Assembly: GCF_000189635.1 (NCBI RefSeq)
Contig: NW_002476379.1
Span: forward strand, 372,001-436,000
Length of the DNA stretch: 64,000 nt
Source: Tetrahymena thermophila SB210
Taxonomy: Eukaryota > Ciliophora > Oligohymenophorea > Hymenostomatida > Tetrahymenidae
Direction: 5' to 3'
Numbering within the stretch: position 1 is the stretch's first letter; every line of letters starts with the position of its first letter. Below are positions 1 to 64,000 of this stretch, in pieces. Under the pieces are notes generated by a model that saw only the letters and a list, made by a program, of their open reading frames with translations, had not been told where the DNA came from and did no database searches. A program made the position numbers and the translations under genes.

Positions 1-1
1 T

Positions 2-3000
2 ACATAATCCTCTCATAGTGAATATGAAGAGTAAAAGAAAAAAGCTTATAATGTGAAAAAGAGCATAGGTAGTAAAAATTTAATTCAAAATGATGAGAGT
101 CAAGAGAATATTGAGTTTCAAAAATCAAGTGAAAGCAGTAGTAGTGCAGAAATAGAAAAAAAAGTTTAATAGAAGTATATGCAATAATAAATTAGCCAGA
201 GAGAAAGGTAATAAGCTTACGAATATCAATTACATCCAGTAGAATTAAATAAATAGAAAACAAAGGAATTTTAAACAGATATGAATAAAAATTTAAACGG
301 GGCTTGCTTGGTTTCAGGAAAAAATGAAGCAGAAGCTTTAAAATTTCCTTAGCTTCATCCAATATTCTCTAACTCATAAATGAAAATGATGATGAATTCT
401 AGAGATAGTTAAGACGAAGTAAACTTCTAAGAAAGGGTACATTAAAATTAAGAAAAGCTTAAAAATATTGCAGAGAAATTAAAAAAGGAAGAAGAAGAAG
501 AGACAGATCAGTTGTCTTAAGAAAATCTCAAAATAAAACTTTACTCACACAGTGGTAAATAATAAAATTGTTTTATAATTACTTAAAATTACTCTATAGA
601 TTTTATTCAATAAAACTATTCAATAATTTGCACATAATTTAAAAAATAAATGCAGAGTTTTTTATTTAATTTAAATAACAAATTTTTGTTTTATTACAGC
701 AAACTATACTAGGAACCAAGAGGAAAGTGATGATTAAGAACAAGGCAAAGAAATTTAACTTTATGCTCAGTAGAAAAAGGAACATGTTGAGAATACCAAA
801 AATGATAAAAATAAAGATAATAGTAGAGACTCTCAAATGAAATATCAAAAAGAAAACCATAAGGAATAAGATTTCTTAAACCAAAAATCTGTAAATATTT
901 CAGTTGAAATCTCTGAGAGCAATTTGCTTTCAGAAAGGAGACAAAATCTTTTGCCTAAATCTAATTATAATAATCAAAATAAAATATAGAAAAACTCAGG
1001 TAAATAGGCTGTAAACATCAATCCTGATCAAAATGGAGCATTTCAGTCAAACAAGGCACTTCAAAACGGATAGAATAAGATGAATCCAAATAGATTTTAT
1101 TAGGATGAGGAAGAAAATTATTACAAAAATTAACAGATTAATCATTATTAATAATAAAAATATTAAACTTATGAGCAAGCAGGCTATAACCAGAATAAAC
1201 AGGAATTAAATTAACTAAACAATAAGTTTTAAAATATTATATAAGTTATTGATCAATTTAACTACTCTCCAAATTCTAATTAGTCTTCCTAAAATAATAT
1301 CAAAGAATCTCATTTTGCAAAAATAAGCAATATTGAATACAATTCATATCCTTGTGATTAGTTTTTGTTTGAAGAAAGCTAAAATTATGAAATTTAATAA
1401 AGATTTGCAGATGATATCTATCATCAGCATCATTATCACGAACATCATCCTTAGTTAGCTAGTTATAGCTTACCCTAAGAAAATAACGAGTTAATCATAG
1501 ATAAATCGATATATATTAAGAATATGTAAGTTATAAAACAAATGTAAGATTAGTAAGTTGGACAAGATTAATAACAACGCAGTGTAAACCATGAGAAGAA
1601 TATGAAGAAAATAAGAAAAATGATACACTAAAACTAGATCCTTAATAATAAAAATCGCAAGAACTTTCTTTAGCTCTCTAAATATTCGCTAGAAAGCTTT
1701 TAATCTTCTTAAATATTTGGTGAAGGAAGTAAATAATAAATTGATTCAGAATTAGAAGTAAATTTATTAGAAACGACTTAATAGCAGAAGCATAACAATG
1801 GCTAAATATTCGATATGTCAAGTAAGAGCAATAGTATGATGTCATCCCGAGTCCCTGAATCTTAAAATTAAGATAGTTCTAAATAATTAAATAATCCAAA
1901 AAAGAGCAAAACAAATAATAACAATTCTTCGACTAGATCTGAAGGAACTGCAAATTCTAATACATTAGTTAATAGTCTAAATAAAAAGCCAATTATGTTT
2001 GATTTCGATATTTATATTCTAGCTGCTACTAAAATTCAGAAAGTATTCAAAGGTTATTTAAGCAGAAAGTTAATTATCGAGTTTCGTTAAGTCAAGAAAG
2101 CTGCTCTTACTATAGAGGCTTAGTATCTTAAGTTTAAGCAATTTCTTGTTAAAAAGATGAAGGATTGTAATAATTAAATTGAATGTAGTAGTTATAATAT
2201 AATAAAATTAGTTTAGGATTTTGAAAAGGGTGAAAAATTTTTAAAAAGCTAATTTCGTAAAAAAAATTTTGATTAGAAAATAAAAGTTAATAGAGATAAA
2301 CTGTGCAAAGTTTTTATAAAATTTATAAACACTGATTAAGAAGACGAAAATTATTTGTAAGAAGGTGTTAAGGTCACAGTTGAATAAGAAAACTTGATAC
2401 TACAAAAATAAGTTCTGAAGTTGAAGCAATACATATTACAACAGTAAAGAACTTATAAATAAGAACTTGACTAAATGCAATCAAAATATGAGGAATTAAG
2501 AAATTTACACAAAGAAACTATAAAGAAATATATAACTGGAATCTAGAACCTTAAAAAGAGAGGGAGTAACTAAGAGCTAACGGACTCTAATTTATAAGAA
2601 TCTTCTTAATCATATTCTAATTAAAATGAAAAGTATCCTAAATCTAATAATAGCAATCATTAAAAGTTGCTTTAGCTATATAAAGAAGGGGATAATGATT
2701 TAAATAAATTGAATTCTTTCAATATGAAAAATAAAGTAGAAAATCGAAACTACTATTTGACAGATTAAAATAATATTTAAAAAATAAAAAAACACGGAAG
2801 TAGTGCTGATAGCAAGAGAAAATCTAATAAATCACCTGAGAGAATATATTTCTAAAAGTAATTTGAAGTTTTGACACATGAGGCGGAGAAAGACTTAGAA
2901 GATTTTGAAAGTTAAATTAAAAAAATAAAATATGACTTTTAGAGTAACAACATTAAGTAGTCTTCAACATCTAATAATTCTAAAAAACCAGATGAAAAAA

Positions 3001-3182
3001 GATAATCAAAGAATAAGAATGAATCATAAAATAAAGAATAGCTAATTAATAAAAAATGTATATAAAAGTAGTAGCAGCAAACCTTAAAATAAAGCTAAAA
3101 TTCAATTCACTAATAATATATGAGTGACGAGTTTGCTAACTATAATAGTAAATTTAGTATGAAAAGTCATTCTAAGTAATGA
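2..3182 (+). CDS. Q/N-rich IQ-motif protein, 5' end outside window
   Basis: The reading frame enters from the left edge (codons start at base 2) and ends at TGA 3180-3182, giving 1,011 visible residues under the ciliate code. One intron, 555-699 (GTAAAT..TACAG, phase 1), joins the two exons in frame. Most of the protein is low-complexity Q/N/K/S. Around 2020-2150 there is an IQ-like segment, IQKVFKGYLSRKL, followed by a basic helix, the usual calmodulin- or centrin-binding signature. About bases 2390-2560 encode a heptad-like coiled coil (ENLILQKQVLKLKQ). The C-terminus is basic and serine-rich. Known of the family: such motifs recruit calmodulin or centrin in ciliate cytoskeletal proteins. 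Inferred: a calmodulin-binding scaffold. No catalytic domain is visible and the missing N-terminus could hold one. Confidence 0.8.
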
Positions 3183-4045
3183 ATTAATTTTGAAGTGTAT
3201 CGATTAATTACCAACCAACAAATTGTTTATTAAATTTATAATACAATAAGAGTTATTTTACTAAAAAAATAAATAATATTATTCAAATATATATTTAAAC
3301 TATAATAATAAATAAAAGAAACTTGAATATCTATCCATCTTGTTTTTTGTTCATATATAAATATATCAAAAATTAGATTCTATAAAAAATTAAAAATATT
3401 TTTTTTATCAAAATTAATTTTTGAAAAGCAATCCAATCTATTTTAATTGTTTTTTCAATAAATAAATAAATAAATTGATACCAAGATGGATATGAAGGTT
3501 CATTTTTTCCCAGAAAATAGGATTTATATTATTGTAAAATCTTATTCATAATTATAAATATAATTTTAAAAAAATTAAAAATATTTTTTTTTTATTGAAA
3601 ATTTATTTTTTCAAAATGTTAACACATATTTTGCTATTTTTTAATTAATTTTTGCTTTAAAGAATTGCTTAATAGTTTAATATTTTTAAATAAGATTAAT
3701 AGTTATTGCTTTAAAAAAACACACTTTTTCAAATTATAAATAATTTTTTCAAGTGCTTAAATTTTGAAAAATACAAATAAAATAATTTTTGAAAATACAA
3801 AAGTTTTATTTTTTTTGGCGAATTTTTTTTGTATTGATTGATTGAATAGTTCTATATATTTTTTTATAAAAAATAATTGAATAATATGAGTTTGAGTTTA
3901 AAAGAATAAAATTAATAAATGCTACCTAATCAAAAAGAAAGTAAATTTAATAGTATCTATTAAATAAATATCTTTTCTAAAGAAATTATCTAAATAAATA
4001 AACTTTTTAAATAATTAGTAAAAGCATTTTTAACAATCATAAATA
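3183..4045. other. AT-rich spacer with an imperfect inverted repeat
   Basis: No reading frame with protein-like composition was seen. The segment around 3320-3342 (ATATCTATCCATCTTG) and the one around 3481-3501 (CCAAGATGGATATGAAGG) are near reverse complements about 140 bp apart. The rest is A/T homopolymer-rich spacer, presumably the 3' UTR of the IQ protein and the promoter of UPF2. Confidence 0.5.
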
Positions 4046-7000
4046 ATGGATAGCGAATAAATTCCTGAAGAAATTAAAAAATTTTTTGATGAAAGAGCTT
4101 AGTTATAGTCTTTTAGAAGATAGCTGAGATTGTAAAATATTAAGGCTAAGGAGAATTATGCTAGTAAAGATTATTATGTTTCATCACTATTGAATATTAA
4201 TATTATACATATATTTAAAAAGACTTAAAAATGGATTAAAGAGTTTTAAAGCTTTAGTAAGTTACCAAGTTTCTCAATAAACTTAAGGGAAGCAGACCTA
4301 TGGATAGAGATGCTATTTTGAACGAAATAGATAACTATAATTTGCAAAAGTATAACTTAAAAAATAATAAAATTTAATAGATGATTGATTGATTGTATCA
4401 ATATTTTTTCAATTTAGATTTTATTAAAAATGGATTTTTGAAGAATTAAAAAATTTATTTTAATATAATATAAATATAGCTACATTAGCGAAATTACTAT
4501 CTCAATTGCTGATTATAATATCACTGATAATGATATTCTTTACTTTGTTTAGGTATATTAATGAATATAAGTGTTTTTTATAGCTTTAAATATAATACTT
4601 TTATATAAAAAAGCTTTGTTCCAAACTTCATTAAAGTTATGAAGATTTCAACATACAAATGGTTATTTAGATTTAAAAGCAAATCAAAACAATGTAAAAT
4701 ACATTTTAGCTTATTGTTATGATCCTTAATAATCAAATATTGGAAATTTAGTATCCCTTAAAAGGAAAAAGATGAAAAAGTTGTAGCAGTTAAAAGAAGA
4801 GACATGATGAGATTCATCGCTGAGCTCTTTGTTGTAGGCGTTACAAGCTAATACGATAAAATGATGGAATGCTTAAAAGATATAGTAAATATTTGTTTAT
4901 TTAGAAAATAATAAAAGTACATACAATAATTATTTTGTAAAAAAAAAGATAAATCATAAAGAAGCTCGTCCTCTTATGTTAAATGTTTAAACAGCTTTAA
5001 TGTTTTCTGACAGATTTGGATTTGAAATTACTCGTCGCAAAGGCATTAAAATAAGTTTTAACTACAACAAGTATGACGATTTAGTCAATATCTTTGACTT
5101 TGATCAAATTGTTACACCTGAAAAAATATAAAAAATTGTTATGTATTTCTAATATTATTTAAATATATTAATGGATCATCTGAAGAACCTCTACGATGTA
5201 AGCGATATTTATTTTTAGGTATATAGATTATTAATCAAGCATCTTTTAATCATTAGCTAAAAATTCAATAAGATGAAAAGCTAAATAAGCTAATAAGTGA
5301 AGAAAAGCTTACAGAAAAAGATGAATAGGAATACACTAGAACAAGAAACAATTATATTAATTTATATGAAGCTCTTTCTACTATTGCTGATAATCTAGAA
5401 TTGGATTTTAAAGTAAACTTTGGAGAAGAAGAAAGAGAAAAAAAATAACAAAAAATTCTAGAGGAGTAGAGGAGAAAGAAATTAGAAGAAGAAGAGCGTC
5501 TTCGCTAAGAAAGTGAAAATTTATTTGACACTGATGAAGAAAGGGCATTCTATGAAGATATATTTGACTTAAAGGTTAAGCTTCCTGGATCTCTTTTTTC
5601 CAATAATTACTTCTAAGGAAATGTTTAAAAGACATCTGCAAACAATGAAAATGATGATGATTTAGATTAAGACAATGACAATGAAAAAGAATAAGAAGAG
5701 GAGGAGGAAGAAGAAAAAAAAGATGAAGAGGATGAAGACAAAGATAATGGTAAATATAAACTAATAAATAAATAAATAAAATCACTAAAGCTATAATTAA
5801 TTAAATATTTTTTATTTGTAGATGATATTCCTAAGTCTTATGAGCAATTTAAAAAGAACTTAAAACACTGTGTCAGCTAAGAAAAGGCAGATTTATTAGC
5901 AGAATAGTTTGTATATGTTAACAATAAATAAAATAGAAAAAAATTAGTTAAAGACATTCTTGAATACAGAAAAGAATATAATTTGATGGTTCCTCATTTG
6001 TGTAGATTTGTTGCTGTTATTAGCAAGCATTTTAAAGATTTGGGTGATATGGTCGTAGAAAAATTAATTAAAGATTTTGACTCCTACAGAGAAAAGTAGA
6101 GACAAGACTTTTCTTTCAGAGATAAGAAAATGAGATATTTAAAATATTTATGTGAGCTAGCTAAATTTAGAGTTTTAGAGCTTTTCAAAATTTTAAATAT
6201 TTTTAAATCTCTTGTTGATGATTTTAACACTTAATAAGTAGATTTACTTTGTGTTATCATGGATAATGTAGGTAGATTTATTTATAATAACTAAGAAACT
6301 CGTTTTAGATACATCACTATCCTTGACTAGCTTAACGTTCATCTTCGTAAAGCTAATTTACCCACAAATAAGTCCATATAGCTTGAAAACTCTATCAGTC
6401 TATCCAAGCCCTCAAAGAAAAAGGCAATTAAATCTGAAAAATAAAGAACTGAATTAGAGCAATATATTAGATTTTTGGTTTTGGAAAAATTAAACGAAAT
6501 GAGCTTCAGAGAAGTTACTGCTACTATCTAAAAGTAATTAAAATTAATCAATTAATTTGTACTTTCTATCTATGTTGACATATATAAAAAAAAAATTTTT
6601 ATCAGTTTCATAACCTAATTTTAATTTTTAAAAAAGACTTAAATGGGATGAGTAGCTTGACGATTATTGCTTCAATGCTATCATTAAGAGAGCTTTAAAG
6701 GGAAGAATAGATGATATATAGCTATGCGCTGGTTTACTCTCTTTCTTGAATACATTTAGACCAACACTAACTCTTAGAATTGTAGATGATCTATTAGAAA
6801 AGGTAAATTTTGTCAAAATTAGTAATAAAATTGTTAATTAATTATGAAATTAAATAGACTATTTATGGAATGGAATAAAATGAAGTTTAGGAATAACAAA
6901 AAAGAATCAGTGTTGTGAGATTCTTAGGAGAGTTATACTTATATTAAGTTGTTGAAATAGATTTTATTTTTGATTTGCTTTATCTATGTATTGATTTTGG

Positions 7001-7904
7001 TCATGAACCTTTTAGAACCTAAGAAGAAATCGAAAGAATTGATAGCTAAGAGGATTTATTCAGAATTTCTATGATTTGCAATATCCTTGAACCTGTTAGA
7101 TAATATATCACAAAGAGACGCACATTCCCTAAAATGCTTAGATTCTTAATCTTTTTCCAAAGATATATTCTCTCTAAGAAGTATGTTCCTATAGACATAG
7201 AATTCATGGTCCTAGATACTTTCGAAAGTCTAGATTCAGGTAGCAGCAGATTGACAAAAATTAAAACTTACAATGATGCTAATGAGCTTGTTAATTCTAT
7301 AGAGTAAAAAGAGAAAAAAGGAACTCTGAAAACAGTGGAAGAAGAATTGAAAGTATTTTTGGGAAACCTTATTTTAAAAAATAATAAACTGTAAGATAAT
7401 AATAATAACTCAACCCAAAATGATTAAAAATAAAATTAAACTAATAAAGCACCTAATGAAGAAGAACAAAAACTCAAAGCTATAAATCAATAATATGATG
7501 ATGATATAGAAAGGGAACTCAATTCAATTATAAATGTAAAGATTAATTAAATCAAGTCTTATAAAATATTAACTTTAACAAATAATTTAAAAAGCATGAC
7601 ACTTAAATTTAATCATAAATGTTAAATACAAAAAATGTAAACTATAAAAAGAAAATCATCAATGCTACTGCTAAAGTTAACATTCAAGATGATTCTGGAT
7701 AGACTAAAACCATCACAATTATTAAAAAGAAAAAAGATGTAATTACACTTAATTATTTATTTTTTTAAATTTTTAATTTTTATTTTTTAAATTTAGACAT
7801 AAAAAAATGATATAACCAATATTAATAATTTCATATATGGTCCTGATGGTTTAATTCAAAACGAACAAATTCAATTTAAAATGCCTAAGACTAAAAAGAA
7901 ATGA
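4046..7904 (+). CDS. UPF2: UPF2, nonsense-mediated mRNA decay factor
   Basis: Starts at ATG 4046 and ends at TGA 7902-7904. Introns clearly joining in frame include 4164-4222, 4350-4479, 4553-4613, 7536-7594 and 7739-7796; others lie between. UPF2 hallmarks are visible: an N-terminal MIF4G-like part (CSKLHQSYEDF), an acidic D/E-rich linker near 5640-5760, a middle domain (HLCRFVAVISKHF) and a third MIF4G carrying QRISVVRFLGELYLYQVVE, then a segment with LFRISMICNILEPVR and FFQRYILSKK matching the human third domain in order. The tail after 7440 is basic and charged, where the UPF1-binding region sits in other eukaryotes. Family role: bridges UPF3/exon-junction complex to UPF1 and activates its helicase in cytoplasmic mRNA surveillance. 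Notable because this code leaves only TGA as a premature stop. Confidence 0.9.
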
Positions 7905-8993
7905 TCTAAGATATTTAACTAAATTAACTTTAATTGTACCTATAAACTTTATTTTGAATTGTAGCAAACAACTATTTCATATGATATTCATTGATAAAAT
8001 GTATTATAATGATTGTAAAAAAATAAATAAATAAATAAATAATTTAAAGTTTTAAAACAAACCTGAACATATTAAAAATTAATTTTTTATTTAATTTCAA
8101 AATTTATCTTTTTTTAAAGAAAAATTAATTTTTAAAAAAACGGATAATAATTTTATGCTAAAATAAATTAGTTATGCTTAAATATATTTTATATCATTTT
8201 AGTTATATTTTTTTATAGGGTGAATTAGATTTTCTGATGAAATATTGATGAATTAAGCTACTGTTAAAATTTTTTAGTAGGAAACCTTTATTTTAATTTA
8301 TTTTATTATTTATTATCTGTTTAATTAATTCTTTATTATAAAATAAATTGATAATAAACAAGTATTTGATAATTTAAATATTGAAATAATTGATTAAAAA
8401 TATTACTCTAATAAAAAAGCTATTATTCTAATTTAATTTTTAAATTAAAACTTTAAATCTAGAAATGCATTTTATAGAAAATATAAAGGCACTTAATTCA
8501 ATTTTACTATTAGAAATATTTAATTTAAATATAATTTAAGGTTAAAAATAAATAAAGCATTTAAAAAATTACTTTTTATTTTTTATTATTTTTTTATAGT
8601 AATTTTATCATTTAAAATCTTAGAATAAAACTAAAATGATTTTTGTAATTGTTAAATTTAAATAAAAAATTGATTAAAGCAAAGATAAAAATTAATGAGA
8701 ATTAATGAAGAAATCAATAGATTTTATTTAATTGAGAAATTTTATATGCATTTACATGCTTTTTAAAGTTATATAGAACACAAAAGATACAAGTAAATAA
8801 GTAATTAAGTAAAAAAGTAAGTTGTTTTTTTACTTAGAATTTTTTAACTTCAATCTAATAATATAAAAACTATTCATGATTCTTTTATTTAATGCCAATT
8901 AGTTTAAAATATTAATGGTGTGATAATTATATTAATAAAATTTTATTTAAAGAATAAATATTTGTCTTTTTTACATTTTTATTTTAATCTACT
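7905..8993. other. Convergent AT-rich spacer
   Basis: Lies between the 3' ends of UPF2 (+) and the PKG gene (-). It is A/T homopolymer-rich with several short ATAA runs (for example near 8023). No protein-like frame, RNA gene or strong hairpin was seen. Confidence 0.6.
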
Positions 8994-12874
<3,881 letters not shown>

Positions 12875-13793
12875 TAATTTGTATTTTAAATGCGCTTAAT
12901 CTAATTTATAAAGCTAATTTTTTATTTGATTATTATGATGTTTGTTGTTTCTTTTTTGATAATATTTATTAACTTGACTGTTTTTAGAAAGAGTTAAAAT
13001 GCAAATTAGTTTCTTTCTTGTTTTTTCAAACTTGAATTGTATTTTGTATGTTTATTAAAATTTTGTAAATTAATTATCTTAACTTTTATTTTTACTTTTT
13101 TAATAAATTTCAGCATAGACTTTCAATAGATAATTTTTTGATTTTTTTATTCTTAGCTGCTATTTTATTTGAAAAATTGATACTTCTATACGTTTATATG
13201 ATTGTTAGAATCAACCAAGCTATCAATCAATCAATCAAAAGTTATTTTATTTCTTTTTAATTTTATTTAAGGAAATTAAAAATATATTTATATAATACTT
13301 TATTTAATACTTTTATCTATTCAGTCAATCTTAATGGTCAATTCTTTACTTTACCATAAGTTATTTTAAAAAAATTATAAGTACTACTTGGCAATTTAAG
13401 CTTGGATAGTAATTTTAAAATATATCACCTTTAGTATGTATTTCTTTCTGACTAGCAAAATCAATATCTAAAAAAATAGATAATTAGTAAATAAATCTAA
13501 TAAAATGCTATTTAACAAATAAATGTTAACCAATATTATAAGTTTAGTTGAATATCATCTATAAATTTTTTTAATATAATAAAAATCTTTAAAACAACTA
13601 GAAGTGTAATTTTAATATTGAAAATTTTTTTGAAATATATTATTTTAAGATTTTTAAAAGACATTTTTGTATTATTTAAAGAACATGCATGAATCTTAAT
13701 ATAAATTTTTATTCATAAAAAACTCTATATCTTATATTATAGTAATTAATAGAATATAATCAATCATCTTTTAATCTATCGATAACTTAAGCA
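12875..13793. other. Divergent promoter region between PKG and the small + strand gene
   Basis: About 0.9 kb separates two start codons pointing away from each other, so both promoters should lie here. It is extremely AT-rich with an (ATCA)n tract at about 13221-13238. No further gene was seen. Confidence 0.5.
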
Positions 13794-14383
13794 ATGTCTA
13801 GCTACGAAGAAAATATTCGATTTTTGTTAATAAATAAACCCGACATCACTCAAAAAACTAATCTTTATAAATCAAAATATCCTGGAAATTTACCACCAAC
13901 ATATTCAACATTTGGATTTCCTATTGGTACACTAAATAAGGTAGAAATATAAAATTGCTGTATATTTTAATTTTTTAAGTTTTGTAATTTAAAATAAAAA
14001 TGAAAAATAATAATTGTATGTGAAAGCATTTATTTAGTAATAGATTTTTTAAAAAATAGTTTGAAAATTACTTTAAACTTAACAATCATTTTAGTTAACT
14101 TAGTAAAATCAATCAACATTAATTTAGATTAAAAACCCAGCAGGTAAATTTGAAGTCAAGCAAAGATGCTTTCAAGGAAATTCAAAAAATGCGATGGGAC
14201 CAGCTAAAGGTAAATTATAGCTTTACTTTTTAACTGGTAATTGTAATTTTCTAATATAAAATGGAAGGTGATGTTAAAAAGACAATTGATCCAAAAAATT
14301 TTCTCAAAAAAGGAGAGAGGATAAAAAAAAGTGAAGAACAAGCGAAATCATAGCATAATAAAAGATCTGAAAACAAAGATTGA
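13794..14383 (+). CDS. Small basic protein, possibly axonemal
   Basis: Three exons (introns 13941-14127 and 14210-14267) encode 114 residues from ATG 13794 to TGA 14381-14383. Splices restore frame exactly. The protein is basic and lacks a signal peptide or membrane segment. It carries an N-terminal TFGFPIGTLN stretch and a Gly/Pro-containing core (GPAKGDVKKTIDPKNFLKKG), then a Lys/Glu-rich tail. Short Pro/Gly/Tyr-rich proteins of this style often turn out to be ciliary microtubule-associated or inner proteins, but I do not recognise the family, so that is only inference. It lies head-to-tail with the next gene about 320 bp downstream. Confidence 0.7.
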
Positions 14384-14706
14384 AGGGAATTGGAATTGGT
14401 CAAAATTTCTAATATAAAAAAAAAATTTATTAAAATAAAATATTTATTAAAAGCTTAGAAATTGTATTATTTATTTATTTTCATAAAATCTAATAAAAAA
14501 AAAATATAAGCTTTTTAATTTCTACCTTTAAAAGCTATGAAGATGTAATTAACATTTATATGAATTTAGATTCTTTATATTATAGATATTAACAAATTTT
14601 GCAAATATTGATTGATTATTTCAAAAAATCTTATTAGAAGTTACTGAAGTTTTTTAAAGAAGTTATATAAATCACATACATTTTTAGCAATTAAGCAATC
14701 TTAATT

Positions 14707-17406
14707 ATGAAAATTTTAATAGTAAATGCTTACTCAGATACTCCAAGCGGATAGAAGCAATTTTCAGAATTTGAAAATATGATTAAATAAGTAAATTTTT
14801 TTATATTTACTTGCAAAAACTATTATTTTGCATGTTATTCTAAGATTGATATATTTAACTAATTGCAATAATTATGAACCAAAAATTATTTTTTTAAGTA
14901 TTTCTTAAGATAAAAGGATTTAATGGATACTGAAACAGAATTTTTTGTTTGCGATAAAAACAATATATGTGATTTTCTATATGAAATGAGTGGGAGCTTT
15001 GTTAGTAAGGAAGCTGCAAAGTCATTTGATTTTATAGATATGGTTTTTATTGAGGGAGATGCAAATTTAAGACCATGGTCAGATAAAGCTTCATAAGTAA
15101 TTAAAACTTTTATATGGAGGATTTATTGAAAAGAATTTTATCTAATTAAAAAAGTTTCTTATGTTTTTAAAAAACTGCTTCAAAACTAATAAAATTTTAT
15201 GGGCATCTTAATTTGCTATGTAGGCTCTGATTTATTTAATTGCAACAGACTTAGAGAGAGTAAATTGTTTAAAACATAATAAGCTATTAATATATATATA
15301 TTTTCAATAGCCAGTTAATATTGTAAATGGAGCTAATGGTGATCCTATACAAAGCTTTAAATCTATTCAAAAGGATTATCCAAATGGAAAAATGGATTAC
15401 TTTTTAGATAATGTAAATTATAAGTATAAAAAGAATTGATCAATTAAAGCTTCAAATATGTTAAATTTAATTTAAAGGTTTCGGGAGATATGTATTAATG
15501 GGATAATGAGATAAATTAATGGAAACCTGTTCACAACACTGGACTTCATTTTAGAAAGAAAGCATAAGAAAGCTAGGATTTGGGAAAGTTAGTTATGAAA
15601 ACTGAAATATACCGTGCTAACATTCATCATAAAAAAACTTACACAATATTTGAAGCTAAAAATACAGAAACTATTTGCTATATTAAGAAAGCTTTGATGA
15701 ACCATTATGCACTTCTTGATTTAGAATTTGAATTTCTTGTTCCGAGTAAAAATTAATGGGATGCTCATCCCATAGCATTTGTAAACCCACAAAAGACATA
15801 TACTGTTTTAGCTGATTCTAGGTTTACTGTTTAAATTATTGAACCGAATCCTTATACTTTGGGATGTTAATTCAATGTAACAAAAAAATATCCTTAAACT
15901 GTTTAGGTTTTATGCAATTTTATCAAACATTAATTGGATAAAATTAGATAAGGAAAAAGGTAAAATTGAAAATATTATAAACTTAATTTAAAGAAATATT
16001 TTATTTTTATAGATCTATCCCAATAAAGAGTATTGTAAATATGACAGAGGAAGACAACAATAGCTTAGAATCTATTTTAAAAGCTAAAAAGCAAGATTCA
16101 TAGTAAGAAGAATAAAAAAAGAAAAAAATATATCCTTGCTTTAGACATTCTGGTTTTGCTATTAAAAAACATGATAAGGTCGATTTAATGGTTGAAAATA
16201 ATGCTGTACATCGTGATAGTGTGACTAATCTTTAAGAAATAGACCATTTTAATTCTAGATCAAGTAAATCTGGTATTGGTACAAACAACAATATTCCTTC
16301 TTTAAATAATATAAATATTGAAGATTAACACAGCCAAGTTAATTCTTCCAAGCAACACCGTCCTATGACTGCTTTCTAAAATGGTTCGAGCAAATTTTAG
16401 AGAGGAAATGAATAAAATATAAAATCTATAATGAAAAATAGAATAATCAGTGCAAAGTCTACTGTTTAGTCTTAATTTATTTCAACCAGCTAATATTAAA
16501 AATTTTAAGATGCTTCTAAATAAAGTAAGGAATAGGAGCATAAATATAATTAAAAAGATTTAATAGATGAAAAAGATGCGTTTGTTAAAAATTAAAGTGA
16601 AATTAGATTAATGCTTCACCCTAAGCTATAAAAAGAAGGGCTTCCTCAGAACGAAAATATATGGGTAAAGAATAATTTTTGTTTTTGTAAATAATTAGGT
16701 TTTATTTATTTTTTCAATTAACTAGGTGTCTGGGTCAAATTTTTAAAAGGATTTAAGCAAGAGTAACTAATTAAGTGGAATTAGAGCTTTGGAACATTAA
16801 ACAATTATAAAAGTGCCATCTGTTGGCCCTATGAAGAAGTTGTAGCTAAGGACACAATCAGCTGCATCATTAAAATAATAGCCGCTTTATACTACATAAG
16901 ATAAAAACCACAATCCATTTGTTAAATAAGAAAATGTTGTAATGCCAAGTAGGGTCAACCTGTAATCAAGCTATTTTGGTACTAAATCTTAGTTGAGCAT
17001 AGCTGAAACAGATAAAAAGAAGACTACAATAAATAATTTAGATATTGGTTTTGATGAATGTAGAAAAAAGGTAAATTTATTTACAAAATTACATATCTCT
17101 CAAAAATTTAATAATTAGCCAATTGTAAGAACGAGTGGACCTTATCTTACTGTTTAAGAACAAGAGCAACTAAGAGAACTTGTAAATAAATCATGCATAT
17201 TATTTAAATTTTAAAAATTAAAAATAATTAAATAGGAAGCTAAAAAACTTAATATAGGTGACAGAATATTTCATACAGGATCTGTTAAAAATTACAAAAT
17301 GCTAAAAAATATATTATTCGATAGTGAATACAATCCACCATCTAAGCATTAATACAGAGAATTTAATCCTGAAAAATGGGTGTCAAAAAATGCATTTTTG
17401 TTGTGA
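14707..17406 (+). CDS. Conserved-looking protein with Rossmann/class-I amidotransferase-like N-terminus
   Basis: Begins at ATG 14707 and ends at TGA 17404-17406. Clean introns are 14791-14898, 15097-15154 and 15260-15310, with further ones near 15414, 15960, 16670, 17070 and 17190. The N-terminus MKILIVNAYSDTPSG looks like a first beta strand of an alpha/beta Rossmann-type fold. Later strands read FDFIDMVFIEGD and NKILWASQFAMQAL, the arrangement expected around the nucleophile elbow of class-I glutamine amidotransferases, but Ala/Ser/Gln occupy the place of the catalytic Cys. A second compact region (SGDMYQWDNEINQWKPVH) precedes a long disordered S/N/Q segment, and the C-terminus again looks ordered (NIGDRIFHTGSVKNYK). 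Inferred: a pseudoenzyme or structural protein. The family was not recognised with confidence. Confidence 0.75.
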
Positions 17407-17414
17407 TTCATTAA

Positions 17415-17437
17415 AAAATAAGAAAAACATTAATAGA

Positions 17438-17468
<31 letters not shown>

Positions 17469-18110
17469 ACATAATTTGTTTAAAATAGTAAATTTATTAA
17501 TATTCTCTAATTGTTTAAATACTAATTTTCACTCAAATACTTCAAATTCATTTGTATTTATAAATAAGAAAAACATTAACAGATAAATAACAAAATAAAT
17601 AAACATAATTTGTAAAAATTGCTTAAAATATCTAATTTATTAAAAATTAACTAATTATTTATAAACTAATTTTCACTCAAATACTTCAAATTCATTTGTA
17701 TTTATAAATAAGAAAAATATTAAAAGATAAATAAATAAACATTATTTGTTTAAATTGCTTAAAAATAGTTAATTTATTAAAAATTAACTAATTATTTAAA
17801 AACTAATTTTCACTCAAATACTTCAAATTCATTTTTATCTATAAATAAGAAAAATATTAAAAGATAAATAAATAAACATAATTTGTTAAAATTGTTTAAA
17901 ATAGTTAATTTATTAAAAATTAACTAATTATTTAAAAACTAATTTTAACTCAAATACTTTAAATTCATTTGTATTTATTAATAAGAAAAACATTAATAAA
18001 TAAATAAACATAATTTGTTTAAATTGCTTAAAATAGTTAATTTATTAAAAATTAACTAATTGTTTAAATACTAATTTTCACTCAAATTCTTCAAATTCAT
18101 TTGTTTGATC
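17415..18110. repeat. Tandem repeat array, about five units of 132-150 bp
   Basis: The marker CACTCAAATACTTCAAATTC recurs at about 17530, 17674, 17811, 17947 (CA to AA change) and 18079 (CAAATT variant), spacings 144, 137, 136 and 132 bp. Each unit also holds AATAAGAAAAACATTAA-like and AATTTATTAAAAATTAACTAATT blocks. The final copy overlaps the last codons of the armadillo gene on the minus strand, so each unit carries a copy of that gene's terminal coding bases, its TGA and its 3' flank. The array fills nearly all the space between two convergent genes. The first unit contains an expanded (ATAA)n at 17437-17469. Confidence 0.9.
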
Positions 18111-19757
18111 TAATATATTTTCTATTAGTTAGGATGTATAATCAGTAATCTAAGAGCTTAAGATATTTTCTAAGATTTAAATTCCTTGTGTTTATTATAT
18201 TTGCATTATTGTATTAATTTTTATTTTAGAGCAAATTGATTCTTAATCAAAATACTTTTCTTTTAAATTAAACAAATCATTTATAACTTAGAATATTTAA
18301 TCTTTTGTCTCATAAAAAAGCAAATCTGTTTTTAATGATTCTATGAAGATAATTAAAGCACCAAAATTAAGTAAATATAAAATTTAATCGATTGTCTGAG
18401 AGCATTTGAAAAGATTGTAGAGAAATGAGATAAATTCATTAACTAACTCTTTATTACTCCACTCACAGCATTGATAAATTAAGTTCTTTAAAATATTAGA
18501 ATTAAGATCACTAGTATTCAATATACTATTTACAAAATATTGAATTTAATTTGAATTTTGTAAAATTTAATTCATTATTTTCAAGCTTAAAACAAAAATT
18601 TCAACATTCTAAAATTTAACTTAATTAAATGGCTTTTCACAAGATGCCCATATAATTTATTTCAAATGAAAGCATTCTATTATTTATTCTTCTTAAGAAT
18701 CTAATAAATCACTGGCTAAGAGAAATATTTCTAAAATTATTTGTATTGTTTCTTCCTCCTTAGAATTATTTTCATTTAAATTATTACTTTTGTTATCTAT
18801 TAATTCGGATAGAGTTTCAAAAATGTTGTAATTTTGAATGATAAAATTTATAAATTCCTCTTATGAAGCATTATCTAAAGCATAAGATAATGATTAAATT
18901 GTTCTGTTTATAGCCTAAACATTTTGCTTAACTAAAGGTATTAAAATATAAACTAAATATAGTACATCATTTATTTGCTCAAAAGAATAATGCTATTTTT
19001 ATCTAGTCAAATTGTAAACAAAATGTGTTACTTCATCTAGAAGAACATTGTTATCTTTATTGTTTTGTATCATTTCAATAACCAATTCTAAAATTATTTA
19101 AGAATCTATCACACACTTGCATATTGTTTGATTTTCTAAATAAATTAAATTATTGAAAAGCTATATTAGATATTCTAATATTTATTCATTTTTAGAGTAA
19201 TTTAAAGCTATTTTTTCAAACAATTTCAAATCTGATTATTCACTGCCATTTTATATATTGCTTTAATTCGTTGAGCATAAATTTATTACAATTTAAACGT
19301 ATAAAATTTCATTTTTATCTATATAATATGTCAAATTTATTAAGATAAACAAAATATCTAAAACTATTTGATCAAAATCAATTTATTCGGTTGTAAATTA
19401 AGTTGACATTTCTTCATACAAAAAATTTTTCAACGTTACTACTAAGAAATCAAGCAAATAATAGTTAGTAAATAACTCTAAGACCATTTACTAATTTTGA
19501 ATATTTATCTACTATTTGATAAATGTAATTAGATTATATAAAAACTTAAAGTCTTAATGCTTATTTTTTAAGACATCCTGATTCTTTAAAGTTTATAACA
19601 TATCAAATTAAATAATATTTGGTTCAGTTTGGTAAGTTAAATCATCTTTTCTTCTTCTTTCTGATAGAATCTACTTTAACTTCTTCTTTCTTATCTGTTG
19701 CTAAAAAATTCCTTTCTTTAAATGAATGACAAGCTAAATATCTTCCTTCTACTCCAT
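18078..19757 (-). CDS. Importin-alpha-like armadillo-repeat protein, divergent
   Basis: A single uninterrupted frame of 559 residues runs from ATG at 19757 to TGA (plus-strand TCA 18078-18080). Residues about 20-45 form a basic patch, RKKKLKQILSERRRKDD, placed like an importin-beta-binding (IBB) domain. The remainder is a continuous series of hydrophobic helices of about 40 residues per unit, the periodicity of armadillo/HEAT repeats. The overall length matches importin alpha (about 520-560). The C-terminus is acidic (TNEFEEFE). Family role: adaptor binding nuclear-localisation signals and importin beta; ciliates have many variants, some specific for one nucleus. The canonical Trp/Asn NLS-binding ladder is not evident by eye, so another Arm-repeat protein is possible. 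Its 3' end is copied in the adjacent repeat array. Confidence 0.65.
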
Positions 19758-20377
19758 ATTAAATTTTTAATTTATCAAATCTTTGATCTCTACAGCATAA
19801 TTAATTAATATTGTATTGAAAATTCTTAATTAAAAAATCTAAAATTTTTAGGGATTAAAATAAAATTTATGTAAAAGTATAAAAATTAATTTAAAAACCA
19901 AAGTAAAAATTAAGGTTTAGTATAATAAAAATATTTTATCCTTATGAACAAAAATAAGTGTATTAAATTAGTAACTATAAGTTTAACTCTAAATGTGACT
20001 AGTTTAATTTTTTAAAATATAAAAATTGAATTTGAAGGATAGCTAGCATACATTTAAAGAGTAAGTAGAATAAAATAATTATATTTATGCCAATAAAGGC
20101 AAATAGATAAAGGAAGAAATTAGATTTATAGCATCTATATATTTAACTTTTAATTTTAATTAGCTTAATTTGTAAAAGAATAAAAATTGAATAAGAAGGA
20201 TAACTAACAATTAAAGTCTTAGTAGAATAAAATAATTTGAGATATACAAACAAATGAAAATGTATAAAGGTAGTAATGTGATTAATAATATCTAATTATT
20301 TAACTTTAGTTTTAATTATAATTAATTTAATAAAATTTACTTTTAATTATCTTACAAAAAACAAAAACAAAAACTAA
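19758..20377. other. Spacer with a tandem repeat of about 160 bp
   Basis: Separates two head-to-tail minus-strand genes. It holds the repeat described separately, and no gene was seen. Confidence 0.6.
19975..20335. repeat. Diverged direct repeats, about 160 bp period, 2-2.5 copies
   Basis: The block AAAAATTGAA..GAAGGATAGCTA..GTAGAATAAAATAATT at about 20021-20080 recurs at about 20182-20237 with substitutions. The preceding TTTAACT..TTTAATT stretch recurs at about 19980, 20145 and 20300. The sequence differs from the array at 17.4-18.1 kb. Confidence 0.6.
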
Positions 20378-23011
20378 TCATTTGAGGTGATGTCTTATGT
20401 AAAGAGAATCCTGAGGTTTAACTCCTTGATTAGAATAGTTTTAAATCGATTTTTTAAACATATCTTATTTAATTATATTTTAATTTCTTTAAATTTAAGT
20501 ATCACCTTGATTGTTTGAGTATAAATTTGATTGATTATTTTTTAAGTCGTTATTATTGCTAATATTATCATTCAAAAATATATTGCTTGTAAAATATGGG
20601 TCAGACTATTTGTACATATTGTCTGCTGCTCCATTTGTTTTCTATATTGAATTATTATTACACAAGAAAATGTTGCTTGTAAAAAAATTTTATTATTCGC
20701 TTATATCTTAAAATAAGTTATTTTGCTTGGATAAGTTTGAATCTTACACTAAGACATCATTTGTTGTTGGTATTTCTTATTATTTGTATGAATTTATAAA
20801 AGCAGGATTTATTTTATTTTGATAAACCTATCTATTATCTGAGCACTCTAAAAGATTATTTGCCACCTTCTTGATACTTTGTATTGCTTACAGCTCACTT
20901 AATTCGTTATTTCTTGATATTGGGATAGTCTTCTGTATCTTTTTTCCTTATATTGTTCCTTCTTATTAGGTTTATTAATATTGAGATGAAAAATAATTGA
21001 ATTCATCGCTATTTAAATTATTATTTTCTAATTTTTCAAGATCTTTTTTAGTAGCTTCCAGTATTTCTTTCAACTAATCTATATTTCTTGATAAATAATC
21101 ATCTCCTCCTTACTCTTCATCTTAAACTTATTATTAAACACTGCAAGGTTATTAGCTTTTATTTGGTTACTTAGATATGTACTCAGAATCTCTTTAAGTT
21201 TCTTTGAAATAGTTATTTGTATATGGCTAAGGTGCGATTCTGTTTGCATAGAATTATTCAGAGTCATCTTCTGTTTATTACTTTAATTTTGAATATAATT
21301 CATTTTGAGTGTCATACTAGAACTTTACTGTTGCTTGTTAGCTACTCAATTCTTATCTTTTCTTTGATGCAATATTATCATATTACTAAACAAAATTAGA
21401 TTTTTATTGCTTATTATAGTTATCAGCTGATGATAAAGTATCCTCATAGTTTCTTTGAAAGTCTGATTTCATATTATCATCATTAGTATTTCTATTATTC
21501 TCTTAAAATGTTTTTTTGTTGTCGTATTAGTATTAAAATTTATTCATTTATTCATTTTCTTGTTGATTGCTGTTAAAAAACATATTTGGATCTATCATAT
21601 CTATGTTACATTTAAAATCGTTAACAACAATATCATTTTCTTGTTAAAATTTCTTGCCTTGGCTATCATATTAAATTTACTTGTCTTATGACTAACTTCT
21701 ACTTCTGTTATAATTTTTAGGTAAGGATTGTTCAAATCTATTTTTAAATCCATGAGTTTGGGACTCGTCTTCACCATCAGTGAGATTAAATGATAAAGCA
21801 TCATTATCTATATTTTTTGATCCTCTAGATGTATTAATTTACTTTGCACCGTTTTAAGACTCTTTTGAAAATTCAAAGTTTTTAATATCTAATTTATTTT
21901 TATTAGCAATCATATTATAATGATAATTAGTTTCAAACTCAAAGTCAACTTTTTCCAACTATTAATTGTAAATGTTTTTCTCTTTTTTATCTAAAGTATT
22001 TGATTTTATGCTATCTGAATTTTCTTGTATTTCATTGAAAAGTTTTTTTTCAACAATTTTTGAAGCAGCATTATTTTACTTGGAAGGAGATTTACGTTCA
22101 CATAAAATTTTATCTTCCATAAATTTTATAGTTTCTTCGATTTTATCAAGAGAATGGAAGTAGTTAGCCATGTCTTTTTAATTTTCCTTTGATGAAGATG
22201 AAAAGAAATCACTTTACATTTAAGTGGATTGGTTATATTTTTTGTCGCTTAATTTATTTTCATTTAAAGAATTTTATCTCTATGAGTTCATATTTTAGCT
22301 GCTCATAGATCTTGCTGATTTCCTTAGACTACCTTAACCTTTATTATTCTAATTTACAGTATCATAATTGCTATTTTGTTGATCTGAATTTTTGTTTAAT
22401 CTATCAATAACTCTTAGCAATCTATTTGGATCTTCATCATTTTGATATTATTCAATTTTATGAATAAATTTTCTTGTTTATTCAAGATTTTGTTTGACCT
22501 ATTCAACAACCGCTTTGCTATCTTTTTAAGGTTTTTCAATAAAGTTTATCATCTAGCTTAAATTTTTTCTTTTTATTTCGTCTTCTCTAGTGCTTAGATT
22601 TTTACTCTGCCTTGCAGTATCATATATTTTTTTTGTTTCTTCATCTAACACTCCCCTCCTTAATTTTTCTTATCTCTCAAGCCATTCCTCCTTAGCTTCC
22701 AATCTATGCTTACTCATCAAATTAATCTTCCTTTGCACCTATTTAAAAAAACCACTAAATGAGAATACATACACAAATTAAAACAGAAGTTTTTAAAACA
22801 ATTTTGAAAATTTTTGAAATTTTTGAAGATTTTGAAAATTTACTAACTCTGAAGCAGAAAGCTTATAATTGGATTCATCTTTGACAGAATCATTCCACTC
22901 AGGTTTAGGTTTAACTACTTTCTAACTAATTGTGCCTTGGCTTTTTTGTTAACCCTTGGGTAAATTTGGTTTGCTTGGTTTTGATAAATTAGTCTTGTAG
23001 TTTTTATACAT
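20378..23011 (-). CDS. SPICE1-like centriole-associated protein candidate
   Basis: Starts at ATG 23011-23009 and ends at TGA (plus-strand TCA 20378-20380). One intron, 22739-22843, is phase 0 and leaves 842 residues. Across that splice the protein reads a Pro/Lys-rich leader, EWNDSV, LSASEL, then VQRKINLMSKHRLEAKEEWL. This resembles the N-terminal block of spindle and centriole-associated protein 1 (an EWD..V.DL..H..t..EL..R.E.hkSK consensus as I recall it). The rest is N/Q/S-rich, largely disordered, with a short coiled coil (about 20990-21070) near the C-terminus. Known of the family: centriole duplication and spindle function. Inferred here: a basal-body component. The downstream centrin gene on the same strand fits that theme but is not proof. 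Confidence 0.5.
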
Positions 23012-23421
23012 CTTTCAGTGGAAATTTTGAAATTATTAAAGCGAATATATATATTAATATTATTATTTGGCTTAATAAATAAATATTATGAACGAACTAA
23101 TTAAGAAATTAACAAACAAACAATAATTCTGCAAATTTTTGAATAGATTTAAAAATTTTTGTATCTTAAAATCAAAATAAATAATTGAAATTGTTAATTA
23201 ATGGATTAATGATAGTCATACAAATATTATTCAAGAAATAATAAAATTTGAAATCAGATAAATTATGAACATAACAAACAAATTTAATTAATTTTAAAAT
23301 ATAATGAATGGATTAGTTATTTGGTAAATTTGATTGCTTTAATTTAAATTTTTTATATTGTTAACAAATTTTTAATTGATTGAAGTTTTTTGGCATAGTT
23401 AATTAGTTAGTTAATGATTAA

Positions 23422-23949
23422 TCACTTATCCCAATAAAATTTGCCTGTCATGATATTATAAATATCGATATCAATCACCTTTCCGTCTTAATCAGCATCA
23501 GCACGGTTAAACATATCTTATAATTCTTCTTCGGTCATTTCTTCTCCAAGATCTTCTGCAATTCTTCTTAAGTCATCGATAGTGATAAAACCTTTGCCAT
23601 TTCTGTTAGACTCATTGCAGTCAAACATTCTAAAAACTTTATCTGTTTCCTTTTTAGAATTTTTATCAGTCACTTTAGAGGTAGCAATTTATAAAAATTC
23701 ATCGAATCCAATACCGCCACTGTAGTCATTATCAATTTCTTCTAATATTTTATAAATAAATTTGCTATTACCCTTCCAACCTAATTCTTCAAATGCCTAT
23801 CTTAATTCTTAAGGATCTATAGTGCCATCACCACTCTAATCAAATATATCAAAAGCCTACTTTATTTCTATCAATTCCTCTCTTGGCATTCTAGTTTTTC
23901 TTTCATATTCTTCGATGCTAAAGGCCTTTATATTGTTTTTAGAATTCAT
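23422..23949 (-). CDS. Divergent centrin-like EF-hand protein
   Basis: Intronless, 175 residues, from ATG 23949-23947 to TGA (plus-strand TCA 23422-23424). Four EF-hand units are visible. EF1 (DQSGDGTIDPQEL) and EF2 (DNDYSGGIGFDEF) have full calcium-ligand loops. EF3 is expanded by about five residues (DCNESNRNGKGFITIDDL). EF4 (DADQDGKVIDID) has Asp rather than Glu at loop position 12. The link RRIAEDLGEEMTEEEL matches centrin/caltractin rather than calmodulin. The C-terminus ends FYWDK, unlike the aromatic tail of canonical centrins. Family role: calcium-binding contractile or basal-body protein. Probably a ciliate-specific centrin paralogue. Confidence 0.85.
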
Positions 23950-26900
23950 TTAAATTATCAATAATTATACTCTATTTTTTTTTTTTGAAAAATCTTAATT
24001 GGTTGATATTATTTTTTTATCAATTTAATCAAATTTGAATTTCTTTCAAAATTCAATATAAGATGAATATTAGGATTATTTACATGATTAAATATCTTAA
24101 ATTTTATGTAAAAAAGCAATTTATTAAATAAAAAAATAAATTTGATCAACCAATAAAAATTCTAATTCAGTTAATAATTTACTTTAGATTTAAAATTAAT
24201 AAAGTTAAAGTTTTAAATATTTAACTATTTATTTTTTTACATAATCTTTTAAAAATAATCAACAATTATTAAAGAATACTAAAAATTAAATTTAAAAATT
24301 AATAAAAAATATTTTGATTTTAAATAGTTTTTAAAATAATTTAATATGGATCTAAATTAATTAGGATCTTTAACTTCTAGTAATTCCTTGTAGAAAAAAA
24401 ATACATTCAAAAATGAATGAGAAAAATTTGTAATTTCAATATAAATATTAGTGAATTTTATTATTTTTTAATAACAATGAAAAATGAATGAAAAAATTAT
24501 TTTTTTATGTAATTAAATAGCTATTATAGTAAAAACCTAAATATTTAAGGAATATCATTTTTTTGAAACAAAAATCTAGTCAATTAATATAATTTAAATT
24601 TCGTTTGAATTATTAAATTTTAAATAAAAATACGAACCTACTTTGAATTATAAAATCAATCAAAATAGTACCTTTTTATAGAAATCTATTAAGTCATTAG
24701 AAAGTTTATGAATTATTTTATAAAACTAAATATGAAAGTATACTTAGTATGAAAATTGAAAAATACATTTTTTATATCAAGATTTAGTTTTTGATAATTT
24801 TTTAGTACTAAAACTGTATTAATCTATTATTTGTAAATTAATAATTTATTTTATTTACACTAAAATAATAATTAATTAATAAAGTTGCTTATGATAAAAA
24901 AATTGTTTTACTGTTCTATTAGTAAAAAATGCATTTTTTGTTTTTGTTACTTAAATTTTCTTTTAGTATAAAGAATAAATTTCAAAAATATCAAAAATAG
25001 GAACAATTTTCTATTTTTAGTTTTATTATTAAAAATTACTATAAATTTATAATTAGAAAATTAAAATTAAAATATAAAAGTATGACAAATGTTGTGTATT
25101 TTAATAAATAGAATATTTTATTTGTTCATTAGATTTATATATAAGGAATATTAGAGTGTAATTTTATTTTATTATATCTACAAGTTTGTATAAATAAATA
25201 TGAATTTTTTTCAATAATTTTTAATCAAAATGTTTAAAATATGTTTGTAATGATTTAAATTGAGTCATTAGTATATAAAATTAATAATAATCTAAAACAT
25301 GCATTTAATTCACTCAAAAAATTATCGAAAATAATTATTAAATCTAATTTTTACTCTAATAAAAGAAAAATTTAAAAGTTCAGTAGAAACTATTTTTACT
25401 TAATTTATAAGAAAGTGGTTTTTGTTTATTTTAATTTTAGAAAATTTAGGATTAATATTCAATAAAAATGTTTAAATATTCTTTATAGGTAGCTAATATA
25501 ATCGAAATTTTAAATCAATCTATTATTCTAAATGAGATATTTTTGTTTAATGAATTTAACTTGTTTAAAATTTTAATAGAATCTAATTCTTAAAGATAAA
25601 CTAACGCAATATATAAAACTTTAAAACAAAATCATCTATCTTGTTTTTGTGGTTATTTTAAATAATTTCTTTAAGTAAAAAAAAAACTAATTAACTAAAA
25701 ATTTCAAATATATTTTTCAATCTTACAACTTACATTTATTAATCAGTAACTCTTTGTTAGAATAAACTTTAATCTAAAAAGAATAATGCAAAAAAAAAAA
25801 AAGAAGAATCACTTTCTACTAAACAGAGTAAGCTTATTCCACAAATCTATTTTTAACATAAATTAAAATTGATTAATAAATTTTGTATTTTATAAAAAGC
25901 TTTTAAAAATTTAAAATAATATTGATAGTGATTACAGTAACAACTATGCAATTCTTTAAATTCTTTAATCAGGTAAAACAAAAGCAATTCTAAAATTTTA
26001 AATACGTTTATTGGATAAAAATGATAATATTTATTAAATAAATTAACAAAAAATATCTATTATGTATATTTTTAATAGTATTTTAATATATTAAAAAGCA
26101 TGTAATGTATCTAGAAAAATTTTATTTTAAATAATATCTTAATGGTTTTGTTTCAAGAAGAAAATTCATATTTCTTGATTTATTAATTAAAGGAAATAAA
26201 GATCAATAAATTAAATTAAAGTAAATGATATAGATTTACTTTTTCCAGCTGTTAGCAATTAAAAGTTGTTATTATTATTTGATTGATCTTTTTATAGAAA
26301 TGCTAATCATATGTGATTCAAATATTTTCTTTTTTAAAATAAATTTACTTGGATTATCTATACAGAACATCGAAAAAACTTCATTAATCTTATCTATTGC
26401 CTTCCTGCTACTCAAAATTTGAAAAATAAAAAAATTTAGAAACTTGATTCCCATAAAAAATGAATGAATGAATGAATATCGTAAACTTTTAATACATTAT
26501 CTATTTTTATTTTTAAATAACTTAATTTTTTCTGACAAATATTGAAATTTATAGAAAAATTTTATCTTCTATTATAAACTTAATAAGATTGTCAGCATAA
26601 ATTCGTTAGTTTTCGTTTGTTAACCTTTCTAAAAGTTTTTATACTTATTATTCATATAGAATTTATAAAGTCAATCTATTTATTGTGTGTTTGTTAAAGG
26701 GTAAAATAATTGAAATGAGATATTAAGCTGTAAATTAGTATTTATTGTTTTTTTAAATAGGTCTATAACTATTGAAAAATAATAATTAAAATTTTTTTCT
26801 TATGATATTAATTAGCGGGTAAGATAATAAACGTAAGCAAGCAGAGTGTGTTTGTAAATATGTATTTGTACTTATGTGTATGTATTAATATATTAATTTT

Positions 26901-28577
26901 TTTTGAAGAAAATGTAATATATATTTATTTTTTACCAGTACTCTCGAAGATTGAGTGAATATTATTTGTTTATCATAATTTTCAAAAAACCGGGGAAGTA
27001 ATAATAAGAAATAATATATTCCTTACACTCTTTTTGGAGAATTTGATAAATGTCAATCACTTAGAACTCATTTCTGAATTTAAAAACATATTTTATTTCA
27101 TAAAAATAAATAGAAAAATTTGTGTGAGGTTTAATAAAAGATTGATTACCTCCTAAAATTGACTAATTTTTATATATAACATCTTTGAAATTTTAAGAAG
27201 TGAAATAACTGAAAAAACTTAAAATGATAAAAAATACTTTTTAATGCTTTTTTTTTTTTAATAAGATTTTTATTTCTCGAAACTGACTCAATTTTATGAA
27301 AGTAAACCGCTGGCTGCTTTTTTTCATATTTATAATTTTGTTCAGTTATATAGCTTAGATTCAAAAAACATAGGCTGCTCAAGTATTTTATCATGAGTAG
27401 AGAAAATCTAATACTGATACTTTTTTGAAGAAAAAAAAATACTAACGCATAAATTTATTGATGACCATAGTATCATTTGTATTAAAAAGAAAAAGTTACT
27501 TGATATTCAGAAGATTCTGTATAATCAAAATTTATGTTTTTCATGTAACCCAAAATTAATTACGTCTGTTTTTTAGATTTTGAAAGTCACTCAAGGTATT
27601 AATAACTTTCCGATATTAATTCAAATTTTTTTATTATTATGTTTTTTGTGTATAAGCTCTATTTACTAGTGATAAATAGTATATAATAAGATCACCAAGC
27701 AAGTCAAATTTATTCAATATAGATTAACTAGATGATTGCTTTTTTAAATTTTAGTTTATTTAAAAACAAAAACTGATTTCTAATTGTTTTTGCTTTTTTC
27801 TTCTCATTTATTGGAAGGTTTTGATGTAAGATAATCTCCTTGAAAAATGAATTAAAATAGATAAGGAGAATAGCGAGATTTTAATATAAAAATGTGCTTT
27901 GTTTGCATTGTACGGTGAATGTAAGAGAGACATTTTATTAATGTAATAATCCTTAATCAATAAAAATTTTCACCTATAAAAATCTAATTAAGATTGATAA
28001 GTGGTTGACTTCACTTTGCTTACACGTTGGAGAAACAGAAAATAAATTCAAATTTTTTGATAAAATCTTGCTTGCTTTCTTAAGATAATTAATGCATTTT
28101 TTTGAAACTAGCAGATTTATTTAGAAAGTTTTGCAATTAGTTAATTTAATGGATATATATATATACATCTTAGATTTTCGATAAGCAAAATTAATGAGTT
28201 GAATTACAAATTTGATAAAAGAATAGATAATGAAATAAAAAAGTGGTACTTGAAAAAAAATCTAATAAAATATAGTGATTTTGAATTTTTCTAAATATCA
28301 ATTAATAAATTGGAACGAAAAAAAATATAGATTTAACAATTTATTGATTATTCATTAATTAATTAATTAACTAATTTGCCTTCAGATTTGATTTTTTAGT
28401 GAAATCTATTAATCTATCTATTAATCTATCCCACAAAAGAGCAAATGAACATGTAGAGTTTGCGATTAATTAAATAACTTAAACACATAAAACATTAATA
28501 AATTAAAAAATCATAATTCTCATAAAAAATTTAAATAAATATCAGACAAAAAAATACTTATTAATTTATTAAAAAAT
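23950..28577. other. 4.6-kb region without a recognisable gene
   Basis: This is the longest gene-free stretch, lying between the divergent starts of the centrin and CDPK genes. Almost all of it is A/T tracts with frequent TGA in all frames, and no frame has the Q/K/E-rich protein look of neighbouring genes. The part at about 26,580-28,060 is slightly less AT-biased and has a short hairpin (TCTCCTT 27835-27841 pairing with AAGGAGA 27863-27869). A (TGAA)n tract lies near 26460. It could hold an unrecognised ncRNA or very divergent gene. Confidence 0.5.
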
Positions 28578-30317
28578 ATGGGAAACTGCACTCACAAACC
28601 TAATATTAATAAAAAGAATTTGAAATTATAAACCAAGTATTAGGTTAATAACAAAATAAAATCTGATAGTGACATATTTGAGGATGTTACTCCTGATAGA
28701 AAACCTCAAAATTTAACTATAATTCCAAAGAAATCCTAATTCAAGCTCAAACCAGTAAAATAAAACCTGGAAGAGCCTTTACCTTCAAATATAACTAAGA
28801 GTTCTGAAAATTAAATGGAGAAGACTACTTCTTCTCGTTAAAATATTTATGATAACTATAAAATGATAAAGCTTATAGGCAAGGGTTCTTTTGGAAAGGT
28901 AAGATTAGCTACTAATGTTAATGGAAAAGAATTTGCTGTTAAGTCCATTTTAAAGGCTGATGCTGGAGAGCGTTATTATTTACTACGCCGTGAATTAGAT
29001 ATAATGAAGAAAGTCGATCATCCAAACCTCGTAAAATTTTATGAGACATACCACGATGACAAATATCTCCATATTGTAATGGAGTTTGTACAAGGAAAAG
29101 AACTCTCACAATATTGTTAGGAGAGATTCGAAGTAAATAGAAAATTCACTGAATCTGAAGTAGCTTTTATTGTACGCAAATTACTTAGCGCACTGAGTCA
29201 CATGCATAATTTAGGAATCATTCACCGCGATATAAAACTGGAAAATATTATGATTAATGAATCAAACCTTGATGTTAAAATATTAGATTTTGGGTTGAGT
29301 CGTGATTTCAGTTAAAGCTAAGCATCTATACTTTAATCAATCGTTGGCACTCCCCTTTATGTTGCACCTGAAGTTATTAACGAGTAACCATATGATTAAA
29401 AAAGCGATTCTTGGAGTATGGGAGTGCTCATGTATTATTTGATTTCTGGTTCTCACCCTTTCGAAGCTTCTAACATTAAAGAGCTATTCAAGAACATTTG
29501 TTCGGCTAACTTCAACTTTAGAAGCAGCGCTTGGAGTGGAATATCTAAAAGTGCAAAGGTATTAATCACCCAATTTTTAAATTTAGACCCAAAAAGTCGT
29601 ATTTCTTGTGAAGAAGCTTTATAAAGTGATTGGTTTTCAGTTTATTTAAAAAATTAAATAAATTACAAATCTCGCAATATGAAAAAATGCTTATCGAAAA
29701 TATAAAATTTTATTTCTTTCTAGAACTCCTTTAAGTTCAAATAAGAAATAATACGTCTCATGTTCAACACCTAAACATAAACTGATGAAATTCAAAAACT
29801 AAAGATAGCTTTTGAAACCATCGATACCGATGATAATGGCTATATTTCAGCAGAAGAACTCTTTAAAGCTACGTAATAATTAAATATTCCTATCACTCAA
29901 AAGTAAATATATGCTTTGTTTCAAGAAATAAACTGTCATAAAATAAATAACGCATTCAAAATCAGCTAAGAAATAGATGTTAATTAAGATGAAAATAAAT
30001 AATAAAACTACATTCACTATTCCGACTTTATATATGCTTCGATCAATCTTTCTAAAGAATTAGATTAAGAGAAAATAAACCAGCTCTTTAGTCACTTCGA
30101 CAAAGACGGTGATAATTTTATATCTCCCCAAGACTTAGAGGATACCTTCGCTTAAGAAGGTCGTAAATTGCCAGAATAATCAATCAGATAAATGATTGAG
30201 GAAGTAGATGTTGATGGTGATGGTAAAATTTCATAGTAAGAATTCTTGTAGCTAGTACAACAAGAAATAGAAATTTTCTAAAAAACTCGCACTTCTTTCA
30301 CTAACCTTGAAATTTGA
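28578..30317 (+). CDS. Calcium-dependent protein kinase (CDPK)
   Basis: Single exon, 579 residues, ATG 28578 to TGA 30315-30317. The N-terminus MGNCTHK is a myristoylation signal plus possible palmitoylated Cys. The kinase domain begins about residue 95 with GKGSFGKV, the VAIK-type Lys in FAVKSIL, HRDIKLEN, DFGLS and GTPLYVAPE. It is followed by the junction region and a calmodulin-like domain: EF1 DTDDNGYISAEEL, a degenerate EF2 interrupted by an N/Q-rich insert, EF3 DKDGDNFISPQDL and EF4 DVDGDGKISQQEF. Family role: calcium-activated Ser/Thr kinase, autoinhibited by the junction at low calcium. Length and order are typical of CDPKs. HRD with Arg before Asp marks it as an RD kinase. Confidence 0.95.
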
Positions 30318-32458
30318 TTTAATTTGAAAAAAATGAAAATATTCCTACTAAAGTTAGAACTTAAATTGAAATTTAACTCATAAAAATTTACACTAAAAAT
30401 AAGAATTAAATAACATACATTTACAATATCTAAAATAAATTAACCAAAGACTTACAATAAAAATGGATACTTAAAATTAAATTATATATAATCAAATACT
30501 AAAAATTATTAAAATAGAAAAAAATACTAATTAATGTAAACAAGCGATATAACTAATATTCGGCAAATCTTATGTGTTTCTTCACAACATAATACTTAAA
30601 TAAAAAATAAGCTGGCTGGATATTTTATATCAAAACTATACTCACTAACCAATCCCAAAAATTAATAAATAAACAAGCAAACAAACAAACAAATAATCTT
30701 TCCTAAAATTATATTTTTAAAAATATCTGTAACCACAGAAATATTAACAAATAATCTTTCTAAATATCCTTATATAGTTACATAAATTTTCGTTTCTAGC
30801 TGAAATAAGATAAATATTTATTTATTTTACTTACTTTAATCAGCTTTTTTAATGAGAGACTAAATAAAAAAATTATAATCTAAAAAATTTGGTGTATATT
30901 TATTTATATATATGTTTTTTATATAAAAACAACATGTTCTTTTAAAATTTATTTTCAAATTAGGATTGTTTGTTTTTCTTTTTATCAATTTTAATATAAA
31001 TTCAGAAAAAGTTAGATTTAATATCAACATAATTAATTTATCTTTGAAAACTAATTATTAATGCACAGCCTTTAATAAAATTCAAATTTTTATTGATTCC
31101 TTGATTGCAATTTATTAAATTAAAAGTATAAATATGAAATAGTTGGTTCGAAATACTTTTTGTAATTTAATTTTTTATTGATTTAGCAAGTAGAGAACTA
31201 GAAAGAAAGCTAATAAATTAGAAATTATGAAGTTTCGACTAAAAAAATTAAATTTATCTATTCTTTATTTAAATTTGAGAACTTACTATCTTCCATTAAG
31301 GATGGTTGATCGTAAAATAAAATAATACAAAATTCTCTGGCCAATTTTTGATCTGTTACAATACTAAAAAGAAGTAACATATTGTAAATTAAAAAAAACA
31401 TAATTTGAAATTTATAAAAATACTATCAAAAAATACATACGCAATAATTGGAAAGAACAATGCGGGATAAAAAAAGCTTTTTAAAACAAACTATCCAAAT
31501 TATATTAAAAGTTTGTAATTAGCAGTTTATAAAAATTTATAATTTTTTACAAACATTTTTTAAGTTCTAAACTAAAAATATAATTTTTATTGAATAGATT
31601 AATAGCATTAATTTTTAAATTTTTTGTAATAAACAACAAACAATAAATGTAAATTTAGCTTATTGCATTATTTAGACTCAAAAATACTTTTTGTTAGATT
31701 AAATCTAAAATAATAAAATCTAAAATTATCTCAATCTTTATTTAAAAATATGATGATAATTACTTAAAATTCAAAGAAAAATCTTTTATAAATTTAGATT
31801 ATTAAATGTACATGATGTTTCTTTATTGCTAATTAATGGTTTTTTAAAAAAATATTTTCTAATTGCTAAAACAAAAAAATTTAAGTAGGATTATTTATTT
31901 TATAATGATTTAATTAGAATGAAAAATTCATCTATTTTACTAAAAGACGCTGTAACAAATAACAAATACTTGAATCCTAGTAAAATTGCAATTCATGTAT
32001 AATTTTCTCTTTATTCGAGTTAAATATCTTTTATATCAACAGATATATGGTATACAGATAGATCGAATAATTAATTATTCTTTCCTCTTGAAAGTCATAT
32101 GATTTTTATATTTGAATAAGTTAGAAGCTTTGAAAAATCATGTCAAAAATTTAAATATTTTAGAAATTGATTAAATTCATAAAAACACAAATAAGCAAAT
32201 AAATAAATAAATATACCTAAAATATCTTTATTTTTTGAATATTGTTATTAAGTGTTTTATAAAAAACGTTATCAAACCTTGCTTACTTAATTACTATGTA
32301 AATGCACTTATTTTAATTAATTTTTATTATGTGAGAATCAGATACTTAGTTAGAACTCAAATTTAATTACTAAAATAGAATAATTACACATTTTTACTTT
32401 AATAGTGTTGCAATTTTTTTTGGATAATCAAAAAGAATTACATTCAAACATTTTTATT
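30318..32458. other. Convergent AT-rich spacer
   Basis: About 2.1 kb lies between the 3' ends of the CDPK and the CSPP-like gene. It contains an (AAAC)n/(CAAA)n tract at 30671-30693 and otherwise AT-rich sequence with TGA in every frame. No gene was seen. Confidence 0.6.
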
Positions 32459-34915
32459 TCAACTATATCGACTTAATTTAGTTTAAAAGTCTATAAAGTC
32501 TTCAATGTCTTTCAAATTTTCTTCTTACTCGTACCTTTTTTTGAAACGAGATTCTTAGTTAGAGTGAGAAGCCAAATCAAACAAAGCTTCATCCAATTTA
32601 TCTAACTCACCTCTTCTTTCCAAAGTATCCAATTCGTTTAATTTATCTAATCTTGTTTAGTTTTTCATTAAATAGTCTTTATAATCACCTATTTCATCAT
32701 TATTTTCTTCTAAAGGCAATTTACTATAATACAAATTCTATTTATTTAAGAAATCATCTGGCAAATCAGCAATATCAGCTTTATCTAAATTGTATGCTTT
32801 CTTTTCTAGATCATCGAATTCTTATTTATCTATAAAATATTAATCATCCATTTTTCTTTTATCTGAAACTGCATTGGCTGAATAGTCATATTCACCCACA
32901 GGAATATGCTTTGTTTGATTTTGTAGTATTTCATGATTATCTTTTTCAAATTCCTGCTTATAGTTATCAAGGTAAGGATCTTACATGTTATAATAAGGTC
33001 TTGGCCTTGTCGGTAGCTCAAATTTTAAATCTGCATCATAAATTCTTTAAGTATTTGAATTTGTATGAATTTTAGGCTTATCAGTAAGTACAAAAGCATT
33101 ATATAGCTCTCTCTAACGTATTTCATCTATATATTATGTTTTCTTTAGCTCTTCTCTCAACTTTTTGACATCATCTTCAGCTTAGGATCTCCTTTCATTA
33201 GCTTTCATTAGTTGAGATTTCATGCCTAGTATTTACTCACCTAGACTGTTAGAGTGCATTTGCATTTCATTTCTCAGTCTGAAAAGCTCGTTATTTAGAG
33301 TTTCTTTAACAGTTGTTGTGATTTCTATTGGAAGCTCTCTAACAATTCTTTATTCAACTCTAACATTTTACTAGTCATTGTCAAAGTCATTTATTACAAC
33401 TTATTTCTTTAATGAACTTCTTACAGGAGCAGGAGGAGGTTATGGGGCTTCTTAAATCTAACTCTATGAAATACTTATTTCTACATCTTACTAAGACCTT
33501 CTATTAGGAGCAGAGACTTAAAGACCATTTATATCAAAATTAGTTTCGTGCAAATTTTTATTTCCCAACTTAGAGTCGTGAAAATCGTTTAATAACCTTT
33601 TATTTAATTCATCAACTTCTCTTTATACTTTTAAGTCTTCCAAATCTCTTTCTCTTTACTCTTAAATAGATCTGAGTTACTTCTACCTTTTCTTTTCTTC
33701 TATTTATTACATTTGTTCTCTTTAGAGTTCTAATGCTTGCTATCTCTTCCTCATTTTTACAAGATCTACATCTCCAGCTAAGTTCATTGGAGGTGGTCTC
33801 TAAAAATTCTATTGAGGAATAGAATTCTCAAATGCCTCTTATGCTCTTGCTATTTTATCTTAATTCATATTCATAACCTAGCTCTTTGCAGTTTAAAGCC
33901 TATTTCCTATTTCTCTCTATCTTTTTAACTCTGGGTCATACATTGCTAAATCTGGAACCTAAAAATTTATTTAAATTTTAAATGAATGAATGAACAAACA
34001 TTATTTATTTTTTAAGCAATCAAATATATCACTAAACTCATTCTTTTTTTTTCTGAAAATTTTTTGATTTTTTTTCATAAAATATTAATCCAGTTAATCA
34101 ATCATTAGAAGATTTTGTAATATTTAAATTGTTTTATTCAACCTAATTATACTTTTGGTATTCATTGAAATTATTAGGATGTGATATAATTATTGGCAAA
34201 ATAATATAAAGTTTACATTTTATAGAGAAGGCACACTTATAGATTGAGCCAATTAATTTTGAAACTAATCTTTATGAGCTACATGAGAGAACCAGTCAAT
34301 AGGCTAGTAATTAGGATTAGATGGATTTAACTTTGAATTAATAATATTTCCAAATTAATCTCTAACAAGCTAGCCTTGAGCGGCATAGACTTAACTTTTT
34401 ACTCTTTCGTTTTTTAAATTTTCTATGGAAGCTTATTCTAATTGTTTTAGTTCATGTTATTTTTATTTTTTCAAATTTAATTGGAATTCTAGCATCTAAG
34501 CATACTCTTTTTATTTATCGTTTTTCCCATATCGATCTTAGACTTAAAAGCCCTCGCTTGGTTTACTCACAGGCATATTTTAATAAATGTTTCCTTAGCT
34601 TTAGTTCCTTCTCATCATATTTTCATTTTACATTCCTTAATTCTACCCAAATTTTTACTATATATCATCATTTTGCTAGTTATTTTGGTTACTTTAATTA
34701 TTATTTTACATTATTTAAGATTGTGCCATATTTCCTCCTACAGGCATCATCATCATTGGTTAATTTGGCATCATATTTTATCCATACATTTGTGGTGGCA
34801 TCATCATCATTGGCATCATTACTGGTCCTCCTGCTTGAGGAGTTTGCATTTAACTAAATTGATTTAAGCCCATTTAGCCAAATTATGCCATACCTCCGCC
34901 TCCATTTTAATACAT
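32459..34915 (-). CDS. Coiled-coil protein, CSPP-like centrosomal candidate
   Basis: From ATG 34915-34913 to TGA (plus-strand TCA 32459-32461) with one intron, 33959-34234, giving 726 residues. The N-terminus is Gly/Gln/Met-rich with poly-Met-Pro stretches (MMPMMMMPP). Next comes KQKEYAQMLEFQLNLKKQKQ with a second block ending VSKPSEGFQVQDRYGK, resembling the short conserved motifs of CSPP/coiled-coil centrosomal proteins. Long coiled-coil segments (RKRQQALELQREQMQQIEEK and a heptad region near 33100-33300) and a Pro-rich linker follow. The C-terminus is acidic with repeated LDKLNELD-type units. Inferred: basal-body or microtubule-organising protein. The frame stays open upstream of the chosen ATG back to about 34975, so an additional 5' exon is possible. 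Confidence 0.45.
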
Positions 34916-35814
34916 TTCCTTAATACCTACTAAAATAATATTCTCTGCAATCTAGTCAGCAAGGTGATTTTAAAATAATTTTAATTTATCTTATCAGTTT
35001 ATTTATTTTTCAATCTTTAGATTATTATTAAATTTAACAAAATAATATAATTGTTTCAAAAATTTAATAAATTCAGCATAAAATGCTTGAAAATAATTAA
35101 ATTATTAAAATTTGCATCAATCATTCCTTTAATCAAAATATAGATTTTTTAATCTGAAAAATATTGTAATAAAGTAAAGGTTGGTTGCCTAGACATATCA
35201 GAAAACTAATAAATTAATAAATAATATTTCATACATTTATTTTTTAACTAATGAGAACTTTGCTCACTATTTTTATAAAATTCATTTAATGCATACTGAA
35301 TTAAAAAAAAAGAAATGATGTCATTCAATCTAATAGTATTTTTGTTTATATTTTATATAAAAAATATATTTAATGTTAAAATAATTACAAAAAAATGTAA
35401 GGCTCACTTTAACTTTAAAAAACTATTGCATTTATAATAATTATTATAATTTTAATTATCTCATCATAAATCTGATAATATCGCTTGCTAATAACGTTAA
35501 TTCCGTCTTTTACTCATTATTTTTTAGTAAATTATTCATTTATTTACATTGCATTTGAAAATAAAAAATCTTTGAACATGATTTAGCAATGAAATGAAAA
35601 TTATTTAAAATCAAATAAAATTAATAATACTGATTAATATCTGAAGCTTAAACCAATATAATTTTTTTTGATTAGAATTATATATATATATATATAGTTA
35701 TTCAAAATATATATAGATAAGAGAAATACAATAAAACAAAAAAGGAAAGGGAATAAAATAAATAAGGCTAGATAGAGATTTAGTTAATTTATTATAAACA
35801 AGTCAAATAAATAA
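34916..35814. other. Divergent promoter region with (TA)n tract
   Basis: Lies between the starts of the CSPP-like gene (-) and AMPK beta (+). A (TA)n run lies at about 35680-35696. The first 60 bp next to the CSPP-like ATG remain open in its frame and may be coding. Nothing else was seen. Confidence 0.5.
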
Positions 35815-37266
35815 ATGGGTTCTTAAAGTTCGAAACTAGTTAGTGAATCCTAATAAAAAAAGGAGCATATTGTGTAGCTTTCTGGATAGTCATCGTAATT
35901 TTGAATAATTGATTTAGAAGAAACATTATCTATCACAATCATTAATAATAAATTTTAACAATTCTCACTATTTTTATAAATATTAGTGGATAGGCTAATA
36001 ACAGCTTAAACTATATGAGGAAAGAGCAGCAGAAATGTAATATGTTTAACTATTTTTTATTTGATTATAATTTAATGCTACTTTAAGGTGGTTTACAGTT
36101 CTTTTAAGAATTTAATAATCTAAAATATATTATGAGCGAGAATGAAATTCAATCATTACACTTGCAAGCTACCTAAAAAAATAACTTTAATTTTACTGTA
36201 GATTTTGAGAAGAATATTATATAAACACATGATTATGTAGTCTTGTAAAATATTTAAATTTTATTAAAATAATAAAGTGGTCAATACTCTTTTTAAGTGG
36301 AACTTTGGCGGAAATACAGTTTATGTTACAGGAACATTCTCTAACTGGGTTAACCACATTTAGCTTTAAAAATAGGGATAAGAGTTCAGTATTTGTGTTG
36401 TAATTAACTAATTAACATTTTTAGTATAAATGATTCTGCTTTTTTACAAATTATTATCATTAAAATAAAAAATGTAGCGCTTACCTCCTGGATTACATTA
36501 GTATAAATTTATAGTAGATGGAGAGTGGCGTTTTTCTCCTGAAGATAACTAAACAACTGATGAAAATGGAAATATAAATAATATAATAGATACAACCAAT
36601 TATAAAAACACTGATAATTTATATTTGCCAGAATCTCATGGAAGACCTGTTCCTCCTATTGAACATAGAGATAGAGAAAGAAAGGACACATCTTTTGATG
36701 AATAAGATTTTGACAAGCTAAGTGTAGGAGGATAAGGTCATTACAAAACTCCTGCTTACAATAACCCGATGACTTAGAAAAATACTATGGAATTGCAAGG
36801 AGAAAAATATTTTACTAATGTGACATCTCGTCCAACAACATTACCTGAATATAGTTTTAAAGATAAAGCACCTATATGTCCTCCTCATCTTAAGGATGTA
36901 TATTTTTTAAGATAAAAAGAAAGGAAGCATTTGAATGCATGGAAAACTCGCACAATTAATGAAAATATGCCTCCAGAAGAAGTCGAAAAATAAAAAAGGA
37001 TTGAAAAAAATGAAATATTTATACACATTTTTGATAACGACAGATCTTTAGCTCCTCCACAGCATGTTACAACGTAAATATGTTAAAAACACAAAGCTTT
37101 CTATTTTATTCATAAACAATTACAAATCAAGGCAAAATATAAAATAGATAAATTAGCCAACCAATTTGTGGAAATTTTAAAAGAAACTAAAAAAGAAATT
37201 TCTATTTTAATCATCACATTTTTAAAATAATTTGAAAATTTTATCTATTTTTAAAAAATATTTTGA
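35815..37266 (+). CDS. AMPK beta subunit with glycogen-binding CBM48
   Basis: Starts at ATG 35815 (MGSQSSK, a myristoylation signal as in other AMPK beta chains). Introns are 35895-35986, 36037-36087, 36237-36297 and 36400-36477; all keep frame. The carbohydrate-binding module starts at about residue 94: WNFGGNTVYVTGTFSNW, then LPPGLHQYKFIVDGEWRFSP, with the Trp/Lys/Asn pattern of CBM48. A linker leads to the association domain, recognisable by ICPPHLKDVYFL and LAPPQHVTT. The expected continuation (NHL.. and a final RYK-KYVT block) is not seen. The open frame instead runs to TGA 37264-37266 (389 residues). A donor-like GTAAAT at 37074 could start an intron to an unidentified last exon. Family role: scaffold joining AMPK alpha and gamma and sensing glycogen. 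Confidence 0.85.
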
Positions 37267-38411
37267 TAATAAAAAATAGGAAACATGTTGGAATAAAAAG
37301 TAAAAAAAACCCCTAATATAATGTATTTTGTATAACTTAAAGATTCAAATAAAAATATACAACTTTCAAGTTCTACACAAATTAAATAGTAGACGGATCT
37401 GAAAAGCTATTTATTGCTTGAACGCTTATAATAATGTATTTATTTTTTAATATCTGTAACACTATTAACTTAATAAATGTATTTCATAAGCAATCCAATA
37501 AAAAAATTATTACATTAAATTTAAATATTTCACTAGCACCAAATAGAAACATATTTAGTAACAAAATTGTAATTTTTGCAACTAATAACATGATAATAAT
37601 TTTTAATCTATTTTATTTTTAAGAACCAAACATTTTTAAATTAGTTTGTTCTAATTTTAATAATTAAAATATAGATTAAAAAATATTTAAAAAATAAATT
37701 TATTGTTAAAATCATTAAATTAAAAAAACAATAAAATAATTTGTAATCTAGCTAAAAAAAATATAAAATAAACTTTAAGTAAGTATTTCAATTTATTTTA
37801 TAAAATTTTTATTGATTTTAATTATCAAAACCTAAGAATTGCTTTTTTTATTTATGATTTAGTTTATTTTGGAAATTTAATAAATATTCTTTTTAAATAT
37901 AAAATATTTAAAATTGAAATACAATTTACCACAAATATCAAATTTTTTAAATTTTAATTTATTTTTCATTTTAAAAATATATTTATTTTATAAATTCAAA
38001 GAAGCAAATTATTTTTTATGAAAAAAATTCAGTAAAATATTTCTATTCAAATCAACTTAATATGCTTTATTATTTTTTAAAAAGGCAAAATTTCATATTC
38101 AAATACTTTATTATGCAATTTAAAACCTTTTTTTAGCTAAATAATTTTTATCACTAGATTTATTATGAATAAATTCAGAATTATATTAAATAACTGAAAA
38201 TAATGAAATAATTTAAACTGTAAGTCTAGCTATTTCTTAATAGAGTTTTTAGAATTAATTCATAAAAAATTTGATATTATTTAGGATTTATTAAGCACAA
38301 AAATACGTTTTCTATTAAGAAAAATCTCTCTAAAAAAATATTATAGGAAGTAGTACAGATTTTTTTGATAATTATTCAAATTTTAGATAAAATTAACACA
38401 TTTTCAAAAGA
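37267..38411. other. AT-rich spacer, may hide the last AMPK beta exon
   Basis: About 1.1 kb between two plus-strand genes, A/T-rich. The only slightly less biased piece is around 37,380-37,600, where no convincing association-domain sequence could be read in any frame. Confidence 0.5.
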
Positions 38412-39703
38412 ATGGAAGAAGAAATCATTAATCTTTTATAATATAAATTAGAAAAAGATGGTGAAGACGATGATATAGATTATAAAAATTAGCTAGAAGA
38501 GGATACAATTTAATTTATTGAAAGTAATTTGGAAAATTAAGATGAAAGATTAGTTGAATATTCTGAAAATTTGCAAGAGCTATGTGTTTATGCAATCATA
38601 TTTTGCATAACAAATATTTTTGTTTTAATGGCATTAAAGTCAAAGAAAGTCAATTTTAACTAGATATTTGGATTTAGAGCCCACTCTTAAATGGTGTAAA
38701 ATGTAATGTGGTTGATGATTTTCTATTGTGGATATATAATCCTCTAATATTTATCATCTCTATTGGAATTATAAAATATATCTAATTTTTGTTTTGCAAT
38801 CAAATATATTAATTTAATACTGATTACAATCATATGCAAAATCTTTTACAATAAAATGAAGGAAGATGGAGTATTTTTTTTAAGTTAAATAAAATATTAA
38901 AAAGATATTAGTTTTATAATGGTATTTATAAGTGATTAGTTACTTACTCTTGCTCCTTTTATTATGAAGCACGTTTATTTGATAAATTTCCTACTAAGAG
39001 TTGATATTCCTGCTTACAAATGTAAAAAATATCATTTAGTTTTTTTTTAAATATTATTTATTAAATAGTTTAAGTATATGGGTTAGTTATATCCAAGTTG
39101 ATCAGAATTTATTAATGTATCAAGCTTTATCAGGCTGATCCCTATAAGAACAAAGATTTATTATCAAATGTAGAAATTTAAAACTGTATCAAATATTTAG
39201 TTTCTTTAATGTGCACTATATTGGATTAGTTTTTAGTTTATAGGATAAGTGTAGACTGTGGCTTACTCATTTCTCATGTATGTTATAGTATATATACTTA
39301 CTATTGGGATGTTTATGAAGATTGGCAGTTAAATATTAATGGTATTTCATATTTTAGCTCTGATGAATTTATAAAAACCAGGAAGCCACTTTTTAATAAA
39401 AAAATGTATATTTTTTCTCTTATATTTAATGGCTTAGTTAGATTAAATTGGGCTATAAAATATATCTTTAATTTTAACCATTATGAAGTTGATTACTATG
39501 TGTATTGCTTTGAGATTTCAAGAAGGTCACTGTGGAATTTATTAAAATTAGACTGTGAATAATATTTATTAAAAGAGAAGTCAGAGTAAAAAATGAAGGG
39601 AAACGAAGTTGAGTTGTCTTCTATTTCTACTTCTGTTAAAATAATAATTGATGAAAACTCACCTATCAAACAGAATTCTAAAGATGATCAAAAAAACAAT
39701 TGA
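38412..39703 (+). CDS. EXS-domain membrane protein (XPR1/SYG1/ERD1 family), no SPX domain
   Basis: From ATG 38412 to TGA 39701-39703 with one 47-bp intron (39022-39068) that is needed to restore frame; 414 residues. After an acidic N-terminus, multiple hydrophobic segments follow. EXS signatures appear in the family order: ISDQLLTLAPFIM, YGLVISKLIRIYQCIKLYQ, CYSIYTYYWDVYEDWQL, FNGLVRLNWAIKYIF and FEISRRSLWNLLKLDCEQY. These correspond to the DQL, QC..RY, WD..DWGL, R..W and RR..WN..R.ENE positions of XPR1/SYG1. The SPX domain that senses inositol pyrophosphates in XPR1 is absent, as in ERD1-type proteins. Family role: phosphate export or Golgi phosphate/glycosylation homeostasis. The substrate here is inferred. 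Confidence 0.85.
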
Positions 39704-40139
39704 TTGATTATTATTGATTTTTTATGTTTAAATTTTTAAAAATAAATGACTAAACATATTTGTTTCTTTATGTAAATAGTTTGCGTTTAGTTATTTTTTG
39801 TAAATAAAGGCTTATAATTTCGATTAATAGTAAATTTAAATTTAAAGACAATACAAGATGTTTAAATAATTAAATTTATTTGTTTGTTTAGCATTTATTA
39901 TTAAAAGCAGATATTTTAGAATTAGTTTAGTTAATATGAAGCTCTTTCAGAATAAAGCGTTCAAATTTTATTCTAATAAATTTCTTTTAGATTTTTGTAT
40001 ATAAAAGAATTGTATGCTAATTTATTTATTTATTATAAAGACTATTCAATCGAAAAACAATAAAATTTATATCTTTAATATAGAGTAACTATAGCACAAA
40101 TTTTTAAAAAATCATTTAAAAAAAAGATAGTTTTCTAAA
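39704..40139. other. AT-rich spacer
   Basis: Short intergenic stretch between two plus-strand genes. No gene or structured element was seen. Confidence 0.6.
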
Positions 40140-40913
40140 ATGAGTGATAAAAAATCTAAGCAGTACTAATATTAAATAGATGATTAGGATGAAAATTAAA
40201 AATAGGAAATAGAGATGCAGTAGCCAGGTTAAAATGAATAGGGTTAGGAAATATTTCAAGAAAAGCATAACTCTAGCATTTCAACACCTAGCAGTAAAAA
40301 AAAGAAAGGATCTGCTAGACTAAAAGCAAAAAAACCAGCGAGTTCTTCATCCTAGATTGAAAGGAAAGATTCAACTACAGAAGTAAATCCTTAACATAGA
40401 TCAGCTGTATTAAATTAGAAGGATGAAAATAAAAATGTCTTTTATCCAGTTATAAAGGATTTTTAGTTTACAACAATTAAAAAAGATGTTAACTATTCTT
40501 CATTCGAAAAAACGATTGCCAACTATAATAAGGGATAGGAATTGTAAATGAGCGAATAATCATTTTATAAAGTAAAAAAAATTCCAAAGCATAAAAGAAA
40601 ATTTTTTGAATACCTTACTTCAAATGCTCAAAGATACATCTTTATTGAAAAAGGAATATTTTACACATTAAGGAAAATAAAAGATGATAATTTCATAGTC
40701 CAGTCTGTAAGAGAACTAGGGACACTATTTAAAATTTATGAAGATAAATAATTTAACTAAAAATTGATTTTATGTTTCCTTAATAAAGAGAGAAATCCTA
40801 AAATTGCTCCTATAACAAAGGAATATTATTTTTCCTCTAACGCTAAGCTCTAAGAATTTTTATAGGCTATTCAAAAAACCCTATAGTTGTAAGGTTTTTA
40901 GGTTATTAAATGA
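40140..40913 (+). CDS. Hypothetical protein, 257 aa
   Basis: One uninterrupted frame from ATG 40140 to TGA 40911-40913. The first about 90 residues are low-complexity Q/K/S and basic. From about residue 135 onward the sequence looks folded: aromatic and charged, alternating beta-like strands (RYIFIEKGIFYTL, NFIVQSVRELGTLFKIY, KLILCFLNKE, EYYFSS) and a final helix (LQEFLQAIQKTLQ). A run of strands followed by a C-terminal helix is the architecture of a PH-like domain, but no diagnostic residue supports this, so it stays a guess. No signal peptide or membrane segment. Confidence 0.7.
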
Positions 40914-41804
40914 ATGAATTAAATATTAAGATTTGCGAATTTATTTTTAAGAATTTGTATGAGACTTATTATTTATTAGTTATTAGAATTAGGTTTAATT
41001 TATTTTGTTTTTTACTTTAAAGTAGAATTCAATTTATATTTTTAATTTTTGGTTGTAATTGTTATAAATATATTTCAATATTTTAAATTTAAGCTAAAAT
41101 ATTTCAACAAGCATTTACTAATAGCTAGAGAAGTTTACTTTAAGATCATATACATATCATACGAATCAAAATTATGTAAATATAACTAGAAGCAAGAAGT
41201 GGAGAGAATAATGTAGAATACAATGAAGCTTTTTGAACTTAAAAAATATATAATTTTATTGGTGAATTTGAAATCATAATGGTATAAGCATCAAATAAAT
41301 TTTGTGTTAAAATTGATATTTTTTAGGTGATTTTAGTTTTATAAAATATTTTAATAGAATTAATGCAAAATGTAAATCATTAGTATATTATAATAACTAT
41401 CATTTCAAATAGATTCTTATCAAAAAATTCATTATTTAAACCATAAAAATATCAATTTTGTTTAGAACTAAATTAATTAGTTTATTTAACAAATTTTTTT
41501 GCAGTTTTTAATTTTTAATCCGAAAGAGATTCTTAAAGTAAGAGAATAATGTAAATATTTTAATCTAATTTAATTAAAAATTTCTTAAAAAAAAATAATG
41601 TCATTAGCAAGCTGATATACTCAGCTCAATACGTATAAATTGAATATTCAGAAATTAAGAAATAAGAAGAAAAATAATGTAGGAGTTCCCCAAAAATAGC
41701 TTTATAGTTACTTAGAGTTATTTAAAAGCTGGATATTAAAAGTTTAGAAAATTAATAAATAAAAGATCATAAAAATTTATTATTTTTGATAAAGAAAGGT
41801 GTGT
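40914..41804. other. AT-rich spacer
   Basis: About 0.9 kb upstream of the hydrolase gene. A patch at about 41,600-41,780 has fewer A/T runs, but an early TGA stops its only ATG-led frame (41,598). It may be 5' UTR. No gene is called. Confidence 0.5.
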
Positions 41805-43336
41805 ATGAGAGGAAATAATATCAAATTCATACTTATTTTAGCGATGGCCTATTTTGGATTGAAATGGAGATAAATTACTATTTTAGAAGTCATTACCACT
41901 TCACTGTTTTTCTCCATAACATATGTTACTTTTACATTCTTTACAAAAAATAAGGCAAAGCTTTACTATTAGCATAATTCTAAGAATTAAAAGATAATAG
42001 AAAACTGTCCAACAATCAAATCTTAGAGATACTAGCCTCCTTTCTTATTTTAATAAAGTTTCATCTAGTTACTAGCATTTTAAATATTTGTTGGACTTAA
42101 GAAAAATTTGAAATTCAGCAAAGAAAAAGTAGTTGATCCTCAGGGTAATATTGAGGGAATAAGTGTATCATGGCCAGAAGATTTAAATAAGAGATAAATA
42201 AAGAGACCAGATGTTTTATTTTTTGTCTTGCCAGGACTTACAGGAGGAGACACAGATAGCTATATTCATCAATTGGTAGATCATATATTTTCCTAAGGAT
42301 ATAGATCTGTGGTTTATAACTACAGATTATTAAGCCACGAACTTAGTTTCGAAAAAACTAAAGATCACATTAACTTAATTACTGATTTAAGACTGACTAT
42401 TGAGTATATCAAAAAGCAATATCCTTAATTTAAAGTAATTTATTTATTTACTTAATAAAAAAACTTTAGTTCTCCTAACAATTCATTAACAAAAACATTA
42501 CAATTGTTAAATATAAAATTGGGTATTTCAATAAGTTACTCAGTTAATTTTTTAGTTCAAATTTTTCAAAAAATAAAACAAGTATATATATAATATTTGA
42601 ATTTTAAAAATTCAACTGAATTGTTCAAATTTTACAAAAATAAACCTATTTATATATGGTATTTAGTTAAGAATAGTTACATTATTGGTTTTAAATTATT
42701 TTTAAACGATGATTAAATTATCTAAATCTTGTTATTTTTATATAGCATATAGTAGCAATTGGTCACTCATATGGTGCTAATTAAATAGTTAACTATCTAG
42801 GAAAATATAACAGCGATCCAATAATTAAAGCAGCCGCCTCTGTTGCAAATCCCTATTGTATGAGTATTTCTTCAAAATTTATAGTAGGCACTATTTATGA
42901 CTGGTTTTTAGCCAGATTGCTAGCTAACAAGTTAAAATCTGTATAAAATACATTTGATCTTGCCCCAAAAGAATGGGGAATTAACATGGAAAAAGCATTA
43001 AATGCAACAACTTTGTATGAATTTGATAATAATATCACAATAAAATTCTATGGATACCCAACTGTAGATACATATTATAGAAAATTTGGCTGTATCAATG
43101 AAATACTTAATGTCAGTGTTCCTCTTTTTTGCTTAAGTGCAAGTGATGATGATATCGCTCATTAGAAAGCTTTACCAAGAGATGAAGCCCTTGTCAACCC
43201 AAACATCATTTTAATGGAAACTGATAAGGGTTCTCATGTTGTATGGTTAGAAGGTAACAATCCTTTTAATATGAAGTGTTGGTATCCTAAACCCGTGCTA
43301 GAATTTATGAATCATGTTATTTCAGAATTAAATTGA
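41805..43336 (+). CDS. ABHD1/2/3-type alpha/beta hydrolase (YheT/EMB8 family)
   Basis: From ATG 41805 to TGA 43334-43336 with one 311-bp intron (42435-42745); 406 residues. Two N-terminal hydrophobic stretches (FILILAMAYFGL; SLFFSITYVTFTFF) suggest a membrane anchor. The oxyanion segment VLPGLTGGDTDSYI matches the family's LPGLTG motif. The nucleophile elbow is GHSYGAN (Ser), the acid lies in LSASDDDIAH, and the His in GSHVVWLEG. All three catalytic positions are therefore present. Family role: membrane-anchored lipase/phospholipase or esterase. Substrate cannot be told from sequence. The intron falls just before the strand that leads into the nucleophile. Confidence 0.9.
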
Positions 43337-43753
43337 ATAAATATGAATAAATATTTATAATAATATATATATGCTTAGTTAAATATTAATTTTATAAAAG
43401 AATTATCAAACATATTTTGTGTAAAAATAAATAAATAAATATATTTAATTTTTATGTCTTTATTGAATAAAATTATGCTTGATATTTTTTAAATTTTATT
43501 TAGCAACTTCTTACTATATTTTAAAAGTTAAATTAATCTTTAAAATGAATTTCATTCCTAATAAAGTTTATTTAATATATTTTTAAATTAAATTGTATTA
43601 GAATAATAGAAATAGAAAGAGAGATGAAAATACTAACTCTTTTTTTCTTTCTTTTAATGTACACGAGACAGTGTTCAGATATTAAAAATTTAATAATTTG
43701 CAAATTAAAAATAAATATTTGATTTTTCAAAATTATAAAGAATTTAATAAGAA
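43337..43753. other. AT-rich spacer
   Basis: Intergenic, about 0.4 kb, with nothing recognisable. Confidence 0.6.
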
Positions 43754-44572
43754 ATGGAGAAACTAAAAACTTAAATTTGGGATATGCTCTATTAAAAATG
43801 TAGTGAAGAGCAATAATAGTTTGTTTAAAAATAGATAGATTGCTTTAAGACTTAAGACACTCCTGTATTTAATATGAAAATGTTGTAGTTTTAGCTAAAA
43901 ATAGCATTAATTATGAATTTTTATTTGAGCTATTTGCTAATAGCTGAGAGAAATAACTTAGAAGATTTCTTTTTTAATTAAAGTTATATAGGAACTGCAT
44001 GGTTTGTGAGTATTTGCGCTCAAAATATAATCATTTTAATTCCTAAAATAGTCATGATGATTATGCTTTAGATAGTACTAAATAGTACTAGAAATATCGA
44101 TGAACTTGTAGTTAATGTAGAGGAATTCATGAAAACAAAAGTTTATTATTACAATTGCTATATCTCTAAATATATTTGGATAAATTATGGAATAGGAGGT
44201 ATTTATTATGTTTTTAATATGGTTTTTGGTTATGATGAGTCAGCTTAATAAATAGTTTCCTTATGTCACTTCGTCTTATATATAATGGTGGCTAGATTAA
44301 TACTTTTTATAGCTAAAATTACCCTACAATCTAAAGGATTATCTGAATAATAGCTATAAAATCTTATAAATAAAAGGTAATCTCCAGTAACTGAAGATTT
44401 TTGTAAAAAACACGATGACTGTTGCTCTGTTTGTTTAGATGAATACTTAGTGGGATAAATTTCTTTATAGTTAGATTGCAAGCATATTTATCATTTAAGT
44501 TGTATTAAAACTTGGTTAGTCTAATAAAATAAATGCCCTTGCTGCAATCAATTTGCTTTTAGGGAACTATGA
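43754..44572 (+). CDS. Membrane RING-H2 finger protein, putative E3 ubiquitin ligase
   Basis: Intronless, 272 residues, ATG 43754 to TGA 44570-44572. Four hydrophobic segments lie between residues about 50 and 195 (ALIMNFYLSYLLIA; WFVSICAQNIIILIPKIVMM; YGIGGIYYVFNMVFG; LCHFVLYIMVARLILFIA). The C-terminus is a C3H2C3 RING: CSVCLDEYLVG, CKHIYHLSCIKTWL, CPCCNQF. All eight zinc ligands are visible. Family role: E3 ligase at an internal membrane, with the RING facing the cytosol (orientation inferred). The arrangement resembles other multi-spanning ciliate RING-H2 proteins. Substrate unknown. Confidence 0.9.
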
Positions 44573-45798
44573 ATAATCGAATTAAAAAATTACAATCATT
44601 TTATTTAATAAATAATTTTGTATATAATTTTTAATAAATCAATAAATAAATAATTATTTTTTTTATTCCTAATTTAACTAAATTAAATTAAATTTAAAAT
44701 CATTTTAACATTTTTTAGTTAAACTAAAGAAATTTAAATAAGCAGATCAATTAATATATATAGAATTATAATTTAATTTAATTTTAATTCATTTTACAAT
44801 TTTTAAGTCAAATATATTTCTATCTAGATATAATAAAAAGTTAAAATGAATTATTTTCATTTAGAAAATTATTTTAAATCAAGTACTTGTTTAATTTATA
44901 AAATTAATTATAGAATCTTAAAAACATAAATTATTTTCATAATTTTAATTAAATTTATAAAAAACTAATTAAAACGATAAAAATGACCAAATTAAATTTC
45001 AATAAAATGTTAAATCTTTTAAATAAATTTTAAAAGTCTTTTAAAATAATTTTTATTTCAAAAAATTTTAATCCAAAATATTTGTTAGATTATTTTTTTA
45101 ATAATAAATATAAAATAATAGAAATTAAAAATAATTAAAACAATAAAACCATTTAATTTAATAAGTTGAAATATTAAATATCACTTTACTTTTAAGCAGA
45201 AGATTTGATAAAAAATGGAATTAGAAATCTTAATAATCTTTCAAATTTTATGTTTCTTATTTTCATATTTAATTTCATTTTTAAAAAAATAATATTTTTA
45301 AAATTTTTTAATGAAATTTTGATAGTTTAAAACATATTTTTATTTGAATTTAAAAAGTATTTTAAATTTTAAAATCAATTTTTGATTTTGTAATAATTTT
45401 GGCAAAAAAACAAAGCTTTGTATTAGCTACTTCAAATTAACCTTATTTATTTAAGTGATATTAATCTCTTAATTATTCGTAAATCTTTGATTTTTTGTAA
45501 GTCGGATAAAATAATTTAATGTATGCATTTAAAATTAAAGTATTTTTAATAATTTATCATTTAAAAAATATTTGTATGATGATATTAATCTAGATTTGGG
45601 AAAATATATTTGAAATCTGTGAGAATCAAAACAATTACTAAATTGATTTAAAGTTAGTATTAATTTTTTGATAAGGTCTTAGAGCTGTAGTAATACTAAT
45701 TTGATTTTTTAAAAGTTCTATTATTAAAAATAAATAAATAATTAATCTTTCAATTTTTAATCATTACAATATTGATAAATTTATGGTTAAAAGTAAAA
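44573..45798. other. Long AT-rich spacer upstream of the giant gene
   Basis: About 1.2 kb, almost pure A/T with runs of T and A and no protein-like frame. It probably holds the promoter of the giant gene. Confidence 0.6.
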
Positions 45799-48700
45799 AT
45801 GAATGAGTAAAACAGAGATAAAACTTCTTCAAAAATATCAAAGAAGTTGCAGCTAACTTTGAACTTTAATCCATAAGAAATATTAGAAATTGTTTATCTT
45901 GAAATAGAGCTTCAAATGCTTCCTAGGGATAACCAAAAAAGTATTGATTATATTGATGATTAAAAAAGAATCTATCTTTCTAAGTTGGAAAATGTAATGA
46001 TATTCTTAGATTTATAGTAAAACTTTATCAATTTATTAATATTCATACTAATTTAAATTTAAAGGATGACAAAGATTTAAATTCATGTCTATATGCCCTA
46101 TATTTAGAAGTATTTAAGATTAAAAAATTTTACTTAGCAAGTAATAAATAATCTTCAAGTGGTTAAACAACAAGCTTAAATCAAGCAAATAATTGTATTA
46201 ATTTCTGTAGATAATTCATTGATAAATATATTAGCTTATTAGAGTCTGATATACGAGGGAGAGCTTTGATTGTATTTTATTTAATGATAGAACTGTTTTA
46301 GTGCATAGAAATAAATGATTTCTTTTGTATTGAAAATATACAAAAAAAATATAGAAGCAATATCATTGTATTCTTTTCTAATTTTAATTTTACAACAATT
46401 TAAAAATAGTAAAAAAAAAGTACTAACCCATGTCTTTTAAAATTTTATGTGTCTTAGTTCGTTGGTACTTTGGGAATTATTCAGTATGAATTAAGGTAAT
46501 TGAAAGATTCATTAGAAAATTTAGATATTTCTGTGAAAATAAGAAATGAAAATTTATAAGAAAAAAGTATTTTAGAGAGATATCTAAATACTAAGTAAAA
46601 AATTTTAGAATACTAGTTGGTTATTTATTATATGAAATCTAAAAAGTGCAGCTGTCTTTTGAAAATGTAGAGATATGCTGAATGCTGCTCTTTTGGATAA
46701 TTTCTTAAGAAGCAAATAGCTAAGTTAGTTAGCAGTATTTCTTCTGAAAATAAAGATCTTAAATAAAATAAAGAAATTATTTTACAATTTGAAAATTTGA
46801 GCAACAAAATTTCTTAGGTGTTGTCATTGAGTAACGAAAATGCTAAAAATATGCTCCTTGGAAGTGATATACAAGATATTTTATATGAGATGAGAGGTAA
46901 TCAACATACTTTGGTCAAAGAAGAAAGCTCTTTGGATACATAAGAGTATAATTAGAATAATGAAGGACAAATCATAGAAGTAAATTCTCCAACAAATGCA
47001 AATATGGAATCTGATTTTAAAAATAAAGCTTTTGATTTTTAATATAAATTCTTCAATAGTAAAATTGCAACTTTAGAAAATATCCCATTAGACTCTCAAA
47101 TGAAAATATTAACCAGAATTGATGATACATAAAAAGGTAATATTTCATAAGCAACTAAAAATACAAATGCTATTTTAAAAGATGCAGATATTTTTTCTTT
47201 GAAAACCCTTCTTTTAAAAGACGACCAATAAAAATAACAAATGAAAAAAGCTATTCATGAGCAATTAATTTTTAAAAAATTAAATTCAACACAGAGTAAT
47301 TAAAATTCTAAAAGTATAATGAATGATATTTAAAAGGCCATAAATGAATCTTATACAGATCTTGATGCTTCTTAAATGGCTAAAGGCTAGTAGGACAGTT
47401 TAAATTAAAAAAATTAATAATCTTTTAAATAGATAAATTTTTCTTTTAAAACTCAAAGATAAAACTCATAGAATACTTTATCAATGGCGAATGTTAACAA
47501 AGAAGAAATTTTATAGAATTAAAGGTTTTTAAATGAATAGTAACTGAGTGAACTTTAGATGATAAAATAAACATCTAAATAAACTTCTGGAAATAATTCA
47601 TAAAAAGATGAAAATAAATTAACCGTTCCATCTCAAAGAGCAATTAATTTATCAAATTTACAAAAGTAATAAAGTGAGAAAATAAAAACGGAAATTAATT
47701 TAGAATCAAATAATCAACTGAGAGACTAAAAAGATTAAAAAGATCAAAATGTAAATAAATTGAGACAAAAAAAATTGAAGCTCTCTCCTTCAAGGGTTAA
47801 TGTTACTAATATTTCTTACTTTTTCAAACCTTAAGAGTAATTACCTTAGCAATAAAAAAATTTAGACTTCACAAATAACTTGGGTAAGAAGAAATTCATT
47901 CAGAAACTATTAGATAAAGAATCCCAAAATTTGCTTTAAGAAAAATATTAAAAGTCTAACCTAAATAATATTGGATAAAATGATGAGCCAGTAAGGCAAA
48001 ACTATTTTTAAAATTAAGGATAGATTTTTAATATCAAAATTGAATCTAATAATAATGAGTAAGACGATATATACTATAATATCAATGAAAGAATAAATTT
48101 ATAGGCACTTTAATTACAATAAATGGAAAGTGAGAGAAGTCAATAAGGTTATTTATTCACAGAAACCAGACCAAGTGAACCCAATATAATAACCCTTGAT
48201 ACTTAAAAAAAGAAAACTCTCTCAACTTAGAATACTCAGAGCAATTAAGAATAATATTTCTAATTTAATACACTTCAAACTTAATAAAGAACAATAAACA
48301 CAGAATAAGATATACCATTATAGAATGCTTTGAAAACTGAAAGCAGTAATATAAAATAGAGAAAAATATATAATAAGATTAAATTAGATTAGTTTTAGTA
48401 ATTTGAAGTAAATTAGCTAATAGATGGTTCTTAAACAGAAAGAAGTCATTTATAATCAGATTTATTATCTTAATAGTTATCTCCCTCTTCTTTTTTACAG
48501 TTTAATTAGAGGCCTGATTATTTTAATAAAGCTTTGACACAAATGAAAAGTACACAAGCTTCGTAGTCAACTTAAAACTCTCCTAAAAATAGCAGGCAGT
48601 ATTCAGTTTATTAACAATTAACTGATCGAAACAATAATATTTAACTGGTTCAATAGAATTAAAGAAAAAACTCAAATGCTTAATCTGCTTAAAATTAGTA

Positions 48701-51700
48701 AAATTATTAACAATAAGTTTCTCCTTCAAGAAATTTCGCTAATGTAGTAAATAGGGACTAATTAATCAAACAGATTAGTAATTACTCCTAGCCAAAGTTA
48801 AGAGTAAATTCAGAGTATAATTTGATTTAGTAAGATGATAATTTAGAAGTATTATAAAAGTAATAATAAAATTAACAAGAGCAATCTTAGGCCTAGTGTG
48901 TTAATAATAATCGTAGCAATTAAACTTAGACAAGATAAATGCACTATAATCGTGCTAATAAGCTGAGAAAATCTTCATTAAGTCCAAATTAAAGTAATCT
49001 TATTAGTTAGATTGAATAACATCCAAGTATAAACCTTTCCAAATAGTAAAGCTACACGCCAATTGGTTCTTTATAAGAATTTTAATTAGCTAAATAATCA
49101 AACGTAGAAACACAATCTAATTAAATTAACCTTGTCCCTAAGATAAATTTCGAATTACTCAATTAAGAATCTTTATAATATTTTGAATAAATATAAAATG
49201 AAAAATTTAATTAAAATAATAAGATATTATCACCCAACACTACAAATTTTACCTCAGGATCTGCTTATCTTTCGAGTTAATTATAATATGGCTAGCAATC
49301 TTAATAAACTCACTCTCCTTCATTTGCTAAAAAATTCTCAATCTCTTAAAATATAATTTCGCAATTACCACTGCAAATTTCTAGAGATAAAAGTAATTTA
49401 AGTGAAAAATTTTATATGCTTGAAGAATAAGATAAGCCTATAACAAGAAAGCGATATAGTAGAAGCACTAATATTAGTAGATAAATAAGATAAAATTCAG
49501 CAATGAGGAATAGATTCTTATCGTCCCATAGAAAAAGCCATGAAAAATTTATATCTGGATAAACAACTCCAAGATAACCGAATTCCTTTGCAGAAAAATT
49601 GCAAGCTAGCTTTAATAGCTAAAACGTAGTATAAAATGGAAAAAGTGTTAACTTACTTAACACCACTCTTAATTTAAAAGTAAAGACTGATCAATATGAT
49701 GCTAAAAATTAGATTGAATTTTATGATTAAAACTTAATTTTATAAAGAAGTGATAATAATAATTTAACTGAAAATGCGTAATCATAAAAAATAGATAGTA
49801 AAATAAAAGTATACAGATCCATTTCAAATCATGCAAGAGTACGACCTAAGACAGCTTCTGTTACTAAAAATAGTCAAAGAAGCTTATCTTAACATTCTAA
49901 TGTTGATCAGCAAAGATCTGTTACTTACATGCAAAATAGCAATACTAATATATTGAATTATTTCAAAAATATAAATTAAACGCCTACTGAAAAAGTAATA
50001 TAAAAAAATTATGAAACACCAACAAATAATCAGATTTAAGTTAGATAAAAATTAAATTATGAATAGTAAAAAAGACCACAAAGCTCTACGATCAAAAATT
50101 AAAGTAGGTAGGAATAGCCATATAATACTATGAGCTGTAATAACTTGTAATAAAAAATGACAAAAAATGTTATAAATTCTTAAAGTAGTTAAAATAAAAA
50201 AAATACTTACCCAATAAATGATTTATCAGAGAAGGGAGTAACTACAACTAGTACAAAAAGTAGATCCGATTATTATTTAGAGAATGCTTTATTATCAAAC
50301 TAAGTGTAACAACAATAACCATCTGCGTTATAGATGGTTTTGAATGAAATATAGTTTTAAAAAAAACTAAATGAGGTTATAGAAAGTGAGAGAAAATAAA
50401 ATAATTAAAAAAATAAAATATCTATCAAAAGTATAATAGGGAAATTTAAGGAAGAAGAAGAAACTCTATTAAAATGCATGGAAAATGCTTCCATGCTGTT
50501 AGACTAATAGTATTAAAAGAGGTTTTTATAAGATGGTTCCTTTTATGCAATAAAAAGCTTAAAAAGAATTCATGAAATACCAAGTTTGAACTAATTTAAT
50601 AACTAAGAGTAGTAACAATAATTATAAAAATAACCATCAATTGAAAAATAATTTGATGAATCTCAAAATCAGAATGAAGATATTTCTTATGTTTCCAATT
50701 AACAAGACTTTGAGTAGGATGAAGTAAATATGAGTTCTTCAAAGAAATCTTAGATAAATAAACTTAAAAGTGAGATTCAACGTGTAAATGAATAAATTTA
50801 ATAAAATTATTTCCCTGAATAAGAATAAAGAGGAGAATAATAATAAAAGAAATAGAGTTAAACAGATCTACTCAACAGATCCAAGAAATCGAAGTTTGCA
50901 AAGCCAGACAAGTAAATAAATATATAAACTTCTTTATCATTTTTAAAACTATGTTTTCAAAAATATAGGAAAAAGGAAGAATCACCATTCTAAAAAAGGC
51001 ACAGCATAGTATAGACATCAGCTTTTTATTCTTAAGCAGGAAGTCCGAAAAGTTCATAATTTAAAGGAAATTAATAAATTAACAATAACTTTTTAGTAAG
51101 CAATTTATCATCAATTTAATTAATTAGTATTTATTTATTTATTTTAACAAAAAAGTTTTAAATGAAAGATGAATTTGATGATAAATAATTGAATTACTAG
51201 GATTCTCTAGATGGTCATTTGAATAATAATGTACTACTAACAGTTTAATAGGATACGTTGACTGAAAACTAAGATTCTGACACTATAAAGATGGAAGATT
51301 ACATAGTATAAAACTATTCTGATTTATAATAAAGTAAGTTTAATCGACAAAAAACTAAACAACCTCAATAGCCAAAGGAGAGTATTTTTTAAGCTAGCTA
51401 AAATTAAGATTTGCCTGAAAATTCTTTGGATTTCATATAAAATTAAATTGGTAGTAATAGCTTGATACAAAATCAAAAACAATGGCATTCATAATAACAT
51501 AAATTATAAATTAATAAGAGTTCTAAATTTATTGATTTTCAACCTAACTTTTAAAAAAACAACAATATTTAATTGAGTGATTTAAATGGATTTGCAAGAT
51601 AGTTATCAGAATCAAACACTGTTTATTAACAACTTAATTCACCATTATTTACCTAATAAAGCTCTTCCTCTGCTTCAAATTACTTTTCAAGGAGAATTAA

Positions 51701-54700
51701 TTTATAGTTAAAAGTGCCAAAAAATCTTGAACTTAAAAGAACCAAACTTAGCTTTCCATCTTTTAGCAATCTAGAAATTGCTTCAACTTTAAGTAGATAA
51801 AACGGTCGCTCTAAATAAATATAAATTATAGATTCTTCTAATAAATAATCTTTGAAGAAGCTCAGTAAAGAACAGATTAGAAGCATAACATATTTCAATC
51901 AAAGCTTAAAGTTTAAATCTTAAACATTAATTAAATCTAATGTCAGCTTTTATGATAGTAATGATTAAGGAGAAGAGAAAAAGAAAGTTGTTACACTTTT
52001 TAAGTTGCTTGAAGAAACTAACAAATCTTATGAAGTGAGAGATAAACTTATAAACAGTATTAGTGGATTAATAAAAGGAATTAAAGTTTTAGATACTTAA
52101 CTTGCTTATCCTCCTATTATTTATTATATCCAATACAATAGCATTTCAGAGAGAATAAGACTGTCAATAAATCTTTAAAAAAAAAGTTACGATGCTGATG
52201 AACTTTATAATGAGAAATTTAATATTAACACTCGATCAAGGATTAATTCTGAATCCGATTAATCAAAAAATTGTAACGAATAAGATTTTATTCTTGAGAG
52301 AGAAGAAAGCTAAGATATAGAAGTTGAGCTAGTTATTTAATATGGTAAATTTTAAAAAATATATATCCCAATAAATCTCACTAGAGGCCTGCTAGAACAT
52401 CCAGTAGCAGAGAGGAAGCTTTTAGTTACTGTATGGCCATTAGTGTTTAAAGAAATGGAGAGGTATTTAGATGAAAATCATTTAATTGATGTGACAAATA
52501 AAGATATGCTTGGCTTGGAAGACTATGATCAAGAGGAAGTTAAATTAATAATCTATGAAAATAATAAATAAAATTCAAAGAGCATGGCCTTTCGTGATGA
52601 AGTAGTGAGCTTAAATGAAAGCCAAAGTATAAATTCTGATAATAAAATAGAATAGGGATATAACAAATCACCTTTAGTAAAACAGAAAGTGTAGACTATC
52701 TAAAATATACAGCTTGATCATATCTAAGAAATTAGTAAATCATCAAATAGTGATATGAAGTAGAGCTTTGATACAATTAAAAAATCTTTAACTATGAATC
52801 TAATCCCGAATTAAAAGAGTCTTGAAGATGATCTAGTATCATACTATCCTACAACTAGTGATTCCTCTGTAAACAGAAAGCTTAACATTTTAAGAGAATA
52901 GTTTGAAGATTTGAAAATGACTTTCTAGTTTTTTGGAGGTTTGGAATAATATTTTGCTAAATAAAAAAGTCCAGATGCCTAAATTATTGTTTAAAAAAGA
53001 AAAAAGAAAATTTTATCTTTAATTGATTTACATGAAATTTAAGGTTTGAAGGATAAGGTTAATTCTTTCTTGAGGTTTTCTTTTATCTATCTTTAAAAAG
53101 AAATTGGAAGAGGTTTTTGTTAAGATTTTAATAATGAATCATATTACCGTTACTTATTAAAACACTTAATGTATCTTAAAAAGTAGTATTTAAGGTTTAA
53201 AGCAGGTGTAATAGAATTTCCTGATGAGCAATCAGCATAACCGCTACTAATATCAAAAACTCCAATAGATTATCCTGGTTCAGCCTGCAAAACTCCTTAA
53301 TAATAAATTTAATTCAATTTAAATTAGCTCACATTGAATAGTGAGACTAAAAAGATGAAGTCTCCTTTAACATCAAAGCCATCACTAAATATTTATGGAA
53401 ACGATAAACAATAATTTGGAAGTACTCTTGACAAAAAAAGTCCTTATAATTTATTAACTAATATTCCTCGATCTGAAAATATTTTGCCTCAAGATTAGTA
53501 AAACTTTACTATTATGTAAAACTCAAATCAATCATTTAGAAACATTTCGGTTGCTAACTCTAATATTAGAAAAACAATTTTTATGCAATAGAATATGTAA
53601 AAGCAGGTATAAAGTAATTATTTTAGGCATCTCAAAGAAACACAGACCTCTATACAAAATGCACTAAATATTTACACAAAATCATCACCAGCTTTAATTC
53701 TATCTTTCCTGAAAAGAAATCAAGTAATTATAATTTTTAATAGCAATCATAATAGTAATTTTAATTTTAAATAAAAAGGATTAATACTTCCTAATTATTG
53801 CTAAACTTGTTATCAAGTAAGAGGTTATTTTTAACAATCTGTTTAATGAAAATGGAGAGTTCGACATTAAAGATAATTATTATTTTTATATTTCTGCAAG
53901 GCAACTAAACTCCAATTTAAAACAAAGAAATTTATTGCCTCCTATAGAAATAACTTAAGAGTAGTTGAAGCCCTACTATAATTAGGGAGAGTATAGATTA
54001 TTTTGCTGTTAAATAAATAAATTTATCATTTTTGGTGACATGAATAAAAAACAAAAGTTACAATTACTTTATTTTTTAAACCATTAAATTGGAATTACTC
54101 CGTAGGACAAATCAGATGCAACTAAACTGAATAAGCAAAAAATTCTTTTTAAAGATACTATAGCACTAGGTTAGAAGATATAGGTAGCAGATTGGGATTC
54201 TACATTAGCTTACAATCTTGAGCTTTACAGAATTATTTTTAGAAAAATTAAGTAATAATCTCTGTTTGATGGAACAGCTGTTTCAGAGGAGCTTAGTAAA
54301 GGATATTATAATTTATTTGTAAACAATTTCAATGAAGTCTACTAAGAGCATGGAAAGAGTAAAAGAGTAGCACTTTCAGTTTACCATAATTATGAAAGTG
54401 ATGCTGAAGAAGATAAACAATATAATTAAGCAAATAAAAAACAGAATTAATAAAATTTAGACACTCATGGTTTGCCTATGTTAAATAATGATAGCTAACT
54501 CTAAATAAATATCAATCAGGAATAAACATAAGAAGTGCCTAATTTGCAATTAAATAGGAAAAAAACCAATTCAAATTGTATAAATTTTTTTATTTATTTT
54601 AATAATAATATATTTATTTTTTTGAAATTTTTATATATATTTATTTTTTTTTTAACGAACAAAAGATCAATTCCTTGAGGATAGAAATTTTCAGCAAATG

Positions 54701-57700
54701 CAAAAATACTATCCTTAAAAAGTATAGTAATTTCTAAAAAGAAAAAGAGAATGGTACTTAACATTAGGAAAATCAAATAGAATGAGAGTTAACTTTCATT
54801 TTGATTGGAAAATAAAAAGCTCAATAGAAGAATTCAAAATATACTTTTTTGATTTAGAAAGATAAAAAAAATTCTGTATAAAATAGGTTCCATTAAAAAT
54901 ATAAAATATACTCATCAGATTAATTAAATGGGAACAAGAAAAGTATGCTTATTTAGATCATAAGGCCTCTAAGAATTTTTAGTTAGCATAGATTTAAAAT
55001 GTATTCTTCTTCGAGGCTTAAGGCTTTACTGGAATCAAACCTGTTATTAAGATAAATAAAGAATTAAGCATTAAAACTATTATCATTACTTCATAAAAAT
55101 CAATCAAAGAGCATCTCATTTCAAATAGCTCTGACTTACTAAAGTAAATTAAATTTTTTTTTTTTAGATATTTATTTTTTTTTGTTTATTTAAAAGATAT
55201 TATCATCTGAAGGAGTATCAGTTTTGTATGAATATGAATTTATATGGTAAGTGCATCTCTAATCTCAAATTTTACATTATGAAAAGACCGTAGCTCAACT
55301 ATGAACATATGTATGCATTTTTACTAATCATTCAGCCTCTCAACTCAAAGACAAAATAAATTAAATTTGTTTTCTCATTCTAAGATCTAATTATGCTTGA
55401 TAATAATCAAAACATAACAGAAAATCTAAAAAAGAGGTTTACAAGAGCAGATGCGACTAAGGTTATCAAATTAGTATCTACAAGGATTAGACTAATAAGA
55501 GGTCTTTTTGGAGCTTTTCCTATTTTGATGACTGAATAGCAAGCCAAAACATATGAAGAGTTTAAAAAGTAAAATTAACAATCAAAAATAAAAGAGTAGT
55601 TGTAAAAATAAAATGCAATCAAACAAAGAGCATTGAGATAATAATCATAATAGCTTTAAATTATAAATGCTATTTCTCCTGTTAATTAAATTTCAGCTTA
55701 AGCATAAATAGTAAGAAGTGCAAGACCTTCTTTATTTTCTAAGATCAATTCTTTGTTTTAAAAAGATTCATTTTTAGACACAAAGAATTTAAATTAAGGG
55801 TTAGATCAATCTAATACTAGAAGAAAATCTTAGTTTTTTGAGTAATCAATTAAGTAAATACCAAACAAAAATTAATTAGCACTGCAACCTGTAATTTCTT
55901 CTTAATAAGAAAGTCTTACAAGTTCAAATTCCGATTCTTCTTAATCTTCTATTACAGAAAAAATTAATGACAAGATATCTCCTTCTGCCAAAAGTTCAAA
56001 TGCCATTTAAAAAATTAACTTTAGTGAGAAAAATAATAAATAAAGCTCTCCAGCTAATGCAAAAAGAATTATGAATAGACCACCTAATTTAAATTTAGGT
56101 AAAGAATAACTACTGACATTTTCTTCTAAATTATAAGATATGGGTATACTTCAAAATAAAATAACTGCTAATGAAAATAAATAATTTTAAGATAAGTTTG
56201 TAAGTAAAGAATTGTAAAATTAGGATGAATAAACAAACTCTAATAATAAATATATCATTTAAAAATAAATTTCATCTTCTACAATTACACCTTTGATGAG
56301 CTTTTTGAAAACAAAAAAAGAAGTTAAGGCAGAAATAAATAGCAATAAATCCCTCTTTAACAGCTTAAATATGAATAATGATCTTAATAAAAAATAATAT
56401 AGCTCAATGAGATCTTCATATAATGGAAAAGAAGGAAATAAGTAAGAAAAAAATAAGATGGAACATGTATTCAAAAGAACTGAATCAATAGACTCTTAGG
56501 AATCTCAAGAGAGTAATAGAATATCTAAAAATGAAAATTCAAATGTAAAATCTATCTAACCTAGAAAGGTTAGTTTTGTAGATAAAGCAAAAGACTAAAA
56601 CGAACATTTTAATCAATTAAATACATAAAGTTAACATGGTATACTTAAAAAGGCAAGATAATTTGAAGCCAACGATCAATAATCTTCTTACACATCTCCA
56701 AGGGTTTCATTTAAAATTTAAGAGTAGTCAATAGAAGAATCCTTATAAATAGACTCATCGAAAAGTAAATCTAATGAAAAAAATATTTCATCCCAAAGTA
56801 ATAGTGGTCACTCAAACTCATCTTAGCTACAAAGTATTAACAAAAATGAAATAGATGAATTAAATGATTTGAAAAAGGAAAAATTGAATACCAATGAATC
56901 GAATAAATTGCAGTAAAATTCAGAAAAAAGAAGTGATTATGAGGGGACAAATAATATTTTTTAAGATCTTAGAGTGTTTAAAAATATAATTTCAAGACAC
57001 GATTTTTCAGATGGAAAGCAAAACCTTACAAATACAAATAAAGGGTTTCTTGAGTCTTACTTGTAGAAATCTAGAATTATTGGTTAGTACGTAAGAAAGA
57101 TGGCTAATAATGAATATGTATTGATTACAGTCAAAAAAGATTTTATATTAAAATGCTGGGATATTCAAATTTATATTCCAAAAACATAGAGGGTACTACT
57201 TAGTTAACTTTCCCATAGTGAGCTAATAGATTGCAACTATGATTTTTTAAACCGTAATATTGCAACAAAACTTAGATTTTTCTATGAAAATAAGACAACA
57301 GCTCCGTTTGAGAGTTACCTCTCCTTTCTTAATCGTGTCAATTAGTACTCAAATAGGATGTCAACTCCAGACATAACAAAAATACAAAAAAATAATAATA
57401 ATGATTAAGGAAAAATAAATTCATTTTAGAAGTAATCAAAAAATAACTTTCTTAGCTCTATAATAACTAAGTTAAAAAATTCAGATGAATCTTAAACATC
57501 TCCTGAAAGTCTGAATGCATCTCCTCTCCCTGAATATCATTCTCCTCGAAATACTCATAAAAAAAAAAGTATACTACTTGTAAATAGTATTGAAAATAAT
57601 TTGTTGAAAAGACAGACCTCAAATAAGAAATTGGCTTAAACAATTAAAGAAAGAGATTAAAATGAAAAACTACAGAATAGCATATAAAATAATTTAGATC

Positions 57701-60700
57701 TTTAAAAATAGCAGTAATTATTTATTTAGTAGAATTAAATAGATCTACCTAAAGAGGATTATAAAATAAAATAAGGCACTTCAGAGAATTAAACATAATA
57801 AAATTATTTAGAAAGTCCTTACTAAAGATCAAGTTTAAAAAAAGTGAGTTTTATAAAATTAATCAGTATAGAAGATGAAGAATCTAAAGATGGTGAGAGT
57901 TCAAAAAGAACAAATAAATCTGGAAGTTAAAAGTCTTTGCATATGATTAATTAAAGGAGTAATGATGAAAATACTCCAACATCCTCCAATAGTTCAAAAA
58001 TAAGTTTTTAAAAAAATATTTAATCACAAAAGAATCCTGAATCTCCCTCAATTATATCTAGAATGCTAGAGTCATCCAGAAGAAAAGGATAAAGAAAATT
58101 GACATTTAAACTAGATGAATAATAGTAGTAACACTTAAAAAATGTAATATCTAGTAGTTCTTGTGATGAATAAGCTTAAAATTCAAGTTATTCTAAAAAA
58201 TCATATCAAGAAAAATTAAATAGCCCACTTAATAGAAGCATTTAGTCTCCTTTTGATAAAAAAGATCAATAAGGTATTTCAGAAATGTAATAAAATACTG
58301 AAAGTTTAAATTTATCTACCAAAAAATCTAGTTAAGAACAATAAACACAAAACGTTGGGATAGATAATGACAATCAAAATATTGATCAGGCTCCGAGACT
58401 TTAAGAAAACAAGCAGCCAAATAATTAAAATATATCTTCCAGCTAGTTTAATAAAGATAAAGGAGCTTAAAATTTAATTAGCTAATAACAATCCCTTCTT
58501 CTTTCTATGCATAATATGCGCAGCTATTCAAAAAATATATTTTCTTCATCAGTCAATTAATTAAAAAAAGTTGGAGGAAGCACAAGAAAAATGAAAACAA
58601 ATAATTAGATTTAAAAATTAAATTAATTAAATCTAGTCCACTCGAATTCTTTAGTTGAAGAAAGCTAAGAAGGTGGTGGACGATTAAGAAGCTAAACAGG
58701 TTAATTAGGTAGTTCTTAACAATAATAAAGTTCGGTTGTGCAGAGAACTTTAAAATTTTTTTAAACAAAGACTGCAAATAAACAAGCTCAGCAGATTAAT
58801 CAAGGTAATCTTGAAAATAATTCTGATAGCAGTAATAAAGGCACCTAAAAGAAAAACTTAAAGTAGTTGATTTCATAAAATTAATAAAAAATAATTGGTG
58901 AGAGAAACTTGATAGCATTGGTTGATTTTATGAAACCAAAGTAGTTTGAAAAAGTTACTTTATAATAAAAAATGTTATCAATAACAGAAGAAATGGATAT
59001 TGCATTTATGACAGGTTGCCCAAATGAAAGAATAGATAATCTTGTTAGATTTATCGAAATAAAAATTTGGTCTAACTTCTTGAGCTAGTGTGAATTTAGA
59101 ACTGATGATAAGCATTTTAAAGTAGTCCTTTTCTTTGGTAGCAATAAGCTTAGTATTTAAGAATAGCTTTTCCATGACTACATAAAGGTAGATCAACAAA
59201 ACGAGAGTGTAATTGAAGTAGGTGTTGATCTTTAAGAATCAATACTCTTTTTAAACAAAGATGCAAAGCTTCCAACTCGTGTTTAACTTTTACAATATTT
59301 TTTTAATTCTTTTAAGAGTATCCCATACACTATGACATCTAATTTTTCTTTCACAGTTCAAAATGTTATAATAAACAAAAGGAGCATTAAAAAATTTAAT
59401 GTAAACGTACGTGAGCTACTTAACTTATTTATCGCAGAAGGTTTTTACAGGTTTTAAACTAACTACATGAGTTCTAAAGTCAGTTATTCAGAGCTTAAAA
59501 ATCTTGCTTACTTCCTGATCCATAAGATTAAAAACTCAAACTTCTTAGAATTAATGCAAAATTAAGAAAAAAATATCTCAATTGATAAAGCAAAGAGCAA
59601 AAATAACCCTCAGTAAAATCAAGGAAACAATTTATCAACAAGCTTTGCAAAATTAAATACTTTGAATTCTATCAATCAAATACCATCTGAAAATTAGATT
59701 ATAAGCTACGCAACTATAAACATTTAACAATAAGCTCGTTAGCAAAAAAAGAAGAAATAAAAAAGAAACTTTATTATCTTGAAAGATGATAATCTGATGT
59801 ACTTTTATGAAAAAGTAATTAATGTGTAGTTAAAATTAATAATGAAGGTATCATATTTTACAAGAAGTCATTAGTTCTAAATTGTTGTATATAAGTCTGG
59901 TACATCTATGAGCATAATAAGAAATAAATCATTAAAATATTTTAACAAAAAAATCCCTTTTATTTAGCAGTACATGAAATAACTTGATCTATTTGATACT
60001 GCCCTTTCTAGAGTTTGCGATTACATGGTAGATAAGATGATCTTATATTTTATAATTTAACACAATCTCCATTAGGATGAAAGATATATCAAAAAATTAC
60101 ATAATAATGATAAGTAAAGAAAAAAATTCTCTGTGTTTTTAGTAAATAATATATACTAGTTATAGGAATAAACTAGCTCAGAAGAAATTATAAGTACTGA
60201 TTAAAATATATATGTAGATTCTGAAGATAGTGATAGCTAATAAGGGGATTAATAAGATGATGAAATGACAGAAGATTTTCCAGTAAGTTAATACGAGTTT
60301 AATGATACATTATCATAGAATTAAAGTAACCGCTAAATATAAAGTGAAAATGAAGTAAGGTTTTTCTCTTCTAAGAGCTTGACTCCAATAAGAATGTTTT
60401 AAAATAGCAAATTCCAAAAACTAAAAGGTTAGAGGAGTCTTTTTGTTTAAGGATCAAGTGATAGCAGCTTTATAAGTAAAGAAAACTAAAGTCCTAATTA
60501 ATCGATGCAATCATAAAACTAATATCCATTAAAGAAAAGCTCATCGTTTGATGAATCTGAAAAAAATGATAAATATTAAATCTAGGATGAAAATCTTGAT
60601 CAAGAATATGTAGATGAAGAAGAAGAGTATTCAAATCACTCTGATGATAATGAAAATGATATTTAAAACTAAATTGATTAGAATGATGATGAATATTTTT

Positions 60701-60741
60701 AGAACGAAAATAACTATGAAGAAAATAATTAGTATGAATGA
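45799..60741 (+). CDS. Giant Q/N/S-rich protein, 4,871 aa, function unknown
   Basis: A single open chain was followed from ATG 45799 to TGA 60739-60741. Six exons are joined by introns 45994-46064, 51096-51155, 53724-53778, 54578-54665 and 55144-55196; all restore frame. I checked 46065-51095 by eye and found no in-frame TGA. Folded-looking islands sit in long S/N/Q/K linkers. The N-terminal 330 residues are helical and Cys-containing (CSCLLKMQRYAECCSF). Islands near 51,960-52,560 (LLEHPVAERKLLVTVWPLVF), 53,780-54,400 (YNLELYRIIFRKI) and 54,670-55,650 (MRVNFHFDW; RIRLIRGLFGAFPIL) follow, with others near 57,060-57,360, 58,880-59,560 and 59,700-60,150. The C-terminus is an acidic D/E/N tail. 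No family recognised. Could be a ciliate-specific cortical or scaffold protein. Confidence 0.8.
51096..51155 (+). other. 60-bp in-frame intron in the giant gene
   Basis: GTAAGC..AAAAAAG with very high A/T. It is exactly 60 bp, phase 0, and contains no TGA, so the surrounding frame reads through it whether or not it is spliced. An ATG (51162) follows just after, which could mislead gene finders into calling a second gene. Confidence 0.65.
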
Positions 60742-62431
60742 AATTAATACAAAAAAAAAATTAATTATTTTAGAAAATTTAAAATAAAATTTTATATTAT
60801 TTTTTCCCAAATTTTGTACATTTAATTGATGAATTATAAAATTTTGTAAGATACTTTAAATTAATTACTTAATATTCAGACATTAAAATTTATGAAAAAA
60901 AACAATTAATTATTATGTGATAGTATAAAGTCTTTACTGCTTTAAAATTTATTCTTTTATTAAATAAATAACTAAATTTTAATTAATTATTTATTTTTTT
61001 AATTTATGAATGTTGCATAAAGTTTTACAATTAATAATAGCAAGTCTCTAAAAAAAGAAAGTAATTAAATTAATAATAAAAAAAGTAAATCAAAATAGCA
61101 ATCAGCAATATTTATTTATTCTATCAGAAAGACAGATTACAAACCTTATAGCAATTTTATTCAATTCTATTTCTATTAATTGGAAGAAAAGTTATATATG
61201 TATATAAAATTTTAGATTTTTAGTATGGTTCTTTTAATTGAAAGATGCTAAATAGGAAAAAAAAATATTTTAGACCTGATATTTTTATTTATCAGACATA
61301 ATTTTTTCCATCAAAAATTTTGTTTATATTTTTCCCTGTTTTGATTTACTTCGAATTAATTCCTTTTAATAAATTTACAAGTAAATAAATTTTGTTTGAA
61401 AATAAATTTTTTGATTTCTAAAAATAAAAATATAACTAAAGAATTTGAACCGAATATTTTTTATAAACCTCCCTCCTTTCTAATCTATTTTTTGTCTATC
61501 TCAAATAAAGATATTTTAACGCATCCTTTAAAGATATTTCTAAAAATAACCTAAGTAAAGAGTTAAGATTTCAAAATAAAATGATGTATTAAGGTGAGAG
61601 AAATTTAAAATTGAATCTTATTAACATTAAAATCTACAAATCATTTTGTATTTTTTAAATGAGAAATTATTTTCCATATTTTTAAAAATTTTTAACCAAA
61701 ATTTAACACATGAGCAGTTTTCCTTGTATTTTTACAAAAAGTAGTATCGTATTTCATATTTTTATCAAAAAAAAACTTCATAATAAGTCATTTAGTTGAG
61801 TATTTTATCACAAAACTATAAGTTAATTCTAAAAAATTCATCTGAAATTTAATTTTAATTTAATTAATTTATTGAATAAGAAGGAGATGAATTTATTTTC
61901 CTTTGTTTAAAGTAAATCTTACATAAATAAAGCTTTAATTATAATTTATTTGCACTATTTCTTAGCATGAATTCTAAAAAATTTTAAGGTGTAATAGAAA
62001 ATAAATTGAAGATACTTCTATTTATGATGCTAATATTTACTCCTTTATAAAAGAAACCCTTATTTTTATAGCAATTGGTTGTTGAGCCACTAGTAACAGA
62101 GAAAGAGTGAAATAAAGTACTAAATAATATATTTAAAGAATAGGTGGAAGTTAAATCAAAAAAAAAATTCATAAAACTAATTAGGTCATAGGTAACCACT
62201 TCAAGATAGTAAAATACAGATGAACAGTATCTATATTTATTCGTTCTTTGCAATTTGATTAGATAAGATAGATAAACGATTGCAAAATTTAATTTATAAA
62301 TAAATAAATAAAAACGAAAAAACTCAAGATTAATTTTTGATGTTTTAAAAATATATTTTCAGACAATTTATTTATAATATTTATTTAGTTTAAATAATTA
62401 AAAAAGAAAAGCAAAGTAATACACTTAGGTC
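60742..62431. other. AT-rich spacer before the kinase gene
   Basis: About 1.7 kb, AT-rich. A somewhat less biased segment near 61,960-62,260 shows no frame I would defend as coding. No RNA gene was seen. Confidence 0.5.
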
Positions 62432-64000
62432 ATGTCAAGATAAATTGGCAATTACGTCTGGGACAACTCAGGTTTCCTAGGAGAAGGCTCTTATGGTAAA
62501 GTATACAAGGGCAAAGATGTGAAAACAGGTGAGCTTGTGGCTGTAAAGTGCATGGATATGTCACAATTCACTGATTAGTTTATGAAGGAGTCACTTGAAA
62601 ACGAAATTGGAGTTATGAAAATTTTACATTCTAATAATGTAGTTAGAATGCTTCACTGTGAATAAGACAAAGTAATTTCAATACTTATATTTTTACAAAC
62701 AATTAAATAATTAACTCAACATATCATTCCTTAATTACTCTTACTCTCCCTCCTTTTTTGGTATATTCTTTCTTTTGATCTTTGATTACCATTTTAAATG
62801 TACATCAAAAAATCTAAAATAATTGAAAAACTATGAAAACTAAACCTTTCAGTTATAATAGAATATTAATTTACTAACTCTTTAAAATTATAAATTCTTA
62901 GAAAACTACCTATATCATTTTAGAACTATGTCCAGATGGAGATTTACGTAAATTCATTCACTCAAATGGAGGACACCTTAATGAAACTCTCTCATTGGAG
63001 ATTTTGAATTAGTTGATGTTCGGATTTAAGGAATTAGTTGATCATGGATTTATCCACAGAGACATTAAGCCTGAAAATACTCTCATTAAAAATAAGGTTT
63101 ATAAGGTTGCTGATTTTGGTTTTGCTTGCAAAGCTGACATTTCTGGAAAGAAATTGATCAAAGAATGTGTTGGTACTCCTTTATATATGGCTCCTTAGCT
63201 CCTTGAAAACACTCCCTATACTTCTAAGTCTGATTTATGGAGTATTGGTATGATGTTCTATGAAATGCTCTTTGGTAAAACGTAAGAATTTAAAATTTAT
63301 TAAAGCGATTGAAAATATCTTTTAGATAGATTATATTTTATGAGATTCTTTATATTTTTTAAAAAATAAGCTAGTTAAATAGTTAAATATTTAATTGTAG
63401 ATAGATATTTTAAAAAAATAATTAGATTAATTAGTATGTATTAGAATAAGAAACGCCAAAAAAAAAAATAATAAAGAATTAAAGATATTTTTTTAAGATT
63501 AACAAAATAATTTATTAATAATTAGACCCTGGCCTGCTAGAGATATCAACAGTTACTTACGTAACATGAAGAATAGTCCTTTGAGATTCCCATATGATAA
63601 ACCTATTGGTAAAAATACTAAAGATTTTATCACCAGATGCCTTACCATTAATGAAAAGTCACGTATTAGTTGGGAAGAAGTTTTCTAGCATCCCATATTG
63701 AAGTCAATAAGTGGCAAGCAAGAAGGTCCCGCTTTTAATTTTGATGATAAAGCAAAACAAATTATTAGAAGTATGCAACAAATAGTATAAACAAGAAACT
63801 TGAACACTGAATAAATCTTTTACAAGTTTGATTCTGACCATTAAGGTGGCCTTAACCCTTAAGAGTTCCATTTACTCTTATAGAATATAGACCCTCGTAT
63901 TACCTACTATGAATCTGAGCATCTCTTTTAAATAGTAGATTCCTCAAAAGATGGTAGAATTTCTCTTTAGGAATTCAAAGCTATTTTCAACGAATGGGAC
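62432..64000 (+). CDS. ULK/ATG1-like protein kinase with C-terminal EF-hands, cut by window end
   Basis: Starts at ATG 62432; introns 62672-62901 and 63282-63525. The 365 visible codons end exactly at the window edge without a stop. Kinase motifs: GEGSYGKVYKG, VAVKCMD, HRDIKPEN, DFGFA, GTPLYMAPQ (Gln where most kinases have Glu in APE), DLWSIGMMFYEML. The ULK-style TPWPARDIN follows and a compact C-lobe ends in HPILKS. After about residue 310 an EF-hand pair begins: DSDHQGGLNPQEF and DSSKDGRISLQEF. Family role: ULK/ATG1 kinases act in autophagy or ciliary signalling. EF-hands would add calcium control, as in CDPKs but on a ULK-type catalytic domain. Domain fusion is inferred from one continuous frame. 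Confidence 0.85.

Follow-up and report, generated by a model that had tools for sequence, protein, structure and literature searches.

We found that a 15-kb gene of Tetrahymena thermophila, which looks real and intact, belongs, judging from sequence comparison, to a set of at least ten giant paralogs in its own genome. The gene (hereafter the target) lies in the window, that is, the whole stretch of 64,000 nucleotides that was analysed, and its predicted product has a mass of about 570 kDa. This is new: an earlier note on the same DNA had regarded the protein as an unknown standing by itself, whereas the target is not an orphan. Our preferred reading is that the giant gene is intact, that it belongs to at least ten old paralogs and that its product would act as a non-enzymatic multivalent scaffold, and taken as a whole it has in our view about an even chance of being right. 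The sequence shows the open gene model, the family and the constant order of the islands, whereas the scaffold, which would be ancient and is probably non-enzymatic, is inferred from the layout of the protein together with the lack of enzyme matches.

Read with code 6 on the + strand, the gene runs from the ATG at 45799 to the TGA at 60739-60741 and encodes 4,871 residues. Its open frames, with TAA and TAG read as glutamine, are 45960-53849, 53713-54678, 54626-55210 and 55135-60741, and after removal of five introns, all of them GT..AG and 86-93% AT, no internal stop is left, as the earlier note had described. No TGA-free frame of the window is longer than one of 2,629 codons that belongs to this gene, while the maximum and mean in 60 first-order Markov sequences were 764 and 476. 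The first intron is ambiguous: the choice 45994-46064 gives 4,871 residues and has ends similar to those of introns 2-5, 45941-46017 gives 4,869 residues, 45941-45984 gives 4,880, and more GT..AG pairs also preserve the frame. Codon use discriminates weakly, since exon 4 scored -0.015 against -0.008 in another frame, exon 5 scored -0.024 against -0.033, and 2 of 23 sliding windows spoke against the gene's frame.

The second intron is in frame, so the frame is open with or without its removal and splicing there cannot be proven by frame alone. Moreover, the 200 nt at 51049 have a GC content of 0.175, among the lowest inside the gene. Both observations would suit two adjacent genes with a promoter near 51.1 kb, but we regard this arrangement as very improbable: the frame is open across 51.1 kb, the flanking intergenic DNA is AT-richer (83-87%) than the gene (75%), and a same-strand, Q/N-rich frame (934-2,228 codons, Q+N at least 20%) lies upstream of the modules at all nine paralog loci. 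The sequence favours the single long gene that had been proposed for this DNA.

Features of the target gene and its product (positions in the window)
Feature	Position	Strand	Remarks
exon 1	45799..45993	+	ATG at 45799; 3' end set by the choice of intron 1
intron 1 (preferred)	45994..46064	+	candidate, 71 nt, 86% AT; alternatives 45941-46017, 45941-45984, others
exon 2	46065..51095	+	remainder of N-terminal hydrophobic region, then most of IDR1
linker IDR1	46908..51995	+	1,676 residues by chosen bounds; contains intron 2
intron 2	51096..51155	+	in frame; 60 nt, 87% AT
exon 3	51156..53723	+	end of IDR1, islands B and C, start of D
island B	52029..52535	+	[ST][ILV]WP motif (TVWP) near 52.43 kb
island C	52863..53261	+	'IxGLKDK'-like segment; 5-sequence alignment
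conserved domain D	53652..54060	+	contains intron 3; 6/10 genes, leave-one-out E <=2.3e-4
intron 3	53724..53778	+	55 nt, 89% AT; joined sequence aligns across junction to five paralogs
exon 4	53779..54577	+	remainder of island D; codon score slightly below another frame
intron 4	54578..54665	+	88 nt, 93% AT
exon 5	54666..55143	+	island E1, start of E2
conserved domain E2	55085..55539	+	contains intron 5; 9/10 genes
intron 5	55144..55196	+	53 nt, 92% AT; E2 aligns across junction to paralogs
exon 6	55197..60741	+	remainder of E2, IDR2, F, IDR3, G1, G2, H, acidic tail, TGA
linker IDR2	55549..56946	+	RKVSF, GILKK, PRVSF
conserved domain F	56953..57342	+	10/10 genes; EYVLITVKKD, YIPKTQR in target; alignment A7, 8 sequences
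linker IDR3	57349..58806	+	KKVSF
conserved domain G1	58834..59238	+	9/10 genes; alignment A4, 6 sequences
conserved domain G2	59287..59562	+	10/10 genes, best-conserved; leave-one-out E <=7.3e-19; alignment A2
conserved domain H	59752..60054	+	9/10 genes; alignment A3
C-terminal polar tail	60139..60738	+	end acidic

In composition, the protein agreed with the earlier description of folded islands separated by disordered linkers. Stretches of low polarity were found (residues of the 4,869-residue model) at 33-200, 207-301, 2032-2081, 2135-2200, 2336-2442, 2572-2779, 2892-3119, 3642-3728, 4264-4465 and 4533-4662. They account for 28% of the protein, and linkers of low hydrophobicity account for about 63% by the linker bounds chosen. 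These stretches cover the four islands already listed and three that had not been, namely the N-terminus, C and F. By visual judgement the N-terminal hydrophobic region is probably helical; no relative of the N-terminus (P0002) was detected in the organism's own genome, so that a shared helical character of this region is a visual impression.

The islands of the target were found at nine more loci (L012-L030; on C441, C22, two in C157, C122, C278, C126 and two in tandem in C279), where the own-genome search returned 18 more matches. The modules of these paralogs are 16-42% identical to those of the target, and the paralogs span roughly 10-13 kb, their starts not being fixed, compared with 15 kb. 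Among the modules detected, the order D, E2, F, G1, G2, H was constant and on one strand at all 10 loci. Leave-one-out profiles recovered all 53 preselected gene-domain members (6 for D, 9 for E2, 10 for F, 9 for G1, 10 for G2 and 9 for H), the worst of them at E 2.3e-4 and the best antisense match at 1.4e-3. The target itself was recovered at 4.9e-6 (D), 2.5e-20 (E2), 5.6e-27 (F), 7.2e-26 (G1), 3.2e-29 (G2) and 1.9e-14 (H). Because one antisense H match reached 9e-4, single matches near 1e-3 were not taken as evidence. The G2 module of the target reads NVRELLNLFIAEGFYRFQTNY...SKVSYSEL. With blastp, neither the N-terminus nor the linkers of the target matched the paralogs. The tree of the paralogs was star-like, and its long branches, each some 1-2 substitutions per site, indicate large divergence.

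For islands A, B, C and E1, iterated profiles built on the target sequence by itself gave no match at E<=1e-3. The motif [ST][ILV]WP of island B occurred once per gene in 9 of the 10 family genes, with one antisense occurrence; it is TVWP in the target and TIWP in eight of the nine paralogs, while C278 has TIWS. A first profile of B drifted to antisense matches and was dropped. Leave-one-out with a wider B alignment recovered one of seven members (C279a), and a 36-residue window around TIWP gave 1.6e-5 for the target, 4.1e-5 for C279a, 4.7e-3 for C126, 0.017 for C157b, 0.047 for C279b, 0.14 for C122 and 14 for C157a, with C441 absent and the best antisense scores at 0.018 to 0.24. Given these results, we claim the motif alone for B. 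A wider alignment of C likewise recovered two of five members by leave-one-out (C157b and C22), and C profiles also matched C278 at 4e-5 to 8.6e-5.

The earlier note had considered the islands to be possible internal duplicates. This was examined in 15 profile-profile pairs among six islands, with column shuffles and reversed-profile controls. The D-F pair stood out singly, with a probability of 6.15% and a score of 21.1, where 100 shuffles gave no more than 15.65. The other 14 pairs reached at most 1.07% and gave no evidence pair by pair, although eight of them scored above all ten shuffles made for the pair. Taken together, the 15 pairs outscored the reversed pairs (Mann-Whitney P 0.0006, or 0.001 without D-F), P values that are too small because the pairs share six profiles. 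Because of this group result we think it somewhat more likely than before, though still clearly short of an even chance, that the modules of the target arose from a single undescribed domain by duplication and divergence. Against it stand the 14 low-scoring pairs, the mere 33 columns of the D-F match at 6%, and the nature of the controls, since any direction-dependent trait of real proteins lifts forward scores over reversed profiles. 

That no domain could be recognised, as the earlier note had stated, held in Pfam, NCBIfam and PDB sequences as scanned, where no match was convincing. Neither the target nor the scanned paralog frames matched Pfam at or above the cut-off; a weak match of island C to Urm1 fell below it. 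Profiles A2, A4, A5 and A6 had no PDB sequence at E<=10. Three other matches to PDB sequences were judged to be due to chance, namely A7 (F) to a GABA receptor (E 0.015) and A3 (H) to pestivirus E2 (E 0.034), each over about 40 columns, and P0004 to an IgA Fc receptor (E 0.86), a short one. TPR models gave no match at E<=10 in the N-terminal 327 residues, although most matches weaker than 0.1 are removed by the HMMER filters, and none at E<=1 in the N-terminal frames of six of the nine paralogs. Pfam IQ did not match P0001-P0005, and the stricter IQ pattern had no match in the target and the loose one three. Relatives of G2 were sought in viral contigs and prokaryote genomes, and none of the 26 and 44 pattern stretches, respectively, was confirmed. 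The F alignment A7 has no stretch conserved enough for a pattern search. The residues that never vary in G2 (N, N, G, K) do not, in our judgement, resemble a known catalytic set. Among the papers listed by literature searches, none describes such a giant-gene family in its title or abstract opening.

The strongest alternative is that the modules are highly diverged known domains (e.g., C2-like, PH-like or TPR folds) invisible to sequence searches, in which case the family would be new in layout only. It is consistent with the long paralog branches, with the long hydrophobic N-terminus, and with crude propensity averaging, by which D, E2, F and H would each follow a strand-strand-helix pattern. 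The lack of Pfam matches at the cut-off and of PDB sequences for four profiles, and the best values of only 0.015 and 0.034 for A7 and A3, argue against it, and we place it a little below our preferred scaffold reading and slightly above duplication of a single domain.

The linkers on either side of F contain motifs resembling docking sites for phosphatase 1 (PP1), which were first noticed by eye and counted afterwards in linkers judged disordered from composition, and which we take as no more than a lead. Two [KR].?VSF sites lie in IDR2 and one in IDR3, and a broader RVxF pattern has three sites in IDR2 and two in IDR3 (shuffle P 0.006 and 0.010). GILKK precedes the second [KR].?VSF site of IDR2 by 21 residues and is not significant alone (P 0.062). 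IDR1 has no strict [KR].?VSF or SILK-type site and two looser matches. Across all the longer frames of the loci, the strict pattern was no more frequent in sense (12 times in 93,030 residues) than in antisense (9 in 79,614), and SILK occurred 11 times sense against 15 antisense. Putative RVxF motifs (RKVSF, PRVSF and KKVSF) lie inside linkers of the target, but they are not conserved across the family: paralog linkers hold KVSF in C157a only and GILK in C22 only (two of nine paralogs), which means that the family as a whole does not share PP1 docking. The concentration of the strict sites in IDR2 and IDR3 might mark the target as a dedicated PP1 regulatory subunit. We consider this unlikely, given that the motifs were picked out after the fact, that so few paralogs share them and that nothing connects the folded modules with PP1.

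If the target is a scaffold, its hydrophobic, probably helical N-terminus would be held far from the C-terminal chain of modules (B to F, then G1-G2-H) by spacers, the disordered linkers rich in Q, N, S and K, and each module would be free to bind a different partner. More speculatively, the canonical PP1-docking motifs on both sides of F could enable this paralog to bring phosphatase 1 to the partners of its modules. The boldest version, in which B-H would all be copies of one new fold found in ciliates alone and the giants an undescribed class of scaffolds, ten in number, organising a ciliate-specific structure, with the target recruiting PP1 to it, appears improbable to us. At least ten giants that keep one order of modules and match neither Pfam nor PDB sequences point to a conserved ciliate structure or process, for which the listed papers give no description. 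The alignments are ready profiles for other ciliates, G2 and F above all, and they show where the modules could be cut for expression and structural studies. Should divergence alone hide known folds, the unusual layout is what stays of interest.

Known systems resemble the target in part. One report (PMC3735429) gives PP1 regulators as carrying RVxF and KGILK motifs, with their consensus, and RVxF as occurring in 25-30% of eukaryotic proteins; the target likewise holds [KR].?VSF and GILKK in its linkers, but it is giant and modular, and its putative docking motifs are not family-wide. Ciliate Q-rich disordered proteins, as portrayed in another report (PMC10942620), have glutamines encoded by UAA/UAG and long Q/N-rich tracts. 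The target shares both features, and differs from these proteins in its conserved folded modules, its SQ/TQ content, which is not enriched (86 found against 91 expected), and its mere four runs of Q4 or longer. Finally, the expanded Tetrahymena families named in PMC6564038 (LRR, TPR, WD40, kinase, CNBD, GFR and P-loop NTPase) are multi-copy like the target family, whereas none of those domains turned up in the target or the scanned paralog frames and the paralogs form a star-like tree with long branches.

The window has an AT content of 77% and reads openly when TAA and TAG are taken as glutamine (code 6). The longest TGA-free frame comprised 2,629 codons, compared with a maximum of 764 among 60 Markov sequences. 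Once the upstream start and the four open code-6 frames of the giant gene (45799-60741) were joined via five AT-rich introns, one stop-free frame was obtained, and these results bear out the continuous frame of 4,871 residues described in the earlier note. Intron 1 can be placed in multiple ways, with 45994-46064 giving the 4,871-residue product; residue numbers here refer to a 4,869-residue working model, to which two are added after the first intron for the 4,871 model. The codon-use score was in favor of the target frame for exons 1, 2, 3, and 6, barely so for exon 5, and slightly against it for exon 4. Introns 3 and 5 are independently supported, because the spliced sequence aligns unbroken to paralogs reading the same stretch in a single frame. 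The neighboring genes come from a Pfam scan of 20 frames, out of 178 stop-to-stop frames spanning at least 150 codons.

Open frames of the giant gene and Pfam-recognized genes around it
Feature	Position	Strand	Remark
MIF4G domain	5122-6651	+	E 1.3e-16
Cyclic-nucleotide-binding domain	10672-11457	-	E 3.6e-21
Protein kinase domain then EF-hands, calcium-dependent kinase type	28449-30317	+	Pfam scan
Two AMPK1_CBM (glycogen-recognition) stretches in one frame	36136-37263	+	E 1.4e-27
RING-H2 finger gene	43628-44569	+	nearest Pfam-recognized neighbor upstream of giant gene
Giant gene, open code-6 frame	45960-53849	+	
Giant gene, open code-6 frame	53713-54678	+	
Giant gene, open code-6 frame	54626-55210	+	
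Giant gene, open code-6 frame	55135-60741	+	
Protein-kinase gene, start	62111-62782	+	nearest Pfam-recognized neighbor downstream of giant gene

The value of this gene rests on its family, ten giant genes with a kept module order. When the source genome (101.0 Mb in 445 contigs) was searched with the C-terminal frame of the gene (P0005), 18 further matches (E ≤ 0.001) were found at nine loci; frames P0002, P0003, and P0004 returned self-matches only. A search from the divergent paralog C279b recovered six of the nine other family genes and zero new ones. Six conserved modules were defined by blastp of the code-6 frames of the loci and by iterated profiles, and the order of the detected modules was identical at every locus. 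Leave-one-out profiles recovered all chosen members (D, 6 genes; E2, 9; F, 10; G1, 9; G2, 10; H, 9), the worst member having an E value of 2.3e-4 versus 1.4e-3 for the best antisense match. The modules not detected (D and E2 in C126; D, G1, and H in C279a; D in C279b and in C122) may be hidden by introns. The [ST][ILV]WP motif of island B occurred once each in nine of the ten genes, with one antisense occurrence; the tenth, C278, has TIWS there. Each of the nine paralog loci also has an upstream same-strand Q/N-rich frame of 934 to 2,228 codons.

The paralog tree was star-like with long branches, and its sole well-supported group was C126, C279a, and C279b (95). To judge from sequence, these look like old paralogs whose modules were kept under selection while the linkers drifted freely. 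Two of the giant genes form a same-strand tandem at C279:198001-228000 (loci L028-L030); in the tree, C279a was placed with C126 and not with C279b, at a support of just 60. The C22 paralog (L016) carries, near 565.2 kb of its contig, a stretch that is IQ-like by pattern, TKIQQFFRKYTSQKKL.

The Pfam scan covered P0001-P0005, islands A, B, C, and E1 of the target, 10 G2 members, 8 F members, 6 paralog N-terminal frames, and two paralog N-terminal stretches; zero families reached the cut-off, the top match for the target being Urm1 in island C (E 0.0084, below cut-off). In NCBIfam, the best match of P0002-P0005 was no better than 0.03. Against PDB sequences, P0002, P0003, and P0005 had no match at E ≤ 1, P0004 had a single one (E 0.86), and profiles A2 (G2), A4 (G1), A5, and A6 had none at E ≤ 10; short matches of A7 (F; best 0.015) and A3 (H; best 0.034) were judged to be chance. 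No relatives of G2 were confirmed in viral contigs and prokaryote genomes. The family thus appears to be without known relatives in Pfam, NCBIfam, and PDB sequences and, for G2, in those contigs and genomes. That no domain could be recognized therefore holds for these three libraries as scanned. The reading in the earlier note is right in part: the protein, presented there as one of unknown family, has no convincing match in the family libraries but is not alone, having paralogs in its own genome.

The earlier note also raised internal duplication of an undescribed domain. Fourteen of the 15 profile pairs among the six modules had a probability of at most 1.07%. The D-F pair, which spans 33 columns only, scored 21.1, and none of 100 shuffles exceeded 15.65; of the 14 remaining pairs, 8 outscored all ten shuffles made for them. 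As a group, the 15 pairs exceeded a control set in which one profile of each pair was reversed (Mann-Whitney P 0.0006, or 0.001 when D-F was left out). Because the pairs were drawn from six shared profiles and the group was compared with reversed profiles only, these scores hint at shared ancestry of the modules rather than demonstrate it. Crude propensity averaging suggested strand-strand-helix patterns, which are common to many folds.

Linkers make up approximately 63% of the protein (by our own bounds), with few hydrophobic residues and much Q, N, S, and K. No enzyme match for the modules was found in the family and PDB sequence searches, and the invariant residues of G2 are, in our judgement, unlike a catalytic set. 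A multivalent scaffold would be the most economical reading of the protein.

As to partners of the linkers, docking of PP1 is a lead. The broader RVxF pattern exceeded shuffled linkers in IDR2 (P 0.006) and IDR3 (P 0.010), the motifs having been spotted before counting. Among paralog linkers, strict KVSF occurred in C157a only and GILK in C22 only; the broader pattern gave one site each in C22 (P 0.37) and C157a (P 0.16) and zero in C122, C441, and C126. Paralog sites are few, and according to PMC3735429 some 25-30% of eukaryotic proteins contain RVxF; docking of PP1 is therefore a candidate property of the target paralog alone. GILKK at 3503 is similar to the KGILK site of inhibitor-2, although not significant by itself (P 0.062). 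The consensus for PP1 docking in PMC3735429 is matched by RKVSF at 3478 and PRVSF at 3524 in IDR2 and by KKVSF at 3903 in IDR3.
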